Virus record (IMG/VR): IMGVR_UViG_3300033153_005042
Location: 1 to 57,721 of that record
DNA from: a virus
Direction: 5' to 3' (one strand)
Length of the DNA: 57,721 bases
Shown: piece after piece, positions 1 through 57,721 of the stretch
Layout: every line of letters starts with the position of its first letter
Numbering within the stretch: the first letter of the stretch is position 1
Translations under genes and position numbers: made by a program
The notes under the pieces: model-generated
Databases searched by the model: none
Told to the model about the DNA's origin: nothing
What the model saw: the letters and a program-made list of their open reading frames with translations, nothing else

Positions 1-705
1 TTTTACTACTGATTCTGAAATTGTTTTTCTTTTTTGTATAAAATCGAAACAACCCGTGCTCAGACTTCCGTCAGTGTCCATTAGGCCTGCCAATAACTCA
101 AGTCTGTTTTTTCTAGAGTTTACTAAGTATTCTAACGGTACGTGTTTGTTTTTGTACACTCCACAAGCTTTTAGTAAAGTTACGAACGCTGCATTATTCC
201 CAGTTAATGCGTGTGACGGGCATTTATCTCCGCTTACTGCGGTGGTCAACGATACTCCTATTTTACTTCCGTATTCTCTAAGAGCCTCTATAATAGGGCT
301 GTCGGACATTTGAGTAAAAATTCTAGCAGAATTATAAGCTCCGTAACCCAGCCACACCCCCATGATATAAGGGTCTATTAGAAGTTCTTGTTCTTTAAAA
401 TCTACAGAAGCTCTTAACATAGTATTACCTACACCTCCAGTAGTATATTTTTTCAAATACTCTTCTACAGTGCATTCTTTTCTTACTGCGTGAGAGTTTT
501 CGTACACTAGTATATGCGCTCCGTTCACAAAGAATTCTTCACCCTTAACAGGTTTTATTTTGTACATAGTGTCAGTGCCGTTGAACAAATTTAAAACCTC
601 TCTAGGAGATGAGTCTGCTCCCATAAGACTGTCTCCAACTAGAACGTCTTCCACCTTAGTAAAAGTTCCGTCAAACTTCATTACTTTCTCACCTTTTCTG
701 TGACA
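1..705 (-). other. Intein with LAGLIDADG endonuclease, inserted in the Walker A motif
   Basis: In frame with the primase-helicase, the sequence after GATG changes to Cys-His-Arg-Lys-Gly. A splicing block A follows (FDGTFTKVEDVLVGDSLMG), then a block B with VNGAHIL. Two LAGLIDADG-type helices are visible: MGVWLGYG at about 345-369 and LLAGLMDTDGS at about 64-97. This is the usual order for a homing intein. Insertion in a nucleotide-binding loop is a known intein hotspot, because splicing restores an essential motif. The C-terminal splice block (His-Asn) and the rest of the Walker motif are beyond the window edge. At least 235 residues are present. Confidence 0.85.
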
Positions 706-1962
706 GCCTGTGGCTCCGCACAATAAGGTAGTAGTTCCTACAGCAATTTTCATATTATCGTCAATGAGTTTGATACCAGTTTTTACTGTATTGTTTTCGA
801 AGTTGGTAGCAAAGTTGTCAAAACTGTTCTCAATGCCAGAAATAGTAGTGGTAGTATTTGGAGCAACTTTTCTGTGATGTAAGCTGCAAGGTACGTCAGT
901 TAAGTGGTCAACTGAATCGCAATATTTTTTAAAGATTTCATTATCAGCATTGATTCCAGTGGTTCCTGGTTTTGTTTTCCAAGTACTAAACTTTCCGTAA
1001 ACGCTTTGTATAACTGTGTTCCAAATTTCCTCAGGCTCAAACTGGTCGTGCTCTGGGTATAACCTAGAGTTGTCTCTAGCCACTCCTTTAAGTGCTCCGT
1101 ACGCAGCCTCTTTTGTCATGCCTTGATTCTTATAGTAGGCGGCCAAACGCAAAAATATTTGACTTCTCTCACCTACACCAGATTCCATAATTCCGTGTGT
1201 TAGGGCGTAGACGCATCTAGGCATAGCATTTGGACAGTCTTTGAACTTTATTTCTCCTAAACCTCTGACTCCTTCATCACCGTCAACTACGACTGATTTA
1301 GTTTGTTTCGGTTTTAGTGTCTCTTCATATTTAGCCATAAAATCTAGACTTGCCGCTGCTACGCTAGCTAGAGACAAGCTTCTTGGTTTTGTTGCTAGTT
1401 TTTTGATCTCTTCTACTGTTTTTTGTTGTATCTCAGCAGCTGTCAATTGAATTTTGAATAGTCCTGATTTGTTGTGTTTAGTATTAGGAACTCTAAATAA
1501 TCTAGTAGTGTTATAAACAACTGCATCAAAACTTGTCAAACCTTTGGCTAAGTTAGTGCAAATAGTTTTTATTTCGTCGTTAGTTAGACTTTTTCCTACT
1601 GAAACGTGGATGTGGAATCCTTTGCCTCCTGAGAAATAAATTCTAACGTTCTTATTAAGGTCTAAACCTTCTCTTCTGAGGAGTTTTAGGAGAGCTATTC
1701 CGTCAGCCCTAGCAGACTCTACGTTGTTTTTGCAATCTAGGTCGAACACTAGTTCGTCTAAGGTAGCTTTCCCAGAGAAGCCGTTGATGCTTTTATTAGT
1801 GTTGAAATAATCGTCTGCTTCTTTTTCGTAGTGGAACAGTGAAGTGTACCAATCAGAATTAGGAGCTACTTTCACTCTTTTTTCTATGTCAGAACTCGTA
1901 GTCCATGGAATAATTTCACCCTTGGTATTAGTTGTCTTGCATAGTCTAACATACTTAGTCAT
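1..1962 (-). CDS. Primase-helicase with intein (3' part outside window)
   Basis: The gene starts at ATG 1962 after an AAGAGG ribosome site and runs off the left edge. Residues 1-419 look like an archaeo-eukaryotic-type primase joined to a RecA/DnaB-like helicase. FDLD (73-76) supplies the metal-binding aspartates, SGGKGFHIHV (111-120) is the nucleotide-binding motif, and RLFRVPNTKH (154-163) is a conserved arginine segment. An accessory helical region follows. At residue 416 the Walker A loop begins as GATG and is interrupted by an intein starting at Cys420. The mature enzyme should synthesise primers and unwind DNA at the phage fork. The C-extein is not visible. Gene 1986-2219 lies directly upstream, and a sigma-70-type promoter at 2255-2283 probably serves both. 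Confidence 0.85.
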   Translation of the reverse strand, partial: MTKYVRLCKTTNTKGEIIPWTTSSDIEKRVKVAPNSDWYTSLFHYEKEADDYFNTNKSINGFSGKATLDELVFDLDCKNNVESARADGIALLKLLRREGLDLNKNVRIYFSGGKGFHIHVSVGKSLTNDEIKTICTNLAKGLTSFDAVVYNTTRLFRVPNTKHNKSGLFKIQLTAAEIQQKTVEEIKKLATKPRSLSLASVAAASLDFMAKYEETLKPKQTKSVVVDGDEGVRGLGEIKFKDCPNAMPRCVYALTHGIMESGVGERSQIFLRLAAYYKNQGMTKEAAYGALKGVARDNSRLYPEHDQFEPEEIWNTVIQSVYGKFSTWKTKPGTTGINADNEIFKKYCDSVDHLTDVPCSLHHRKVAPNTTTTISGIENSFDNFATNFENNTVKTGIKLIDDNMKIAVGTTTLLCGATGCHRKGEKVMKFDGTFTKVEDVLVGDSLMGADSSPREVLNLFNGTDTMYKIKPVKGEEFFVNGAHILVYENSHAVRKECTVEEYLKKYTTGGVGNTMLRASVDFKEQELLIDPYIMGVWLGYGAYNSARIFTQMSDSPIIEALREYGSKIGVSLTTAVSGDKCPSHALTGNNAAFVTLLKACGVYKNKHVPLEYLVNSRKNRLELLAGLMDTDGSLSTGCFDFIQKRKTISESVVK

Positions 1963-1985
1963 CAACGGCCTCTTATTGTTTGGGA

Positions 1986-2219
1986 TTAGTCTTCGATTGA
2001 GAACACAAAACGGACGTCTGGTTGATTGTCCTTCTCTTTGTTGTTGTCAAAGACGACGAAACTTTCAATGTCTACTGTCTGTCCGTCTTGGTTAATGGCT
2101 TGGAGTCTTACGTTCCCCTTATCATTAGCCTCTGCATTAGCTTTGCAAGAGATGTACTCTTTACCGTCTCCTCCTGTTTTTTTCCAACCTACACCAAAAT
2201 TAAAATATTGTTTCGACAT
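1986..2219 (-). CDS. Small conserved phage protein, DUF736-like
   Basis: The product is 77 aa. It opens with FNFGVGWKKTGGDGKEYIS, a beta-hairpin pattern resembling DUF736-type proteins (GWKK...GKEYIS). The remainder is polar and beta-rich with an acidic end. A strong AGGAG ribosome site lies 7 nt before ATG. It is the first gene after the promoter at 2255-2283 and sits immediately before the primase-helicase, so a role in replication is likely. A single-strand-binding or accessory function is only a guess. Confidence 0.7.
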   Translation of the reverse strand: MSKQYFNFGVGWKKTGGDGKEYISCKANAEANDKGNVRLQAINQDGQTVDIESFVVFDNNKEKDNQPDVRFVFSIED

Positions 2220-2254
2220 TTTTTTCTCCTGTCAAAAAAGGGTTAACTGCGTCT

Positions 2255-2283
2255 ATAATAACTCTTTTAGCTCTCGCTGTCAA
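2255..2283 (-). promoter_or_regulatory. Sigma-70-type promoter
   Basis: On the minus strand a perfect TTGACA (2283-2278) is followed by a 17-nt spacer and TATTAT (2260-2255). Transcription would start near 2248, about 30 nt before the gene at 1986-2219. It is one of only two clear sigma-70 promoters in the window. Confidence 0.75.
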
Positions 2284-2298
2284 GAGGTTTTTAGTATC

Positions 2299-2727
2299 TT
2301 ATTCTGTGGGTAATCCTTCCAACTCCTCTGAAGTAGTTTCAGAAACGTCTACACCTTTATCTTGCTCGTCTTTCTCTCTGGCTCGGCGTTTCTTAACTTC
2401 TTGTACAATATGGTGCTGAGTAATAATAAACCTATCAGCTATAACACGCTGACCTATAGCAAATGCGAGTTTTTCTGTGTCACTGTTAAGGTATACAGGC
2501 ACTCCATCAGCAGGTAAGTCCAAAACTGCGTTAACTACTCTAACTTTACCTCTCGCACTCAAATTAGCAAAATGGTTGCTAAACAGTTTTCTATTTTTAA
2601 TGAAAGACATGGACGCTCTTGCAGCTAAGTCAGTGTCTGATAGGTTTGTTATCTTTTTTCCAGTTCTAATCTCTTCGTCCGCTACTGTAACGACTTCCGT
2701 TTTTAAAGTTTCTTGTTCCTTAGTCAT
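2299..2727 (-). CDS. Hypothetical protein, charged
   Basis: The product is 142 aa. The best start is ATG 2727, which has GGAG 5 nt upstream; the codon just before it is TTG. It is predicted soluble and mostly helical, with a basic KKRRAREK stretch near residue 113 and an acidic C-terminus. The start overlaps the stop of the upstream zincin gene (TGATG), so the two are translationally coupled. I do not recognise the family. Confidence 0.75.
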   Translation of the reverse strand: MTKEQETLKTEVVTVADEEIRTGKKITNLSDTDLAARASMSFIKNRKLFSNHFANLSARGKVRVVNAVLDLPADGVPVYLNSDTEKLAFAIGQRVIADRFIITQHHIVQEVKKRRAREKDEQDKGVDVSETTSEELEGLPTE

Positions 2728-3254
2728 CAATGCTCCTTTGCGTAAGTGTTCATCTCTGTTAAATAATGTATTCTATTAGGGGAGTAGTAATAATGCTCTC
2801 CAACATTAAACGGATGCATAAGACTTTTTGGTACGGTTATCTCTCCATAGACCATCAGCTCTTTTGTGTGAGGTCTAGCCAAACTGCAGTGGCCTAGCTC
2901 GTGTAGAATCAAAGTCTCCCTGCTGTTATTTGAAGCCTTAATCCAATAAGACTCTTTTACTATTACTTCTGCATAAAGTATTACTCCTGCTGCTGTCCAT
3001 GCTCTACACTGCGCCACTGTGTTCACGTTAGATCCTTTTTCCATACTACCGAAATTTATAGGGATGTCTTCTACATCCTCTCCAGTAATATTTTCAAACA
3101 AGGTTACGTAGTCTGCAAACTCTTTGTTTGTATTCATATTAGTTCTAGGGTCTTTTCCAGTCGCTTTCATGTACGGAGTCACAAAATCATCTGCCTTGAC
3201 TTCTCCGCAACACACATTAGAAATAAGCAAAACGCTCAATAATAATAATTTCAT
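2727..3254 (-). CDS. Exported zinc metallopeptidase-like protein
   Basis: The product is 175 aa. Residues 1-16 form a Sec-type signal (Lys, then a Leu-rich core ending ISNVCCGE). A cysteine near the cleavage site could allow lipidation, though the lipobox is poor. HELGHCSLARPH (118-129) is an HExxH zinc site with a third histidine downstream, and SLMHPF about 20 residues later resembles a metzincin Met-turn. A phage-encoded periplasmic protease is unusual. It could act on the envelope, in superinfection exclusion or in lysis. An AGGAG site lies 6 nt before ATG. Confidence 0.75.
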   Translation of the reverse strand: MKLLLLSVLLISNVCCGEVKADDFVTPYMKATGKDPRTNMNTNKEFADYVTLFENITGEDVEDIPINFGSMEKGSNVNTVAQCRAWTAAGVILYAEVIVKESYWIKASNNSRETLILHELGHCSLARPHTKELMVYGEITVPKSLMHPFNVGEHYYYSPNRIHYLTEMNTYAKEH

Positions 3255-3264
3255 ACTCTACTCC

Positions 3265-3819
3265 TTAAAATGGTATATCGTCCAAATCAATTTCTTTTTT
3301 CGTCGTTTTCGTTACGGATGCTCCAAACCCTTTTGGAGAGTTTGTTGTTTTTTCCTTAGTTGTCGGAGCACTTTTTGGGACGCTTTTTGGGACGCTTTTT
3401 GGAGCTGGTTTTGGTCTAGTGATTTGTTTTGGCTTTGAGTCTTTTTCTGGATCTTCGTCGCCAGCTATCATGAAAGATTTTAGTAGGAAATATTTGCTAG
3501 CTCCTGTAATAGCTTTGTATACTCCTTTGTCTTGGCCGTCCTTACCTTGACCAGCACTGAACACCTCATGAGTCTCTCCGCTATCAGAGTCAACGAACGT
3601 GTGTTTAGTTCTTACAGTTGTCATCTGACCTTCTAACGACACCTCTTCTACTGAAGAGAAAACAAAAACTTTGTTTTCTATTAAAGCGTCTCTAACTGCG
3701 TCTAGTAGGTCAGCTTCCATAACATAGGAATACTTGTTGTGGGAGTTATAGCCAGTTTTGCTCACTTTTCCAGACACCGACTTTAAAATATTAATCATTT
3801 TGGTAGCTAAATGTTTCAT
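3265..3819 (-). CDS. erf: ERF-family single-strand annealing recombinase
   Basis: The product is 184 aa. The ERF core is recognisable from YSYVMEADLLDAVRDAL (30-46) and from GQGKDGQDKGVYKAITGASKY (90-110), which precedes FLLKSFMIAGDEDPE. A proline/lysine linker with repeated PKSVPKS units (about 135-153) leads to a C-terminal acidic tip ending DLDDIPF. That tip closely resembles the protein-interaction tip of bacterial SSB. The protein should anneal single strands during phage recombination. It is clustered with a RecB-like nuclease, its usual functional partner. Confidence 0.85.
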   Translation of the reverse strand: MKHLATKMINILKSVSGKVSKTGYNSHNKYSYVMEADLLDAVRDALIENKVFVFSSVEEVSLEGQMTTVRTKHTFVDSDSGETHEVFSAGQGKDGQDKGVYKAITGASKYFLLKSFMIAGDEDPEKDSKPKQITRPKPAPKSVPKSVPKSAPTTKEKTTNSPKGFGASVTKTTKKEIDLDDIPF

Positions 3820-4052
3820 TTTTCCTCGCCTTTTTTTCGCTCTTTGTCAAATACTTTTACGGTGTTTTCTCTGTCGTAGATCAAACCGTGAATTAAGCTT
3901 AAGTGGTCGTTTGTTATCAGGGCGTACTTAGTTAGTAAGTACCCAGCTGCAAATGGTATTGATGCTGGAGGGTAAATCGCTTCAAACACTAAGTACCCTA
4001 CCATAGCTACTGCATAATGTAGTAGCATTATAAATACAGTTAATGCAATCAT
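3816..4052 (-). CDS. Small membrane protein
   Basis: The product is 78 aa when started at ATG 4052, which has GGAG 6 nt upstream; the longer open frame has no ribosome site. It has hydrophobic segments at residues 2-25 and about 33-48 and a highly charged C-terminus (KERKKGEEK). It overlaps the ERF start by ATGA, indicating translational coupling. The function is unknown. Confidence 0.7.
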   Translation of the reverse strand: MIALTVFIMLLHYAVAMVGYLVFEAIYPPASIPFAAGYLLTKYALITNDHLSLIHGLIYDRENTVKVFDKERKKGEEK

Positions 4053-4060
4053 TTTATCTC

Positions 4061-5158
4061 CTATTTTTTTATTAGGCCAGTTTTGTCGTTGTTGTGACAC
4101 GCTCCGTAAAAAGGGCATTGGCCTCCGTACCAGTTATTACATTTGTCTTGATTCTTATAAACTATTCCAGTAGACATAGCCTTCATTATACAACTAGCGT
4201 CTTTCAAAACTGCCTCTTTTTGTTCTGGAGTTTTCTGTTGAATTAGTACTTGCACTTGTGGGTCTAACTCTATATTAACGTCCCACTCACCCTTACACCT
4301 GTTACCTTCTGAATTATTGGCGAAACAGGTTCTGTGTTGGGTTGTTTTTAAGGTTCCGCAAGTCTTACATGTAGTAGTCTCTTTTTTATTTATGTTTTTA
4401 GATAACACTACATAACCTACCAAATCGGTTTTGTACTCTTCTCCTGCCATAGCGTAGTATAAGGTTAACTGGTCAGTAAGGTCGATCTTAGATTGGGCGT
4501 ACGGCCTAGCAGCAGTCTTCAAGTCGATGATTACTGGTTTGTCATACCCTTCTATTTCTGCTACAAAGTCCAAATAACCGAACATCATATCACCTTCTGG
4601 GGTAGTCACTTTACCAGATCTTTGAGTCTTTAGTACCTTTTTGATTTTAGGTTTAAACTGCGTAATAAAGGAGTCAATAAGTATCTCCCCTTTACGTTTC
4701 ATAGATAGCCAGCAACACCTACCAAAATATCTTTTTTGGTTGTCGGAGACTTTAACATACGGACTCTTAAGATTCTTTTTGATTAACTTAAATAGTTCTA
4801 TTGGGTCTGAGTGGAGTTTGGTTATTCTTAAACTCCTAGCCCACGCTTCCATATCTGCAAGATCCCCAGAAACTAACACGTCTTGATCAAAATCTGCCGC
4901 TGAGTAATTTACTGATAAGTTATCAAATAGTGTTATGTCTGGATTATTGCCGTAACCTCTAGCAGTAGTCCACCTACTATAAAACACTTCCATGTAATTG
5001 TCTTTGCCGTCAAGATTAGCCATCACTGCGTCGTCTACGGCTGAACCAAAATATAACGCTGCTGATTGTTTAGGTGATTTTAACTTCTCTACATACCCCC
5101 AATACCAGTGCTTTGGGCAAGTTATGTAAGTATTGTTTTGACTGTAACTACTTCTCAT
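4061..5158 (-). CDS. RecB/Cas4-like PD-(D/E)XK nuclease
   Basis: The product is 365 aa. The nuclease core is visible as GYLDF (Asp197), VIIDLKT (Asp212, Lys214) and the following Gln230 (TDQLTLYY), the RecB-type motif IV. Cys14 near the N-terminus and the cysteine cluster C...C-x5-C near residues 343-357 suggest an iron-sulfur cluster of AddB/Cas4 kind. A second Cys-rich finger (CKTC...C, about 266-280) is inserted. It probably resects DNA ends to supply single strands to the ERF protein next door. Confidence 0.85.
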   Translation of the reverse strand: MRSSYSQNNTYITCPKHWYWGYVEKLKSPKQSAALYFGSAVDDAVMANLDGKDNYMEVFYSRWTTARGYGNNPDITLFDNLSVNYSAADFDQDVLVSGDLADMEAWARSLRITKLHSDPIELFKLIKKNLKSPYVKVSDNQKRYFGRCCWLSMKRKGEILIDSFITQFKPKIKKVLKTQRSGKVTTPEGDMMFGYLDFVAEIEGYDKPVIIDLKTAARPYAQSKIDLTDQLTLYYAMAGEEYKTDLVGYVVLSKNINKKETTTCKTCGTLKTTQHRTCFANNSEGNRCKGEWDVNIELDPQVQVLIQQKTPEQKEAVLKDASCIMKAMSTGIVYKNQDKCNNWYGGQCPFYGACHNNDKTGLIKK

Positions 5159-5372
5159 TTTTTTTCCTTTCGTCTAGTACGTCTTGTAGTACCATTGAAC
5201 ACGCTTTGTGAAACATAAGCTTATCCTTTAATACCATGATACGTCTAGCTAAGTCAATATCTTTTTTGTTTTTCTTAGTATTATTAAGTACTTCCAATTC
5301 TGTCGTTGTGGCTAAAGACTCAGCCTTATGGTCTGTCATCTTATTTATTATTATTTGTATTAACGTTTTCAT
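5148..5372 (-). CDS. Small helical protein
   Basis: The product is 74 aa, predicted all-helical and charged (MKTLIQIIINKMTDHKAES opening). The ATG lies inside the upstream gene at the GCTATTTATG junction. The stop region overlaps the nuclease start. No family is recognised. Confidence 0.65.
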   Translation of the reverse strand: MKTLIQIIINKMTDHKAESLATTTELEVLNNTKKNKKDIDLARRIMVLKDKLMFHKACSMVLQDVLDERKKNEK

Positions 5373-5589
5373 AAATAGCCTTTGCTAGCTGGGTGTTAAG
5401 AGGTAGTAACTGACTTGTTCTGTAAAGTACTTTGTCCTCTACTAACGTAAATGAAACTTCTACACAATAAGGCTCAATGTCATTGGCAAATCTTACTATC
5501 TCTCCAACCATCCCTAAGAACTTCTGAAAATGTAAGGAAGATTCGTTAATTACTACTACTCTACTGCCTATCTTAAGTTCGTTGTCCAT
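5341..5589 (-). CDS. KOW/SH3-like tag-family protein
   Basis: The product is 82 aa, started at ATG 5589 with GGTGGG upstream. It opens LKIGSRVVVINES and has a KOW-like MVGEIVRF segment. The family tag LAKAIYE occurs at 69-75 but is followed by NVNTNNNK, because no stop codon follows the next gene's embedded ATG. This is the only member where the tag is clearly internal. Confidence 0.7.
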   Translation of the reverse strand: MDNELKIGSRVVVINESSLHFQKFLGMVGEIVRFANDIEPYCVEVSFTLVEDKVLYRTSQLLPLNTQLAKAIYENVNTNNNK

Positions 5590-6164
5590 TAATCCCACCA
5601 TTTAGTGTGATGCTTTTTAATATGGTTGAACAAATACTCAGCGTCTTGCTTTTCCATATAATCAGAGTGAAGATACGCTTTCGTGCAAGCCTTTTCAAAT
5701 TGCTTTTTTTGCTGTTTCGTTAAATCTCTTTCAAATTTTTTGGTCATGCCTCTTTCATTGAACTCAAATTCCCAACTTCCATACTTCTTGTCTACGAGTT
5801 TCAAGGAGTTCTCTAAATGTTCGCTGTTGTTAAGCCTTTTTAGTAATACTCTAGCTATTTTTATACTGTGTGCAGTTTTGTCAGAATCTACGTGATGTCC
5901 TCTGACTGCCATGTAATTTTCCATACCTTGGAGTTGGAATTCCATCAACCTAAACAAGTAGCCTTGGTCAAATTCCCTAGTTCCCCAAATTACAGGCAGC
6001 CACCTAAACAATCTCCTAACGTTCTCAAAAAAACCTAAAGGTTTGACTATAATTATGTCTGACACTGAAAACCATAGATCCTCTAAGTGCATTTTCCATG
6101 CAGGGATTGGAGTTCCTGTAGCACTCAGCATAGATCTTTTTATTTTTCTAAAGGTTCTGCTCAT
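5589..6164 (-). CDS. Conserved phage hypothetical protein
   Basis: The product is 191 aa, rich in aromatic and basic residues. WLPVIWGTREFDQGYLFRL at about 55-73 precedes a helical domain containing LMEFQLQGMENYM and later YLFNHIKKHHTKWWD. Proteins with this WDYxYLLxIxEFKL-like layout are common in large phages and have no assigned role. The start overlaps the stop of 6161-6421 by ATGA. Confidence 0.75.
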   Translation of the reverse strand: MSRTFRKIKRSMLSATGTPIPAWKMHLEDLWFSVSDIIIVKPLGFFENVRRLFRWLPVIWGTREFDQGYLFRLMEFQLQGMENYMAVRGHHVDSDKTAHSIKIARVLLKRLNNSEHLENSLKLVDKKYGSWEFEFNERGMTKKFERDLTKQQKKQFEKACTKAYLHSDYMEKQDAEYLFNHIKKHHTKWWD

Positions 6165-6421
6165 GAGTAGATACTTTCTGCTAATTGTGTGTAGATAATT
6201 AACTCGTCCTCAAACCAATTGGACTCCCAATCGCCTTCAGCTGTACTACTGAACGCAACTGTATAACCTTTTCTTCTGTGAAGGTTGTGAACAGGAGATC
6301 CCCAAAGTTCTGCTATGATCCCCTTTTTACCCACTGTTGCAACAAGATCTACAGCCTCGTATTCTGACTCGATCACTAACACTTCGTCACCTATCGCATA
6401 TTTGTGTTTATTACTATCCAT
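6161..6421 (-). CDS. KOW/SH3-like tag-family protein
   Basis: The product is 86 aa. ATG 6421 was chosen because it is the start embedded in the upstream gene's tag (TCGCTTTATGGATAG). It opens HKYAIGDEVLVIESEYE, with VGKKGIIAELWG as a KOW-like loop. It ends in a tag variant, QLAESIYS. Confidence 0.75.
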   Translation of the reverse strand: MDSNKHKYAIGDEVLVIESEYEAVDLVATVGKKGIIAELWGSPVHNLHRRKGYTVAFSSTAEGDWESNWFEDELIIYTQLAESIYS

Positions 6422-6629
6422 AAAGCGACTCCGATAGGTTTCCTGTTGGTAGTAGTTCTTCAAACCAAAAATAACGGGCTTTTAGATCGCAGTTTTCTAC
6501 AAATATAACCTTAGCGTAATCCTCGTATACTTCATCAATACCAACAACTCCTTCATACTTATTGAGTCCATCGTTCCTTGGAAACTTTGAGGTGACGAGT
6601 ACTCTCTGTCCCACCTTAAACTTACTCAT
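6414..6629 (-). CDS. KOW/SH3-like tag-family protein
   Basis: The product is 71 aa. It opens SKFKVGQRVLVTSKFP, followed by YEGVVGIDEVYEDYAKVIF, and ends NLSESLYG. It begins within the tag of 6622-7101 and its own tag contains the next start. Confidence 0.8.
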   Translation of the reverse strand: MSKFKVGQRVLVTSKFPRNDGLNKYEGVVGIDEVYEDYAKVIFVENCDLKARYFWFEELLPTGNLSESLYG

Positions 6630-7101
6630 AAATAGCTCCCATCAGATTACCTTCTGGCCAAGCTGCGCTGCTTAATACCATTAAAAATTTACTCGTATTA
6701 GCGTCTTTATGATAGATTTCTATGCGGCGGACGCACTCACTTAGGTCGGAGCTATTATCACTTGCCGCTCCTGCCAACATTCTGAAAAACAAACCGTCTA
6801 TCGTTTCGCCAGTTTTTACATAATCGTATTTTATGATTTGTAGCTCGGCTACGCTGTAGCCGTTAGAAAATACCTTTTCTAATTTTTTCTCAAACTGCTT
6901 AAGTTTTATTTTATGCGCTCTTAATGGAGTGCTCTTAATTAGTTCTAAGAGTCCGTGGCATATTGTGACCTTGTCACAGAGAGCGAATAATATATCACAA
7001 CACTTCAGACTGTTTCCTTTTTGAAACGCTACTAAAAACTGACTCCTGATCACTTCAGTACCTTCGGTACGTTGTATATTATTTTTGTTCCTTTTTTCCA
7101 T
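6622..7101 (-). CDS. Hypothetical protein with family C-terminal tag
   Basis: The product is up to 159 aa and is not of the KOW type: predicted helical, with LELIKSTPLRAHKIKLKQF in the middle. It nevertheless ends NLMGAIYE, showing that the tag is used by unrelated N-terminal domains. The ATG at 7101 would overlap the upstream gene by 52 nt. A GTG near 7052 that reads IRSQFLVAFQKG is an alternative start. Confidence 0.65.
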   Translation of the reverse strand: MEKRNKNNIQRTEGTEVIRSQFLVAFQKGNSLKCCDILFALCDKVTICHGLLELIKSTPLRAHKIKLKQFEKKLEKVFSNGYSVAELQIIKYDYVKTGETIDGLFFRMLAGAASDNSSDLSECVRRIEIYHKDANTSKFLMVLSSAAWPEGNLMGAIYE

Positions 7102-7913
7102 ACAAACTTAGTCCATTTTATATTATGTTTTGTTACTACTCTAGTAACCATCTGTTGAATAGCTTGCTTGCTTACTCCCGACTCTTTAGCCACGTCCACC
7201 AAAGTCACATTATCGTAATACACACGTTTCATAATAACTTGTTGTTTCTCTGTCAGCTTTGACAAACTCTTCGATAAGAATTCCCTAACTATAGCATATT
7301 CAGACACTGTTGTCAAGGCTGCATAATACTCGTACTTAGCTCTTGACTGATTGTTAATATCCAATTCCTTAGCTATATACTTAAAGTCTCTCCTATCATA
7401 CAGATGCAATTTAATTACAGCCCTTCGCCTATCTGATAATGCGTCCCAAGGTATGTTAGCGGTAAATGTGGTAGTATTTCCGTTATCTGTTATTGTGTAT
7501 ACACTGTCAAAAGGTTCGTTTGCCGAAGTTTTTATAGCTACGTTACGATCTCTATTAAGGTAGTCAGTCACTTGATTGCAAGGTTTTTTGCAGCTATCGA
7601 AAATTTTGCAGTTAGCGCAGTCAGTCTCAATAAATAGTAAATCATTTTCGATTTTGTTCGTTTTCGTCAGCACTTCCAAGTAAGGAAAAGCTGACTTTGA
7701 CTTCCATGGAAGCTCTCTCCCTAAACATTTCTTAGAAAAACATACCTTCCTTTTACTACATTCTCCTAATACGTCGTAGCCATACTCAGCTATTGATTCT
7801 TGCTTGATAGCTTCTAGAATAGCTTGTGAGCAGTCTTTAGGTATTAGGTGTTCTATTGGGTTAGATACGCATACAGCCGTTCTGTGAGACTGTTTGAAGC
7901 TTTCATCACTCAT
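7050..7913 (-). CDS. Sigma-region-4-like DNA-binding protein with cysteine clusters
   Basis: The product is 287 aa. The N-terminal half has two cysteine groups (C-x5-C-x4-C near 51-64; C-x2-C-x6-C-x3-C near 98-112), which suggest zinc or iron-sulfur binding. The C-terminal half has two sigma-70 region-4-like segments. The first (LSDRRRAVIKLHLYDRRDF) is near 160-200. The second, near 217-260, begins LTEKQQVIMKRVYYDNVTL and continues into VAKESGVSKQAIQQM, a clear helix-turn-helix. No region 2 (-10 recognition) is visible. It is more likely a transcription regulator or anti/co-sigma than a full sigma factor. Confidence 0.7.
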   Translation of the reverse strand: MSDESFKQSHRTAVCVSNPIEHLIPKDCSQAILEAIKQESIAEYGYDVLGECSKRKVCFSKKCLGRELPWKSKSAFPYLEVLTKTNKIENDLLFIETDCANCKIFDSCKKPCNQVTDYLNRDRNVAIKTSANEPFDSVYTITDNGNTTTFTANIPWDALSDRRRAVIKLHLYDRRDFKYIAKELDINNQSRAKYEYYAALTTVSEYAIVREFLSKSLSKLTEKQQVIMKRVYYDNVTLVDVAKESGVSKQAIQQMVTRVVTKHNIKWTKFVWKKGTKIIYNVPKVLK

Positions 7914-8146
7914 AAATAAATAGCCTTTCCTAGCTCCGTAGAAAATGTTAACCAGCTCTCACAAAAATACCATTCTGCTCCCTCTAAGAGGTATATAACA
8001 TCCTCTTGACCTAGTACGCATTCCCGTATTTTTTGTACGGTTCCGTCAAACGAGTTCATTTCTCCAGTCCACGTAGGATGTGTCCTAACGTTTTTAGGTT
8101 TTTTTACTATTATTTGTTGTCCTTCTTTGTATTTATGTTTACTCAC
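7910..8146 (-). CDS. KOW/SH3-like tag-family protein (TIQ subfamily)
   Basis: The product is 78 aa. It opens KYKEGQQIIVKKPKNV, then has WTGEMNSFDGTVQKI, matching the subfamily pattern W-x3-MD-x2-xxTIQxI. WYFCESWL precedes the tag ELGKAIYL. The ATG lies in the upstream gene's tag region. Confidence 0.8.
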   Translation of the reverse strand: MSKHKYKEGQQIIVKKPKNVRTHPTWTGEMNSFDGTVQKIRECVLGQEDVIYLLEGAEWYFCESWLTFSTELGKAIYL

Positions 8147-8363
8147 CGTAAATAGCCTCCGTTAATTCTCCTACAGGATATAACCAATCACAACTAAAAG
8201 CATAAGGTACTCCCTTAAGAAGGTAACTTAGACCTTCTCGTTGGCTTTGGTTAACTTCTTGTACGGTTTTGTCATATTTATCCATATTACTTATCCACGA
8301 CGGGTAAGCGTCGGTATTTTTTGGTCGTATGACTAGTACTGACTCTCCCACTTCAAACTTCAT
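8139..8363 (-). CDS. KOW/SH3-like tag-family protein (TIQ subfamily)
   Basis: The product is 74 aa, a close relative of the next gene (7910-8146). It opens KFEVGESVLVIRPKNTDAY, then WISNMDKYDKTVQEV, then CDWLYPVG, and ends ELTEAIYGE. The ribosome site is AAGAGG upstream of ATG 8363. Confidence 0.8.
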   Translation of the reverse strand: MKFEVGESVLVIRPKNTDAYPSWISNMDKYDKTVQEVNQSQREGLSYLLKGVPYAFSCDWLYPVGELTEAIYGE

Positions 8364-8373
8364 AGCAAACCTC

Positions 8374-8601
8374 TTAAGTATAAATAGCTGACGCCAACTC
8401 AGTACAGTGTTTCATCCGTGAAGGGATATACCTAAGAACTTCTATACTAGTTCCAGTACTCACTGTCATTGCGTGACCGTTCGATTTTAGTATTTTGCAA
8501 GGGTGGCCAGCGTGTATCAACATTACGTGATCTCTCTCGTACCCAGCTTTTATATCTTTTAAAAACATTACGATATCGCCCTGCTTAAACTCAGTCCTCA
8601 T
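8374..8601 (-). CDS. KOW/SH3-like tag-family protein
   Basis: The product is 75 aa. It opens EFKQGDIVMFLKDIKAGYE and ends ELASAIYT. The next start is 11 nt beyond its stop and is not embedded in the tag, so the tag is kept here without serving as a start site. Confidence 0.8.
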   Translation of the reverse strand: MRTEFKQGDIVMFLKDIKAGYERDHVMLIHAGHPCKILKSNGHAMTVSTGTSIEVLRYIPSRMKHCTELASAIYT

Positions 8602-8824
8602 AAATAGCCTCTCCTAGTTCTCCTATAGGCATTAACCAGTCAGGGTGGTAGTAATACTCATCCCCTTGTAACTTGTAGTATAGTCCGTCCTTTGAGTAGA
8701 TACTCTGAATAGTTTTGTGTTTAACGTCCATAGCATTACACCACGGTAATTGATCATACTCAAGGTGCTTATTTTTCTCAGGTTTTGTCACCAATACTTT
8801 ATCACCTACTTTAAACTTACTCAT
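8591..8824 (-). CDS. KOW/SH3-like tag-family protein (TIQ subfamily)
   Basis: The product is 77 aa. ATG 8824 is embedded in the upstream tag, and the 3-codon longer frame is an artefact of that overlap. It opens SKFKVGDKVLVTKPEKN, then has MDVKHKTIQSI, YYYHPDWLMPIG and the end ELGEAIYED. Confidence 0.8.
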   Translation of the reverse strand: MSKFKVGDKVLVTKPEKNKHLEYDQLPWCNAMDVKHKTIQSIYSKDGLYYKLQGDEYYYHPDWLMPIGELGEAIYED

Positions 8825-9056
8825 AGATAGCATTTCCTAAGTCAGTAAGAGGTGTATAGTCGCTCTCGAAATCTGTAACGAAAATAGTTACAATATCTCC
8901 GCAAGATCTGTCAATAAAAAGATCATAGTCATCAGACCAAACACGTAAAGGATCTCTAAGCAGCTCTGCTGCTACCTCCTCTTTATCTATTCTGATAACC
9001 TTAACGACGTCTTTATACTTAACGTCAATATAACTGTCACCTATCCTAATCTCCAT
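8817..9056 (-). CDS. Tag-family protein (DIVKV subfamily)
   Basis: The product is 79 aa, started at the embedded ATG 9056. It opens EIRIGDSYIDVKYKDVVKVI, followed by a DPLRVW segment. This is the second subfamily pattern (G-x-IYxDxxDKDIVKV...DPxxLW), also seen in genes near 19-21 kb. It ends DLGNAIYE. Confidence 0.78.
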   Translation of the reverse strand: MEIRIGDSYIDVKYKDVVKVIRIDKEEVAAELLRDPLRVWSDDYDLFIDRSCGDIVTIFVTDFESDYTPLTDLGNAIYE

Positions 9057-9276
9057 ACAACGCCTCACCCAAACGTCCTACGGGAATTAGCCAATCTTGG
9101 TGGTAGTAGTAACCATTGTTCACTAAACCGTAATAACCGTTTAGGTAGTCTTGTACAATCTGAATAGTTTTATCATAAATGTCCATAGACTCGCACCAAC
9201 CATAGCCGTCTGTATTGTGCGAGAATTGTTTAGGTTTTCTGACCAACACTCTCTGTCCCTTCTTAAACTTATTCAT
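9046..9276 (-). CDS. KOW/SH3-like tag-family protein (TIQ subfamily)
   Basis: The product is 76 aa. It opens NKFKKGQRVLVRKPKQF, then has WCESMDIYDKTIQIV, YYHQDWLIPVG and the end RLGEALYGD. It is nearly the same arrangement as 8591-8824, consistent with tandem duplication. Confidence 0.82.
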   Translation of the reverse strand: MNKFKKGQRVLVRKPKQFSHNTDGYGWCESMDIYDKTIQIVQDYLNGYYGLVNNGYYYHQDWLIPVGRLGEALYGD

Positions 9277-9472
9277 ACAAAGCCTTAGCTAATTCTGAAG
9301 TAGCTATTTCATCAAAACTCCACCACAACACTCTTCCGTTTTTGTGTTCCACTTCAACTGCGTTAACAAACTCGGACACTACTATTCCTACTGTTCCTAT
9401 ATACGCATCGTACCGATCTTCGCCAATGTTTTTTATTACTACCGCCTTACCGCCTACTTTAAGCTTACTCAT
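9269..9472 (-). CDS. KOW/SH3-like tag-family protein (GTVG subfamily)
   Basis: The product is 67 aa. It opens SKLKVGGKAVVIKNIGEDRY and continues with YIGTVGIVV, the most KOW-like form of the family. It ends ELAKALYE, and the tag carries the next start. Confidence 0.8.
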   Translation of the reverse strand: MSKLKVGGKAVVIKNIGEDRYDAYIGTVGIVVSEFVNAVEVEHKNGRVLWWSFDEIATSELAKALYE

Positions 9473-9680
9473 AAATAGCCTTTCCTAGTTCGCTACTCCT
9501 AATATCGAGAGTTTTTAGGAAGGGTTCTTTGTGTTGCTGTCTATAGTGATCTGAATCCATACGAAATTCCAACATGCTCAAGCAGTTTTTTATGTGTGAG
9601 GTTTCCATATCACAAATTCTTATCATAACTCCTGTACGCATCTTCCATACCAAAGGGTCAAATTCTTTGTAAGCTTTCAT
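9465..9680 (-). CDS. Small protein with family tag
   Basis: The product is 71 aa. It lacks the FKVGD opening and has a Met-rich helical middle (SMLEFRMDSDHYRQQ), but it ends ELGKAIYE. It overlaps the transglycosylase stop by ATGA. Confidence 0.7.
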   Translation of the reverse strand: MKAYKEFDPLVWKMRTGVMIRICDMETSHIKNCLSMLEFRMDSDHYRQQHKEPFLKTLDIRSSELGKAIYE

Positions 9681-10243
9681 AAAAACCTGCTGACTGTTTT
9701 TAGGTACTGAAGTCTGTATTTAGGCGTAGCTGAATGGTAACACGTCCAAGCCTCAGCTCCGAACCTGCTACACCGTCTAATCTTATCTTTCAGTATGGTA
9801 TAATGTGCCTCTAGAGCATAGTCTACGTTGCCTGTTAGTAGTATTTCTACGTCCAGTCCGTAATCAATAGCAGTTTGTACGTTTATTTGAGCTATTGTCA
9901 TATCTAGCATTTCTTTTTGAGTAGTGATAGTTTGATAGCACTTGTTTTCTGTGCAATGCTCTACTACAGTAGTTTTAGTAGTTTTTGGTTTGAACGTGTT
10001 GATAGTTTTTAGTTCGCTCTCTGCGTTCAAAATAGCCAAACTTACGAACGGGTCTACACCGTAACGTTTTGCTTTGTGATAAATCATATCAGATAGTGCC
10101 ATCGCCAGCGATTTGTTCATCTTGGGCTGGAGTTTCATAACCTTACAATAAATCTTATGCTGATTGCAATTAACTTTTCCCCATGCGATGTTAGAGTTTA
10201 GTAACACCCCTGCGAAAAATAACACTATTAATAATTTTTTCAT
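9677..10243 (-). CDS. Exported SLT-type lytic transglycosylase-like protein
   Basis: The product is 188 aa. The signal peptide covers residues 1-22 (KKLLIVLFFAGVLL...AWG). Then YGVDPFVSLAILNAESEL (61-78) matches the SLT catalytic-helix pattern with Glu75 as the likely acid. A repeat-free C-terminal region contains a CSRFGAEAWTCYHSA cysteine pair. It should cleave peptidoglycan in the periplasm, either for lysis or entry. It lies among early genes rather than near the tail genes. Confidence 0.75.
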   Translation of the reverse strand: MKKLLIVLFFAGVLLNSNIAWGKVNCNQHKIYCKVMKLQPKMNKSLAMALSDMIYHKAKRYGVDPFVSLAILNAESELKTINTFKPKTTKTTVVEHCTENKCYQTITTQKEMLDMTIAQINVQTAIDYGLDVEILLTGNVDYALEAHYTILKDKIRRCSRFGAEAWTCYHSATPKYRLQYLKTVSRFL

Positions 10244-10251
10244 ACTATCTC

Positions 10252-10404
10252 CTATTTTATTGAATAGTCTCTCAACACTTTTTTGTTGTTTTTTAATCTA
10301 TCTTCAACCTTCTTTTTTGCTTTGTCTTCGTTAGCTTTTAGTGCCGCTTCAAAATCAAATTCGTCGTCTTTCGTAGTATCTTCTGTAGTATCTTTGTCAG
10401 TCAT
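10252..10404 (-). CDS. Small acidic protein
   Basis: The product is 50 aa, started at ATG 10404 with GGAGAG upstream. The first half is Asp/Glu/Thr-rich (DKDTTEDTTKDDEFDFE) and the second half is a charged helix. No family is recognised. Confidence 0.6.
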   Translation of the reverse strand: MTDKDTTEDTTKDDEFDFEAALKANEDKAKKKVEDRLKNNKKVLRDYSIK

Positions 10405-10436
10405 TAATCTCTCCTTTTGAGAATAGAGTTCCTGTG

Positions 10437-10877
10437 TCAAAAATCGTCTGGAAACACCATCATCTCCAACCCAACTTCTATACCGTCTAAATCAACAGGT
10501 AAATTTCCTGTCATTTCTTCTTCTGTGAGCTTTCTGTTCAAAGCTTTTTCTAATCTTTTTACTTGCATAGGGTCTGGCATTAATACTCTATTATCAGGTA
10601 ATGAGGAGAAGATTTTGCTAGTGTATCCACAAGAGAAGTTAGACCTATTACCGTCAGGATCAATGTGCGACCATCTTGTGAACAGTTCCGTAAATCTTTC
10701 TGAATCTGAAAACGAAATTAAAAACTTTTGTTTTTCTGTGTTGTTCATTTTTTCATACCTTTTAAAATCTCCTACCCATACAGTTAATCTACTACCTGTG
10801 CAAGACATTATGCCGCTATTGTCCAACAGTTTTGACATGCAGTGAGGACAGGTGTTATCTTTTGTTCTACTTTTCAT
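10437..10877 (-). CDS. Zinc-ribbon hypothetical protein
   Basis: The product is 146 aa. CPHC at 10-13 is followed by later cysteines (CTGS near 26), which could form a small zinc finger. The rest is unrecognised. It ends with hydrophobic and acidic residues (MMVFPDDF). It overlaps the upstream 10867 gene by 11 nt. Confidence 0.65.
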   Translation of the reverse strand: MKSRTKDNTCPHCMSKLLDNSGIMSCTGSRLTVWVGDFKRYEKMNNTEKQKFLISFSDSERFTELFTRWSHIDPDGNRSNFSCGYTSKIFSSLPDNRVLMPDPMQVKRLEKALNRKLTEEEMTGNLPVDLDGIEVGLEMMVFPDDF

Positions 10878-11061
10878 CTACTTTCTCGATCTTATACCCT
10901 TTTGATTTCAAAAAGGCGGTTATTGCTTTGAAATATGACTCTACTACCAATGATTTGTCGGTGCGTTTGAGTCCGTCAACTACTTGAGTATCTTGTGACC
11001 ACTCTCTGTGGGCTAGGTCAAACACAGTTTGTACGTCTTCTTTGGTTAAGTTGTAAATCAT
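10867..11061 (-). CDS. Small hypothetical protein
   Basis: The product is 64 aa, helical, with a basic tail (KSKGYKIEKVDEK). It is downstream of the VWA/metallopeptidase gene and probably in its operon. The function is not known. Confidence 0.65.
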   Translation of the reverse strand: MIYNLTKEDVQTVFDLAHREWSQDTQVVDGLKRTDKSLVVESYFKAITAFLKSKGYKIEKVDEK

Positions 11062-11079
11062 ATTATAACCCTTTCGACA

Positions 11080-12375
11080 TTAATTGTCCAGTTTTTTCTT
11101 CACTGTTACTGTTGTTCTAGCTCCCCATTCGTATTGAGGCTGCGACCCACTCTCTAAACAAGCCCAAAGAACTGGTACTTTTGGTTTCTTTACTGCATCT
11201 ACGTCCCAATTCTCCATATCAGAAAACATAATAATTCCGTCAACTTCTAATTCCTTAGCCTTATTGAAAGGTGGTGCGAAAGCTGTTCCTCCTCGACCTT
11301 TGGCTTTCTGTAACTTATTGCCCTTTTCCATTCTGTACGTGTTGTGTACTTGAGTGTCGAAGTCAATAATGTATAGTACTACGTCTTGTTTAGTGATATT
11401 GTAAAGCTCTGCGCCAAATTGTCCTAGCTCTTCGTCACTGACGCTGCCAGAAGCGTCTACCATACACGCTAAGGTAAGTCTTTGATATGTAGTATTCCCA
11501 GAGTACATCGTCCCGTAGCGACGATTTCTGCGCTTTCTAGAGGGTTCTACCACAATCTCAGCAGTCCTAGCTACAAATCTACGTAAATCTGATTTCCAGT
11601 CTCTAGGCTTGTAGTGTAATGCTTCTATTGCTGCCAACACGTCGCCAGATATATTACCAGCTTCTCTACCTCCTACAGCCTCTACTGCTTTCCCTACCAC
11701 TTGTTTGATTTTTTCAGTGATATACTCTGGATCGTTACTTCCTTTTTGCCATATCGAATGATCGTCTATTGTCTGTCCACCAGATTTTTTATCTTCTGGT
11801 TGTTCTTTCTCCAACTTCTTGATGATATCATAGTAATACTCAGTGCTTTTTAAGTTTTCTACTTTGATGCCATACTGTTTAGCTTCTTTTTTCAAATCTT
11901 TTACAAGGCAAGGTCTTGATATAACAACTTTACCATCATCACCTTTGACTGCGTTTCCGTCTTTATCAAAAATCTTAAACTTTTGCGGTAAGTTAGGTAA
12001 ATATTCATTGATAGCGTGATCTCCTGCCACGTTCAATCTACCAGCGTTCTTATTGGCTTCTATTTTATCCTCAAAAGTCATATCCTCCCATTTTGTTTTG
12101 TAGGTGGAAGGTTCTAACTCTGCGAACCTTGCAAAATGGTTATATATAACGTGTCCGCACTCATGTTTTAGGATGTCTACTTGTGCAGCTAACGTTAGGT
12201 CTTTCCAAAAATGAGGGTTAACCACTAAGTTGACTGTTTCATTGACATACACACCGATAGTTGGGATATTGTAGTCATATTGCCTAGTCATATTAAGTAG
12301 TAAGCTGGCGAAAAATGGTTCTGTGTGAACTAGTTCCATCATTGAACGTTCTAGTATGTTTTCTGAATATTCCAT
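11080..12375 (-). CDS. Metallopeptidase-VWA protein, partner of MoxR ATPase (DUF2201-like)
   Basis: The product is 431 aa from ATG 12375. HECGH (71-75) is an HExxH zinc site in the DUF2201-type N-terminal domain. Around residue 310, MVDASGSVSDEEL is a von Willebrand A metal site (DxSxS). Near the C-terminus, GRGGTAFAPP and IMFSDME complete the VWA fold. It is encoded immediately downstream of the MoxR-type ATPase. Such pairs act together to remodel or activate protein complexes; the phage target is unknown. A sigma-54-type promoter lies at 12434-12450. Confidence 0.85.
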   Translation of the reverse strand: MEYSENILERSMMELVHTEPFFASLLLNMTRQYDYNIPTIGVYVNETVNLVVNPHFWKDLTLAAQVDILKHECGHVIYNHFARFAELEPSTYKTKWEDMTFEDKIEANKNAGRLNVAGDHAINEYLPNLPQKFKIFDKDGNAVKGDDGKVVISRPCLVKDLKKEAKQYGIKVENLKSTEYYYDIIKKLEKEQPEDKKSGGQTIDDHSIWQKGSNDPEYITEKIKQVVGKAVEAVGGREAGNISGDVLAAIEALHYKPRDWKSDLRRFVARTAEIVVEPSRKRRNRRYGTMYSGNTTYQRLTLACMVDASGSVSDEELGQFGAELYNITKQDVVLYIIDFDTQVHNTYRMEKGNKLQKAKGRGGTAFAPPFNKAKELEVDGIIMFSDMENWDVDAVKKPKVPVLWACLESGSQPQYEWGARTTVTVKKKLDN

Positions 12376-12405
12376 CAATAACCCTTTCGTTGTTTGTTGT
12401 TGATA

Positions 12406-12423
12406 CGGGAGGCAAACCTCCCG
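12406..12423 (-). other. GC-rich hairpin at a predicted transcript 5' end
   Basis: A perfect 7-bp stem, CGGGAGG-caaa-CCTCCCG, starts at the predicted transcription start of the promoter at 12434-12450. The RNA would begin with the stem-loop. No U-run follows on the minus strand, so it is not an obvious terminator. Confidence 0.5.
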
Positions 12424-12433
12424 TCAATACTTA

Positions 12434-12450
12434 TGCAAGTATTATACCTT
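12434..12450 (-). promoter_or_regulatory. Sigma-54-type promoter (weaker match)
   Basis: On the minus strand this reads AAGGTATAATACTTGCA. GG and GC are separated by exactly 10 nt. It overlaps the end of the MoxR gene and lies about 60 nt before the VWA gene. Confidence 0.6.
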
Positions 12451-13533
12451 TCCTCTAGCCTTAAGAATAATATCTTTTAGTTGAGAATCAGCGTCTAACG
12501 ACTTTCTAAACACGTCGTTGTAGTAAAGCTCTTTGATATTAGCGAACATCATTTCCACGGGTATTGCTTTTAAGAATTTGGTTAAGTTGTTGCCTTCTGC
12601 TTTAGTCAGAGCCTTGGTTCGTTTTTTTGCGTGTCGTAGTAAGTTGTCGCACGTAGCCTTTAAAATGTCGCCTCGGTTATCCTTAGGGTCTGAATATTGT
12701 TTGATTTTTTTCTCAATCTTACTGAACTCTTTTAAAATTTGAGTAGCTTTAAAAGGTCTGTCTGCTGATTTTCTAGCCTCCATGAAGGCGATGGCGGCAG
12801 TGCTTCCAACAATACCTATAGAAAGCTCTTGTAATATGTTTATAGGAGTCTTAACTTTAATTAGTCTGTCGACAAATTCATAAGATCTAGCCGAAGGTTT
12901 GATCTCCAAAGAGAAATCATCTCCTTTACTGGATAGCATCTCTGGTTGATCTCTAATAAAATCTACGATATCAGAATCAAATCCAGTGCTTGTTGCGTGG
13001 TCTAAAAACTCTGATACAGTGGGAGCTAACTTAATGTGACAGAACCTGTCCAAGAAGGCTGCGTCACCGATATCAGTTACGATATATTCTTCAGTATTAG
13101 GATTACAAGCTCCTACAACTACCCAACCTTTAGGTAATTCGTACTCATGAATCCTTTTGTCTAATACTAGTTGGAAAGCTGCTTGCAAAACGTCACGTCT
13201 AGCTCTGTTGATCTCATCTAAGAACAAAATACCACAACTATCAGGATCAGTCGGCAACCAACTAGGTCGCATGAACTTGGTGGCGACGTTGTTACCCTTC
13301 TCATCCTTTTCGAAGTCAGCTAAACCTAATAAATCACCTACTTCCATGTTACCTAACCTAAGGTCAATAAAACCGAAAGATTGTTTACCTGTTTTGGGGT
13401 GATCGTACGTCATTTCTTGTGATACTTGTTTAACTGATTGCGACTTACCTACTCCATGCCTACCCCAAATAAGAGTTGGGATATTAGCTTCGAATAAAAA
13501 TGGTAGTGCGTTCTTCATTGATTTGATTTGCAT
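12442..13533 (-). CDS. MoxR-type AAA+ ATPase
   Basis: The product is 363 aa. Walker A is GRHGVGKS (24-31), Walker B is ILFLDEINR (102-110), and the sensor-like GACNPN follows near 145. The layout matches MoxR/RavA-type ATPases. The adjacent VWA-metallopeptidase gene is the standard partner, so the two probably form a chaperone-like complex. It has its own sigma-54-type promoter at 13584-13600. Confidence 0.9.
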   Translation of the reverse strand: MQIKSMKNALPFLFEANIPTLIWGRHGVGKSQSVKQVSQEMTYDHPKTGKQSFGFIDLRLGNMEVGDLLGLADFEKDEKGNNVATKFMRPSWLPTDPDSCGILFLDEINRARRDVLQAAFQLVLDKRIHEYELPKGWVVVGACNPNTEEYIVTDIGDAAFLDRFCHIKLAPTVSEFLDHATSTGFDSDIVDFIRDQPEMLSSKGDDFSLEIKPSARSYEFVDRLIKVKTPINILQELSIGIVGSTAAIAFMEARKSADRPFKATQILKEFSKIEKKIKQYSDPKDNRGDILKATCDNLLRHAKKRTKALTKAEGNNLTKFLKAIPVEMMFANIKELYYNDVFRKSLDADSQLKDIILKARGKV

Positions 13534-13583
13534 GAGTAACCTTTCAAGTTAGTTATGAGCTTATTGCTCTTGTATATATTATA

Positions 13584-13600
13584 TGCAGTTATTATGCCAG
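13584..13600 (-). promoter_or_regulatory. Sigma-54-type promoter
   Basis: On the minus strand this reads CTGGCATAATAACTGCA, with GG-N10-GC. It lies about 50 nt upstream of the MoxR start. Confidence 0.7.
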
Positions 13601-13603
13601 TTA

Positions 13604-14464
13604 TTACTTCTTAATGATATTGTCCCACCTTTTTAAGTCTGTTGCTGGAACAATTCCGCAACCCTCAAATAATTGAGCTAACTGTCTTATAGAACTTTTA
13701 CGGGTACGGTACAAACCGTTCAATAAGCTGTCTAATACTACTACGTCTGATATACCGAAGTCTGTGTAAGGCGTTCGTACCAATTCTTGGTATAACTTAC
13801 ACATAGTGGAGTTCTTTGCTACTACTACTCCGTACAAATACTCGCACACAAACGCTCGTTTTTCTGCGGTACTTAACCATACTATATGTGACTTCAAAGA
13901 ACCTGAACGGAACGTTCTGTAGCGTACGTCGTACGTATCTCTAATATTGTTATTACTTACTAAAGTACTATCTAACTTTTCTCTGAAATACTTGTCGGGC
14001 GACTTTCCTCCCTTACGATAATTTATCGAACTTTCTCTCAGCGTGTTTTTAGATGTCCTTAATAATTTTATTGTAAGAAGTATCGGTTTCGGGGTCGAAT
14101 GTTTATAAATATCTAACAACTTTACCAAGTCCATATCAGCTTTTGAAAAGATTTTGGTTTGTTTGCCTTCGTCGTCCGTAACCTGCAACTCAAAAGTTTC
14201 AGGCAGTCCTTCATAAGTGTAAGGAGCGTTAACATGAAAATGAGGGACTATTGTAGTGAAAAGTCCTAATAACTTAGTATTACCGTGAAGCAATTCCACT
14301 TCAATATCAGCTAGGTCTTTTGTGATTATTTTAGCGCAGTATAAAACTCCGTAATAAGAGTTCTCAGGCACTAAGCTAATTTTTGCTGTAATTTCTTCAG
14401 GAGCGTTTCTTATGTTGTCGCTGTCGCTGTCGTAGTATAACCCTAAAATTTCTCGTAAGTCCAT
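13604..14464 (-). CDS. Hypothetical protein
   Basis: The product is 286 aa. It has an acidic N-terminus (YYDSDSDNIRN), a beta-rich first half and a helical second half with LSTAEKRAFVCEYLYG. No catalytic motif is recognised. AGGAG lies 6 nt before ATG. Its sigma-54-type promoter ends only about 12 nt upstream of the start, giving a very short leader. Confidence 0.7.
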   Translation of the reverse strand: MDLREILGLYYDSDSDNIRNAPEEITAKISLVPENSYYGVLYCAKIITKDLADIEVELLHGNTKLLGLFTTIVPHFHVNAPYTYEGLPETFELQVTDDEGKQTKIFSKADMDLVKLLDIYKHSTPKPILLTIKLLRTSKNTLRESSINYRKGGKSPDKYFREKLDSTLVSNNNIRDTYDVRYRTFRSGSLKSHIVWLSTAEKRAFVCEYLYGVVVAKNSTMCKLYQELVRTPYTDFGISDVVVLDSLLNGLYRTRKSSIRQLAQLFEGCGIVPATDLKRWDNIIKK

Positions 14465-14483
14465 AATAATCTCCTATCTTATA

Positions 14484-14741
14484 TTATGCAAGGTCTATGC
14501 CATCGAAAGTATCAACTGAAGTCATATTTACTGAAGGTTCTACTACGTATTCATTCATAGTTATACTAACTGAGATTACTTTAATTATCTGTACTGTAGC
14601 TGGCATGTTAGTTATACCTAATATGACCGATAAATCCCTTACGTAAGTTCTAGCTCCGCTCAAAGAAACGAACGCCTCCAAAAACACTCCGTCTCCTTTG
14701 ACTACGTACTCAACTGTTTTGTTTTTATTTTCCGTTGTCAC
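14484..14741 (-). CDS. Hypothetical protein, GTG start
   Basis: The product is 85 aa. The start codon is GTG, with GGTGAG upstream. It is beta-rich and ends SVDTFDGIDLA, without the family tag. It lies alone between two sigma-54-type promoters. Confidence 0.65.
   Translation of the reverse strand: MTTENKNKTVEYVVKGDGVFLEAFVSLSGARTYVRDLSVILGITNMPATVQIIKVISVSITMNEYVVEPSVNMTSVDTFDGIDLA
14487..14503 (-). promoter_or_regulatory. Sigma-54-type promoter
   Basis: On the minus strand this reads ATGGCATAGACCTTGCA. It overlaps the last codons of the gene at 14484-14741 and serves 13604-14464. Confidence 0.7.
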
Positions 14742-14791
14742 CTTCTCACCTTTATCATCACGCTCAGTTTTGAGTGCTTATTAAGTATTAA

Positions 14792-14808
14792 TGCAAGTCT
14801 CATACCAA
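14792..14808 (-). promoter_or_regulatory. Sigma-54-type promoter
   Basis: On the minus strand this reads TTGGTATGAGACTTGCA, about 50 nt upstream of GTG 14741. It overlaps the end of the gene at 14800. A small hairpin (CACTCA/TGAGCG) follows it. Confidence 0.7.
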
Positions 14809-15072
14809 CTCACCGTAAATAGCCTTTCCTAGTTCTGAGTCATATATAGCTAAGAAGTCTGAACTACACACAACCTTAGTACACTCTAACCGAATTGAGT
14901 AATCACTCCCGTAATATAACATCCCTGCTTTCGATACGCACAAATGATTGTAAGTGAGGCCTAAGAATCTATTTTTAGTGTTTTGTTTTAGGTTAGGACA
15001 CAGTATGTCTATAATCTTTTCTTTGTCCTCTTCTTTAATGTCAAAAACCATCAGTTCATAGTGATTAGTCAT
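14800..15072 (-). CDS. Small protein with family tag
   Basis: The product is 90 aa, opening NHYELMVFDIKEEDKEKI rather than FKVGD. It contains GMLYYGSDYSIRLEC and ends ELGKAIYGELV. No start is embedded here: the following gene has its own promoter, so the tag is kept for the protein. It starts inside the upstream gene's tag. Confidence 0.75.
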   Translation of the reverse strand: MTNHYELMVFDIKEEDKEKIIDILCPNLKQNTKNRFLGLTYNHLCVSKAGMLYYGSDYSIRLECTKVVCSSDFLAIYDSELGKAIYGELV

Positions 15073-15364
15073 AAATAACCTTTGGCAATTCTTGTTGTAC
15101 TATTTTTGTACACTCCGTAGTAATCCTATTCTCGTAATAATTAGAGTAAGTTGACTTACCTTTTAATGATACGTACTCAATGGTATATAACCAATCGTAT
15201 ACTGATCTTACAGGTGCTTTTACTTTACTTCTACTACTCTTTTGTAACATTGTTTTAAACTCTTTGTCAACTATTTTAAACAGTTTGTTTTTTTCGTCTT
15301 GTACAAAATAGTCTCCAACTTTGTATAACGCTTTAGTTTGTTCTTTCTGGGTGTTATTATTCAT
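15065..15364 (-). CDS. Tag-family protein
   Basis: The product is 99 aa. After a polar N-terminus it has YKVGDYFVQDEKNKLFKI, the family opening displaced by about 15 residues. It ends ELPKVIYD, a variant tag. AGAGG lies upstream of ATG. Confidence 0.75.
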   Translation of the reverse strand: MNNNTQKEQTKALYKVGDYFVQDEKNKLFKIVDKEFKTMLQKSSRSKVKAPVRSVYDWLYTIEYVSLKGKSTYSNYYENRITTECTKIVQQELPKVIYD

Positions 15365-15385
15365 AGTATTTCCTCTACCTTAAGT

Positions 15386-15583
15386 TTAATGTACTGTAGC
15401 TGGCTCATAGCTATCAAAATCGAAAATATCTGACATTTTTACTTCAATCTGACACTCTACTTCTTCTAACTCAGTTCTATAGTTTTCAATGTCAGAGCCT
15501 TCGGCCTCTATTAACAGATAGTTAATATCTTCAGCTCTCTGTTGTAGTGAAGCTAGCTCAATTTGTAATTCCTCTAAAATCAT
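15386..15583 (-). CDS. Small coiled-coil protein
   Basis: The product is 65 aa from ATG 15583, which has GGAG 5 nt upstream. A longer open frame begins in the upstream gene's tag, but the sigma-54-type promoter at 15631-15647 lies inside that extension. LEELQIELASLQQRAEDIN is a heptad-like helix. The C-terminus is acidic. Confidence 0.7.
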   Translation of the reverse strand: MILEELQIELASLQQRAEDINYLLIEAEGSDIENYRTELEEVECQIEVKMSDIFDFDSYEPATVH

Positions 15584-15630
15584 AATATCTCCAAAAAGTA
15601 AGGTAGCTTTATTACTACTGTTATTATATA

Positions 15631-15647
15631 TGCAACGTTCGTGCCAA
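15631..15647 (-). promoter_or_regulatory. Sigma-54 promoter, near-perfect consensus
   Basis: On the minus strand this reads TTGGCACGAACGTTGCA, matching the published sigma-54 consensus TGGCACG-N4-TTGC(A/T) at every defined base. It lies about 50 nt upstream of ATG 15583. Confidence 0.85.
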
Positions 15648-15914
15648 CTACTCTCCATAAATAACATCAGTTAACTCTGAGGCATGGATCAACCAATTAC
15701 AGCTGAACCAAAAGTCAAAATTGCGTGGGTGTTTGGTGTTAGCTGTTCTACAAAAACGTACGGAGTTGCGCTTGACCAGCTCGGTGTGTCCAATTGTTTG
15801 TATAGTGTTGTGGTACCCATCCATATCTTTATTCCACACAGGCTCCAACCAAGAGTTATGAATTGGTTTGCGTACTAGTACTCTATCTCCAACTTTGTAT
15901 AACGCTTTAGGCAT
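15648..15914 (-). CDS. KOW/SH3-like tag-family protein (TIQ subfamily)
   Basis: The product is 88 aa from ATG 15914, with GGGAGCGAGG upstream. It opens PKALYKVGDRVLVRKP, then has WNKDMDGYHNTIQTI, FWFSCNWLIHAS and the end ELTDVIYGE. Confidence 0.8.
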   Translation of the reverse strand: MPKALYKVGDRVLVRKPIHNSWLEPVWNKDMDGYHNTIQTIGHTELVKRNSVRFCRTANTKHPRNFDFWFSCNWLIHASELTDVIYGE

Positions 15915-16119
15915 CCTCGCTCCCATCAGTGCTTGTGTCAGACTTAGCTTTTAGCTCGCCTAACAAGGCTCTAATTCTCTCTAAGCTTTCTTGTACTCTC
16001 CGCTGTCTGGTAGGAAAGTCGTCACCTCTATCTATCTTTACTGGATCTCGTTTCCTTACTAGTAGTTCCTTCTCTGTGACTTTTCGTTTGTATTCTTCCA
16101 AGCTCACTACGTTTGACAT
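15907..16119 (-). CDS. Small charged protein
   Basis: The product is 70 aa from ATG 16119 (GAGG upstream), opening SNVVSLEEYKRKVTEKELL, a basic amphipathic helix. It ends without the tag (STDGSEDA). It overlaps the next upstream gene by 92 nt in another frame. Confidence 0.6.
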   Translation of the reverse strand: MSNVVSLEEYKRKVTEKELLVRKRDPVKIDRGDDFPTRQRRVQESLERIRALLGELKAKSDTSTDGSEDA

Positions 16120-16219
16120 AATAGGTATCCTCAAATAATTTCGTTAATTTACTGTCCAATGATTTAAAATTCTCTTTAAACCACTTCCTAAATTCATCTT
16201 GATTCATATCAGTCCTCAT
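16028..16219 (-). CDS. Small basic protein
   Basis: The product is 63 aa, started at the ATG embedded in the upstream tag. NQDEFRKWFKENFKSLDSK opens a charged helix and the C-terminus is basic. The long overlap with 15907-16119 makes one of the two less certain. Both have good translation signals. Confidence 0.55.
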   Translation of the reverse strand: MRTDMNQDEFRKWFKENFKSLDSKLTKLFEDTYYVKRSELGRIQTKSHREGTTSKETRSSKDR

Positions 16220-16418
16220 AAATAGCCTCTCCTAGCTCTCCTAGCGGTTGTATATCGGACATGTGATAATACCAATCACCACTAATAGTTGCCACTAAAA
16301 CGTCAGACTTACCTATAAATTCGATAGTTCCGATCGTTCCGATTAAATACGTATTATCAAGCCCATAATTATAACCACTCACAATTATAACTCGTTGACC
16401 TTTTTTATATTTTTTCAT
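16209..16418 (-). CDS. KOW/SH3-like tag-family protein (GTVG subfamily)
   Basis: The product is 69 aa. It opens KKYKKGQRVIIVSGYNYG, then has YLIGTIGTIEFIG and the end LGELGEAIYED. It is coupled to the upstream coiled-coil gene by an ATGA overlap. Confidence 0.8.
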   Translation of the reverse strand: MKKYKKGQRVIIVSGYNYGLDNTYLIGTIGTIEFIGKSDVLVATISGDWYYHMSDIQPLGELGEAIYED

Positions 16419-16561
16419 CCTAATAACTTTTTAGACACTTTGTCTATTTTATCATTTACGTTTCTTATTAAGGAGTCAATAGTTGTTTTTTGTTTGATTA
16501 AGGATTCTTTCTCCTTCTTTAGTTCTTGCAATTCTTGTACCAGTTTTAGTGTATTACTCAT
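16415..16561 (-). CDS. Short coiled-coil protein
   Basis: The product is 48 aa, beginning at the ATG embedded in the upstream tag. The sequence (LVQELQELKKEKESLIKQK and onwards) is an unbroken heptad helix with no tag. Both ends are coupled to neighbours by overlaps, supporting a real gene despite its size. Confidence 0.65.
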   Translation of the reverse strand: MSNTLKLVQELQELKKEKESLIKQKTTIDSLIRNVNDKIDKVSKKLLG

Positions 16562-16754
16562 AGATAGCCTTTCCTAGTTCTGACAACGGAGCCATTTCAA
16601 ACTCTTTCCATACTAAAATATCACCATTAAACATCCGAACCTGCCAATCTGGATAGAAATTATCGATTATAATTCCGCCAGTACCTACATAAAAGTCATA
16701 GTATTTTGAACATCCGTTCAGTATTATTAATACTTCGTCACCTTTTAAAAACAT
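16554..16754 (-). CDS. KOW/SH3-like tag-family protein (GTVG subfamily)
   Basis: The product is 66 aa from ATG 16754 (GAGGGAATCA upstream), opening FLKGDEVLIILNGCSKYYD. It contains YVGTGGIIIDNF and ends ELGKAIYE. It lies downstream of two inverted repeats rather than a sigma-54-type site. Confidence 0.8.
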   Translation of the reverse strand: MFLKGDEVLIILNGCSKYYDFYVGTGGIIIDNFYPDWQVRMFNGDILVWKEFEMAPLSELGKAIYE

Positions 16755-16772
16755 TGATTCCCTCATAACGTA

Positions 16773-16868
16773 TTACTTGACTTAAGTAGTCAAATAGTGT
16801 ACCCTAACATTAAGTTTATAATCTGAACAACTAAGTTCTTACCTTATAGGAAGATTATAAACTTAGGG
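16773..16868. repeat. Two inverted repeats in a leader region
   Basis: TTGACT-taagt-AGTCAA lies at about 16773-16789. A 13-bp perfect inverted repeat, AAGTTTATAATCT (16812-16824) with AGATTATAAACTT (16852-16864), is flanked by CCCTAA/TTAGGG. No gene lies between 16755 and 16869. No U-run marks a terminator. An operator or RNA structure is possible. Confidence 0.6.
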
Positions 16869-16869
16869 A

Positions 16870-17181
16870 TTAAATACTAAGTACGTCTAAAAACACGGCA
16901 GCCTCTAAAGAAGACAGTTTTCTGTGAGTAGTGTCAATAATACAACACTCTTCACTCTTCCTTTTACCTAGCTTCTCAGACCATAATTGGTAGCTTGTTC
17001 CACCGCCACCTAACAGAACTAAAACTCTTTTAATTTCTAGTATGTTAGGATTTTTGACGTTGTTTAATCCTTTAGAGGAACACCTAACAATAAAATCACC
17101 TACCTCAAATGAGGGCGTATACTCGCCGCCCAACCTAATCTCGGCAATTACTTCTTTGGTTGTTTTTGGAGCTTTGATCAT
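16870..17181 (-). CDS. Hypothetical protein, tag-family related
   Basis: The product is 103 aa. FEVGDFIVRCSSKGLNNV (25-42) resembles the family opening, with YQLWSEKLG later. The end LEAAVFLDVLSI is not a clear tag. It is transcribed from a promoter located inside the upstream zinc-ribbon gene. Confidence 0.7.
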   Translation of the reverse strand: MIKAPKTTKEVIAEIRLGGEYTPSFEVGDFIVRCSSKGLNNVKNPNILEIKRVLVLLGGGGTSYQLWSEKLGKRKSEECCIIDTTHRKLSSLEAAVFLDVLSI

Positions 17182-17183
17182 TA

Positions 17184-17342
17184 TTACCCTTTCTTCAGTT
17201 TAGAGTTCTTTGTAGAACTTGGTAATACTAATGCAATACCTATACCAACTCTTTTGACTGCCCTACAGTTAATACAAACGTTGTTTAGGTATACTGATGG
17301 ATGTTTGTTGTTACAGTTATTACAAACTTCGTAAATATTCAT
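17184..17342 (-). CDS. Small zinc-ribbon protein
   Basis: The product is 52 aa from ATG 17342, with GGAG 6 nt upstream. VCNNC and VCINC (two CxxC knuckles about 15 residues apart) make a minimal zinc ribbon, followed by a basic tail (STKNSKLKKG). A sigma-54-type site for the next gene lies within this reading frame. Confidence 0.7.
   Translation of the reverse strand: MNIYEVCNNCNNKHPSVYLNNVCINCRAVKRVGIGIALVLPSSTKNSKLKKG
17232..17248 (-). promoter_or_regulatory. Sigma-54-type promoter inside a gene
   Basis: On the minus strand this reads TTGGTATAGGTATTGCA. It is embedded in the zinc-ribbon gene and lies about 50 nt before 16870-17181. Confidence 0.65.
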
Positions 17343-17350
17343 AATATCTC

Positions 17351-17632
17351 CTATAAATATATAGCATTAGCCATATCTGTTATATATTCGTCGCAAAATT
17401 GCTCAAAAGTTACTGTTGCTGGGTCGTCCTGAAGAGCCTCTGGGCTAGCGCCTGATGAGAACGTTACATCAAAATCTGACCACCCCTCACCTTTTTTATA
17501 GGCGAATAACGTCGCAGCTTCTTCATACTTAACACTAGGAGCTACTCGAAAGCCCATCAACTTCAATATAGGAAGTACTACTAAGTGTCCATCCATCGGC
17601 AGATTAGTTATAATGAATTCGTACTTACTCAC
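17351..17632 (-). CDS. Small protein with family tag
   Basis: The product is 93 aa, with an N-terminus KYEFIITNLPMDGHLVVLP unlike the KOW type. It contains FDVTFSSGASPEAL and ends DMANAIYL. The next start is beyond the stop, so the tag is not needed for initiation here. Confidence 0.75.
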   Translation of the reverse strand: MSKYEFIITNLPMDGHLVVLPILKLMGFRVAPSVKYEEAATLFAYKKGEGWSDFDVTFSSGASPEALQDDPATVTFEQFCDEYITDMANAIYL

Positions 17633-17976
17633 AAACCCTCCCCAACTTCACAGTCTATCTCTACTTTTGTACGAGCTAACCTATTCTCCAAGGCATTCCG
17701 ATCAGCCTCAGACTCATCTGCATGAGTGCTGTAGGAACCTCCAACATACATATTTACATATAGTGTCTTTTTAATCCTTGGGAGCACTTCTACTAAGTCG
17801 TCGGAGTCTACACCTTCTGGATTATCAGTATAACAAGAACCATTAGAACGCCACCTCTCTACATCCGCACCTATAGCACCATGTACTGTATATACATCAT
17901 GCTTTACGTCTACAGCGTAGATTGTTACGTCAGCTCCAGCTCTTGTCTTATACTTTTTATCCATTGAAATTTTCAT
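17629..17976 (-). CDS. Hypothetical beta-rich protein
   Basis: The product is 115 aa. It opens KISMDKKYKTRAGADVTIYA, similar to the opening of the plus-strand gene at 27044 (KYTTRDGTEVLIT), suggesting a shared small fold. It contains DVYTVHGAIGADVERW. There is no tag. It is coupled by ATGA overlaps on both sides. Confidence 0.7.
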   Translation of the reverse strand: MKISMDKKYKTRAGADVTIYAVDVKHDVYTVHGAIGADVERWRSNGSCYTDNPEGVDSDDLVEVLPRIKKTLYVNMYVGGSYSTHADESEADRNALENRLARTKVEIDCEVGEGL

Positions 17977-18188
17977 AGTCCTGTTTCTCCTATATTTAAG
18001 AAGTTACTAACTGCCTCTAGTTGTTGGTCAACAGCGATATTTAGAGCTACCACATCCGCTGGAGTAAGTAGTTTAGTGTCTAGACAGCGTATCTCAATGA
18101 AATTAAATGCTCCACTAATACCCTTATCAAACACAAGCTCCTTAGCTGCTTGTGTGGCTGTCATGGCTCTACCGTTGTACTTAATCAT
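17973..18188 (-). CDS. Small hypothetical protein
   Basis: The product is 71 aa, helical, opening KYNGRAMTATQAAKELVFD. It sits between coupled genes. No family is recognised. Confidence 0.65.
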   Translation of the reverse strand: MIKYNGRAMTATQAAKELVFDKGISGAFNFIEIRCLDTKLLTPADVVALNIAVDQQLEAVSNFLNIGETGL

Positions 18189-18366
18189 GCCCTACCTCAC
18201 TTAAGATTGTTTCCAAGCTATAGCCGCATAATTCTATAAAGATATTATCTAGCTTAACCTTGTCTAAGGAATTTTCATACATATATTTAATGTTACAATC
18301 TGCCTTTGATGAATAACTATCGTCACTAGCTATGTAATCCATCACTATTGTTCTAATACTACTCAT
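18181..18366 (-). CDS. Small acidic protein
   Basis: The product is 61 aa from ATG 18366 (GGGAGATC upstream). It has an acidic C-terminus and a LDNIFIELCGYSLETIL helix. The function is unknown. Confidence 0.6.
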   Translation of the reverse strand: MSSIRTIVMDYIASDDSYSSKADCNIKYMYENSLDKVKLDNIFIELCGYSLETILSEVGHD

Positions 18367-18367
18367 G

Positions 18368-18673
18368 TCAGTGATCTCCCAAATCAAGGTTGCCTATAAT
18401 TTGCATACACCTGCTTATTTCTTCAACAACTTCAGTGTGCGTATACTCTTTGTTTATCGCATCGTCACCAAACACTTGCTCAAACACTTGCTCTTGAAAC
18501 AGTTTGCTTTGCTTTGCCTCTCGTTTCAATTTCCTTATAGCTTTTAGTAGATCCTTACCATCATACTCCCCACCCTTATAACTGCCTCGCTTAAGGACTA
18601 GATTAAATACGCTAGTAATTAGCTCTAGTTCTGCTTGTAGTTCGTCCTCGTCATTAAATCCTATGTAACTCAT
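18368..18673 (-). CDS. Hypothetical helical protein
   Basis: The product is 101 aa, opening SYIGFNDEDELQAELELI. A charged helical middle (RKLKREAKQSKLFQEQVFEQ) resembles small phage regulators, but no motif is diagnostic. It is the second gene after the promoter at 18979-18995. Confidence 0.65.
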   Translation of the reverse strand: MSYIGFNDEDELQAELELITSVFNLVLKRGSYKGGEYDGKDLLKAIRKLKREAKQSKLFQEQVFEQVFGDDAINKEYTHTEVVEEISRCMQIIGNLDLGDH

Positions 18674-18681
18674 ATGTTCTC

Positions 18682-18951
18682 CTAAATGTAATAGTTACCC
18701 AATTCAGTTACTAAACCTTTTAACTGGTACGTCTCGTATACTAACTTAGCTCTATCGTGTATCTCTGACATAACATCCTTAGGCGGCCAGCCCTCAAACG
18801 GCTGCCAAATATTCTCTATAATTAGCTCATCTTGCTCTTCTTCCGACAACTCAAAGAAATTGTTAGGCAAATCCCCAGACAAATAGCTACCAGAAGCCTC
18901 TAACCATGCGTCAATCTCTAATTGAGTCATTCCGTATTCATTCTTGATCAT
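18682..18951 (-). CDS. Hypothetical acidic protein
   Basis: The product is 89 aa, acidic in the first half (FELSEEEQDELIIENIW), ending LVTELGNYYI, possibly a degenerate tag. It is the first gene after a sigma-54-type promoter, with a leader of about 17 nt. Confidence 0.65.
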   Translation of the reverse strand: MIKNEYGMTQLEIDAWLEASGSYLSGDLPNNFFELSEEEQDELIIENIWQPFEGWPPKDVMSEIHDRAKLVYETYQLKGLVTELGNYYI

Positions 18952-18978
18952 AATATCATCCTTTCTATTAATGTTATA

Positions 18979-18995
18979 TGCAATAGTAGTGCCAA
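18979..18995 (-). promoter_or_regulatory. Sigma-54-type promoter
   Basis: On the minus strand this reads TTGGCACTACTATTGCA, a strong -24/-12 match, 28 nt before ATG 18951. Confidence 0.8.
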
Positions 18996-18996
18996 A

Positions 18997-19209
18997 CTAC
19001 TCGTATAGAGCTGACCACAATGCACCACAAAGCGTGTAATTCTCACTAAAAGTTTCAAAATGAAACCAGTCTGTACAAGTTCCTGCCCAATGAAGGCCTT
19101 CAGGATCACTGAGTATATCAAAACTAATAATATCGTCTACTACCTTAATAACCTTAACAATATCCTTATCTACACAGTCAATGTATATATTACCTACTAT
19201 TATGTCCAT
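18997..19209 (-). CDS. Tag-family protein (DIVKV subfamily)
   Basis: The product is 70 aa from ATG 19209 (TTGGGAG upstream). It opens DIIVGNIYIDCVDKDIVKVI, then has SDPEGLHW. It ends LWSALYE, a divergent tag. Confidence 0.75.
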   Translation of the reverse strand: MDIIVGNIYIDCVDKDIVKVIKVVDDIISFDILSDPEGLHWAGTCTDWFHFETFSENYTLCGALWSALYE

Positions 19210-19465
19210 TGTTGCTCCCAACTCTTAACAAATATTCCAAAGAATCTTCCTTTAGTTTTTTTGCATTATACATATACCACCCCTTCGAACTTATAGTAAA
19301 AAGAGAATAGTCGCCACTCTTACTCCACAAACATTTGCAATGAATGTGAAATATATTATCCGCACTAGCTTCTAGTTTAAGTAGCTTATAAATTAAGTAC
19401 TCACCTTCAGCATTAACAACATATATGTCTCCTACTTTAAACACAACACCTCCAAAAGTTACCAT
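19190..19465 (-). CDS. Tag-family protein (SLEY tag, internal)
   Basis: The product is 91 aa from ATG 19465. It opens VTFGGVVFKVGDIYVVNAE. The SLEYLLRVG tag variant is followed by about 9 extra residues that overlap the next ribosome site (GTTGGGAG). The frame upstream of ATG 19465 covers the broken gene and is not credited. Confidence 0.65.
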   Translation of the reverse strand: MVTFGGVVFKVGDIYVVNAEGEYLIYKLLKLEASADNIFHIHCKCLWSKSGDYSLFTISSKGWYMYNAKKLKEDSLEYLLRVGSNNGHNSR

Positions 19466-19472
19466 GACTACC

Positions 19473-19599
19473 CTAATAGTACAAAGCTTTAGAAAGATTA
19501 CCCTCAGGAATAATAACACAATCTTTGTTCGGTATACACAACAGCATTACCTCTCATCTTAACTTTATCTCCAACTTTAATCGCTCGTTCAATCTCCAT
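19473..19599 (-). pseudogene. Frameshifted tag-family gene
   Basis: An ATG embedded in the upstream tag (VIYGD) opens EIERAIKVGDKVKMRGN, a typical family N-terminus, and stops after 32 codons. In a frame shifted by one nucleotide the sequence continues PNKDCVIIPEGNLSKALYY and a stop, a typical C-terminus and tag. Total length fits one family member plus one extra base. It is a recent decay, a sequencing error, or, less likely, programmed frameshifting. Confidence 0.7.
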
Positions 19600-19801
19600 A
19601 AATAACCTCCGCTAACTCTCCTAAAGGAGTATACCAAAGAGAGAAGTTTTGTGAAGTCATGTAAGTGTTTTTAGTGTTGTCCCAAACCGAATGAGGATCT
19701 AAAATTACCTCAAAGAAAATCTCATCACTTCTTATTTTAGCGACCTTAACAATGTCCTTATCGTCTAAGTCAGTATAAATGCCACCTACTATTATGTTCA
19801 T
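19589..19801 (-). CDS. Tag-family protein (DIVKV subfamily)
   Basis: The product is 70 aa from ATG 19801 (AGGAG upstream). It opens NIIVGGIYTDLDDKDIVKVA, has LDPHSVW and ends ELAEVIYGD. It is strongly similar to 20566-20778. Confidence 0.8.
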   Translation of the reverse strand: MNIIVGGIYTDLDDKDIVKVAKIRSDEIFFEVILDPHSVWDNTKNTYMTSQNFSLWYTPLGELAEVIYGD

Positions 19802-19809
19802 TATTACTC

Positions 19810-20022
19810 CTATAAGTACAAAGCTTCTGTTAGTTTGCCACAAATAACGTAATCACGTAGTATACACCCACCGTACCACCAACCACTATCACTACCCTTC
19901 CACAAACCATTAGGATCTTTAATTATATCAAATTCAACCTCATCATCAGTTATCTTAGTAATCTTGATAACATCTCTATCCTTAGGATCAATATAAATAC
20001 TGCCTACTATTATTATGTTCAT
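19810..20022 (-). CDS. Tag-family protein (DIVKV subfamily)
   Basis: The product is 70 aa from ATG 20022 (CGGAG upstream). It opens NIIIVGSIYIDPKDRDVIKI, has KDPNGLWKG and ends KLTEALYL. The stop is separated from the next ATG by a ribosome site rather than overlapping it. Confidence 0.8.
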   Translation of the reverse strand: MNIIIVGSIYIDPKDRDVIKITKITDDEVEFDIIKDPNGLWKGSDSGWWYGGCILRDYVICGKLTEALYL

Positions 20023-20063
20023 TATCACTCCGAATGTTATATTAGCGTATTGCTAGGTATTAA

Positions 20064-20080
20064 TGCAAGTAGTATACCAA
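20064..20080 (-). promoter_or_regulatory. Sigma-54-type promoter
   Basis: On the minus strand this reads TTGGTATACTACTTGCA. It lies about 45 nt upstream of ATG 20022. Two TATTGCTA repeats (about 20047 and 20112) flank it. Confidence 0.7.
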
Positions 20081-20128
20081 TAATAGAATTATAGTATGTT
20101 ATACTAAGGTATTGCTATAGGTAGGTTA

Positions 20129-20353
20129 TCAATCACAGTACAAAGACTCACTAAGACCGCCAGCTTTGACTAAGCCGTCCTCAAAAAACCAATACCTAAC
20201 AACCTCATCACCAGTTATCTTAGTAATCTTTATTTTAACCCCATATCCGACAGAAAAAGAAGTAGAGTCAAAGACAACTCCGTAAAGACTTTTATACTGA
20301 CCTTTAATAACGAGTACCTTATCACCTACCTTAAATTTGCAACTACTCTCCAT
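20129..20353 (-). CDS. KOW/SH3-like tag-family protein
   Basis: The product is 74 aa. It opens ESSCKFKVGDKVLVIKGQYK, then has YGVVFDSTSFSVG and the end GLSESLYCD. It is last in its run, 100 nt before the next gene, yet keeps the tag. Confidence 0.8.
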   Translation of the reverse strand: MESSCKFKVGDKVLVIKGQYKSLYGVVFDSTSFSVGYGVKIKITKITGDEVVRYWFFEDGLVKAGGLSESLYCD

Positions 20354-20573
20354 AAATAGCCTCCGATAACTCTCCTACAGGTGTTAACCACAGTCTAGAA
20401 AAGTAGAAACCACTTCCGACACGAAACGTAATATCACCTTCCTCATCAATGAATCCAATAACTTGTATCGTATTGTGTTCCAGATCCATTGCCTCAATCC
20501 ACCTACAAGTTAGAGCACCCAATTTTTTAGGTTTACGTACTAATACTCTCTGTCCCACCTTAAACTTACTCAT
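20343..20573 (-). CDS. KOW/SH3-like tag-family protein (TIQ subfamily)
   Basis: The product is 76 aa. It opens SKFKVGQRVLVRKPKKLG, then has WIEAMDLEHNTIQVI, YFSRLWLTPVG and the end ELSEAIYGE. It is the member closest to the subfamily consensus. Confidence 0.85.
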   Translation of the reverse strand: MSKFKVGQRVLVRKPKKLGALTCRWIEAMDLEHNTIQVIGFIDEEGDITFRVGSGFYFSRLWLTPVGELSEAIYGE

Positions 20574-20778
20574 AAATAGCCTCCGCTAACTCTCCTAAAG
20601 ATACGTAACTACTTAAAGCCTTAGCATCAGCCCAATGACCAAAAAGACCACCACTCCACAACATCAAATCATCTTTAAGTACTTCAAACACAATAACATC
20701 AGCCATAATACTAGTAACCTTAACAATGTCCTTATCGTCTAAGTTAGTATAAATACCGCCTACTTTAAACTTACTCAT
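20566..20778 (-). CDS. Tag-family protein (DIVKV subfamily)
   Basis: The product is 70 aa. It opens SKFKVGGIYTNLDDKDIVKV, which joins the FKVG opening of one subfamily to the IYxxLDDKDIVKV segment of another, linking the two. It ends ELAEAIYE. Confidence 0.82.
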   Translation of the reverse strand: MSKFKVGGIYTNLDDKDIVKVTSIMADVIVFEVLKDDLMLWSGGLFGHWADAKALSSYVSLGELAEAIYE

Positions 20779-20971
20779 AAATAGCCTCCGTTAAATTACC
20801 GATAGGAGCGATATAACTTCTATCCATCCAAACCCTATTATCATACTCTTCCTCTTCGTAGGGATCTAAGTCCACCAACACCAATAACCTATTAGTAGAG
20901 AATTTAATAAGCTGGGCTGTCTTACCCTTAGACAAACCCTTAACAATCAACACCTTATTACCTTTAACCAC
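20771..20971 (-). CDS. KOW/SH3-like tag-family protein, GTG start
   Basis: The product is 66 aa, starting at GTG 20971 after GGGGG. It opens VKGNKVLIVKGLSKGKTAQL and ends NLTEAIYE. It is the first gene of a run whose predicted promoter is about 145 nt upstream (21116-21132). Confidence 0.78.
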   Translation of the reverse strand: MVKGNKVLIVKGLSKGKTAQLIKFSTNRLLVLVDLDPYEEEEYDNRVWMDRSYIAPIGNLTEAIYE

Positions 20972-21115
20972 AATTAACCCCCAAATCAGACTAGCGCACC
21001 ATGATTACCTAATATAACCATAAACAACAGTAACTAAGTAACTAACATTAGTATATACACAGTAAGAAATAATAAACATAACACTACTAGACATAATAGT
21101 CTACATAGTAGTACA

Positions 21116-21132
21116 TGCAATAATAGTACCAG
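21116..21132 (-). promoter_or_regulatory. Sigma-54-type promoter
   Basis: On the minus strand this reads CTGGTACTATTATTGCA. It is separated from its first gene by an unusually long leader with no visible gene. Confidence 0.6.
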
Positions 21133-21150
21133 TATATTGAGGTAGCTGTA

Positions 21151-21299
21151 GTATTGCTAGTTTATTACTATAGTATTGCTATAGGTAAGGTATTGTGTAG
21201 ATAGACTAAGGTATTGCTGTAGGTAGTAGGGTAGTTAGTTAGTAGTAACATGGTAGTATTGCTACTTATGATATATTGTGTATTGCTATGGTATTGCTT
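21151..21299. repeat. GTATTGCT direct-repeat array
   Basis: Six copies of GTATTGCT(A/G/T) lie at 21151, 21173, 21211, 21256, 21280 and 21291, with further copies at about 20046, 20111 and 31621. They sit in the largest gene-free stretch of the minus block (20972-21559), which is very AT-rich. Iteron-like protein binding or an origin role is possible. I see no coding potential in the stretch. Confidence 0.6.
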
Positions 21300-21559
21300 T
21301 ATGATAGATAAAGTATACTTGGTTATTGATAGATAGTATTATATGGTACTAATAGTATGGTTTACCACACTACGTATTGTGTAACCTATTGTAATCATTA
21401 GATTAATTACTAGTGTATCTTATAGGACACTGTACGGATATGGACTACGGTTTCCCTCTCATGCCCTCCCTAACCCCCGAAATCGTAAAAATACACCCCT
21501 TTTCTCTCAAAAAACCACTAAACTTTACTAAAAATAACCTTTTAACTTTATTTCAGAAA

Positions 21560-21793
21560 CTATAACCACTTTGTCGGACAATGTAAGGCATATTCTAAGG
21601 AATCTTTGGTCAATACTTGATAATGATTCTCAAAATGTCTACAGGATAGAGTGTACGTTCTATCGCTCTCCTTTAGTTTGACTTTGTATTGCTTGTACCG
21701 AGTACCATCTACCTCGTCTATTATTAATCTCAAAACAACATCGCCATCACCAAGATAACAAATTATAACGTCACCAACCTTAAATAAACTCAC
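21560..21793 (-). CDS. Tag-family protein (SLEY tag)
   Basis: The product is 77 aa. It opens SLFKVGDVIICYLGDGDVVL and ends KDSLEYALHCPTKWL. No gene follows for nearly 600 nt, so the tag is retained with no start to encode. It is the last of three similar SLEY members. Confidence 0.8.
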   Translation of the reverse strand: MSLFKVGDVIICYLGDGDVVLRLIIDEVDGTRYKQYKVKLKESDRTYTLSCRHFENHYQVLTKDSLEYALHCPTKWL

Positions 21794-21804
21794 AATTCAC
21801 CCTC

Positions 21805-22038
21805 CTAAAAAAATATAGCGTATTCTAACGAGTCTTCCTTAACTACGCAGTAACATAAGTCTAAATAACTACACTCCAAAGAAAAAGGCTCGCCATTGCC
21901 TACAACCTTACAGAAATTCTTGTCCTGAACACTGTACACTCCTAATACCTTTCTCACCCTCCTACTACGGTTACTCCCGTACTTTTCCGCATTATCCAGC
22001 TTCTCTAATAAAATGTCCCCAACCTTGTATTTACTCAT
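21805..22038 (-). CDS. Tag-family protein (SLEY tag)
   Basis: The product is 77 aa. It opens SKYKVGDILLEKLDNAEKYG, with VRKVLGVYSVQ, and ends EDSLEYAIFF. AGGGGG lies before the start. It is adjacent and parallel to 21560 and 22050. Confidence 0.8.
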   Translation of the reverse strand: MSKYKVGDILLEKLDNAEKYGSNRSRRVRKVLGVYSVQDKNFCKVVGNGEPFSLECSYLDLCYCVVKEDSLEYAIFF

Positions 22039-22049
22039 TGATTCCCCCT

Positions 22050-22283
22050 CTAAGGATAAAATATAGCGTATTCTAACGAGTCTCGCTCTAATACTCGATA
22101 CCTAGTGTCGACAAACCTTTTTTCCATAGAATACCTTTTCGGCGACTCAATACAGACACCAACAGCAGTAAATTTCACAAGCAGGACATAAGAGTAATCA
22201 AAAACTGTTACTATCTCCCTAATTAACATTCCATTGTAGCCTTCCCTAATTATTAAATCACCTACGTTAAAACTAGTTTCCAT
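22050..22283 (-). CDS. Tag-family protein (SLEY tag)
   Basis: The product is 77 aa from ATG 22283, which is embedded in the end of the upstream gene. It opens ETSFNVGDLIIREGYNGML and ends RDSLEYAIFYP. Confidence 0.8.
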   Translation of the reverse strand: METSFNVGDLIIREGYNGMLIREIVTVFDYSYVLLVKFTAVGVCIESPKRYSMEKRFVDTRYRVLERDSLEYAIFYP

Positions 22284-22569
22284 ACAATGCCCCAAATAAT
22301 TCACCGTTAACCAGTTCAATAAACTCGTTGTACGTGTAAGTCTTGTTAGCGAGTACGCCTAAACTATCACTACCACCTTGAAGAGGAATTCCATGAGCGC
22401 TTACTACTACTAAACTACTCTTAGAGTAAACCTGCACCTTAAAGTTGTAAGTAATACTACTCACGTCACCTTTAGCTAGGTTGTGTTTAAATAACAGCTC
22501 CAATACTTCCATCTTACTATCGTGATTAGGTATATCCTTAATAAGCATTTCATACACAGTTCTACTCAT
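22273..22569 (-). CDS. Small protein with divergent tag
   Basis: The product is 98 aa from the embedded ATG 22569. It opens SRTVYEMLIKDIPNHDSKME. The middle is beta-rich, and it ends ELFGALYGN. The N-terminus resembles that of 30920-31186 (SKTVYVKI). Confidence 0.72.
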   Translation of the reverse strand: MSRTVYEMLIKDIPNHDSKMEVLELLFKHNLAKGDVSSITYNFKVQVYSKSSLVVVSAHGIPLQGGSDSLGVLANKTYTYNEFIELVNGELFGALYGN

Positions 22570-22828
22570 AAATAGCCCTCCCAAGCTCTCCTAAGGGTAT
22601 TAAGCATAGTTCATCTACGTAGTTAAGTTCATCTTCCTTAGTTAGTATATGATAGTCATACACAGCATCCTTCCCGTCATGATTACCTAACTTAACTATA
22701 GTGTGTATAGTATTAGGATTATTATCAGCTCTTAAGTGTGTACCGTAGTTGTGACTTATACCTACCGTGAAGTTCACCATTACTTTGTCCCCCACCTTAA
22801 ACTTATGGGGGGTAGTTCTCTTAGTCAT
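22562..22828 (-). CDS. KOW/SH3-like tag-family protein
   Basis: The product is 88 aa. It opens TKRTTPHKFKVGDKVMVNFT, then has NPNTIHTIVKLG (related to the TIQ motif) and the end ELGRAIYE. Confidence 0.8.
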   Translation of the reverse strand: MTKRTTPHKFKVGDKVMVNFTVGISHNYGTHLRADNNPNTIHTIVKLGNHDGKDAVYDYHILTKEDELNYVDELCLIPLGELGRAIYE

Positions 22829-22890
22829 ACCTGTCCTCGCTGTTACTATTACCCTATATAGGGATTCAAAATGGATGTGTTGCCGTTTCG

Positions 22891-23130
22891 TTAAACGAAT
22901 ATAGCGTACTCTAAGCTGTCTTTAGGCATTAACCTACTGTTCAGGTAGTATTCTCCCTCAATTAGAAAGTTCCAGTCGCCAAGTACTTCTAGGCCTATAT
23001 AACCTTCATAACGTAGTATAGCAACCTGCATAACCTCCTTAGAGATAGCAATCACTTTATATACTATGAAATAGCCCTCTTTATCAGGGTTGGTGTACCT
23101 ATAAACTTCTCCTACATGAGGCTCACGCAC
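22891..23130 (-). CDS. Tag-family protein (SLEY tag)
   Basis: The product is 79 aa. It opens REPHVGEVYRYTNPDKEGYF and ends KDSLEYAIFV. It is the first gene of the long minus-strand run and lies directly behind a strong sigma-54-type promoter. Confidence 0.78.
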   Translation of the reverse strand: MREPHVGEVYRYTNPDKEGYFIVYKVIAISKEVMQVAILRYEGYIGLEVLGDWNFLIEGEYYLNSRLMPKDSLEYAIFV

Positions 23131-23175
23131 TGTACTACTCCTAAAATATTAACCATAACACTCACCAAATACTAC

Positions 23176-23192
23176 TGCAAGCTCTGTGCCAA
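23176..23192 (-). promoter_or_regulatory. Sigma-54-type promoter
   Basis: On the minus strand this reads TTGGCACAGAGCTTGCA, matching -24 TGGCAC and -12 TTGCA. It lies 46 nt upstream of 22891-23130. Confidence 0.82.
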
Positions 23193-23195
23193 AAT

Positions 23196-23256
23196 GAAAT
23201 TCGATTTAATTCCGTTTCGTAAATGAAAATGGATTTCATTCCGTTTCGTAGACATT
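23196..23256. repeat. Direct repeat ending CCGTTTCGT
   Basis: Two copies of a GAAATTCGATTTAATTCCGTTTCGT-like element lie here. Related copies occur near 22870 (GCCGTTTCGTTAAACGAA) and 27785 (GAAATTCGATCCGTTTC). The repeats flank the 23.2-27.8 kb plus-strand block. Confidence 0.5.
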
Positions 23257-23337
23257 GACTACTTTTCCAGAATTTTTTCCGTTCGGATGATTCGGATGAT
23301 TCGGACGCAGGATTGCCTTTGGCATAGAAATTGCGTT

Positions 23338-23595
23338 AGCAAGAACCGTGCCAGTTCCGCCCATAGCAAGAACCGTGCCAGCTGGAAACTGTCCAGAAAC
23401 TTGACACCTGTAAACCTTCAAGAACCGTGCCAGCTAAAAAACCCAGTCCGGATAGGCAGTTACAGTACGGGTGTTAGAATCCTGACACGTTGCGAAAATG
23501 TACATTGTAACCAACTGATATCACTACTAATTTTCGGGTGACCAACGATTAGACACCTTTGGTTAAGGATTAGACACTAGCAAGAATCGTGCCAG
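23338..23595 (-). promoter_or_regulatory. Cluster of minus-facing sigma-54-type sites
   Basis: CTGGCACGGTTCTTGC-type sites occur at 23338-23354, 23365-23381 and 23579-23595 (CTGGCACGATTCTTGC), with a degenerate fourth at 23418-23433 that has TT-GA at -12. The first three keep GG-N10-GC exactly. No gene is credited between 23131 and 23717. The open frame at 23236-23421 consists largely of these repeats. Confidence 0.65.
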
Positions 23596-23625
23596 CTAAT
23601 TCTCTAGTCCGGATAGGGGGGTTAC
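23445..23625. repeat. AGTCCGGATAGG-TTAC elements and TGT-N10-ACA palindrome
   Basis: AGTCCGGATAGGCAGTTAC (23445-23463) and a second copy (23606-23625) flank TGTTAGAATCCTGACA (23472-23487), an imperfect palindrome of TGT-N10-ACA form. Further copies of the first element lie at 24442, 25178 and 26777. Confidence 0.65.
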
Positions 23626-23660
23626 TGGTATGGCTATAGTCCGTATAAGTACTTACAGCT

Positions 23661-23678
23661 ATGGCATAAGTGTTGCAT
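23661..23678 (+). promoter_or_regulatory. Sigma-54-type promoter, plus-facing
   Basis: ATGGCATAAGTGTTGCATA has GG-N10-GC. It lies about 40 nt upstream of ATG 23718. Confidence 0.7.
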
Positions 23679-23717
23679 ATAGGTATATACAGCAATGCAG
23701 CTGTAGGAGGTAACAAT

Positions 23718-24380
23718 ATGACAAAACTACTAGTAAAGAATGCTAAGATTGCTAAGAGTAGTAACGATACAACTACTATATATAACTTCGGAATTCCAGC
23801 ATTTCAGGCAGCAAGCGGTTTGAGTACTTGCCCATTAGCTGGACAATGCTCTAAAGGCTGTTATGCGCAAGCTGGTGCCTACGCTTGGAGCAATGTTAAG
23901 CAAGCCTATGAATTCAGACTTAAGGCAAGCCAGCAAGCTAATTTTGCTGCTATGGTTCAATTAGAGCTTAACCCTAAAATAAAGACAGCAATCAGACAAA
24001 ACAAACAGTTGACCATAAGGATTCACGATAGTGGTGATTTTTATGATCTAACTTATACCAAAAAATGGCTCAAGCTGATGCGAGACAATCCTACTGTAAA
24101 ATTCTACGCTTATACCAAAATGGTACCAATGTTTAAGGCGCTGCAAAAATCGTGCCAAATACCTGAGAATTTCACCATTATTTTCAGTGAGGGCGGCGTG
24201 ATGGATAGCATGATTCTTGCAGGAGACAGGCATAGCCGAGTGTTCCCTGATGAAAGTTCTTTAATCTCAGCAGGTTACGACAACGCTAGTAAGAATGATC
24301 TAGTAGCAATAGAAGCAGTGAGCGGTAAAATAGGCCTGATATATCACGGGGTTAAGAGTCGGGCTTGGACTACCGACTAA
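23718..24380 (+). CDS. Gene product 88-like cysteine protein
   Basis: The product is 220 aa from ATG 23718, with AGGAGG 8 nt upstream. A C-x5-C-x3-CYA signature (Cys38, Cys44, Cys48) suggests metal or iron-sulfur binding. It is followed by RIHDSGDFYDLTY (101-113), FYAYTKM and IIFSEGGVMDS. This pattern matches the phage family called gene product 88, whose function is not established. It is a single-gene unit ended by a hairpin at about 24394-24426. Confidence 0.7.
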   Translation: MTKLLVKNAKIAKSSNDTTTIYNFGIPAFQAASGLSTCPLAGQCSKGCYAQAGAYAWSNVKQAYEFRLKASQQANFAAMVQLELNPKIKTAIRQNKQLTIRIHDSGDFYDLTYTKKWLKLMRDNPTVKFYAYTKMVPMFKALQKSCQIPENFTIIFSEGGVMDSMILAGDRHSRVFPDESSLISAGYDNASKNDLVAIEAVSGKIGLIYHGVKSRAWTTD

Positions 24381-24393
24381 TCCTTAGACACTA

Positions 24394-24434
24394 TTGAGCT
24401 GGTACGTGCAACAACCGTGCCAGTTCTTAATTTT
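24394..24434 (+). terminator. Hairpin terminator overlapping a minus-facing promoter-like site
   Basis: GAGCTGGTACG pairs with CGTGCCAGTTC around a 9-nt loop, followed by TTAATTTT. The right arm and loop contain the minus-facing GG-N10-GC site (24407-24423). Confidence 0.6.
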
Positions 24435-24441
24435 CGGGCAT

Positions 24442-24489
24442 AGTCCGGATAGGCACTTACAGAATATACACCTGTCAATTCCTTATACA
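24442..24489. promoter_or_regulatory. Upstream regulatory elements
   Basis: AGTCCGGATAGGCACTTAC (24442-24460) is followed by TGTCAATTCCTTATACA (24473-24489), a TGT...ACA palindrome about 45 nt upstream of the -24 element of the next promoter. Confidence 0.6.
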
Positions 24490-24530
24490 CCATGACTACC
24501 CCTAACATACTGTTATCACTATAGCCACAC

Positions 24531-24548
24531 TTGGCACACATACTGCAT
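24531..24548 (+). promoter_or_regulatory. Sigma-54-type promoter, plus-facing
   Basis: TTGGCACACATACTGCAT is a strong -24/-12 match, about 30 nt before the GTG start at 24576. Confidence 0.8.
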
Positions 24549-24575
24549 TACTATAGATAGAAGGAGGGACTAGAT

Positions 24576-24722
24576 GTGAATATTATAGACCTAATACTTA
24601 TAGTAATAACCAGCATACTGTTTATAAGTTTTCTGTATAGGCTTCATAAGCTAGGAACTATGTTAGACAAAATAACGGAGGTATACAATGACCAACAAAG
24701 CACATTTAACAGCAATAAGTAG
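24576..24722 (+). CDS. Small membrane protein
   Basis: The product is 48 aa from GTG 24576, with AGGAGGG upstream. Residues 2-22 form one transmembrane helix (LILIVITSILFISFL), followed by a polar tail. It overlaps the next gene's start by 35 nt. Confidence 0.65.
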   Translation: MNIIDLILIVITSILFISFLYRLHKLGTMLDKITEVYNDQQSTFNSNK

Positions 24723-25125
24723 AAATAGCCCTAGCGTACCTATGAGACGTTTAAACAAAGCAGGAAGGCTAGGAGCTAAAAGAATGCTAGACTTTGGCTG
24801 TGGTAGAGGTTTGGACGCTACAACGTACGGTCTAGACAAGTATGACCCTCATTATTACCCTGAGAAAGACTGGAAAGTAGCTAAGTATGATGTTATTACA
24901 TGTAATTATGTATTGAACGTTATACCTACTAAGGAGGAACGTACCGCAGTCATAGAGGATATTAGAAACCTGTTAACAAAAGGAGGTATTGCCTACATAA
25001 CTGTAAGAAGAGACATAAAAACACAAGGTTACACTAAGAGAGGGACATTTCAAGAAAATATAACCCTTAACCTAGCTAAACTATGGGAGAATTCTAGCTA
25101 TTGCACATACGTGTTACATTATTAA
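24688..25125 (+). CDS. SAM-dependent methyltransferase-like protein
   Basis: The product is 145 aa. LDFGCGRG (34-41) is the SAM-binding motif I. YDVITCNYVLNVIP (about 73-86) is the motif-IV-like strand and ILTKGGIAYITV-type text follows. The fold is short, without an obvious target-recognition domain. The substrate is unknown; DNA, RNA and small molecules are all possible. ACGGAGG lies upstream of ATG. Confidence 0.75.
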   Translation: MTNKAHLTAISRNSPSVPMRRLNKAGRLGAKRMLDFGCGRGLDATTYGLDKYDPHYYPEKDWKVAKYDVITCNYVLNVIPTKEERTAVIEDIRNLLTKGGIAYITVRRDIKTQGYTKRGTFQENITLNLAKLWENSSYCTYVLHY

Positions 25126-25130
25126 CCCTT

Positions 25131-25170
25131 AGCAAGAACTGTGCCAGTTATTACTGGCGCTTTCTTCTGT
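25131..25170 (+). terminator. Hairpin terminator overlapping a minus-facing promoter-like site
   Basis: GTGCCAGT-TATT-ACTGGCGC is followed by TTTCTTCT. The segment 25131-25147 also reads CTGGCACAGTTCTTGCT on the minus strand, with GG-N10-GC. Confidence 0.6.
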
Positions 25171-25177
25171 AGGTTGT

Positions 25178-25221
25178 CGTCCGGATAGGTAGTTACGTAA
25201 AGTGTCAATTTATTGTGTACA
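25178..25221. promoter_or_regulatory. Upstream regulatory elements
   Basis: CGTCCGGATAGGTAGTTAC (25178-25196) is followed by TGTCAATTTATTGTGTACA (25203-25221), about 60 nt upstream of the next -24 element. Confidence 0.6.
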
Positions 25222-25281
25222 GGTGTATAATGCTTGGTCAGTTAGGTAAGGTGTAAGTACTTGATATTGCTATAGCTAGAC

Positions 25282-25299
25282 ATGGCATGGGTTGTGCAT
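25282..25299 (+). promoter_or_regulatory. Sigma-54-type promoter, plus-facing
   Basis: ATGGCATGGGTTGTGCAT has GG-N10-GC. It is followed by ATAATAGTGAAAGGAAGG and the start at 25327. Confidence 0.7.
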
Positions 25300-25326
25300 T
25301 ATATAATAGTGAAAGGAAGGTGATTT

Positions 25327-25578
25327 ATGCAAGTACACGGAACAATACAATGGCACGACGATAAGGGTTGGGTTACTCATGATATCGAGTACGAAGCTAC
25401 TCTAGAGATAGAGAAGAACTACGGTTGTGACGCTGATGGTAATAGAGGTATCAAGATAGCCTATATATCCGATTACGATTACGAACTACCTTATAGCGAT
25501 ATGTCAGACAAGGACAAAGCTGAAATATACGAACTAGTAGAAGAACATGCAGCAGAGCAAGAACCCTACAACATTTAA
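25327..25578 (+). CDS. Hypothetical acidic protein
   Basis: The product is 83 aa. It opens QVHGTIQWHDDKGWVTHDIE (beta-rich) and ends in an acidic helix (DKDKAEIYELVEEHAAE). AGGAAGG lies upstream. It shares a transcript with 25590. Confidence 0.7.
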   Translation: MQVHGTIQWHDDKGWVTHDIEYEATLEIEKNYGCDADGNRGIKIAYISDYDYELPYSDMSDKDKAEIYELVEEHAAEQEPYNI

Positions 25579-25589
25579 AAGGAGTTATT

Positions 25590-26165
25590 ATGACTAAGGC
25601 AAAAAAAGTTACTGTTATTCAACCATCTACCAATTTTGGAGGATTGTTAGATATCAAGTTAGGGATGAAAGACGTTATTGACATTATCATGCAAGAAGAG
25701 GAGGATAAACTCACTGCTGAATTAGAACAAGCTATAGTACTAGCTACACAAGCGCAAAAGAATAAGGAGGATTACATAACGGCTATGAAGAGTAAACTGG
25801 AAAAATCATTCCTAGAATTGGTAGCCGCCGCTTTTGGATTGAAAGAACAGGATTGTACCGCTAGTAACTATTCTTATAGAGATAATATTGAAATATCCGT
25901 AACTCATGATAAATCTGACCTTTCTGTAAATAAAAGGTTCCCTTACACCAAAAAATACCTCAAAGGCAGAATCAAGTTAGGTAAAATTTGCAACGATTTA
26001 CAGGACATCGTCTGGCGGTGTGAGCAACGTGTGACACAACTCAATAAGAAATCGAGGAAAGCTAGGACTTTGATCGTCAAACAATTACTTGCCAATACGC
26101 CCGAAGGTGCTACTTTATTACAGCAAGTTACCAAAGCTAAACAATTATTAATAACCCCTAAATAA
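25590..26165 (+). CDS. Hypothetical helical protein
   Basis: The product is 191 aa. A long charged helix (EEEDKLTAELEQAIVLATQ near 36-54) is followed by a basic C-terminal region with KKSRKARTLIVKQLL. AGGAG lies upstream of ATG. No family is recognised. Confidence 0.7.
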   Translation: MTKAKKVTVIQPSTNFGGLLDIKLGMKDVIDIIMQEEEDKLTAELEQAIVLATQAQKNKEDYITAMKSKLEKSFLELVAAAFGLKEQDCTASNYSYRDNIEISVTHDKSDLSVNKRFPYTKKYLKGRIKLGKICNDLQDIVWRCEQRVTQLNKKSRKARTLIVKQLLANTPEGATLLQQVTKAKQLLITPK

Positions 26166-26169
26166 CCTT

Positions 26170-26214
26170 AGCAAGAAGTATGCCAGTTAACGCTGGTATA
26201 TTTTCTACAACCTA
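26170..26214 (+). terminator. Hairpin terminator overlapping a minus-facing promoter-like site
   Basis: TGCCAG-ttaacg-CTGGTA is followed by TATTTTCT. The segment 26170-26186 reads CTGGCATACTTCTTGC on the minus strand. Confidence 0.55.
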
Positions 26215-26244
26215 CTGTCCGGACTATGACTACCTTATCCGTAG

Positions 26245-26263
26245 TGTCTACCATTTTTAGACA
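26245..26263. promoter_or_regulatory. TGTCTA/TAGACA palindrome
   Basis: TGTCTACCATTTTTAGACA is a clean inverted repeat about 60 nt upstream of the next -24 element. Confidence 0.6.
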
Positions 26264-26323
26264 CCTGACCAATCCTTAAACAGTCTTGCTTACCCTAACT
26301 AGCTGATATTACTAGCACAGGGC

Positions 26324-26341
26324 TTGGCACACAATCTGCAT
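26324..26341 (+). promoter_or_regulatory. Sigma-54-type promoter, plus-facing
   Basis: TTGGCACACAATCTGCAT keeps GG-N10-GC, about 40 nt before ATG 26384. Confidence 0.8.
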
Positions 26342-26383
26342 TATATATAGTACAAGGCAATCAAGCCTTATAGGAGGTTCATT

Positions 26384-26722
26384 ATGAAAGCTATTTTAAT
26401 CGACGTAGTAAAAAGGGCGGTTACTCAGATTGATATCCCAGCAGGTATCGAAGCAATCAAACAACAGCTCGGCGTTAGCTGTTTTACAGTTGTCTGTCCT
26501 TTAGACAGTTCGGACGCCGTCTATTGTGACGACGAAGGATTACTAAATAACCCACAAGATTTTTTCACCTTGGGCAATTACCCTCAGCCTATCGCTGGTA
26601 ACGGCTTAATTCTTGGTACAGATTCTGAAGGCCGCTCGGTAGACTGTGAAGCCTTGCTAGAAGATATTCAAAACGACGTTATTTTTATGGACTTGGGAGC
26701 GGTGCTCGCAAACCACGCATAA
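26384..26722 (+). CDS. DUF3846-like protein
   Basis: The product is 112 aa. VYCDDEGLLNNPQDFF and YPQPIAGNGLILGTDSEG match the layout of DUF3846-type phage and plasmid proteins (function unknown). AGGAGG lies 7 nt before ATG. It is a single-gene unit. Confidence 0.6.
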   Translation: MKAILIDVVKRAVTQIDIPAGIEAIKQQLGVSCFTVVCPLDSSDAVYCDDEGLLNNPQDFFTLGNYPQPIAGNGLILGTDSEGRSVDCEALLEDIQNDVIFMDLGAVLANHA

Positions 26723-26730
26723 CCTCCTTT

Positions 26731-26772
26731 CAAGAAGTGTGCCAACTTTGTTGGTGCATTTCGCTTAACCTT
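26731..26772 (+). terminator. Hairpin terminator
   Basis: TGCCAAC-TTT-GTTGGTGCA is followed by TTTCGCTT. Its left flank is a degenerate copy of the minus-facing site, with GA instead of GC at -12. Confidence 0.5.
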
Positions 26773-26776
26773 TCAT

Positions 26777-26840
26777 AGTCCGGACAGGTAGTTACAGGCT
26801 AGTGTCAATTTATTATATACAACTGTCAATTCCTTAGACA
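26777..26840. promoter_or_regulatory. Upstream regulatory elements
   Basis: AGTCCGGACAGGTAGTTAC (26777-26795) is followed by TGTCAATTTATTATATACA (26803-26821) and TGTCAATTCCTTAGACA (26824-26840), 45-80 nt upstream of the next -24 element. Confidence 0.65.
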
Positions 26841-26881
26841 GATAGTCACCCAGTAACTAGGTGTTATCACTAGGTAGGGAC

Positions 26882-26899
26882 TTGGCATACTACCTGCAT
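26882..26899 (+). promoter_or_regulatory. Sigma-54-type promoter, plus-facing
   Basis: TTGGCATACTACCTGCAT has GG-N10-GC, about 25 nt before ATG 26925. Confidence 0.75.
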
Positions 26900-26924
26900 T
26901 AGTAATAGTGAAAGGAGTACTAAC

Positions 26925-27044
26925 ATGGACAAAAGAGACATAGGCGACATCGTATTAATATTCGTACTAGTGACAGGGATCGGAACAATCGGATTCTTAG
27001 CAGCTTTAGCGACAGTAAAATTATTAAGTCTGGGAGGATACTAA
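26925..27044 (+). CDS. Small membrane protein
   Basis: The product is 39 aa with one transmembrane helix (IVLIFVLVTGIGTIGFLAAL). AAGGAG lies upstream of ATG. Its stop overlaps the next ATG (TAATG). Confidence 0.6.
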   Translation: MDKRDIGDIVLIFVLVTGIGTIGFLAALATVKLLSLGGY

Positions 27045-27250
27045 TGAAATTACTACCGAATACTAAGTACACCACTAGGGACGGCACTGAAGTGCTAATA
27101 ACAGACGTTAACACTGAAAATGGCACTAGTTACAAGATTACTGGTAATATTGTCGACAGCTCGGTTAAGATGTCGTGGTTGGATAACGGATCATATTTAG
27201 CCCCAACAGTTAAACACTCATTCGACATAACCCAAGGAGAGAATCCATGA
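27044..27250 (+). CDS. Small beta-rich protein
   Basis: The product is 68 aa. It opens KLLPNTKYTTRDGTEVLITD, like the minus-strand gene at 17629-17976. GGGAGG lies upstream. It has no tag. Confidence 0.65.
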   Translation: MKLLPNTKYTTRDGTEVLITDVNTENGTSYKITGNIVDSSVKMSWLDNGSYLAPTVKHSFDITQGENP

Positions 27251-27384
27251 CTACCTCAGAAAAACAAACAGAATACCAAGGATTAACAGATCACCCTAAG
27301 GAACGTTCAGCAAGATTAGACAGATTAAGAGCTATGAGCAAGGCTGTAACAAAGACTACAACCCCACCCCCTACAATAAACTAG
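27247..27384 (+). CDS. Small basic protein
   Basis: The product is 45 aa. It opens TTSEKQTEYQGLTDHPKERS, followed by an Arg-rich helix and a proline-rich end (TTPPPTIN). GGAG lies upstream and the ATG overlaps the previous stop. Its stop is within the terminator hairpin. Confidence 0.6.
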   Translation: MTTSEKQTEYQGLTDHPKERSARLDRLRAMSKAVTKTTTPPPTIN

Positions 27385-27400
27385 GGGGGTAGTTTTACCC
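27371..27400 (+). terminator. GC-rich hairpin terminator
   Basis: CCCCCTA-caataaac-TAGGGGG is followed by GTAGTTTTA. It may attenuate transcription before 27443, which has no promoter of its own. Confidence 0.55.
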
Positions 27401-27442
27401 ATATACATATACCCTATATAACACACCACTAAGGAGATTATC

Positions 27443-27772
27443 ATGGAAGCATTCAAAAGAACAACTAAGTCCGCCTCAGGCACTAGCTTAAAAACACATA
27501 TCACAGTATCTTATCCAAAGCTTATTGAGCTATTTGGTCAACCCGACGAAGGTTGCGGTTATAAGGTCAGCGGAGAGTTCACGTTTGAGGCCTCTAATGG
27601 AGAGCTGGTGACGTTGTACGACTGGAAGAGTACCTCACTATACGACGGCCTCTCACAGTCTCCTCAGCAGCTTAGAGAGCGTACTAGCGTAGAGCTGAAT
27701 ATTGGTGGCAATAACGCTATCACAGCTCAGATATTCGCTTTATGGTTACAAGGGAGTTTAGCTACTGCGTAG
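27443..27772 (+). CDS. Hypothetical protein
   Basis: The product is 109 aa. SGEFTFEASNGELVTLYDWKS is beta-rich and QIFALWLQGSLATA closes the protein. AAGGAG lies upstream of ATG. No family is recognised. Confidence 0.65.
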   Translation: MEAFKRTTKSASGTSLKTHITVSYPKLIELFGQPDEGCGYKVSGEFTFEASNGELVTLYDWKSTSLYDGLSQSPQQLRERTSVELNIGGNNAITAQIFALWLQGSLATA

Positions 27773-27857
27773 GTGAAATGAAAATGAAATTCGATCCGTT
27801 TCCCTTTCGGTAGTGTTTTTACTGCTGGAGGGGAAAAATCGGTAATGAGAATGGTAA

Positions 27858-27872
27858 TGAGAATCATTCTCA
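27858..27872. promoter_or_regulatory. Fur-box-like 7-1-7 palindrome
   Basis: TGAGAAT-C-ATTCTCA matches the Fur 7-1-7 consensus TGATAAT-N-ATTATCA at 12 of 14 arm positions, with a preceding GGTAATGAGAATGG half-repeat. Whether a host regulator binds is unknown. Confidence 0.4.
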
Positions 27873-27888
27873 AAATCGCCTGTGGTAT

Positions 27889-27966
27889 TTTTGACACATG
27901 TCAAAATCCTGACATGTTAGAATCCTGACATGTTAGAATCCTGACACCCTGTCAAATTTTTTGACA
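27889..27966. repeat. TGACA/TGTCA operator array
   Basis: TTTTGACA-CA-TGTCAAAA (27889-27906) is followed by two tandem TGTTAGAATCCTGACA units (27915-27930, 27931-27946) and TGTCAAATTTTTTGACA (27950-27966). The same TGTTAGAATCCTGACA occurs at 23472. It lies in a gene-free stretch (27773-28561). Confidence 0.7.
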
Positions 27967-27996
27967 CTTTGACCAAATTATGGTCACATCTATATA

Positions 27997-28202
27997 TGCA
28001 AGTACCATGCCAGCAACCCACCATAGCAATATCAACCACTTAGCTCAAATCGACCAATCCTTAGACAGTTTGTGTATATTCTTTACACACTATCGCTTGG
28101 CCTGTTTATAGCATTAGCAAGAACCATGCCAGCGACCCAGATTTTTCTTGGTACGTATATTGCATACGTCCGACCTATCCGGATAAGCAAGTATCATGCC
28201 AA
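27997..28202 (-). promoter_or_regulatory. Three minus-facing sigma-54-type sites
   Basis: CTGGCATGGTACTTGCA (27997-28013), CTGGCATGGTTCTTGC (28116-28132) and TTGGCATGATACTTGC (28186-28202) all keep GG-N10-GC. They face the operator array rather than any minus-strand gene. A degenerate CCGGATA element lies at 28176. Confidence 0.6.
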
Positions 28203-28561
28203 CCGTAAAACATAACCTACCGTAATTACAGTAATTCGCTCCAGATCGCCGAGGAAATTTATTACATACTAGTACTAGCAAACTAGCCTAAACGCTCTAG
28301 AGGCTTTATATAGGCGTTATAGAGGCTATATTGTTCTACTATATATACCAGTTTTTGTCATGCCTAGTAAACCTGTAACCTATAGATATTACAGCGTTAT
28401 TCGGCCTCCGCAGAAATAGCCCATTTATTCTCATATTTTAACCTTGCAATATCAGAGACTTACAAGGTTTATTCACTTTTTTTTACTTTACCTCTCAAGT
28501 TATTGCACCCAATGCCGATAGGTAAGTATAACAAGAAACAAACAACAACAAAGGAGTTAAC

Positions 28562-28675
28562 ATGGTAGCGGTTTTAATGATGGTAGGAATTTTACTAGCG
28601 TTTTCAATCGGTTGCGAGCTTGACAATATCAAGCGACAAAAAAGACTTAATAGAATCTGGAATATTAACAAGTAA
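28562..28675 (+). CDS. Small membrane protein
   Basis: The product is 37 aa. One N-terminal hydrophobic helix (VLMMVGILLAFSIG) with a cysteine at 20 is followed by a basic tail. AAGGAG lies upstream of ATG. I see no sigma-54-type site upstream; the preceding 28240-28561 stretch is AT-rich with short repeats of TATAGAGGC and no gene. Confidence 0.6.
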   Translation: MVAVLMMVGILLAFSIGCELDNIKRQKRLNRIWNINK

Positions 28676-28700
28676 TATCAACACCTTAAGGAGGTACATT

Positions 28701-28976
28701 ATGTGTAACCAAGCGAAATTACAGAAGAAAATTAACAGTTCAGCTCAATTCAACCAAGTTGCCAGTTTCATCAAAGAAATCAGCGACTTAGAAGGTAACT
28801 TAGTAGACAAGTGGTTTTTCTACTTTGCAGTTTGTCCTTGGACGAACGAAAGCTTGCCTTTGAAGGTATCTAACATCAATACTACGCTATTCTGTCAATT
28901 GTTCCCTAGAATGAAGCCCACTAGTTGTGAGCGCCATCTACGGCTCTACAAGGAGCTTACACGAGAGATCAAGTAA
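28701..28976 (+). CDS. Hypothetical helical protein
   Basis: The product is 91 aa from ATG 28701, with AAGGAGG 8 nt upstream; the longer frame overlaps the membrane gene and lacks a ribosome site. It has several Trp/Phe residues (DKWFFYFAVCPW) and a basic C-terminus. Confidence 0.7.
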   Translation: MCNQAKLQKKINSSAQFNQVASFIKEISDLEGNLVDKWFFYFAVCPWTNESLPLKVSNINTTLFCQLFPRMKPTSCERHLRLYKELTREIK

Positions 28977-28980
28977 TTAC

Positions 28981-28999
28981 GGGGGGTTACGACCCCTCA
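28981..28999 (+). terminator. Possible hairpin
   Basis: GGGG-ttacga-CCCC lies directly after the stop at 28976. A related AAGGG-CCCTT hairpin with TTTT lies at about 29285-29305 after the next gene. Confidence 0.4.
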
Positions 29000-29053
29000 A
29001 CCTTACAAGAATATAAGATTCACTCTAACTAACTAATATAACAGGAGAATATC

Positions 29054-29248
29054 ATGCAAGTAGAAATCTCAATAGAGCTAGATCACCTTTATCCTAATGA
29101 TATCATAGAGTTACACCGATCGGGGATTATTTCACTGGCTGAAATCGCTGCAACCGACTGTATTCACAAGGAATTCGGGGATATTCTGAAAGATTACGTA
29201 TCCTTACAGAAATATAAGGATCTGGGGATAACTAAGGTAACTGGCTGA
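29054..29248 (+). CDS. Small hypothetical protein
   Basis: The product is 64 aa, opening QVEISIELDHLYPNDIIELH and continuing as an amphipathic helix-strand mixture. CAGGAG lies upstream. It is the last plus-strand gene before the second minus-strand tag cluster, which converges on it. Confidence 0.65.
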   Translation: MQVEISIELDHLYPNDIIELHRSGIISLAEIAATDCIHKEFGDILKDYVSLQKYKDLGITKVTG

Positions 29249-29386
29249 TATTACAGGGAATTAATATAAAAAGGTGTATAATTCAAGGGGGTTACGCCCT
29301 TTTGAGCGCCGAAATGTCCAGACTAGGGTCACACATGCTTTAAAGAAAATTTTTAGAAAAAAAATAAAAAAGATTCCGCTAAGGAA

Positions 29387-29632
29387 TCATAAATATATAG
29401 TTCTGGCTAGTTCTGAAAAGGGTACCACTTCTTCCTGGATGGCGTACAGAACGCCTTCTTGCTGATGTGGAACATCTTCAGACGGTAAGGGCCTTGACGC
29501 TCCTATAACGTTTGAGAGACAGTAAATGTCGTTCATATTTGAAAAATAGTAGATATGAGTGATTTGTCCTTTAGCACCTTTAAAAGGACCTTTAATAATC
29601 AGCACCTCATCCCCAACAACGTATTTTTTCAT
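29387..29632 (-). CDS. KOW/SH3-like tag-family protein
   Basis: The product is 81 aa from ATG 29632 (GGAG upstream). It opens KKYVVGDEVLIIKGPFKGAK, a very KOW-like start, and ends ELARTIYL. It is the final gene of its cluster with nothing downstream, so the tag cannot be explained by an overlapping start. Confidence 0.82.
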   Translation of the reverse strand: MKKYVVGDEVLIIKGPFKGAKGQITHIYYFSNMNDIYCLSNVIGASRPLPSEDVPHQQEGVLYAIQEEVVPFSELARTIYL

Positions 29633-29671
29633 ATTGACTCCATAATAGTGGTACATGTTGATATTACTGCG

Positions 29672-29890
29672 TTATTCGTACAAAGCTTTTGACAACTCGG
29701 TAGACAGCCCTACAATCTCATCTAAAAACACTATACGCTCTTCAACCTGTCCGCCCACCCTTAGAGACACTAAAAAGTTTTGATTACTAACGTTACCACC
29801 TTCTAGACCTTTAAGTATAAAACCTGTCGTAATACTTCCTAAATACCACAAGTTACAAATAATCTCATCACCAACAGTAAAATCTCTCAT
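29672..29890 (-). CDS. Tag-family protein
   Basis: The product is 72 aa from ATG 29890, just after the upstream tag. It opens RDFTVGDEIICNLWYLG and ends ELSKALYE. Confidence 0.8.
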   Translation of the reverse strand: MRDFTVGDEIICNLWYLGSITTGFILKGLEGGNVSNQNFLVSLRVGGQVEERIVFLDEIVGLSTELSKALYE

Positions 29891-30093
29891 AAGTATAAAG
29901 CCTTTGTTAACTCTGTAACAAACCCTACTATCGAAGGTCCCCAAACTACCGTCCTATTACCCCAATCATCGTCTGAATCAACTATTACATAAAAACCCTG
30001 GTATACATCCAAAGTACCTACTGCATACCCACTCAGCAATGGACGCTTGTATATGACCTTATCACCTTTTTTGTATTTATTATCTTTTGTCAT
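29887..30093 (-). CDS. KOW/SH3-like tag-family protein
   Basis: The product is 68 aa. It opens TKDNKYKKGDKVIYKRP, followed by YAVGTLDVYQGFYVIVDSD, and ends ELTKALYL. Confidence 0.8.
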   Translation of the reverse strand: MTKDNKYKKGDKVIYKRPLLSGYAVGTLDVYQGFYVIVDSDDDWGNRTVVWGPSIVGFVTELTKALYL

Positions 30094-30132
30094 GTCAAAG
30101 GACCCATACTAATGTTATACTATTGTAAATAG

Positions 30133-30345
30133 TTACGTTGAACAGTACAAAGCTTCTGCCAACTCTCCACAAGGGACTAACTCTTTAGGCAATAGAACGT
30201 AAGGCTCATTTTCGTAAACAACTTTAACAACTCCGTCAGACCCGTAAGAAGCTACCTCAACTACAGAACCTTTAGGCAGCTTTGAATACTCTGAGTGGTA
30301 GGTGCCGTACACTACCACTAGCTTCTGACCTTTAGTGAACATCAT
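30133..30345 (-). CDS. KOW/SH3-like tag-family protein
   Basis: The product is 70 aa. It opens FTKGQKLVVVYGTYHSEY, with LPKGSVVEVASYG, and ends ELAEALYCST. The double ATG at 30345/30342 leaves the exact start open. Confidence 0.8.
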   Translation of the reverse strand: MMFTKGQKLVVVYGTYHSEYSKLPKGSVVEVASYGSDGVVKVVYENEPYVLLPKELVPCGELAEALYCST

Positions 30346-30524
30346 AAGTATAAAGCCTCCGTTAGTTCTCCCACTACAGAAAGTTCACTAATAAACCAAT
30401 AACCTGTAATTTCTCCTAACTCTGGAGAACTTACTTCACACCCCCTCTCCCAACTGTTCACAACAGTTCCTATAAGACCTCTAGGTATGATCAACACTTC
30501 ATCTCCTACCTCAAATTCACTCAT
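30342..30524 (-). CDS. KOW/SH3-like tag-family protein
   Basis: The product is 60 aa, one of the shortest members: SEFEVGDEVLIIPRGLIGTV, then ELTEALYL. It shows the minimal form of barrel plus tag. Confidence 0.82.
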   Translation of the reverse strand: MSEFEVGDEVLIIPRGLIGTVVNSWERGCEVSSPELGEITGYWFISELSVVGELTEALYL

Positions 30525-30927
30525 ATATAGCCTTTGTCATCTCAGTTCTTTCTAACACTTCTTCTAAGCTTACCCAAGTAGTACCTTCTGAATGAGCTAG
30601 TAATACCTCTAACTTATAGTCCATACAACCTTTGTTAATACTACCGAACTCAGACTCAGATATATAGAACTTTTGTATTAAGCAAGTACCTAGTCGGTTA
30701 TGATGTACTATAGAACCTTTATCATAAGGACACTCTTGCAAAGATTTTGATAAAGTCTTTAGAAGCTCCTTCTGATCACATAACATGTCAACAAGGGAAT
30801 TAATCTCCGTGCTTACTACCTCTTTACCAGGATTAAAAGACTTATTCACGCCTTGTTTTGGTGTAGACGCAGTATTACTAGTAGGAGTGTATAGGCCGCT
30901 GGCGCTATTGCTCAAAATATCATTCAT
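30517..30927 (-). CDS. Larger tag protein with non-KOW N-terminus
   Basis: The product is 136 aa. A polar, Ser/Thr-rich first third (SNSASGLYTPTSNTASTPK) precedes a helix (INSLVDMLCDQKELLKTLS) and a barrel-like YDKGSIVHHNRLGTCLIQKF. It ends EMTKAIYE. It seems to be a fusion of an extra domain to the family module. Confidence 0.75.
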   Translation of the reverse strand: MNDILSNSASGLYTPTSNTASTPKQGVNKSFNPGKEVVSTEINSLVDMLCDQKELLKTLSKSLQECPYDKGSIVHHNRLGTCLIQKFYISESEFGSINKGCMDYKLEVLLAHSEGTTWVSLEEVLERTEMTKAIYE

Positions 30928-31186
30928 ATAAAACTCCTGTTAACGCTCCGATGGGAACTATTGTGAATATTTTATTAAAACTGGAAATAGGCATACTTTG
31001 GCCTCCGCCGTCAGCAAATGCTATCCTAATATCTTTAGTAGAATCTCCAATATCTGCCAAGGAGTCAATGAACATATATCCTTTGTCTCTATCGTATACA
31101 CTGAGAATAGCCTCTATCAAAGCTCCTTTGTCTCTATACGGATAAGAACTAGTATTATTAATCTTGACGTACACAGTTTTACTCAT
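30920..31186 (-). CDS. Small protein with family tag
   Basis: The product is 88 aa from the embedded ATG 31186. It opens SKTVYVKINNTSSYPYRDKG and ends ALTGVLYE. Its N-terminus parallels that of 22273-22569, suggesting a further subfamily shared by the two clusters. Confidence 0.75.
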   Translation of the reverse strand: MSKTVYVKINNTSSYPYRDKGALIEAILSVYDRDKGYMFIDSLADIGDSTKDIRIAFADGGGQSMPISSFNKIFTIVPIGALTGVLYE

Positions 31187-31406
31187 ATATAGCCTCACTA
31201 AGATCAGTAAGCAATGCTACTTCATCAACAGTAGTAATATACCTGTCTAAAGTATAACTTAAGTCGCCACACCTTACAGTAAACTGCTCATCAAACACGA
31301 CTTCAACCTCATCACTATTACCGTGATACTCATATTCACTCACAGTACCTGTAACTCCTTTACAAGTACCTTTAGTAAGTATAACTCTATCTCCAAGAAC
31401 AAACAT
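31179..31406 (-). CDS. KOW/SH3-like tag-family protein, first of cluster
   Basis: The product is 75 aa. It opens FVLGDRVILTKGTCKGVTGTV, a clear KOW motif, and ends DLSEAIYE. GGAGG lies upstream of ATG. It is transcribed from the sigma-70-type promoter at 31428-31456. Confidence 0.85.
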   Translation of the reverse strand: MFVLGDRVILTKGTCKGVTGTVSEYEYHGNSDEVEVVFDEQFTVRCGDLSYTLDRYITTVDEVALLTDLSEAIYE

Positions 31407-31427
31407 AACACCTCCTAACTAACTACT

Positions 31428-31456
31428 ATAGTATACTATAAGTCTATTGTCAAGTA
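31428..31456 (-). promoter_or_regulatory. Sigma-70-type promoter
   Basis: On the minus strand TTGACA, a 17-nt spacer and TATAGT precede the GGAGG and ATG of 31179-31406. It is a strong early-type promoter for the second minus cluster. Confidence 0.75.
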
Positions 31457-31756
31457 TATAATGAAATAACTACCTAAAAATACATATCTATGATATCAAC
31501 TAGTTATAAAATACTTTATTTTTGATAGATTGTCTTAGTAGATACTTTCTGCTAAAAGTACCATATATCCCACTATAGGAAGACTATTATAATAAGACTA
31601 CAAAGTATTACTATAGTTACTAGGGTATTGCTAGTAAATATTACTACTAAAGTTATTACTTGGGTTATGTAAGCAATAACGTAGTAATATTTATATTACA
31701 GTAAGATTATTACAGTAATAACCTGTAGTCTTACTATAGTATCTAAAACAACGTAT
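31457..31756. promoter_or_regulatory. Divergent control region with inverted repeats
   Basis: This AT-rich gene-free stretch lies between the minus cluster and the plus-strand late block. It contains GTTATT...AATAAC (about 31642-31671) and AGTAAGA...TCTTACT enclosing TTATTAC-a-GTAATAA (about 31700-31737), plus a GTATTGCTA copy near 31621. No convincing plus-strand promoter was found by eye. Confidence 0.5.
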
Positions 31757-31768
31757 TTGAAAGTTAGT

Positions 31769-31969
31769 ATGAAGAAGACTAATGTAATAAGGTTCCCTGA
31801 CGCTAAGTCTAGGAAACAGAGAGACAAACTCCGTAATGAAGACTACTATTCTGAGTTGACTAGTAGTAAACGTAAATCGTGGTTTACTTTTGCAGGGGTC
31901 ATGTTACTACTGTTGACATTGGGGCTGTCCCTAATATACCTAATATCATTGTTGATTCCCCTAAAGTAA
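31769..31969 (+). CDS. Small membrane protein
   Basis: The product is 66 aa from ATG 31769; a TTG at 31757 is an alternative. A basic N-terminus (DAKSRKQRDKLRNEDYY) is followed by one strong transmembrane helix (FAGVMLLLLTLGLSLIYLIS). It is the first gene of the plus-strand block. Confidence 0.65.
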   Translation: MKKTNVIRFPDAKSRKQRDKLRNEDYYSELTSSKRKSWFTFAGVMLLLLTLGLSLIYLISLLIPLK

Positions 31970-31981
31970 GAATGGAGAGCT

Positions 31982-32260
31982 ATGACAAGACACGTATTTA
32001 AGCCTGGAGAATTTGCGTACTTCTCTGGAAAAGGAGAAATAGTAAGGATTGTGAGTAGTTACGATAAAAAAGGACTACTAGGCACAAAACAGGTTCTTAG
32101 GGTAATGAGCTTAAAAGATGTAGAGGCTTCCACTGGAAGACCTTCTAGATATATAGATTGTCCGATTTCTTCTATATTGCCGATAAAAGACGACGACGTA
32201 CAGCTTATGTTCAAGTTGTTGTATTTAACTGAGGAGTTCACTCTTCTAAGGTACTTGTAG
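31982..32260 (+). CDS. Small beta-rich protein
   Basis: The product is 92 aa. FKPGEFAYFSGKGEIVRIVSS resembles the family opening. It ends LTEEFTLLRYL, which may be a diverged tag. AGAG lies upstream of ATG. Confidence 0.6.
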   Translation: MTRHVFKPGEFAYFSGKGEIVRIVSSYDKKGLLGTKQVLRVMSLKDVEASTGRPSRYIDCPISSILPIKDDDVQLMFKLLYLTEEFTLLRYL

Positions 32261-32367
32261 TAGGCGTCTTGTTGACATAGTGTATACGCCGTCTGTAAGA
32301 AGTCAGGTGATGAAAGCAGCTCTTTTGATCAGAGAAGCAGCGTGTTCACCTTTTACATATTAGAGGT
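32261..32367 (+). other. Structured untranslated segment
   Basis: GGCGT...ACGCC (about 32263-32291) is followed by a long AGGTGA...TCACCT stem (about 32305-32352) with CTCT...AGAG inside and TTTTA after. It could be a terminator/attenuator or a small structured RNA. Confidence 0.4.
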
Positions 32368-32691
32368 GTGCTAGAATCCCTAGAGGGTCAGATTTTACTA
32401 CCTGGTGACAGTCAGGTCGAACTTCTTCATGTTATGAGGTTTACTGTGATAGGAGAGTTTGTAGAGTATCTAGGAGACTACTACATACTGGTAATGTGCA
32501 GTAATAGATACTACGGAGTAGTGACGCTACGCAGTAGCCCTTGTTCTCTGAAGGTTGTCCTAGTGATTGAACAAGCTTGCGCTAGCATCGTCATAGGAAA
32601 AAAAAGAACAATGCTGTTAACCTTATACGGCGATCCTGCGGATGTATCTGAGTACTATGTAGGTAATATCCTAGATCGGAGAGACTTGTGA
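32368..32691 (+). CDS. Hypothetical protein, GTG start
   Basis: The product is 107 aa from GTG 32368 (AGAGG close upstream). It is beta-rich (MRFTVIGEFVEYLGDYYILV), possibly SH3-like. It overlaps the next GTG. Confidence 0.55.
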   Translation: MLESLEGQILLPGDSQVELLHVMRFTVIGEFVEYLGDYYILVMCSNRYYGVVTLRSSPCSLKVVLVIEQACASIVIGKKRTMLLTLYGDPADVSEYYVGNILDRRDL

Positions 32692-32924
32692 AAGTTGGAG
32701 ATTATTTTAGAATAAGCGTACCTAGAACAGAATCAAAGGTCATTTATCAATCAGTAGTATTGAGTTCAGATCAAGAGTGGGTATCTGCAGTAGTAGTGTA
32801 CCCTACTAGGTTAGCAAGACAACTAAAGAATTCAGGAGTATTTAAACTCCATTTGAATACTTTGAATATTGTGGTACTGGGGAACCCCAACGACAAACCT
32901 GTACTAAAGGCTATTTATGGCTAG
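32688..32924 (+). CDS. Tag-family protein on the plus strand
   Basis: The product is 78 aa from GTG 32688. It opens KVGDYFRISVPRTESKVIY and ends PVLKAIYG, with GGCTATTTATGGC embedding the next start exactly as in the minus-strand clusters. It shows the family spans both transcription blocks. Confidence 0.75.
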   Translation: MKVGDYFRISVPRTESKVIYQSVVLSSDQEWVSAVVVYPTRLARQLKNSGVFKLHLNTLNIVVLGNPNDKPVLKAIYG

Positions 32925-33117
32925 ATACCTTACAGGAGAGTGCGTACTATTGAACATAGAGGACGACATTTATTTCTGTGAGATAGTAAGCATACAAGCA
33001 TACGGCAACTACTACGTCAGTATAACTGACGGATCGATAGGTACTAGAAGTAGTAAGTACCCTAACATAACTGTAGTACACCATACTTTGATTGAAGAAC
33101 ACACAATAGACATATAG
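32917..33117 (+). CDS. KOW/SH3-like small protein without tag
   Basis: The product is 66 aa. It opens ARYLTGECVLLNIEDDIYF and is beta-rich throughout, ending EEHTIDI. Its start is embedded in the preceding tag. Confidence 0.65.
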   Translation: MARYLTGECVLLNIEDDIYFCEIVSIQAYGNYYVSITDGSIGTRSSKYPNITVVHHTLIEEHTIDI

Positions 33118-33125
33118 AGGGGATT

Positions 33126-33425
33126 ATGGAAGATTCAGACTTTATTGACAAGATCTTAGACGAAGTAGTATTTGAAAGAGATTTTTACAAAGTTCTTGCT
33201 AATACTGACGAATATGATGTAGTAGCAGTTGACGCTAACTCTTCTTCCCCTATACTAGCTTCTGAAGATTTTCAACGTAAAGCGTTGGAGACTCAATGTG
33301 ATAGAACAGGAGTTAAAGTATTATACCAAATTTCTTACGGAACCTACGCTGTAGTAGTATGTAAGGAAGGCGGAGATTTAATAGGAATTGTACCAGAACT
33401 TTACCCAGACGGCTGGCCCTGCTGA
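33126..33425 (+). CDS. Hypothetical acidic protein
   Basis: The product is 99 aa. It has an acidic N-terminus (EDSDFIDKILDEVVFERDF) and a beta-rich second half (ISYGTYAVVVCKEGGDLIG). GAGGGG lies upstream. About 100 nt of non-coding sequence follow. Confidence 0.65.
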   Translation: MEDSDFIDKILDEVVFERDFYKVLANTDEYDVVAVDANSSSPILASEDFQRKALETQCDRTGVKVLYQISYGTYAVVVCKEGGDLIGIVPELYPDGWPC

Positions 33426-33525
33426 GATCAGAAATCTTTTCACTCGAATAACGTATAAATTACTTACAAAAAAATCGAGATTACCTGACAGTAGCAAGAA
33501 GAACCGTCTTTACACGAGGAATATT

Positions 33526-33789
33526 ATGACTAACGCTCACCAACTTAATAGGTATATTGTCTATACCTGCAAAAAATGCGAATGGCAAACAGCTGTTATA
33601 GCACTTTGGCCAGACTTAAAACCTAAGTCCTGTCAGAATGCTAAGTGTAGGTGCTCTTTTATTAGAGAACCTGACATGCTAAGAACAAAAGCTCCGAAAA
33701 AACTTACGACAAAACCTACTAAAAAGGTTGTAGAAGTCTCTGAAGAGAAAAAAACTAGCAAGAGAGCCTCTAAACGGAAGAAGAAGTAA
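33526..33789 (+). CDS. Zinc-knuckle protein with basic tail
   Basis: The product is 87 aa from ATG 33526 (CGAGGA upstream). CKKC at about 12-15 and CQNAKC at about 33-38 form a plausible zinc site. The last third is a Lys/Thr-rich basic tail. The location directly before the terminase genes hints at nucleic-acid binding in packaging, but this is inference. Confidence 0.65.
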   Translation: MTNAHQLNRYIVYTCKKCEWQTAVIALWPDLKPKSCQNAKCRCSFIREPDMLRTKAPKKLTTKPTKKVVEVSEEKKTSKRASKRKKK

Positions 33790-34325
33790 TGTCTGACGAA
33801 GATATCAAAAAAAAACGTAAAGAAGCTGCTCATCTAAGAGTAACTAGTCTTACGGAAGTTAGAGCGTTACAAACAGACTCTGATTGGAACCTTTTGGAAG
33901 AGATTATCCAAGATGTCATGGCAGTGTACGTAATAAAGAACCCTAGTAAGCAGAATCAGTCTATGAAAAAACTTAGAGCTGATACTGAAGGGGAAATTAA
34001 ATTACGTTACGCTAAACAGGCAGACTTGAGAGATTTACTACTAAACGCACTCCCTTCAGAGATATCTTTGTCTAAGTGGGTAAAACCTAGCAAGTGGGTA
34101 GACGCAGTATGGAATAAAGTACGTACTGATGGATTGTTCACAGCTGAGAGTAGATCTACTATGATTAACGCTCTGTACACCAGAGGTTTAGATAAATCTG
34201 ATACGGCAGCTAAAATTTGGCTAACGTTGTCTGGAGACTATAGCGATAAGTTAGACGTGTCCACTGATAAGACTTTAGAGAAATACCGTGAAATTAACGA
34301 AATTTTACATAAGAAGAAAGATTAG
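33789..34325 (+). CDS. Probable small terminase subunit or packaging protein
   Basis: The product is 178 aa, helical and charged. It overlaps the large terminase start at 34325, the standard position of a small terminase gene. The N-terminal half includes SLTEVRALQTDSDWNLLEEI. No clear helix-turn-helix is visible, so the assignment rests on position and size. Confidence 0.55.
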   Translation: MSDEDIKKKRKEAAHLRVTSLTEVRALQTDSDWNLLEEIIQDVMAVYVIKNPSKQNQSMKKLRADTEGEIKLRYAKQADLRDLLLNALPSEISLSKWVKPSKWVDAVWNKVRTDGLFTAESRSTMINALYTRGLDKSDTAAKIWLTLSGDYSDKLDVSTDKTLEKYREINEILHKKKD

Positions 34326-35938
34326 TGAGTAAGTTGGAAGCTCCTGGAGTAGAAGAGGGAAAACCGTTACGTATACACGAACTAGATGTTGAGTCACTAG
34401 CGCAGTGGTTATGTGACAATAAGGTTAGAACTACTCAAGGAAAGCTTATACAACCTCTCCACGAAGGTCATAAGATAGTACTGGATGACGACGCTAGGTT
34501 TAAAGTGTTGGCAGCAGGAAGACGTTTCGGAAAAACATTACTAACATCTTTGATGGCTTTGTCAGTACTGATGCAGATGAATAGACGAGTCTGGATATTA
34601 GGACCTGATTACGGACTATCTGAGAAAGTATTTAGAGAGATTTACAACATACTGGTTACCCAACTCAAAATCATTGAGCCTGGAAAACCTGGAAAAGGTA
34701 GAGCGAGGTACCAAAAAGGTGATTTTTATTTACAGACACCCTGGGGAAGTGTGTTGGAAGCTAAGTCAATGGAGCGTCCAGACAGTTTAGCTGGAGAGGC
34801 TTTGGATTTTATTATTATAGACGAAGCCGCACTAGACAACAACTTAGAGAATATTTGGAATCAAATGCTACAGCCTACCTTGATGGATAAGGAAGGTAGC
34901 GCCATTTTTATTTCCACTCCTCGTGGACGTAATTCTTTTTATAAGTTGTACTTAATGGGTCAGACAGGACTAGCGCAAAAGAACGGCACTTCTCCTATAA
35001 CAACAAACGACGACGGAATATCAAACGATATGACTGATTGGAGTTCCTTTCAGAGAACTTCCTACGATAACCCTTTACTGTCCTCTACTCCAGAGAAATC
35101 TAGAGAAGAAGTAGACGCAGCTTACAGACGTGCTGTATTGAGCGGTAAAGTGGTACAGTTTAAGCAAGAGTATTTGGCAGACTTTGAAGCAGTTTCTGAT
35201 ATAGTATTTCCAGGATTTATAACCGAAGTAACAGAAACTAAAAAATACTCGAACGTAGTTGATTACGACTGGCACCCTGACAACGGACCTATATACGCAG
35301 CGTGTGATCATAACTTTGCAAAACCTGCTGCAACTATATTCGCTCAAATCAACCAATACGGAGACGTGATTATATTTGACGAGAGGTTCACTAAACACAC
35401 TACCACTCAAATGCAAGGCCAACAAATAGTCAACAAGCAGGCAGACCTTCACAAAAAGGCTGTAGGCATTTGGCAAAAAGACGAAGTAGAACAGAAGTTC
35501 AGAAGACATATACACTTTGAAAAAGTAGTAGCAGACGTGTCAGGTAACCAAGTACAGTTGAACGGAAGAGCCGCTTGGGATGATATGGAAGTAGCTTTAG
35601 GGTACAGACCAGTAGGTTTGAAACAGCCTAGAGACATCGGCGCAAACATGATGAGAACTTGGATGCAGTTCCCACAATTCGACGAAAAGGGTAAACCTTT
35701 ATTTGACGAACATAAAGAACAAATAACAGTACCAAAACTATTCGTTAATAGAGGCTGTGTCAATACTATCTATGCTTTAACAACAGCAAAGTTCAAGGCT
35801 GGTAAATCTGGAATCCTTAAAGAAGATTATGCAGAGTCTCCAGAAGGTTACGAAGGATTATTAGACGCAATAAGATATTTAATGGTTTATTTGTTCCATG
35901 ATCGTGGAAATCACATTTCAATTACTGGAGGCTTTTAA
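34325..35938 (+). CDS. terL: Terminase large subunit
   Basis: The product is 537 aa, starting at GTG. The Walker A variant AAGRRFGKT spans 63-71 and Walker B FIIIDEAA has Asp166 and Glu167. A motif III-like ISTPRGRNSFY follows. The RNase-H-like nuclease domain begins at IYAACDHNFAKPA, with a later VVADVSGN. It drives ATP-dependent DNA packaging and cuts the concatemer. It is coupled to both neighbours by overlaps. Confidence 0.95.
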   Translation: MSKLEAPGVEEGKPLRIHELDVESLAQWLCDNKVRTTQGKLIQPLHEGHKIVLDDDARFKVLAAGRRFGKTLLTSLMALSVLMQMNRRVWILGPDYGLSEKVFREIYNILVTQLKIIEPGKPGKGRARYQKGDFYLQTPWGSVLEAKSMERPDSLAGEALDFIIIDEAALDNNLENIWNQMLQPTLMDKEGSAIFISTPRGRNSFYKLYLMGQTGLAQKNGTSPITTNDDGISNDMTDWSSFQRTSYDNPLLSSTPEKSREEVDAAYRRAVLSGKVVQFKQEYLADFEAVSDIVFPGFITEVTETKKYSNVVDYDWHPDNGPIYAACDHNFAKPAATIFAQINQYGDVIIFDERFTKHTTTQMQGQQIVNKQADLHKKAVGIWQKDEVEQKFRRHIHFEKVVADVSGNQVQLNGRAAWDDMEVALGYRPVGLKQPRDIGANMMRTWMQFPQFDEKGKPLFDEHKEQITVPKLFVNRGCVNTIYALTTAKFKAGKSGILKEDYAESPEGYEGLLDAIRYLMVYLFHDRGNHISITGGF

Positions 35939-36276
35939 TGGCAGGTACTACGCCTAGAGGCATTACGAAAAAACAACTAGAGACTATGTACAATCCAGGC
36001 TCTCAAAATGGAGTCAAAACCGCTACTAAGGTTCTAGACGGATCAGAACTAACTGAGACTATTAAGTTCGGAGACGTTGTAGCAAAGCTTACCGTACAGG
36101 CTACGGACAGTTTGGTATGTGACGTCACTGTATCCGTAAATGGAACGGACTTCGTCACAGCTTTAACAGCCGTAGATAAAGTAGCTCCGCAGAGTTACGA
36201 AGTACACAACGTAACAGCAATAAAAGTAACTAGAACAGCAGGCTCAGGAAGATTACATATATCAGGAACTTTATAA
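35938..36276 (+). CDS. Small beta-rich protein, possible virion component
   Basis: The product is 112 aa. The second half is a repeated beta pattern (VAKLTVQATDSLVCDVTVSV and HNVTAIKVTRTAGSGRL), similar in style to head decoration or fibre-tip modules. It overlaps terL's stop (TAATG). Confidence 0.6.
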   Translation: MAGTTPRGITKKQLETMYNPGSQNGVKTATKVLDGSELTETIKFGDVVAKLTVQATDSLVCDVTVSVNGTDFVTALTAVDKVAPQSYEVHNVTAIKVTRTAGSGRLHISGTL

Positions 36277-36512
36277 TGATCGCCCCTGTAATAATAAGAA
36301 GAAACAGATTATTTAAGATTGATGAGTCAGTCTTACCAGAAACTGCAAACACTAACCCAATAAAAGGGGCTTTGTACGCAGCTATTTACACAGAGTTTAA
36401 AGGAAGTGCCTACTCTGATAAATACAAAGATCTGTCAGCAGAACAAAGAATGCAATCTATAAATGACTACGCATGGGCGTGGCTAAACACAAGAGGTTAC
36501 ACTAATGGCTAA
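36276..36512 (+). CDS. Hypothetical protein
   Basis: The product is 78 aa. It opens IAPVIIRRNRLFKIDESVLP and ends with aromatic residues (YAWAWLNTRGYTNG). It is tightly coupled on both sides. Confidence 0.65.
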   Translation: MIAPVIIRRNRLFKIDESVLPETANTNPIKGALYAAIYTEFKGSAYSDKYKDLSAEQRMQSINDYAWAWLNTRGYTNG

Positions 36513-36714
36513 AAAAGCAACTAAGAAACCTACCAAACCTAAATCTAAAGACGTAAAAACTGGAGCGTTAGGGCTGGGAGATGCATATGCATACGCAGTA
36601 GAAGGACTTACAGAAGATCAGAGCGAAAGCCAGGAAGCATGGTTAGGAGTTTCAAAGAAAACTTTAGATCCAAAAGCTTACGTAGGCGGAGACAAGCTCA
36701 ATGTCAAAAAGTAA
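36505..36714 (+). CDS. Small basic protein
   Basis: The product is 69 aa with a Lys-rich start (AKKATKKPTKPKSKDVKTG). The remainder is acidic and neutral. It overlaps both neighbours. No family is recognised. Confidence 0.65.
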   Translation: MAKKATKKPTKPKSKDVKTGALGLGDAYAYAVEGLTEDQSESQEAWLGVSKKTLDPKAYVGGDKLNVKK

Positions 36715-36925
36715 AGTATACAAACCAAAAGGAAGTTCTAATATACCACCAGCTCCTAGGTACGACCCTGATACAGGAGAGTCGGTAACTGTTGACAAGA
36801 GAGCAGCTCTTAGACAATGGTTCAAGGACGCAAAGGTAGATAAGATAGCCGAAGATGAAAGTTATTCAGTTTCGATAGACCCTAAACAAGCAGTTTATGC
36901 TAGAAAACAAAAAAAGGAAAAATAA
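36701..36925 (+). CDS. Small charged protein
   Basis: The product is 74 aa. YKPKGSSNIPPAPRYDPDTG is followed by a charged helix. The C-terminus is basic (ARKQKKEK). Confidence 0.6.
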   Translation: MSKSKVYKPKGSSNIPPAPRYDPDTGESVTVDKRAALRQWFKDAKVDKIAEDESYSVSIDPKQAVYARKQKKEK

Positions 36926-37215
36926 TGTCAGATATTAAACAAGGAGAGTCAATCTCTATTGACCACACAGAAGCAGTAAAATCAGCACCTAGTACTAAAG
37001 GTAAATCAACTGCAGCAAAAGGAAAGTCTTGCGACAAGGCAACCGAAGAGAAAGCATCAGCTGCCCCTAGTACTAAAGGACAGAAGAATATGTACGGAGG
37101 CCCTTATAGAGCTGACCACCCTTCTACTGATCCAGCTTCAATCGCCACTCCATTCGACTCAAGTAAGTCTGAACTGGACGGACATTCTTTGAAGAAGCCT
37201 ACACAACGTAAGTAA
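36925..37215 (+). CDS. Low-complexity protein
   Basis: The product is 96 aa. It contains the repeated unit APSTKG (twice) and ends GHSLKKPTQRK. It may be a flexible virion or scaffold-like peptide. Its stop codon lies within the terminator stem at 37205-37226. Confidence 0.6.
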   Translation: MSDIKQGESISIDHTEAVKSAPSTKGKSTAAKGKSCDKATEEKASAAPSTKGQKNMYGGPYRADHPSTDPASIATPFDSSKSELDGHSLKKPTQRK

Positions 37216-37236
37216 TAAGTTACGTTTGTTTTTTTT
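37205..37236 (+). terminator. Intrinsic terminator
   Basis: AACGTAA-gtaataag-TTACGTT (7-bp perfect stem) is followed by TG and eight or more T. A second 8-bp hairpin (TTCTTAGC-agag-GCTAAGAA, 37242-37261) follows, so the portal mRNA may start or be processed here. Confidence 0.7.
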
Positions 37237-37291
37237 AACCTTCTTAGCAGAGGCTAAGAACTTCAATTCTTGAGAGAGTAGGAGGTATAAT

Positions 37292-37468
37292 ATTTCTTTT
37301 AATTTAGGTGTTAGCAATCACCCATTGAGTAGGTTAGGTGGACTAAGTTCCATTGGCATCTATCTTTATGAAGACGTCTACTATAGACAGTGGATAAGTG
37401 AAATAGCATTAGCATTTTACGAAGGTCGGCAAGACGAGTTTGTTTGGTTGGACCTTGTAAGACAGTTT
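37292..37468 (+). CDS. Portal protein, exon 1
   Basis: The segment encodes 59 codons (for example LGGLSSIGIYLYEDVYYRQW). No ATG, GTG or CTG lies in frame near the start. AGGAGG at 37280-37285 points, with 6-nt spacing, to ATT 37292 as start; the in-frame TTG at 37325 has no good ribosome site. The exon ends at CAGTTT (37468), the predicted 5' splice site of the group I intron. Unspliced, the frame would stop after PEKA. Confidence 0.75.
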
Positions 37469-38479
37469 AGAAATCCAGAAAAAGCCTAAATGAATTTAAT
37501 CGGGTGAATTGCTGGAAAACCTTAAAGATCATAATACTACAAAGTAACTGGAAACGGTAAGCTTGACACGTTTAAAAAATTATGATATGTTCTGTAATGG
37601 ATAAATAGGCAATCAGCAGCCAAGCGTAGTAGGGTACAAGTTACTGCGAAGGTTCAACGACTAGGAGGTGAGTCCCAACAATAACCCTCCCTGAGAGTTC
37701 CCGACCCTTAACAGGTAAAACTGAAAGGTGAAGATATAGTCTACTCTTTATTGAAAGGTAAAGTATGAATATTAGAAAGTTAAAATCTAGTGAGTTAGAT
37801 GCAGCAATGTACGCAATCATTTTAGGAGACGGTTGTATTCAAAAGTCTGGCGGTAATTTTACTTCAGGTAGTAATTACGTTTTTCAGATGGGACATTGTG
37901 AAAAGCAGCGTGAATATTTATTGTGGAAACGTGACATAATAGACCAGGTAGGGTCAGTAAAGACTTCTATACGAGACTATGAAAAAACCAACTCAGTATA
38001 CTTGAGAACTAACGCAAGAAAATATTTCACTAAACTAGAAAAAGTATTTTATATAGATAGAAAAAAAACTATAAATAAAAAAATACTCACTAAGATGAAT
38101 GTACTATCCTTAGCTATATGGTTTATGGATGACGGTTACGTTTCAGCTAATAAGTCTGGATCTGTTTACGGAGAGTTGTGCACTGACCAATTCTCACTAG
38201 AACAAGTGACCCAAATTCAAAGCTGGTTCATATCAAAATTCTCTATGAACGTTGGAATTAGAGAACTTAGATATAAATCAGGCAAGAACTCAGGAAAAGT
38301 AGCTTACAGGATAAAATTCAACAAAGAGAATTGCTCAAAATTAAAATCGTTGATTGGGCAATATGTAAATCAAATAGATTGCATGAAATACAAACTTTCT
38401 AAGATTAAATAGTTTCTCTGGCTCAACAGAAATGTTGAAGATTTTCTAAAAAATTGACAAAATCTGAAGGAAACAGCAG
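37469..38479 (+). ncRNA. Group I intron in the portal gene
   Basis: Core elements are readable. P is at 37506-37518 (GAATTGCTGGAAA), Q at 37611-37625 (AATCAGCAGCCAAGC), R near 37651-37665 (GGTTCAACGACTAGG) and S at 37731-37741 (AAGATATAGTC). The P7 pair is GACTA/TAGTC. An internal guide, GAATT (about 37491), pairs with exon AGTTT with a terminal U-G. The adjacent AAAT pairs with ATTT at the start of exon 2 (P10). The intron ends in G at 38479. Length is 1,011 nt. The predicted splice joins CTTGTAAGACAGTTT to ATTTTACCTATC in frame. Confidence 0.85.
37765..38412 (+). CDS. LAGLIDADG homing endonuclease in the intron
   Basis: The product is 215 aa. LAGLIDADG-like helices are AMYAIILGDG (14-23) and LAIWFMDDG (116-124), each with the catalytic acidic residue. 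AAAGG lies upstream of ATG. The gene sits 3' of the S element, in the usual P9-side position, and is open on its own rather than fused to exon 1. It should cut intron-less portal alleles and spread the intron. Confidence 0.88.
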   Translation: MNIRKLKSSELDAAMYAIILGDGCIQKSGGNFTSGSNYVFQMGHCEKQREYLLWKRDIIDQVGSVKTSIRDYEKTNSVYLRTNARKYFTKLEKVFYIDRKKTINKKILTKMNVLSLAIWFMDDGYVSANKSGSVYGELCTDQFSLEQVTQIQSWFISKFSMNVGIRELRYKSGKNSGKVAYRIKFNKENCSKLKSLIGQYVNQIDCMKYKLSKIK

Positions 38480-40171
38480 ATTTTACCTATCAATATCACT
38501 AAAGAGATAATTGATGAGATTTCTTTACTATATCGTGAAGACCCTATCTATCAGGTAGTAGACGACAACGGTAAAGTATTGACTAAAGACCAAAAACTCT
38601 GGGAAGAGTTGATGAAAGATTCCAGGTATCTATCTTTTATGGATAAGTTAGATAGGTGGACTCGTTTGTTAGGGACAGTACTAGTAAAAGTGAGTTTCGT
38701 AGATCCTACGACTGGATCATTAGTAAAAGAGACTGAAGGCGGCAAAGTACAGTTAGATATGATGCACGGAGGAGTGTACGACATTAAGACGGGTGCGTCT
38801 CCTTACTATATCACAGAACTTATGATAGGTTTTGGTAAAGGTTTTAAAGGGTTTAACAACTCTACTAACCCTAATCCAGGACACTTGACTGGACAAGACG
38901 TACTATCTCAAACTATTAACTTGACTAACCCCTCTAAGTTAGGCCCAGTAAACGAAATTTATTGGAGTTTAGACTCCCATAAAATAACGGACAATGATAA
39001 TAACGAATACTCTACCAAAAATCCTTACGGAGTTATTCCGGCAGTACCTTTCTTTAATCAAGATCCAGCGCATTATTATTTTTTGCCTATTGACGAACCT
39101 TTAATATACGCTAATCACGCATTAAACATGAGAATGACGGACCTTAACCATATTGCCAAGTTTCAATCTTTTGGAATACCTGTGATAAAAGGAGTAGAAA
39201 GACCTACTTCTACTAGACAAGGTAGACCCGTAGATGATTTCAACATCTTGCGAGGAGGAAGCGCACAGAACTCTTTTGGAGGTTTGAGCGGAGTTAGTGG
39301 AGCTGGAGCAGGAGGAAGTTTTAGATCCTTCGACGCTGGTTTAGGAGTGAATAGAGATGGCAACGCCGACGCTAACGCATTAGGAATGTCACTCGGTCCA
39401 GACACAGCAGTAGCTGTAGGTGAAAAAGGCGATTTCAAGTTCGCACACCCTCAAGCAGATATAACAGGACTACTAAAAACTATCGAATCTGTTACTGATA
39501 TGGTTAGAATAAACCACGGACTAAAACCCAAATTCAGTAATACGTTACCGGATTCTGGTTTCGGGCAGATGATAGAGAAGATGGGAGTTATAGAAGATAA
39601 CGTTAGACGAGGAAAACTATTTAATGAGAGAGAGCAACAACTTTTTCAAGTAATAAAATCCTTGTGGAACTCACATAACTCAAAAACAAATTCTAAGAAG
39701 TTTTCTGATAACGCTTCACTAAAGATATTTTATAAGACTCCAGAATTTCCAACTGACCCAAAAACTCAAATGGAGACTATTATTATGGAGCAGAATATAC
39801 TGCACTCAGGAGATAAGATAGCCTATAAGAAACTTTACCCTCACCTAAGCGACAAAGAAATAGTCAAATTGGTAGCAGAAGTTCGTAAGAACAAGCTAGA
39901 ACAAGCTAAATCAGACGCTGAGTTAGAAGTAGAGCGAGCTAAAATACTACAAGAAGCTGGAATATTGCAAGCAGATTCGTCTGCTTCCTTGGCTAGTGGA
40001 TCTACTAGGTTGGACATAAGTTCTGACATAACGTTAGGGCAATTGGCTGGAGAAGCTGGTGATATGCCTAATCCTAAGATAGACAACAAAGCCAAACACG
40101 CAGAAGATTCAGGGAAACAAGGAAGCGATTCTAGAAAAACTGACAAATCTAGCAAACCTAAAAAGAAGTAA
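38480..40171 (+). CDS. Portal protein, exon 2
   Basis: The segment encodes 563 codons in frame with exon 1, reading ILPINITKEIIDEISLLYRE at the junction. The text before TTG 38579 is coding, so that codon is not the start. FMDKLDRWTRLLGTVLVKV and the later DMVRINHGLKPKFSN with a helical region fit a phage portal. The C-terminus is Lys/Ser-rich. The spliced protein is about 622 aa. It forms the dodecameric vertex through which DNA enters and leaves, and is followed by scaffold and capsid genes. Confidence 0.85.
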   Translation: MLPINITKEIIDEISLLYREDPIYQVVDDNGKVLTKDQKLWEELMKDSRYLSFMDKLDRWTRLLGTVLVKVSFVDPTTGSLVKETEGGKVQLDMMHGGVYDIKTGASPYYITELMIGFGKGFKGFNNSTNPNPGHLTGQDVLSQTINLTNPSKLGPVNEIYWSLDSHKITDNDNNEYSTKNPYGVIPAVPFFNQDPAHYYFLPIDEPLIYANHALNMRMTDLNHIAKFQSFGIPVIKGVERPTSTRQGRPVDDFNILRGGSAQNSFGGLSGVSGAGAGGSFRSFDAGLGVNRDGNADANALGMSLGPDTAVAVGEKGDFKFAHPQADITGLLKTIESVTDMVRINHGLKPKFSNTLPDSGFGQMIEKMGVIEDNVRRGKLFNEREQQLFQVIKSLWNSHNSKTNSKKFSDNASLKIFYKTPEFPTDPKTQMETIIMEQNILHSGDKIAYKKLYPHLSDKEIVKLVAEVRKNKLEQAKSDAELEVERAKILQEAGILQADSSASLASGSTRLDISSDITLGQLAGEAGDMPNPKIDNKAKHAEDSGKQGSDSRKTDKSSKPKKK

Positions 40172-40183
40172 ACGAGGCAATAA

Positions 40184-40531
40184 ATGAGTAACCCAGCGAA
40201 ATACTTAGTAAAATTGATAAGAAATGATGGATCAACAGTTGACTTAGTAGAAACTAGTGAGTTTAGTGAAGCTAAGGAGGTTTGGAAAGAGTCTTATTCA
40301 AAGTGGACCACTTCTGTATCAGAAAGAATCCCCTTTATAGTAGACAAACCGACTGAAACAGGATTTATGACGGCTTTCGACCCGTCTTTGATCCGAGAGA
40401 TATTAATATTACCTTTACAGAACAAGCAAGAGTCCGACAATCCTTACTACAACAGGATGAACAAGGAAGGTCTATCTGCTATGTTAGGTGGAGGAATATC
40501 GTCTGAATTGACAGACGGAGGATATAGATAA
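40184..40531 (+). CDS. Hypothetical head-region protein
   Basis: The product is 115 aa. It has a beta-alpha N-terminal half (KYLVKLIRNDGSTVDLVETS) and a Gly-rich end (MLGGGISSELTDGGYR). It lies between portal and scaffold; a small head protein is likely by position. Confidence 0.65.
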   Translation: MSNPAKYLVKLIRNDGSTVDLVETSEFSEAKEVWKESYSKWTTSVSERIPFIVDKPTETGFMTAFDPSLIREILILPLQNKQESDNPYYNRMNKEGLSAMLGGGISSELTDGGYR

Positions 40532-40537
40532 CCCCAA

Positions 40538-40563
40538 CAACTGGTAGAGCCAGTGAGGAGAAT
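40538..40563 (+). repeat. Leader repeat, copy 1 (ACTGG hairpin before scaffold gene)
   Basis: CAACTGGTAGAGCCAGTGAGG with AGAAT folds as ACTGG-TAGAG-CCAGT, directly before the ribosome site of the scaffold gene. A second copy is at 42868-42894. Confidence 0.7.
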
Positions 40564-40568
40564 GAAGA

Positions 40569-41441
40569 ATGCCTAGTAATGACTTGATTAACCAATTAGG
40601 GAATATACCAGCTCCAGATGGTGCTAACAACACCCAACACGCTAAGCAGGAAGAGCCTGCGAAGAGTATTGAAGAGCCTGCTCCTGCTGCCACGGAAAGT
40701 AAGGCTAGTGGTGATACTGGTACAGCAGATAATAAAACTACTGTAAAAGATCCCGACGATTGGTCAAAAGAAAGTGCTTTGAAAGAAGTCATAAAACTTC
40801 GAGAAGAGCAAAAAATCCAACGACTCAAGTATACCGAAAAGTTAGACCAGTTCAAAGAAGAAATTGCAGCATCGCAAGGACCTCTAAAAGAAGAGCTGGA
40901 AGAACTTAAGAAGTACAAACAGGAGTTAGGTAAGATCAAAGCTGCCGAAGAAGACAAGAAGAGAACTCTAGAAGACAAAGTGTCTCACAGAGAAACTCGA
41001 ATTGGCGAATTGGAAGCTAAGGTTGAAGAGATGTCCGCTGACAGAGACACTGAGTCTCAAAGTTTCAAAGAGCGTTTGTCTGTGTATGAGGCACAGGAAG
41101 AAGCTCGAAAACAATTGTATATGGATAAGCTTAAAGTAGAACTTGACGCTATTCCAGAAAAATTCAGGGAACAAGCAGAATTGATTTCAAGAGGAGCAGG
41201 AGATCCTAGCGAAGCTTTAGTAGCAATTAGCGAAGCTCGTCTAAAAGGGTTCTTTGAGGACAAAACGGTTATTGTTAACCACGCAGTCCCAGGAGCATCT
41301 GATGGAGCGAGAGCAACTAAAGAGCAGTTAGAAGGAGCAGCGAGAGCAGGTAGAGACAGTATGTCCTCTACTGATAAAGTTCGAACAGCCCTTAAAGAGA
41401 TCCGTCAAGGAGAAGGAAACTCTGCGTTTAGAACCCGTTAA
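40569..41441 (+). CDS. Probable capsid scaffold protein
   Basis: The product is 290 aa. An acidic, Ala/Pro-rich N-terminus is followed by a long coiled coil (about 80-190, EELKKYKQELGKIKAAEED style). The C-terminal part has an ISEARLKGFFEDK helix. Size, coiled coil and position between portal and major capsid are those of a scaffold. No protease motif is visible. Confidence 0.75.
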   Translation: MPSNDLINQLGNIPAPDGANNTQHAKQEEPAKSIEEPAPAATESKASGDTGTADNKTTVKDPDDWSKESALKEVIKLREEQKIQRLKYTEKLDQFKEEIAASQGPLKEELEELKKYKQELGKIKAAEEDKKRTLEDKVSHRETRIGELEAKVEEMSADRDTESQSFKERLSVYEAQEEARKQLYMDKLKVELDAIPEKFREQAELISRGAGDPSEALVAISEARLKGFFEDKTVIVNHAVPGASDGARATKEQLEGAARAGRDSMSSTDKVRTALKEIRQGEGNSAFRTR

Positions 41442-41463
41442 CACTTTAGGAGTATCATAAAAA

Positions 41464-42780
41464 ATGCCACAGGTAGTAACACTAACTGAAGCAGCAAAAC
41501 TATCTAACAACCTTTTGGTTGAAGGAATTGTTGCCGATATCGTAACCGTCGATGAATGGTTTCGTTATCTCCCTTTCGTAACGTTTGAAGGATTAGCTTA
41601 TACTTTCACTCGTGAGAAAACATTAGCTTCTGCAGATTTTGCATCTAGAGGAACTAACCTTAGCCAAGCCAAATATACTGACGGCGCTAAGTTTGAGAAC
41701 ATCAACGTTAACTTGTCTGCAATTATTGCTGATATTATCATTGATGGTCAAATCGAAGATCAATTTTCAGAAACAAACGACCAACTACAAGTTCAAATCA
41801 GTTCTAAAGCAAAACAAATTGCAAGAATTTATATGAACGCAATCGTTAACGCTCACCGTTCAGCTGCTCTTACGCAGTCTAACAACGGCCCTATCGGTAT
41901 TGCTGACCGTTTCGAAGGAATGGCTTCCATTCTTGAAGCAGAAGCAGGAAACACTGATGACGTTAACCACCCGTTTTACAGCCAAGGTGCTGGAACTCAA
42001 ACTCTTTCTCTAGAAGAAGATGATCCTTCATCTCCTCGTGTAGGCAAAGCTGGACGAGTTTATACTTTAGAGGATCTTGACGATCTTCTTGATCGATGTA
42101 CTGCAGCACGTCCAGACTTCATTATGATGAATTCTCGTGAAATCCGTACTCTACGTGTTCTACTTAGAAACACTGGTGGTGGAACTGACTCGTACATGAT
42201 TCAGCAACAAGGTCTAGGTAATCAAAAGCCAATGCTTTATTATCAAGACATTCCAGTATTCCGTAACGATTTTGTATCTAAAGCTCAGGGAGTTCAAAGC
42301 ACAGCGCACACTTCCCATACAGCAGCATCAGCAACACAAACTGTACTAAGTTCAGCAACAGCTGCTGACGCTACAGAACTTCACATTCGTAATGACGAAG
42401 GTGTTATGATGAGATACCCTATCACAGGCGGAGCAGGAACAGCAACTGTAGATGTTACTTCAACTGGTTCATTTTTTGATCCAGAGCAAAACAGAGTTGT
42501 TGCTAGAGTGGCATTGGATGACGCATCCATGTCAGCAGCATCAGACTTAGTATCTCACGAACGAGTTGACGGATCTTCCGTTTACGCTGGTTCTTGGGGA
42601 GAGTTTAAAGGTATTACAGGTTTTACTTCAGCTAATAACGCTGGACTAAAAATGGAATACGTAGGTCCTCGTGAAGATGAGAACGCTTACCAGTACCGTA
42701 TGAAGTGGTATTGCGGCTTCGATCTTTATAACCGTCTTGCATTAGCAAGAATGAAAGGTTGTTTGCCACTAGGCTCATAA
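41464..42780 (+). CDS. Major capsid protein (HK97-type)
   Basis: The product is 438 aa. EAAKLSNNLLVEGIVADIVT leads to an E-loop region (FTREKTLASADFASRGTNLS). The spine helix around KAKQIARIYMNAIVNAH and a P-domain with RPDFIMMNSREIRTLRVLL follow. An extra beta-rich insertion (about 285-355, HTAASATQTVLSSATAADAT start) resembles an inserted Ig-like or jellyroll module. It is the predicted shell subunit, followed by two terminators. Confidence 0.88.
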   Translation: MPQVVTLTEAAKLSNNLLVEGIVADIVTVDEWFRYLPFVTFEGLAYTFTREKTLASADFASRGTNLSQAKYTDGAKFENINVNLSAIIADIIIDGQIEDQFSETNDQLQVQISSKAKQIARIYMNAIVNAHRSAALTQSNNGPIGIADRFEGMASILEAEAGNTDDVNHPFYSQGAGTQTLSLEEDDPSSPRVGKAGRVYTLEDLDDLLDRCTAARPDFIMMNSREIRTLRVLLRNTGGGTDSYMIQQQGLGNQKPMLYYQDIPVFRNDFVSKAQGVQSTAHTSHTAASATQTVLSSATAADATELHIRNDEGVMMRYPITGGAGTATVDVTSTGSFFDPEQNRVVARVALDDASMSAASDLVSHERVDGSSVYAGSWGEFKGITGFTSANNAGLKMEYVGPREDENAYQYRMKWYCGFDLYNRLALARMKGCLPLGS

Positions 42781-42793
42781 TTTTTTGTGAAGG

Positions 42794-42858
42794 CGTTGGG
42801 ACTTTTGTCCCAACGTTTTAGGAGGCGTTATGGATAACCTGGCGTCTCCTTTTTTTTT
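42794..42858 (+). terminator. Double terminator after the capsid gene
   Basis: CGTTGGGAC-TTTT-GTCCCAACG (42794-42815) is followed by TTTTA. AGGAGGCG...CGTCTCCT (42820-42850), with an inner GTTAT-gg-ATAAC, is followed by eight or more T. It isolates the highly expressed capsid gene. Confidence 0.85.
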
Positions 42859-42867
42859 ACTAACCGA

Positions 42868-42894
42868 CAACTGGTAGAGCCAGTGAGGGAGAAT
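42868..42894 (+). repeat. Leader repeat, copy 2 (ACTGG hairpin before 42896 gene)
   Basis: CAACTGGTAGAGCCAGTGAGG with GAGAAT is nearly identical to 40538-40563, and is again immediately followed by a start codon. Since the genes differ, the leader itself seems selected or recently copied. Confidence 0.7.
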
Positions 42895-42895
42895 A

Positions 42896-43534
42896 ATGTC
42901 ATATTACACAACAAAGTCGAACACACTCAATAGAGAATACGTAGTTATTAAGCACGGAATCCCTAACGTAAATTCCACAGTAATGGGAGTTAGGTTTAGA
43001 GGAGGCTGGGCAGTCGTAGACAAAGGTAGCAAAATTTACCACAATCTTACGAAATTACCGATGTTAAAGAATCCTAAAGAGATGCCTTTATCATTCCTAA
43101 AACAACTACCTTTTATTACCAGAGCTATGGACGTAAAACTTATTTACGGTGCTGACGTATTCGCAAAATACGTAACACTGAGCGATAAGATAGAAGTAGA
43201 AGAAGCTGTAGCTAAAGTAACAAAAGCTGAGAAAACTCACCTAGAGAATAAAGCTATTTGTTGTCACAGACTAGACAACGGAATGCTATGTAAAATTAAC
43301 GTAGCAGATGAGAAAGTGTCTTCATACTGCTCACACCACATACTACAAGACCCTAAATTAGAAGAGATAGGTTTCGAAATACCTAAAGTGATGTTACCGA
43401 AACAACGAAAGAAGTTAAGAAAAACAGCTTTTAACGAAATTAGGAAATCTTTAAATAAGAGGAACAAGAAAAATGATAAAGTGGTGGAAACAACGCCAAC
43501 GAACGAAGACGTTATCAATAAAAAAGAAGCTTAA
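42896..43534 (+). CDS. Zinc-finger head-region protein
   Basis: The product is 212 aa. The middle has a CCHR...CKI...YCSHH cluster (about 121-150), suggesting zinc. The N-terminal half is beta-rich and the C-terminus is Lys/Asn-rich. The role is unknown; its position after the capsid protein suggests neck or head accessory. The next gene overlaps its last 62 nt in another frame. Confidence 0.65.
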   Translation: MSYYTTKSNTLNREYVVIKHGIPNVNSTVMGVRFRGGWAVVDKGSKIYHNLTKLPMLKNPKEMPLSFLKQLPFITRAMDVKLIYGADVFAKYVTLSDKIEVEEAVAKVTKAEKTHLENKAICCHRLDNGMLCKINVADEKVSSYCSHHILQDPKLEEIGFEIPKVMLPKQRKKLRKTAFNEIRKSLNKRNKKNDKVVETTPTNEDVINKKEA

Positions 43535-43811
43535 TAACAAGATAACCGTATTAGAAGGTCGCTTAGAAGATTCCGATACTCTATTGACTATAAAGACTAA
43601 ACAGTACGACGATTATATGTTAAAAGCTAACAAAGATTTAGAAAGAGTTTTGGAACTTTTGGACGAAGAGAAGTCCAACAACGACATTACTATGGGGGCT
43701 AGGCTAAATCAAATAAGAGATTTAAAAGCTAGACTGAAAACCGAGACCAACGCCTTAAGAGCTTCAGAAGATAACAACGAGACTCTAAAAACTACGTTAG
43801 GTCATTTTTAA
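43473..43811 (+). CDS. Coiled-coil protein
   Basis: The product is 112 aa, an almost continuous coiled coil (LNNKITVLEGRLEDSDTLL; later MGARLNQIRDLKARLK). It has no membrane helix, so it is unlikely to be a spanin. The start at 43473 inside the previous gene is uncertain. Confidence 0.6.
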   Translation: MIKWWKQRQRTKTLSIKKKLNNKITVLEGRLEDSDTLLTIKTKQYDDYMLKANKDLERVLELLDEEKSNNDITMGARLNQIRDLKARLKTETNALRASEDNNETLKTTLGHF

Positions 43812-43826
43812 TAGTGAGAGTTATTT

Positions 43827-44468
43827 GTGGGAACTAAATCTACCAGGTCTTCTGGAACTCAACACAATATGCGAGGAGTTGCCCAAGGTAATACGTTAGT
43901 AGATCCTGTAACAGGACTACCAGTAGACGTATTATTAGATTCTGAAGGCGTACGTAGGTTAGCAGTAGACACGTCAATTCAACTAGACGGAATAACAATA
44001 AACGTCGACCCTTTGACTCCATTAGTAGACGGAGTGCATATAGGAGACGCAGACGGAGATCTCCTAGAGATTAACCCTGACGGAAGTGTTAATGTTAATA
44101 CTTCCATAGACGCAGCTGACGGCGATAACATAGCCATTAGCGGCCACGCATCCCCAGTGTTCGATGAAGCTGCTGACACCATCACTACGGCCTCCTACGA
44201 GGAAGTTTACTCATACGTAGCCACAGCAATAACTAACGTAGAGAAGATAGAAGCTACTATAGATACTACCACTACTTTTAGAGTAAAGCTTAATGGAGTA
44301 GTTATAAAAGTGCTGAGATCAAGTGCTTTAGAAAAGAACGTAGTTTTCACTTTCAAAGAGCATAGAGTACTAGCTGATACTGATGAGATTTCGGTAGAAG
44401 CTAGAGTAGATAGATTTAGACGAACTAGTTACGATACTTTTGTATCATTAGAGGGGTATTTAGTTTAA
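43827..44468 (+). CDS. Virion structural protein, GTG start
   Basis: The product is 213 aa. GDLLEINPDGSVNVNTS and DNIAISG are beta-repeat phrases shared with 44729-45496 (DNVAISDGTNTLSINADGS) and, more loosely, 46721-47785. A C-terminal beta domain follows. It is probably a capsid decoration or fibre-like component. Confidence 0.65.
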   Translation: MGTKSTRSSGTQHNMRGVAQGNTLVDPVTGLPVDVLLDSEGVRRLAVDTSIQLDGITINVDPLTPLVDGVHIGDADGDLLEINPDGSVNVNTSIDAADGDNIAISGHASPVFDEAADTITTASYEEVYSYVATAITNVEKIEATIDTTTTFRVKLNGVVIKVLRSSALEKNVVFTFKEHRVLADTDEISVEARVDRFRRTSYDTFVSLEGYLV

Positions 44469-44707
44469 TGTACGTACAATTCAATAAAAACAAAATGCAT
44501 ATACAAGTTATATGCGGAGTGAACGAAGATTACAAAGCAACAGAGAAGATCAAAGAACTACAGAAAAAAGTAACTGACACTAAGACTAAGATGGAAGAGT
44601 TTTCCAAGGAAGTAATAGTACCAGCACTAACAGATATAGAAGCATTGTTAAAGGAAATCAACCAAGAGGTTGATACCGAGGAAGTTCGAACAAAAGCCGA
44701 GGAATAA
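44468..44707 (+). CDS. Coiled-coil protein
   Basis: The product is 79 aa. A short beta start (YVQFNKNKMHIQVICGV) is followed by a long charged helix ending in acidic residues. It is coupled to the preceding gene (TTTAATG). Confidence 0.65.
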   Translation: MYVQFNKNKMHIQVICGVNEDYKATEKIKELQKKVTDTKTKMEEFSKEVIVPALTDIEALLKEINQEVDTEEVRTKAEE

Positions 44708-44728
44708 CCTAATTAGGAGGCTTATAGA

Positions 44729-45496
44729 ATGGATGATTTTGGATTATTGGTAGCGCAATATAACGCATCACTACCAACGTTAACGGACGGAACGTTAACA
44801 GAATTGCAAGTAGACGTTAATGGACGTCTGTTAGTACAAGCAGACGTAACAGTATTAGTAGATTTTTTAGGATTGAACGGAGCAGGAGACAGCTCCAATA
44901 TTTTAATCGTAGGTACTGAAGACGGTACTCCAACAGGAACTCCTCACGTAATTCAAGTGGGAGCAAACGGAGAGATTACTGTAGTAGCTACTGATTTAGA
45001 TATCAGAGACTTGTCAGCTACTCAAGATAACGTAGCTATCAGTGACGGAACTAACACTCTGTCTATCAACGCTGATGGAAGTATCAACACAGTGACTAGT
45101 GCAGGAGTAACAGGTACTACTGCTTACGCAGTAACAGACGCACTAGCGGCGGCTGGAGACGGACTAGCTACCATCACAGCAACAGCAACACCTTGGGTAA
45201 CAGTAGCCAGTTTGGCAGTGCCTGCAGGAACTACTGCATTGCTATTTGGATACCAGTGGAGTTGTGATGATAATGCTCAAGTACGAGTCATTACTGATGA
45301 CACTACTGACATCAAAGTTTACAAGACAGGACTAAACAGCTCAGCAGAGCCTGGATACAGCGAACACTTTTCTTCCGAAGGTAGAATTGAAGTGGCAGGA
45401 GCTACCAGTTTAGAGCTGAAGGTACAGATTAAGAAGAGGAAAGCTGCTGGCGGAGACGCTAACGGTACAGGATCAATGCACCTTAGAACAGTATAA
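44729..45496 (+). CDS. Virion structural protein
   Basis: The product is 255 aa, beta-rich, with VAISDGTNTLSINADGSINT near 108-127 and a C-terminal jellyroll-like region (SLAVPAGTTALLFGYQWSCD). It is related to 43827-44468. AGGAGG lies upstream. It is followed by a CTGAGGGC/GCCCTCAG hairpin (45501-45520). Confidence 0.7.
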   Translation: MDDFGLLVAQYNASLPTLTDGTLTELQVDVNGRLLVQADVTVLVDFLGLNGAGDSSNILIVGTEDGTPTGTPHVIQVGANGEITVVATDLDIRDLSATQDNVAISDGTNTLSINADGSINTVTSAGVTGTTAYAVTDALAAAGDGLATITATATPWVTVASLAVPAGTTALLFGYQWSCDDNAQVRVITDDTTDIKVYKTGLNSSAEPGYSEHFSSEGRIEVAGATSLELKVQIKKRKAAGGDANGTGSMHLRTV

Positions 45497-45500
45497 TAAG

Positions 45501-45520
45501 CTGAGGGCTTTCGCCCTCAG
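45501..45520 (+). terminator. Hairpin, weak terminator
   Basis: CTGAGGGC-tttc-GCCCTCAG is a perfect 8-bp stem, but only TTACG follows, so it may be an attenuator or processing site. Confidence 0.5.
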
Positions 45521-45532
45521 TTACGAGGACTT

Positions 45533-45892
45533 ATGATACAAGACAACGAACTTAATGTCAAAGAGTTTAAAGACTTTTTTTGTAATTTGGAGTGGATAAA
45601 AGTACCGAGAACTTTATCAAACGAAACTTCGGATTATTTCTACGTAGGCACTTATGAAACAGAAGATAGAAAAGTACACGTTTCGGTAAGACCTTCAATG
45701 AGAATGCAGATAACAGACACCAATAAAAAGTGTACTAAGAACGGAGACACTCCACTAGACACTTATAACGGAAGATTTTACCACTACTCAACTTCAGCAG
45801 AAGTTTTGGTAGAAAAATCACTAATAAATAAGATTGAGTCCGTAGCAAAAGAATTACCAAAACAAAAAAACCAGACAGTTAGTTGGGAGTAG
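45533..45892 (+). CDS. Hypothetical structural-region protein
   Basis: The product is 119 aa. FKDFFCNLEWIKVPRTLSNE and YVGTYETEDRKVHVSVRPS suggest an alpha/beta fold. The ribosome site ACGAGGA lies upstream. No family is recognised. Confidence 0.65.
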   Translation: MIQDNELNVKEFKDFFCNLEWIKVPRTLSNETSDYFYVGTYETEDRKVHVSVRPSMRMQITDTNKKCTKNGDTPLDTYNGRFYHYSTSAEVLVEKSLINKIESVAKELPKQKNQTVSWE

Positions 45893-45894
45893 TT

Positions 45895-46230
45895 ATGGGA
45901 GATTTCAATGATTTCGACCTAGAGATAGAAAACTTAAGAGGATCTACTCCAGAGTCATTTATAACTACAATAACCACAGCTGGATCACCAGTAACGGTTT
46001 CTCCTTCTTCTGGAGATAGTATAAAAGTAGCCTACGTAAACGTACCTTTGATTGGTCCGAACTCAACAAACAACACAATAAACCGATACATATTATATAG
46101 TACTGATTCTGGCACAACATACCACACACTACGAGTGAACGAATCAATAAATATTCCTGGAGTCTTTCAAGATCTTAGGATAGACTCTAGTCATAATGGT
46201 ATGAAAGTAGAAATAGAGATGAGGTCTTAA
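45895..46230 (+). CDS. Small virion protein
   Basis: The product is 111 aa from ATG 45895 (GGGAG upstream; a TTG at 45883 is less likely). It is beta-rich (NNTINRYILYSTDSGTTYHT), like fibre or decoration modules. It is coupled to 46230 by TAATG. Confidence 0.65.
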   Translation: MGDFNDFDLEIENLRGSTPESFITTITTAGSPVTVSPSSGDSIKVAYVNVPLIGPNSTNNTINRYILYSTDSGTTYHTLRVNESINIPGVFQDLRIDSSHNGMKVEIEMRS

Positions 46231-46721
46231 TGTCTGAATTCTCAGGATTCAAAAAGAAGAAAATACAAATAGCAGAAGAAACCCCGTTTGACAACAGTAC
46301 TAATGGGTTTATTGCCAATGAGACACAATCCGCAATAGAAGAGGTAAACCAAAACTCAATAACATCAGCCTCCCCAGGTTTTGGGTTCGGAAGAGCTAGT
46401 AGAGTTAATACTGGTACTTGGTTACAGTGCGAGTCAGTACCTTCAAACAAAGCTGGTAGGCACGTATACATAAACAACGCAAAAGTAGTGTCAGTGTTCG
46501 TATCTTCAGAAAACATAGATACTTTTGATATAAGTGTGTACCATCACACTGGAGATGAGACTAATCTAACGTACTTGGGAACCGTATCTGTAGTAGCATC
46601 CAGAGGATTAACAGCGACAGTTAATTGGACTGTTCCAACAAATACACAACTAGCATTAAAACTTTCTTCAGGCTCAGGTCGTAATTTAGTGTGTGGACTA
46701 GAACTATCAGGTACTAACTAA
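46230..46721 (+). CDS. Virion structural protein
   Basis: The product is 163 aa. IAEETPFDNSTNGFIANETQ followed by AIEEVNQ is a phrase often found near the N-terminus of phage fibre or decoration proteins. The C-terminal half is a beta sandwich (LTATVNWTVPTNTQLALKLS). Confidence 0.7.
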   Translation: MSEFSGFKKKKIQIAEETPFDNSTNGFIANETQSAIEEVNQNSITSASPGFGFGRASRVNTGTWLQCESVPSNKAGRHVYINNAKVVSVFVSSENIDTFDISVYHHTGDETNLTYLGTVSVVASRGLTATVNWTVPTNTQLALKLSSGSGRNLVCGLELSGTN

Positions 46722-47785
46722 TGAGTAAAATAGTAAAAAACGTAACTGCGTCAGACATAACAATATCGGACACTGGAGTAACAATATCTGCCAACTCTCA
46801 AATAACTATACCACCAGTAGATTACTTATTGTGGGCAGAGAGTTCAAACGTAATTACTCACATAGGCTCAAGCGACTTAGTAGTAAGTGACGGGTCTTAC
46901 GACCTTTCTATATCAGACGGCACAGACCTAATAAAAGGTTTATTTACAAAAGAAGTAAAACTGACTGACGGTAACACAACAATAACTTTTATTGACGATA
47001 ACGGAATTCCTAGAATTCCAGTAGACGCTAATGTAACTGCGATTGTGGAACCCTCTGAATTTTATTTTAGCGTTGTTCAAGGAAATGTTTCAGGACATAC
47101 TGGACACACTACTTACGGAAGAATTCCAGAGTTAGACATAAACGAAGTCCACGAAGTAACTCCATTCGGAACTGTTAACTGGCTAACGTCAGCAGAAATA
47201 GTACAAATATCATCGGACAGCATCAACGACACATCTGCAGGAACAGGACTTAGAACAGCCACAATTTATGGATTAGACGACAACCACGTAGAACAATTCG
47301 AAGTTATAACTCTTGATGGAACAACTTTAGTAGACTCAGTGAACACTTACTTACGAGTCAATATGGTGGTAGGAGAGGGCAAAGGATCTTTAGAAAAAAA
47401 CGAAGGTACTATAAAACTCCAAGCTAAAACATCTTTACATACACTAGCTCAAATAGAACCTGAAAAAGGTGTGACAGAACAATTAGCGTTCACCATACCT
47501 GCAGGAAAAACCTGCTACATAACTAACTTACGAGCTTCTATTACAGCTTCTATAGGAACTGGACCAAAAGAAGGGCTACTACAGTTTTGGGCAAGATCTC
47601 CAGGAACTGTTTGGAGGATGTTGGCTAGTGAAGGTTTGACTAGTAATGGAGGCCCTGCCTGGTTTAACCCTATGATGCCGTTAGTATTACCTGAGAAGAC
47701 AGACGTTAAAATGGTAGCTGCATCAAGACAGAATAACTCCCAGATAACTTCTATAACACAGTACGTGATGGTGGAAAATGCGTAA
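46721..47785 (+). CDS. Virion structural protein
   Basis: The product is 354 aa. The N-terminal ASDITISDTGVTISANSQIT and SDGSYDLSISDGTDLIKG repeats precede a larger beta domain with FTIPAGKTCYITNLRASITA. The related SDG/DG repeats connect it to 43827 and 44729. It is possibly a head-fibre or decoration protein. Confidence 0.7.
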   Translation: MSKIVKNVTASDITISDTGVTISANSQITIPPVDYLLWAESSNVITHIGSSDLVVSDGSYDLSISDGTDLIKGLFTKEVKLTDGNTTITFIDDNGIPRIPVDANVTAIVEPSEFYFSVVQGNVSGHTGHTTYGRIPELDINEVHEVTPFGTVNWLTSAEIVQISSDSINDTSAGTGLRTATIYGLDDNHVEQFEVITLDGTTLVDSVNTYLRVNMVVGEGKGSLEKNEGTIKLQAKTSLHTLAQIEPEKGVTEQLAFTIPAGKTCYITNLRASITASIGTGPKEGLLQFWARSPGTVWRMLASEGLTSNGGPAWFNPMMPLVLPEKTDVKMVAASRQNNSQITSITQYVMVENA

Positions 47786-48383
47786 TATACAATACAACGA
47801 TTTTACAGATTACATAACCGCTACTACATCTCACGCAAAAGTTAGGTACATAGAATCAGAAGGAAGTTATTATATACACCTGTCTGACAAAGGCGTAGAA
47901 ATATCAACAGAGATAAGTCCAAGACAAACGGCAGACATAACAGACTTTGAGACTAACTTTAAACCGTTAGCAAACCAATCTATATACACCGTAGTAGAGG
48001 CTCTACCTGCTCCAGCAGGGTTCTCATTCGAAGGGAATAGGACTCACGTAGGATCAGCAACGAACGAAACTATAACTGTTGATTACACCGTACCAGCAGA
48101 AAGATACCTTACTGGAGTAATGGTAAAAGGGTTCGGAACGCATTGGGAAGACCTAGCAACATTCTCCATAGTAATGCCAGCAGCACACGCAGGAAACCCT
48201 ACAGAGAACGAAATAACAGTAAATACTTTCGCACCAACTTGGGCTATCAGCGACGACCTACAACACTTAGATATTTATAGGGCAAAGGTGCCAGCAGGCA
48301 TGTTAATAAGAGTTGAGTATACTACAAGTAGTACTACTGCAGTAAACTTTTGGGTAAACACCTTCCTACATGAGAGAACTTAA
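47778..48383 (+). CDS. Virion structural protein
   Basis: The product is 201 aa, beta-rich, with TVDYTVPAERYLTGVMVKGF and IRVEYTTSSTTAVNFWVNTF, similar in style to its neighbours. It overlaps the previous stop by 8 nt. Confidence 0.65.
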   Translation: MRNIQYNDFTDYITATTSHAKVRYIESEGSYYIHLSDKGVEISTEISPRQTADITDFETNFKPLANQSIYTVVEALPAPAGFSFEGNRTHVGSATNETITVDYTVPAERYLTGVMVKGFGTHWEDLATFSIVMPAAHAGNPTENEITVNTFAPTWAISDDLQHLDIYRAKVPAGMLIRVEYTTSSTTAVNFWVNTFLHERT

Positions 48384-48619
48384 TGAAAAAAGAATGCGAA
48401 CTATGTAAGTACTTCTGGAACGTGTTGATAGCTATTGACCAACTAGCAAATACTATATTTCTTAGGGGTGACCCAGATGAAACGATTTCTTCTAACGCAG
48501 GAAAAAAACAACACAAAGCAAGATGGGCCAAAACATTATGTTGGCTGTTGAATAAATTAGACACAAATCACTGCAAAAAATCAATAGAATTAGATGAGGG
48601 CGATGATGGCATCGTATAA
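48383..48619 (+). CDS. Conserved small phage protein
   Basis: The product is 78 aa. ECELCKYFWNVLIAIDQLAN, followed by RGDPDETISSNAGKKQ, is a pattern I associate with a widespread small phage protein of unknown role, often near lysis or membrane genes. It is coupled to the next gene. Confidence 0.7.
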   Translation: MKKECELCKYFWNVLIAIDQLANTIFLRGDPDETISSNAGKKQHKARWAKTLCWLLNKLDTNHCKKSIELDEGDDGIV

Positions 48620-48767
48620 CAGAACTACAACGAGAGTAAAAAACAACAAGAAAAACACTGTACAAAGACTATTAAAAATAAACATAGTATTAACTATTTT
48701 TATACTCTTATCACACCCCACTATAGTATCCTTAGTTAAGGGTATAATAGCAGAAATACAGAGATAA
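48603..48767 (+). CDS. Small single-span membrane protein
   Basis: The product is 54 aa with a basic N-terminus (VKNNKKNTVQRLLK) and one hydrophobic segment (INIVLTIFILLSHPTIVSLV). Adjacent ATG codons at 48603 and 48606 follow GAGGGCG. Beside the small conserved gene it could be holin-related, but this is a guess. Confidence 0.55.
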   Translation: MMASYNRTTTRVKNNKKNTVQRLLKINIVLTIFILLSHPTIVSLVKGIIAEIQR

Positions 48768-48821
48768 TACATTGTTTTAGTGTATATAGACTAAGTTATA
48801 AGGACGTATTCGAGGGACTAC

Positions 48822-49010
48822 ATGAAACGAGAAGTGCTAGTAGATTTGGAAGCTTTGAACGATATTACTAAGTATATGGTAAACAGGCCTTATAAAGAAG
48901 TGGTAGGACTTTTAGATAATCTAAAGTCCAGTATAAGAGAGATTCCAGATGAAAAAGAAACCAAGAAAAAACAAGATTACACCATCAAAACAGCTCAAGA
49001 AAGAAGTTAA
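48822..49010 (+). CDS. Small helical protein
   Basis: The product is 62 aa. REVLVDLEALNDITKYMVNR and a Lys-rich C-terminus. CGAGGG lies upstream. It overlaps the next small gene. Confidence 0.6.
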   Translation: MKREVLVDLEALNDITKYMVNRPYKEVVGLLDNLKSSIREIPDEKETKKKQDYTIKTAQERS

Positions 49011-49101
49011 CTGGGAGGATTTAAACGTCCTTAGCGAAGACGCTAGCAGTACTTTAGGGGAGCAGGATACGGAATCAAAAGATGAGCGACCAACAGACTA
49101 A
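48949..49101 (+). CDS. Small basic-to-acidic protein
   Basis: The product is 50 aa. KKKPRKNKITPSKQLKKEVN is followed by WEDLNVLSEDASSTLGEQ. It overlaps both neighbours in other frames. The clean charge switch suggests a real peptide, but evidence is limited. Confidence 0.5.
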   Translation: MKKKPRKNKITPSKQLKKEVNWEDLNVLSEDASSTLGEQDTESKDERPTD

Positions 49102-49600
49102 CGTAGAAACCAAATACGCCCTACAAGCTCAGAGAACGGAGTTCGAACTCTCCAAACTCAACGATAAGTACGAAGAGCACGTAGAGTTATTTAAGTCTCA
49201 TACAGAAGATGATAAAAAGACTAACCAGACTCATATTGACATATTAACTAAGGTATCTGATCAAGTAGAGTTTACTCAGAAATGTTTAGATAACTTGAAC
49301 AATAAATTAGAACTTAGTACACAAAAGCTTCAGTCTGAGATTGAGAAAATCAATCACCTAGACGAACAACAGAATAAGATATTGGACGAACATATTGCTG
49401 GAGTTAATACTCTCAAAGATATACTAGCAGTACAGAAAGAAGAAGTTCGATTATTAGAGAAGTCAATAAACCTTAAAATAACTGCTTTAGAAAAACCTGC
49501 AGTCTGGTTGAGTACTACTAGCAAAGTATTACTTGCTTTTGGAGCAGCAGCAGGAGCTGTAACATTAATCTTGAAACTAATAGAGAAATTTAATGGCTAA
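49082..49600 (+). CDS. Coiled-coil membrane protein
   Basis: The product is 172 aa. A long coiled coil (about 15-135) is followed by a C-terminal helix VLLAFGAAAGAVTLILKLIEK. The architecture fits a tail-anchored protein or holin/antiholin-type or ejection protein. Context between head and neck genes does not decide. Confidence 0.6.
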   Translation: MSDQQTNVETKYALQAQRTEFELSKLNDKYEEHVELFKSHTEDDKKTNQTHIDILTKVSDQVEFTQKCLDNLNNKLELSTQKLQSEIEKINHLDEQQNKILDEHIAGVNTLKDILAVQKEEVRLLEKSINLKITALEKPAVWLSTTSKVLLAFGAAAGAVTLILKLIEKFNG

Positions 49601-50348
49601 AGTAATAAGCTCAACAACAGGCACAAGAATAGAGCCTTTGGACACATACAAATTTATTCGTGGTACTACAGGTACTTTCAAAGTGATGTTCCATAGTGAC
49701 GGAAAACCTACAACAGTTTCTGTAGGAACTAAACCGACAATAGTCATACTAAAACCATCCTTCCTTAATAAATCAGGAGCTGGGCCAGCTATAGTAGCTA
49801 CTATAGAAGGTGAGTTAGTAGCAGGACAAGAATACGAATACAAGTTTGATTGGGAGATCCCACCATCAATAGAACCACTAAACAATTTCGTAGTTAGGTA
49901 CCAAGCCACTATAGGAGCTATAACTAACATTTTCGGAGACGAGTTCTTTGAGATAGTTTCAGAATTAGGTATGATATCTATTAAGACTGCAGGGTACGCA
50001 ACTATTTCAGACGTACGCTCAAAGAAGTTCAACATAGATGACTACATGCCAGTAGCAATTAAGAAAGACCTCGACGCTAGAAACTCTATGATACAATCTC
50101 ATATTGACGACGCAACTAGTAAGCTTAGAGAAGAGATGCCACTATTCAAACAAAGAGGTAACACAGAAAACTACAGACTCTTTGTAATTTATTATACAGT
50201 ATGGAGCCTTTTGTTAGCTTCTAGAGGAGAAGACGGAAGTTCAGTATCCGACAGAAACTTACAATACTGGAGAACTGAGTGGAAACAAATACTGAACCAA
50301 GAGAAACGTAAGGGCGGCATACAAGGAATCCCTCTAGGACGTGGTTAG
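49593..50348 (+). CDS. Neck/head-completion-like structural protein
   Basis: The product is 251 aa. The beta-rich N-terminal half (RGTTGTFKVMFHSDGKPTTV; YEYKFDWEIPPSIEP) is followed by a helical C-terminal part ending RKGGIQGIPLGRG. It lies between virion proteins and tail genes. Assignment is by position. Confidence 0.55.
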   Translation: MAKVISSTTGTRIEPLDTYKFIRGTTGTFKVMFHSDGKPTTVSVGTKPTIVILKPSFLNKSGAGPAIVATIEGELVAGQEYEYKFDWEIPPSIEPLNNFVVRYQATIGAITNIFGDEFFEIVSELGMISIKTAGYATISDVRSKKFNIDDYMPVAIKKDLDARNSMIQSHIDDATSKLREEMPLFKQRGNTENYRLFVIYYTVWSLLLASRGEDGSSVSDRNLQYWRTEWKQILNQEKRKGGIQGIPLGRG

Positions 50349-50357
50349 GATAAACAA

Positions 50358-51653
50358 ATGACAAAACTAACCATGACTTCTGACGTAAAGAAATTAGAAA
50401 AACAGCTAAAGTTATACGAGAAGAGATTAACACAAAATATACAAAAAAAAACTGAAGAAGCATTGAACAGAACAGTAAAGAAACTCAAAGCTCAACTAAG
50501 GATTATATACAACGACAGCATTAGATCCTCAACCAGTACGCTAGCCTCCGCCCCCCAGTCCACAGCACAAGAGATAGCTGAAATATCCACTCTAGGAAGT
50601 TCTAAGAGTATAGGAGAATCTGGAGAGTTTTACAGTGACGCAAGCAGTAATATCATCAAAGCTCATTTAGTGAATACTGGTACTAATAGCTCTAAGAGTG
50701 GTAACATAGTTTCCAGAGTTAGAAGTATTATAGAAGAAGGCGACACTTACGAAGACCATTTAGAGAATTTTAAAAGTAGCGTTTTAGAGAAGATATTCGC
50801 CATCCAACAATCGGACGGGAACTACAAATATTTCATCATACCAAAAGGCAGTGGGTTAGAAGACGACGTTATGGACAACGTAAAAATATTTTGTTCTTCT
50901 TATATTGATAATACCAACTCACTAGTGGAAACAGACGGCGGAGAATTAGTAAGAAAAGGTACTGCAGCAGGTAGAGAGAAGTTTGAGAAAGATAAGAACA
51001 GAGGAGACGAACCTTTCACAGAGTTCACACTAAAAGAAAAAGCATTCAAACTAATACAAGAAAGAGGCACAGACGTAACGGAAATCATAACCAACGTCCA
51101 GTACGGAGAGTACACTAAAGCTTCTGAGTTAGCAAAACAATTAGTAGCCAAAAAGATGGCACCAATGCAGGCTGACTATTTAGACAAAACTACTACTAGA
51201 ATGGCAAAAGGTGTAGACCTTTCAAGTGACCAAGCCGCACTAGGAAAAGGTAACAAAAGTATCAGCGGACTCACAGTTAAGATACAAAGATACAAAGGAA
51301 CTGGAGCTATTTTAGCTTACGACGTAGTTATAAAAGCTACAGGAGAAGAGTTCTCAATAGAACATAACGGCAGCAACAGCGGTGATATGTGGAACCTCAA
51401 GGAAGGCAACTACGACACTTCAGTATTAAAAGCGCCAGACGACTCTTTCCCAACAAAAAAAGCCGCATTAGCTTATTTAGAACCAAACGTACAACAAGAA
51501 CACCTACTTACTAAAGCAGAAAAATTAGACAAACTATCAAAAGATATATCTAGAGAAGTTAATATATGGACAAGAGAAACTAAAGGTGTTTTAGAGAGAG
51601 AACTATCACTAGCTATAAACAGAGCTATGAAAGAATTTAACGGAAAAAGGTAA
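50358..51653 (+). CDS. Neck or tail-completion-like protein
   Basis: The product is 431 aa. Coiled helices at both ends (KKLEKQLKLYEKRLTQNIQK; REVNIWTRETKGVLERELS) surround a central mixed region. It resembles minor neck or tail proteins in layout only. Confidence 0.5.
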   Translation: MTKLTMTSDVKKLEKQLKLYEKRLTQNIQKKTEEALNRTVKKLKAQLRIIYNDSIRSSTSTLASAPQSTAQEIAEISTLGSSKSIGESGEFYSDASSNIIKAHLVNTGTNSSKSGNIVSRVRSIIEEGDTYEDHLENFKSSVLEKIFAIQQSDGNYKYFIIPKGSGLEDDVMDNVKIFCSSYIDNTNSLVETDGGELVRKGTAAGREKFEKDKNRGDEPFTEFTLKEKAFKLIQERGTDVTEIITNVQYGEYTKASELAKQLVAKKMAPMQADYLDKTTTRMAKGVDLSSDQAALGKGNKSISGLTVKIQRYKGTGAILAYDVVIKATGEEFSIEHNGSNSGDMWNLKEGNYDTSVLKAPDDSFPTKKAALAYLEPNVQQEHLLTKAEKLDKLSKDISREVNIWTRETKGVLERELSLAINRAMKEFNGKR

Positions 51654-51656
51654 ACA

Positions 51657-53087
51657 ATGTCGGTAAGAATATTTAAAGACATAGAAGAAGCGTTAGCAAG
51701 GGAAGTGAGAAGGCTTACCTATCACGACCAAGTAACAGCTACTGACACCGTACTGCAAGACGCTTTCGACCCTTTTACTGGAGAGGTAGTAAGTATACCA
51801 GTAGAACCACAATTCTACGACTCAAGCGCAGATACACAAAGCATTGATTACCCTAATATATTCATTAAGCTACTACGTACTAGAGAAGACAGATTCTCAA
51901 AAAGAGTGACGCCTCAATACGGAAGAGATATATTAGTACCAGTAGCATCAGCTCCAAAAGCATACGAAATAGTAGCTAACGGAGTTTCACAAACTGTTAC
52001 CCCAGGGAACGACTTAATAACGCCCCTGTTCAAAATACTAAAAGTACAACCAGGACACTTGTTACGAATACTTAACGGAACTAACCAAGGAACGTATACT
52101 ATCGCTAGTACTACCCTTGATAGTGGTGGCAGCCATACAATCTCCGTTGACAACGTATTACTAACTAGTTTATCTGAAGTATTTTTCGACTCCATTACAA
52201 GGGATATTATTTTTCAAGAAGATACCGATTTAAATACGATTAAAGCTGGAGACGTCTTTACTGATAACTCTTTAAACACTTTTAACGTAATTTCGGCTGA
52301 CCCGATCAATAATAGAATTGTAATAGACGGAAGCACAGCCCCAGACCTAAACAGCGGAGGAAACTTAGCTAGGACTGGAGATGTTTTTATTAGTGACTTA
52401 GATTTAGTGAGGTATTTGGTCTTAGACCCTACCAAACCAATTCAAGTTCAAACTCCAGGAGGACTCTGTAACGCTACTAGCGAATTTTCAGGCACTAGTC
52501 CTTCTATACCATTAGATATGTATTACCTCATTAGGATAGATTCCAAAGAAAGGCAAACACATATCGAAATTTTAAATAGGATGTGGGAAGAGTTTAATCC
52601 TCCTAGAACAGGGCTACCAGTGGTAGTTAGAAGTTCTAAGAGCGCAGACACTTTACTCACAGAAGACGTTCCTACTGGTGGCAGCCAGACCATTACTGTT
52701 AAAGATATCAGTAAAATTAACGTTGGAGATCCTATAGTATTATTTGACGAACTGACACCGAGTAAGGACACCAGTTCAGAAGGTTTTGAAGATTTGTTCT
52801 CAACTTACGTAACAGGTAAAGTAGGTACGAATCAATTACAACTACAAGACGTAGTTCCAGAAACATTCACTGTCAATAATATAGCTCGTGCAGTCACACA
52901 TACTACGACGCAAATACTAATGTTTCATTTTGTAGACCACAAAACTAGAGACGTAGAATCAGCTCAGTACTGGGTACACGAGTTTACTTTTTGGGTACAA
53001 GCTACAATAGATAGGTTGGGAGACGCTGAAAAAACTACTACTGTGACAGACATAGACGCCGACATAGAAATAGGCGTAGACTGTTAA
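51657..53087 (+). CDS. Tail-terminator/neck-type structural protein
   Basis: The product is 476 aa. An N-terminal region (RIFKDIEEALAREVRRLTYH) is followed by three beta modules (LLRILNGTNQGTYTIAST; FTDNSLNTFNVISADPINNR; TGGSQTITVKDISKINVGD). The C-terminal part (YWVHEFTFWVQATIDRLG) resembles tail-completion folds. It directly precedes the sheath gene. Confidence 0.6.
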   Translation: MSVRIFKDIEEALAREVRRLTYHDQVTATDTVLQDAFDPFTGEVVSIPVEPQFYDSSADTQSIDYPNIFIKLLRTREDRFSKRVTPQYGRDILVPVASAPKAYEIVANGVSQTVTPGNDLITPLFKILKVQPGHLLRILNGTNQGTYTIASTTLDSGGSHTISVDNVLLTSLSEVFFDSITRDIIFQEDTDLNTIKAGDVFTDNSLNTFNVISADPINNRIVIDGSTAPDLNSGGNLARTGDVFISDLDLVRYLVLDPTKPIQVQTPGGLCNATSEFSGTSPSIPLDMYYLIRIDSKERQTHIEILNRMWEEFNPPRTGLPVVVRSSKSADTLLTEDVPTGGSQTITVKDISKINVGDPIVLFDELTPSKDTSSEGFEDLFSTYVTGKVGTNQLQLQDVVPETFTVNNIARAVTHTTTQILMFHFVDHKTRDVESAQYWVHEFTFWVQATIDRLGDAEKTTTVTDIDADIEIGVDC

Positions 53088-53119
53088 TTTAACTTAAAAT
53101 AATTGGAGAACAATAAAAA

Positions 53120-54913
53120 ATGGCAATACTTAACACTAATGTTGGACCAGAACGAGTACAAACGTTGGACCAACCTTTAGGAGTAGTGCAAGTACCTGGA
53201 GCAGGTACTGCAGTTGCTGGTATTCTAATTTCCTCTTCTAAAGCTGGAGCACCTTTAAACGCTCCGACAAGAGTACAAAGTTTAACTGACTTTGTTGATA
53301 CTTTTGGAGACGCTGACGAAGTTTCTGGAGATGGGTACTACGCAGTAAAAGGATTTTTTGATAACGCAGGTACGGGAAGCACTGCTGTAATTGTGCATGT
53401 AGGAACTACTCCTACAGCATCAGATTGGATTGGCGACGGAATGTCTACAGGACTAAGAGCATTGGATTCTGTAGATGACCTTACTTTGGTAATGGTTCCT
53501 GGACTACCCTTAGAAACAGCGTACTTAGTACACCCACAAGTAATCGATTATAGTGAGACTGTTAGAGCAGAGTTTGGCGCAGCCTTAACTACTGTGTTTT
53601 CTTTAGTTTCTATTCCAGACGCTATTAGTTCAGCTCAATCTGACGAATTAGTAACAAGCTTACCTTTGAACAGCGTAAACCCAGCAGGAGATAACTTCGA
53701 CTTAGCAGTAGGTACTACAACACTAGGTAGCAAAGCGGAAGCAACAGTGGAAATCAATTCTTCAGGCACAGTAGCGTCGGTAGATATGGTTACTGGAGGG
53801 CCTACGACTACTGTCTCCGTTAATAGCGGCGTCTCTGTTTCACCCAGCCAGCTTCGGGACATGTTAGTAGCACAAATAAACTTATCTTTAGGTAGCTTAG
53901 TCACTGCGACCCCCGAAGCAACGACTAAAATACTCATAGAAGTAAACACGACTGGTAGTGCTGGAAACAACTTCTCCGTCGTAGCTCTCACTAACACAAA
54001 CGTTATACAGCCTTTTTCCGGAGGTGTAGACGGAAGTATTACTCCTGAAGACTTGTCAAACGTTACTCCAGGAATGGTAGTTACAAACACTGCTGATGAT
54101 TTTATCGCAGTGGTTATTGCAGTAGATGACATACTAGATACTGTAACAATCGCAGTAGACCCTACAACTTCTTTCGACGCTGACAGCTTGGTACATATAT
54201 CAACACCATCAGCAATTACGTACAAAGAAACCGTAGTGAACAACCCTTCAAGGTTTGCAGCATGGTACTACAACACACTAACTGTCCTTGACTCCTCTAC
54301 AGGAGCAGCAGACGGAGCAACAGTAACAGTAGACCCAGTCGGTCACGTTGCTGGAGTAATGTCTAGAATGGATTCCAATCTAGGAATTGGAGGAGTTTCT
54401 CACGCACCTGCAGGAATTAAGTACGCAGGTATTGCAGGTATCCAAGGACTAAGACTTCAGATTTCTGAAAGACTAGACGGCGGAGCATTACGTTTGAACT
54501 TTATCAACCGTATTACTTCTTTCCCTGGATCAGGTAATGTTATCTTTGGAGGCTATACAGCTGACTCAGGAACAACTCCAGCACTAACTGCAGACGAGCA
54601 GTTAATTCAAGTTATGAGAACTATACAATTTATTAAAGCTTCTTTAGACATAGGTCTGAGATCTTTCCTTTGGGAAAACTTTAGTCCTGATACACAAGCT
54701 CAAGTAGCAGCGTCTATTCAATCTTTCCTTAGAAACAACGGTCATTTGTTTCCTGCAGGATTGGCAGAAGCTCAACAGTTTAAAGTAATTTCTGTAGAAG
54801 CTACTCAAGACGAACTTGATTTAGGGTTATTGAAAGTAAGAATTCAACTGAGACCTAACAAAGCAGTAAGGTTTATTGAAATCAACTTAGAATACCCAAT
54901 CCCAGTAGCATAA
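53120..54913 (+). CDS. Tail sheath protein
   Basis: The product is 597 aa. The C-terminal sheath core is clear: PAGIKYAGIAGIQGLRLQIS, later LNFINRITSFPGSGNVIFGG, then RSFLWENFSPDTQAQVAAS and a final EINLEYPIPVA. The N-terminal half carries beta insertions. It forms the contractile outer tail and establishes the myovirus assignment. It ends at a strong terminator. Confidence 0.95.
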   Translation: MAILNTNVGPERVQTLDQPLGVVQVPGAGTAVAGILISSSKAGAPLNAPTRVQSLTDFVDTFGDADEVSGDGYYAVKGFFDNAGTGSTAVIVHVGTTPTASDWIGDGMSTGLRALDSVDDLTLVMVPGLPLETAYLVHPQVIDYSETVRAEFGAALTTVFSLVSIPDAISSAQSDELVTSLPLNSVNPAGDNFDLAVGTTTLGSKAEATVEINSSGTVASVDMVTGGPTTTVSVNSGVSVSPSQLRDMLVAQINLSLGSLVTATPEATTKILIEVNTTGSAGNNFSVVALTNTNVIQPFSGGVDGSITPEDLSNVTPGMVVTNTADDFIAVVIAVDDILDTVTIAVDPTTSFDADSLVHISTPSAITYKETVVNNPSRFAAWYYNTLTVLDSSTGAADGATVTVDPVGHVAGVMSRMDSNLGIGGVSHAPAGIKYAGIAGIQGLRLQISERLDGGALRLNFINRITSFPGSGNVIFGGYTADSGTTPALTADEQLIQVMRTIQFIKASLDIGLRSFLWENFSPDTQAQVAASIQSFLRNNGHLFPAGLAEAQQFKVISVEATQDELDLGLLKVRIQLRPNKAVRFIEINLEYPIPVA

Positions 54914-54916
54914 AGT

Positions 54917-54942
54917 ACAGGCCCTTTCGAGGGCCTGTTTAC
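54917..54942 (+). terminator. Intrinsic terminator after the sheath gene
   Basis: ACAGGCCC-tttcga-GGGCCTGT is an 8-bp stem followed by TTTACA. Confidence 0.75.
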
Positions 54943-54971
54943 AACCACACAACTAAACGGAGATTAAATAA

Positions 54972-55568
54972 ATGGCAAGATCAGCAGCACTAGAACCTTT
55001 AGAAAAGTTTAGGTTTAGAGTAACACTAAGCGGAGCAACTGCAGATTCAGGCTCAGCAGCTACTGCTGGAACTGTAGCAGGATTCCACGACGTACAATTA
55101 CCAAAAAGAACTACCAACAAAGGCACTTATAGAGAAGGTGATGACAATGACGTCAGTCAATTGTTTGCTGGACTGAGTTCTATGGAAGATATAGTATTAA
55201 GTAGAGGTTTAGTACCTTTCAAGACAGCTACCCCAAACGCACTGTATGAGTGGATGAGCGCAATACACAAACCATCAGCAGGAAACAAAGCCAGAACAGC
55301 AGACGCAGCATCGCACGAATATAGAAAAGACGTCACTATCACAATGTTAGATAGAGAAGGAAAAGAAGCTAGAAAGTGGAAACTACATAATGCGTGGCCT
55401 GTAAATTTTGTTCCTGGCTCAGACCTAAACGCTGGGGAAGATGGAGAAAAGTCTCTAGAGCAGTTAACATTAGCTTACGAAGATTTTGAAGAAATTAATG
55501 CAGGAGGTTCAGAGTCAGCCACTGTTTCAAGCTCACTACCATCCACCACCCCAACAACTGGCGGATAA
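54972..55568 (+). CDS. Tail tube protein (paralogue 1)
   Basis: The product is 198 aa. ARSAALEPLEKFRFRVTLSG opens a phage T4 gp19-like tube fold. DVTITMLDREGKEARKWKLH and NAWPVNFVPGSDLNAGEDG are diagnostic, followed by LTLAYEDFEEI. It is the first of three tandem relatives. Confidence 0.85.
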   Translation: MARSAALEPLEKFRFRVTLSGATADSGSAATAGTVAGFHDVQLPKRTTNKGTYREGDDNDVSQLFAGLSSMEDIVLSRGLVPFKTATPNALYEWMSAIHKPSAGNKARTADAASHEYRKDVTITMLDREGKEARKWKLHNAWPVNFVPGSDLNAGEDGEKSLEQLTLAYEDFEEINAGGSESATVSSSLPSTTPTTGG

Positions 55569-55616
55569 CCATAACGTAGTAACGGACGTTTCATAGAGTT
55601 ATTTTAGAGGTATTAA

Positions 55617-56258
55617 ATGGCTAGAAGTTCTGTAACAGAACCAGTAGAAAAATTTAGGTTTAAAGTAACTTTCCTTTCGTTAGGCTTTGACGCCAATTTC
55701 GAAGAGTTAGTAATTCCAGCAGGATTTACCGAAGTTACTATACCAAAAGCTAACGTTAATGTCATGGAATACAGAGAAAATTCTGATATGAATAGGACTA
55801 TAAAAATACCTGGGTTGATATCGTATGACCCAGTAGTATTAAGAAAAGGCGTAACTACCGACAAAAGTTTGTACAATTGGTATAAACAAGTACACAACGA
55901 CGTTACTAATTTGTCAGCAGCCAACGAAGTGTTAGCTGGCATTAATATAGTACCTGTACATAGTCCAGATTTTAGAAGAGAGATGTTAATAACTTCTTTG
56001 GATAGAGAAGGAAACGCAGTTAAGCACTGGATGTGTTTTAATTGTTTTCCTGTCTCTTATCAAGGAGGAGACTCCTTCAACGCTCAAGATAATGGAAAAC
56101 TGATAGAAGAGTTGACCATTACTTACGAAGCTATGGCAGAGTTGCAAGGTAAGACAGTACTAGACGCAATACAAGACCTTACAGAAGAGTCAACCAAAGC
56201 TGGTATAGAAGCTATAAGAAACGCAATCAAGGGCGCTGTAATTGGAGCTGTTCTTTAA
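55617..56258 (+). CDS. Tail tube protein (paralogue 2)
   Basis: The product is 213 aa. ARSSVTEPVEKFRFKVTFLS, MLITSLDREGNAVKHWMCFN and CFPVSYQGGDSFNAQD mirror paralogue 1. It has an extra helical C-terminus (about 35 residues). Confidence 0.82.
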   Translation: MARSSVTEPVEKFRFKVTFLSLGFDANFEELVIPAGFTEVTIPKANVNVMEYRENSDMNRTIKIPGLISYDPVVLRKGVTTDKSLYNWYKQVHNDVTNLSAANEVLAGINIVPVHSPDFRREMLITSLDREGNAVKHWMCFNCFPVSYQGGDSFNAQDNGKLIEELTITYEAMAELQGKTVLDAIQDLTEESTKAGIEAIRNAIKGAVIGAVL

Positions 56259-56273
56259 TCTTAGGAGTAATAA

Positions 56274-56873
56274 TTGGCAAGATCAGCATTAAGAGATCCT
56301 TTAGATAAATATAGATGGACTGTGAGTATTTCTGGTTTCAGTAAGATGGGCTTCCAAGAGACGTCCGTACCAGGGTACAGCATAACAACTAAAAAATATG
56401 CTGAAGGAGGCGCTCACTTAACTCCGAGAAAGATAATCAACTCCGTAGAAACTAAGACAGTCAAACTCTCTCGTGGAGTAACTAACGATACAAGTTTCAA
56501 CAGATGGGCAAACGGGTTTATAGACAAAGTTACCAACAACCACTCTTTTGCAGATTCTGGTGAAGTGCTAACGTCAAGCCCCATACTAACTGCGGCGAAC
56601 AACAACGGAGCCAAACCAATCAGAAGTATGATAAGTACTGGAGAAAGTATTAAGTACAGAAGAGATGTTAAGATAGAACACGTTAATAGAGTAGGTCAAG
56701 TAGAAGTTGTGTATATGCTATACAACGCATTCCCAATAGAATATTCACCAGCATCTGACTTTGATTCCACCGCAGATGACGGAGTTAGTATAGAATCAAT
56801 AACATTAGAGTACGAGAGTTTTGAAGTGTTGTACTCAGGGATAGCAGGTACAGCAGCCAATTTGATAACTTAA
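56274..56873 (+). CDS. Tail tube protein (paralogue 3), TTG start
   Basis: The product is 199 aa, starting at TTG 56274 (AGGAG upstream). ARSALRDPLDKYRWTVSISG and DVKIEHVNRVGQVEVVYMLY, then NAFPIEYSPASDFDSTADDG, show the same fold with lower identity. It may cap the tube or connect it to the baseplate. Confidence 0.82.
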   Translation: MARSALRDPLDKYRWTVSISGFSKMGFQETSVPGYSITTKKYAEGGAHLTPRKIINSVETKTVKLSRGVTNDTSFNRWANGFIDKVTNNHSFADSGEVLTSSPILTAANNNGAKPIRSMISTGESIKYRRDVKIEHVNRVGQVEVVYMLYNAFPIEYSPASDFDSTADDGVSIESITLEYESFEVLYSGIAGTAANLIT

Positions 56874-56896
56874 GCAATCAACCGAGGAGACGATTA

Positions 56897-57682
56897 ATGC
56901 TTATACAATTACCTAACGGTCTTATTGATGGTACAGACCTTTTTAATTACGCAGACGTAGACGAACTTAGAGGTAAACAGCAGAATTACTTAGCCAACCA
57001 AGATTTGGTAGTAGGTAACATTGGACACGTACCTAAAATTTTAGAAGATATGATACTAAGCCTACAAACAAAAGAAGGCCTTAAGTGGAAAGGGGATGTG
57101 TCCAAAGCTATTTGGAAATTACCTACAGGAGACATAGAAACAATCCTAATAAACATTAGAAAGAATACTTATGGAGGTAAGTTCTATCATGTGGCTGAGT
57201 GTACGCACTGTGACCATGAGATGGGCGACCTCCTTTTACAGCTAGAGGACTTAAAAACAAAGCCTTTCGATTTGACAGAAATGATAAAAAGTAAGTACAT
57301 AACACTACCTAAAGCTAAAATAGAAGTTGAAGTTAAGCCTACGTACTTAAGAGACATCTTTGACATGATCAAAATCACTACAGGCAAAAAAGACAAACTA
57401 GTAACTTCGTTGATTCCCTTATCAATCAAGAGTATAAAATCAGGCACTGAAGAACAGCCTGTAATAACAAGTCCAATAAATAGCTCACATATAGAAGACT
57501 TACCAGTAAGTGACTTACTTCACCTACAAGACCAACTTGATAAGACTAAAGTAGAAGGTTCTATAGACACTACTATTGAAATAGAATGTTCAGAGTGTCA
57601 CAAAGATTTTGAAACAAAGTTAAATGTGTTTGATTCAACTTTTTTCGACCCTACCAAGGGATCTACGTCTGGGAGTATGTAG
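56897..57682 (+). CDS. Baseplate/tail assembly protein, T4 gp26-like
   Basis: The product is 261 aa. RGKQQNYLANQDLVVGNIGH (25-44), ILEDMILSLQTKEGL and C-x2-C pairs at 102-105 and about 234-237 fit the gp26-like baseplate or tail-assembly-chaperone family that usually lies just before the tape measure gene. CGAGGAG lies upstream. The window ends 39 nt after its stop. Confidence 0.7.
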   Translation: MLIQLPNGLIDGTDLFNYADVDELRGKQQNYLANQDLVVGNIGHVPKILEDMILSLQTKEGLKWKGDVSKAIWKLPTGDIETILINIRKNTYGGKFYHVAECTHCDHEMGDLLLQLEDLKTKPFDLTEMIKSKYITLPKAKIEVEVKPTYLRDIFDMIKITTGKKDKLVTSLIPLSIKSIKSGTEEQPVITSPINSSHIEDLPVSDLLHLQDQLDKTKVEGSIDTTIEIECSECHKDFETKLNVFDSTFFDPTKGSTSGSM

Positions 57683-57721
57683 ATCATAAATCCGATCTCT
57701 TGGGAGATTACACATTTTTCG

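Follow-up and report, generated by a model that had tools for sequence, protein, structure and literature searches.

Sigma-54-type sites in the phage window

The window is the whole 57,721-nt stretch of IMG/VR record IMGVR_UViG_3300033153_005042, probably a fragment of a phage genome, in which the genes for a DUF2201/VWA protein, a MoxR-type AAA+ protein and GP88 are accompanied by ~30 sigma-54-type sites that match the consensus far beyond chance. The sites combine a -24 TGGCAC and a -12 TTGCW element with a fixed 5-bp spacer, as sigma-54 promoters do, and comprise two classes: class A (14 sites) has a promoter-like position, 22-55 nt ahead of start codons and with a ribosome-binding site (RBS); class B (11 sites) is nearer to the consensus and lies at gene ends and in spacers, a placement unlike that of promoters, with no RBS and start at promoter distance. 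Scores derive from a matrix of 34 E. coli ChIP-seq sites (PMC4591121), independent of the window, and sites scoring at least 14 are considered strong. The class A sites are:

12434..12449, minus: AGGTATAATACTTGCA, weakest match, 55 nt before the TTG of 11080-12378 (DUF2201/VWA protein)
13584..13600, minus: CTGGCATAATAACTGCA, 50 nt before the ATG of 12442-13533 (MoxR-type AAA+), score 19.1
14487..14503, minus: ATGGCATAGACCTTGCA, 22 nt before the ATG of 13604-14464, score 16.3
14792..14808, minus: TTGGTATGAGACTTGCA, 50 nt before the GTG of 14484-14741, score 15.6
15631..15647, minus: TTGGCACGAACGTTGCA, 47 nt before RBS and ATG, score 19.3
17232..17248, minus: TTGGTATAGGTATTGCA, 50 nt before the ATG of 16870-17181, score 14.8
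18979..18995, minus: TTGGCACTACTATTGCA, 27 nt before the ATG of 18682-18951, score 19.5
20064..20080, minus: TTGGTATACTACTTGCA, 41 nt before the ATG of the 19810-20028 frame, score 15.3
23176..23192, minus: TTGGCACAGAGCTTGCA, 45 nt before the GTG of 22891-23130, score 17.6
23661..23677, plus: ATGGCATAAGTGTTGCA, GP88 gene, RBS and ATG ~41 nt downstream, score 18.2
24531..24547, plus: TTGGCACACATACTGCA, RBS/start ~26 nt downstream, score 18.9
25282..25298, plus: ATGGCATGGGTTGTGCA, 28 nt before the ATG of 25327-25578, score 14.4
26324..26340, plus: TTGGCACACAATCTGCA, 43 nt before the ATG of 26384-26722, score 18.6
26882..26898, plus: TTGGCATACTACCTGCA, 26 nt before the ATG at 26925, score 17.2

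The ten sites named in a preliminary description of this DNA are all present where it placed them, on the minus strand, and 15631 reads as quoted there. Nine of the ten precede a start codon at the claimed 20-60 nt (RBS and start 22-55 nt downstream), the exception being 21116, whose first candidate start is 113 nt away; the count of at least ten holds, but the set was incomplete, lacking five rightward promoter-like sites and the 11 class B sites (23338-28186).

With the E. coli matrix, the window contains 29 strong sites against 0.40 expected, and 30 of the 32 matches scoring at least 12 fall within 12.4-28.3 kb. Under dinucleotide shuffles, the strict YTGGYAYN5TTGCW occurs 19 times against 0.05 expected and TGGCACN5TTGCW nine times against 0.02. 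The comparison with shuffled controls that had been proposed therefore speaks for the full consensus, on which the weight rests, and much less for the bare GG-N10-GC, whose 196 occurrences against 143 expected show that dinucleotides alone prove little. Moreover, an RBS and a start lie 8-75 nt downstream of 48% of the window sites, against 4% when the sites are read backwards and 13% for random positions, which bears out the claimed enrichment upstream of genes. A sigma-70 reading of class A was discarded, as -35 and -10 matches show neither a consistent spacing nor an enrichment. The upstream repeats TCCGGATAGG and GTGTCAATT are present in the window.

No DNA similarity between the window and cultured phages was found, and the region with the sites is absent from the terminase relatives L001-L005; the contig G001 is identical to part of the window and begins at position 28361.

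RpoN and activator genes

No RpoN gene (PF04552) was found in 49 records, in a search that was positive for control genomes. In the window, itself probably a fragment, neither an RpoN gene nor a gene with the activator domain PF00158 was found, and the suggested phage-encoded RpoN or enhancer-binding activator is not supported; across the 49 records the activator domain gives one match, which is weak. The AAA+ gene at 12442-13533 codes for a MoxR-type ATPase (phrog_1297, E 8e-64) whose match to the sigma-54 activator domain falls short of that domain's cut-off, and scans for relatives of this protein and of the 13604-14464 protein yielded one distant relative or none. NtrC was considered as a common activator and rejected: its boxes occur in viral records L030 and L039, yet they are not enriched around 48 elements.

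Class B and other sites

The class B sites and the remaining elements of the region are:

23338..23354, minus: class B CTGGCACGGTTCTTGCT, no nearby gene start, score 20.1
23365..23381, minus: class B CTGGCACGGTTCTTGCT, tandem with 23338, score 20.1
23417..23433, minus: class B CTGGCACGGTTCTTGAA, in tandem, score 16.3
23579..23595, minus: class B CTGGCACGATTCTTGCT, score 21.6
24407..24423, minus: class B CTGGCACGGTTGTTGCA, 26 nt past the GP88 stop, within an RNA hairpin, 125 bp from class A 24532, score 20.2
25131..25147, minus: class B CTGGCACAGTTCTTGCT, 5 nt past the stop of 24688-25125, within a hairpin, 152 bp from class A 25283, score 19.8
26170..26186, minus: class B CTGGCATACTTCTTGCT, past the stop of 25590-26165, within a hairpin, 155 bp from class A 26325, score 19.3
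26729..26745, minus: class B TTGGCACACTTCTTGAA, past the stop of 26384-26722, within a hairpin, 154 bp from class A 26883, score 16.0
27997..28013, minus: class B CTGGCATGGTACTTGCA, 27773-28560 spacer, score 19.3
28116..28132, minus: class B CTGGCATGGTTCTTGCT, 27773-28560 spacer, score 19.3
28186..28202, minus: class B TTGGCATGATACTTGCT, 27773-28560 spacer, score 19.9
28148..28164, plus: site TTGGTACGTATATTGCA, between class B 28116 and 28186, no nearby gene start, score 16.1
21116..21132, minus: site CTGGTACTATTATTGCA, class uncertain, in a spacer, no start within 75 nt, score 16.6
24142..24158, minus: site TTGGCACGATTTTTGCA, antisense within the GP88 coding sequence, score 22.5, the window's best
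16527..16543, minus: site CTGGTACAAGAATTGCA, compact coding region, no clear downstream start, score 16.9
23319..23335, plus: site TTGGCATAGAAATTGCG, 2 nt from the facing class B 23338 (near face-to-face pair), score 15.3
27858..27872, plus: Fur-box-like palindrome TGAGAATCATTCTCA, in the spacer shared with class B sites

Face-to-face pairs across viruses

The same half-sites occur face to face in other viruses. Specifically, TGGCAC-N5-TTGCW-(1-8)-WGCAA-N5-GTGCCA is found in at least 120 viral stretches, with no viral pair when N5 is changed to N4 or N6, and only twice, both times as a perfect hairpin, in the 257 Gb that all GTDB representatives, bacterial and archaeal, make up. The viral pairs among the matches listed come from 48 unrelated clusters of 36-63% G+C, and in 48 whole records the site occurs 279 times and its reversed pattern 3 times (table totals summed). 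Even the columns that the pattern leaves free still follow the sigma-54 preference, with G (.65) or A (.34) and no T just after TGGCAC and T (.55) just before it. The sites gather in long spacers that also contain other repeats. The window holds class B singles and tandems and one near face-to-face pair only (23319/23338), so that class B is tied to the virus-wide pairs by motif and non-promoter placement.

One pair cluster is the cultured Pakpunavirus of Pseudomonas aeruginosa, in which both half-sites are kept and the spacers drift: when Pakpunavirus is compared with distant Pseudomonas phages, the invariant columns number 16 of 22 in the consensus, 0 of 10 in the spacers and 57 of 467 elsewhere. 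The 17-mer of window site 15631 also occurs in Pseudomonas phage PAK_P1, whose face-to-face pair lies at 55588-55621.

Putative promoters and a possible trap for sigma-54

In E. coli, sigma-54 polymerase occupies most of its sites in a transcriptionally inactive state, and a decoy role has been suggested for them (PMC4591121). On balance, it appears plausible that the phage uses host sigma-54 at the class A promoters and binds it at the class B sites and pairs, where it would probably be held inactive. By sequence and position, class A would provide sigma-54 promoters for accessory operons, with initiation by the host RpoN, assumed to be present in the host of the window, and an activator supplied by the host or by an unseen phage gene. 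The promoter role proposed earlier suits about 14 sites positioned as promoters of the accessory region and does not extend to the 11 further sites. Class B, like the pairs and arrays of other viruses, would consist of putative binding sites not positioned for mRNA, which may keep sigma-54 polymerase in an activator-dependent, inactive closed complex on the replicating phage DNA; the result would be a trap for the sigma-54 holoenzyme and possibly also a local roadblock at gene ends. RpoN binding, titration and a benefit to the phage are what we infer from these sequences. More tentatively, the virus-wide pairs and arrays may capture host sigma-54 polymerase in infection as a multicopy trap, which would shut off the sigma-54 regulon (nitrogen, motility, pili) or free core polymerase without any inhibitor protein; overlapping footprints may prevent both halves of one pair from being filled at once.

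Alternatively, all sites, including the pairs and class B, could be ordinary sigma-54 promoters that yield antisense, non-coding or overlapping transcripts once a host activator is on. Every site is a competent -24/-12 sequence, the class B and class A sites of the window form divergent pairs 125-155 bp apart, a usual geometry for a shared enhancer, and in phage PAK_P3, which produces many antisense RNAs (PMC4933390), two divergent sites lie 149 bp from each other in what looks like the counterpart of the spacer with the PAK_P1 element. This account is nevertheless unlikely, given that a gene start follows 10% of paired and 18% of single sites in other viruses, no closer than random positions, that face-to-face sites 1-8 bp apart imply immediate polymerase collision, and that activator genes are nearly absent and NtrC boxes not enriched around the pairs.

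The sites could also be upstream elements that tune nearby sigma-70 promoters, with a resident sigma-54 complex acting as a roadblock or repressor, instead of titrating the pool. Sigma-70 promoter matches are enriched around the viral pairs (28 against 5.5), the sites of L100 and G012 lie immediately upstream of TTGACA promoters, and in PAK_P1 the face-to-face element is adjoined by TTGACA-type early promoters, which in the passages found are described as 41-nt repeats with a sigma-70 TTGACA-N17-TAgAAT (PMC4309531). Such tuning is likewise unlikely: sigma-70 promoter matches show no enrichment in the window region (43 against 52.6), and the number of sites and their dense arrays exceed the needs of one local switch.

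Less probable still is another binder, namely a phage regulator or a protein of replication or partition whose recognition sequence happens to coincide with the sigma-54 consensus. The clustering in long spacers with other repeats resembles origin or operator arrays, and PAK_P1 sites lie also in a region matching its relatives' terminal repeat; however, the 48 unrelated clusters share one asymmetric, monomeric consensus and tolerate identical changes in it (C/T at 4 and 6, G>A at 7, A/T at the end), phage regulators evolve apart far more quickly, loops of 1-8 bp, singles and tandems alike would not suit a dimeric operator, and the E. coli sigma-54 matrix fits the sites.

Lastly, RNA or DNA hairpins (terminators, processing sites, cruciforms) are a very unlikely explanation of class B and the pairs: four of the eleven class B sites lie in strong gene-end hairpins (z -2.8 to -4.5; only one, at 25141-25160, passes the terminator scan) and could serve termination, but the open-spacer sites do not fold (z -0.3 to +0.7 in three regions tested), and the viral pairs are rejected as hairpins because their N5 spacers are less complementary than partner-shuffled ones (1.31 of 5 against 1.78 +- 0.11), the opposite of hairpin selection.

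Relation to known systems

To our knowledge, most models of phage transcription leave sigma-54 out. The window sites share with bacterial sigma-54 promoters (E. coli set, PMC4591121) the consensus, the fixed GG-N10-GC spacing, the tolerated substitutions and, for class A, the position relative to start codons; they differ in that ~14 promoter-like sites crowd into 16 kb of a phage for which no activator gene is known, and in that the GTDB scan gave no bacterial counterpart of class B and the face-to-face pairs beyond the two perfect-hairpin pairs. The earlier remark that wholesale sigma-54 use would be very unusual for a phage stands, with one partial precedent: Pseudomonas phage YuA has three phage promoters annotated '-24/-12' with measured activity (NC_010116). 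These three lie mostly in or before structural genes and form no arrays or pairs, and none matches TGGYA-N6-TGCW in the scan. The 41-nt repeats of PAK_P1-like phages are likewise repeated regulatory elements in spacers of the same phages, differing in their sigma-70 consensus, and the passages found make no mention of sigma-54 sites (PMC4309531).

Nucleic-acid decoys or transcription-factor sponges, raised for sigma-54 sites in PMC4591121, resemble the present case in having many sites without regulated genes; the class B sites of the window combine non-promoter placement with high matrix scores, their affinity being predicted from sequence. The open literature searched yielded no viral decoy directed at a sigma factor. 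A phage with ~14 sigma-54-type promoters would make its accessory genes respond to signals of nutrients or stress in the host, and the short element, present in dozens of unrelated viruses and rare to absent in bacterial genomes, may be a protein-free means of seizing a host regulator; together, the sites suggest use or capture of host sigma-54 by many phages. Since well-studied P. aeruginosa phages (PAK_P1, PaP1, JG004, K5 group) carry the element, its function is testable now.

Sigma-54 sites in the window

All ten GG-N10-GC sites between 12434 and 23192 that the preliminary description read as sigma-54-type promoters are present, all on the minus strand. The bare GG-N10-GC motif is only weakly enriched in the window (196 versus 143 expected), whereas the enrichment of the full consensus is upheld, with YTGGYAYN5TTGCW occurring 19 times (0.05 expected) and TGGCACN5TTGCW 9 times (0.02 expected). 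To avoid circularity, the weight matrix was derived solely from 34 sigma-54 ChIP-seq sites of E. coli that PMC4591121 lists; 29 window sites score at least 14, versus 0.40 in shuffles and a bottom decile of up to 13.4 for the E. coli set itself, and 30 of the 32 sites scoring at least 12 fall within 12.4-28.3 kb. The identity, number, spacing and conservation of the sites are direct observations, as are their two kinds of placement:

Class A, promoter-like, 14 sites: leftward, 12434-23176; rightward, 23662, 24532, 25283, 26325 and 26883
Class B, not placed as promoters, 11 sites: 23338-28186, all on the minus strand

Class A sites (consensus tTGGcAt/c-N5-tTGCATta) precede a ribosome-binding site and start codon located 22-55 nt downstream, and the 14 nt that follow them are 79% A+T versus 61.5% overall. 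Class B sites read CTGGCACGGTTCTTGCT or near variants, mostly score above class A, are followed by DNA of 59% A+T without an A+T-rich stretch, and lie in spacers or immediately past the stop codon of a rightward gene (24407, 25131, 26170, 26729). Between each gene-end site and the nearest following class A site lie 125-155 bp, the two sites pointing away from each other, and the words TCCGGATAGG and GTGTCAATT, possible activator sites, recur in this interval. At four gene-end sites the RNA folds into a strong hairpin that includes the site (z -2.8 to -4.5); none was found at the tested spacer class B sites.

Pairs and arrays in other viruses

Scanning viral contigs for AGCAAGAACCGTGCCAGY yields 27 stretches. 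Several of the viral stretches carry arrays. L020 has five sites, mostly spaced by ~55 bp; L026 and L027/L029 each have three face-to-face pairs with a 54-bp period; L022, L030 and L039 also bear arrays, and the record G012 has repeated intergenic modules with 26 sites in all. The face-to-face pair TGGCAC-N5-TTGCW-N(1-8)-WGCAA-N5-GTGCCA is found in at least 120 viral stretches and back-to-back pairs in 35, while face-to-face pairs with N4 or N6 spacers number zero in viral contigs. GTDB representative genomes contain two pairs, both perfect palindromes and therefore hairpins; for the viral pairs, selection for hairpins is rejected, since the two spacers of a pair complement each other less (1.31 of 5) than they do with shuffled partners (1.78 +- 0.11).

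The pair loci comprise 106 distinct elements in 48 clusters without long mutual DNA similarity, as counted on the flanks retrieved around them, at 36-63% G+C. TGGCAC is followed by G (.65) or A (.34), never by T, and preceded by T (.55), so that the unconstrained columns agree with the sigma-54 preference. The 48 whole records contain 279 TGGYAYN5TTGCW matches versus 3 of the reversed pattern (totals summed from a table), about 120 of the 279 being the pairs by which the records were found. Paired sites lie at gene starts in 10% of cases, single sites in 18% and random positions in 13%, from which class A differs; by a mechanical ORF test, 17 of 48 elements are wholly outside ORFs of at least 60 codons.

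Fur-box-like palindromes are enriched near pairs (11 versus 1.6), but many of these come from a single stretch, L129, which leaves a wider decoy set covering further host regulators as no more than a lead. Perfect or near-perfect examples close to sigma-54 sites in unrelated viruses are:

L129, 2917-3280
L030, 3972 and 4092
L039, 10821
the window, 27858

L129 carries about eight such palindromes within 350 bp. NtrC-type boxes (TGCACC-N5-GGTGCA) adjoin sigma-54 sites at L030:3767-3885 and L039:10563, with no enrichment across the whole pair set, and palindromes of the form GTGAGNNCTCAC or GTAAGTGCTTAC recur near sigma-54 sites of several unrelated viruses (L022:1893-2030, L147:6310-6520, L030:3900). 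A GP88-family protein (window 23670-24380) is common to three site-rich viral contigs without other relationship (the window, L043/L044 of G012, L032), and the 26384-26722 protein is also found in the site-bearing contig L042.

Cultured Pseudomonas phages

One of the 48 clusters is Pakpunavirus of P. aeruginosa. In PAK_P1, the 624-bp spacer before a SprT-like gene contains a pair (55588/55606) and a single site, TTGGCACGAACGTTGCA at 55436, the identical 17-mer to window site 15631. More sites are found between 67.9 and 68.9 kb, where the sequence matches the termini or repeat regions of relatives, C11 and PaP1 among them; the terminal repeats of such phages are described in PMC5175280 and PMC3652863. 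Five less closely related phages, whose hosts are P. aeruginosa, P. putida, P. protegens and P. plecoglossicida, match just 12-16% of a 1-kb query, namely the pair region and the G+C-rich block behind it. In the alignment including these phages, invariant columns are 16/22 in the pair consensus, 0/10 in the spacers and 57/467 elsewhere. The block itself (~50 bp, CTCCCTGTTTGTCTCCGGTGCTCGG...CGTTGCCCGCC; 1110-1180 of the PAK_P1 stretch L174, PAK_P1 about 55630-55700) is strongly conserved across the distant phages and could be an RNA or protein site. PAK_P3 belongs to a sister genus; its divergent pair (50797-, 50946+) lies in a spacer that, judged by gene order, looks equivalent to the one in PAK_P1. 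The passages searched in the literature on Pakpunavirus/PAK_P3-type phages describe sigma-70 repeats, small RNAs and the host regulator SrpA, and contain no mention of sigma-54.

Sigma-54 machinery and proposed mechanism

The suggestion of a phage-encoded RpoN or activator finds no counterpart in the window, a probable genome fragment, from which PF04552 (RpoN) and PF00158 (activator) are absent; among the 48 whole records, none has an RpoN gene and the activator domain gives one weak match. The AAA+ protein encoded by 12442-13533 is a member of a MoxR-type phage family and adjoins a VWA/DUF2201 protein. The 287-aa product of 7050-7913 (minus strand) has a helix-turn-helix of sigma-70 region-4 type (PF04545, 1.6e-10) rather than of sigma-54, and is possibly a phage regulator or divergent sigma factor.

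Sigma-54 polymerase occupies its sites without an activator but needs the action of one to become active. The majority of sigma-54-bound sites in E. coli are inactive (PMC4591121). Judging from sequence, class A sites would be promoters used by host RpoN, and class B sites, pairs and arrays putative holders of sigma-54 polymerase, which may become a trap once phage DNA multiplies. Alternatively, they may act as local roadblocks adjoining sigma-70 promoters, matches to which are enriched around pairs (28 versus 5.5). That bacterial genomes, with the prophages they contain, have so few pairs is weakly consistent with an element that is of use in phage DNA during replication.

The window genome

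The window is an entire IMG/VR virus record and comes from a contractile-tailed phage:

34325-35938, terminase
41464-42780, major capsid protein
53120-54913, tail sheath

It is probably a genome fragment, because the 57,721 bp carry no end repeats. Its terminase is below 60% identical to that of every isolate, and the site-bearing region has no DNA-level match to cultured phages. A second IMG/VR record, 3300033143_002708, is identical over its full length to 28361-57721 and is therefore a sub-contig of the same genome. A Group I intron (Rfam RF00028, 77.8 bits) followed by an ORF resembling a LAGLIDADG-type homing endonuclease (37431-38412) lies directly upstream of the structural gene 38579-40171. 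The spacer 21130-21400 contains numerous imperfect GTATTGCTATAGGTA repeats. Small paralogous proteins (70-92 aa, mutual identity 27-49%), many with an (E/K)AIYE terminus, are scattered over the leftward accessory region:

6414-9276
15648-15926
20343-20573
22562-22828
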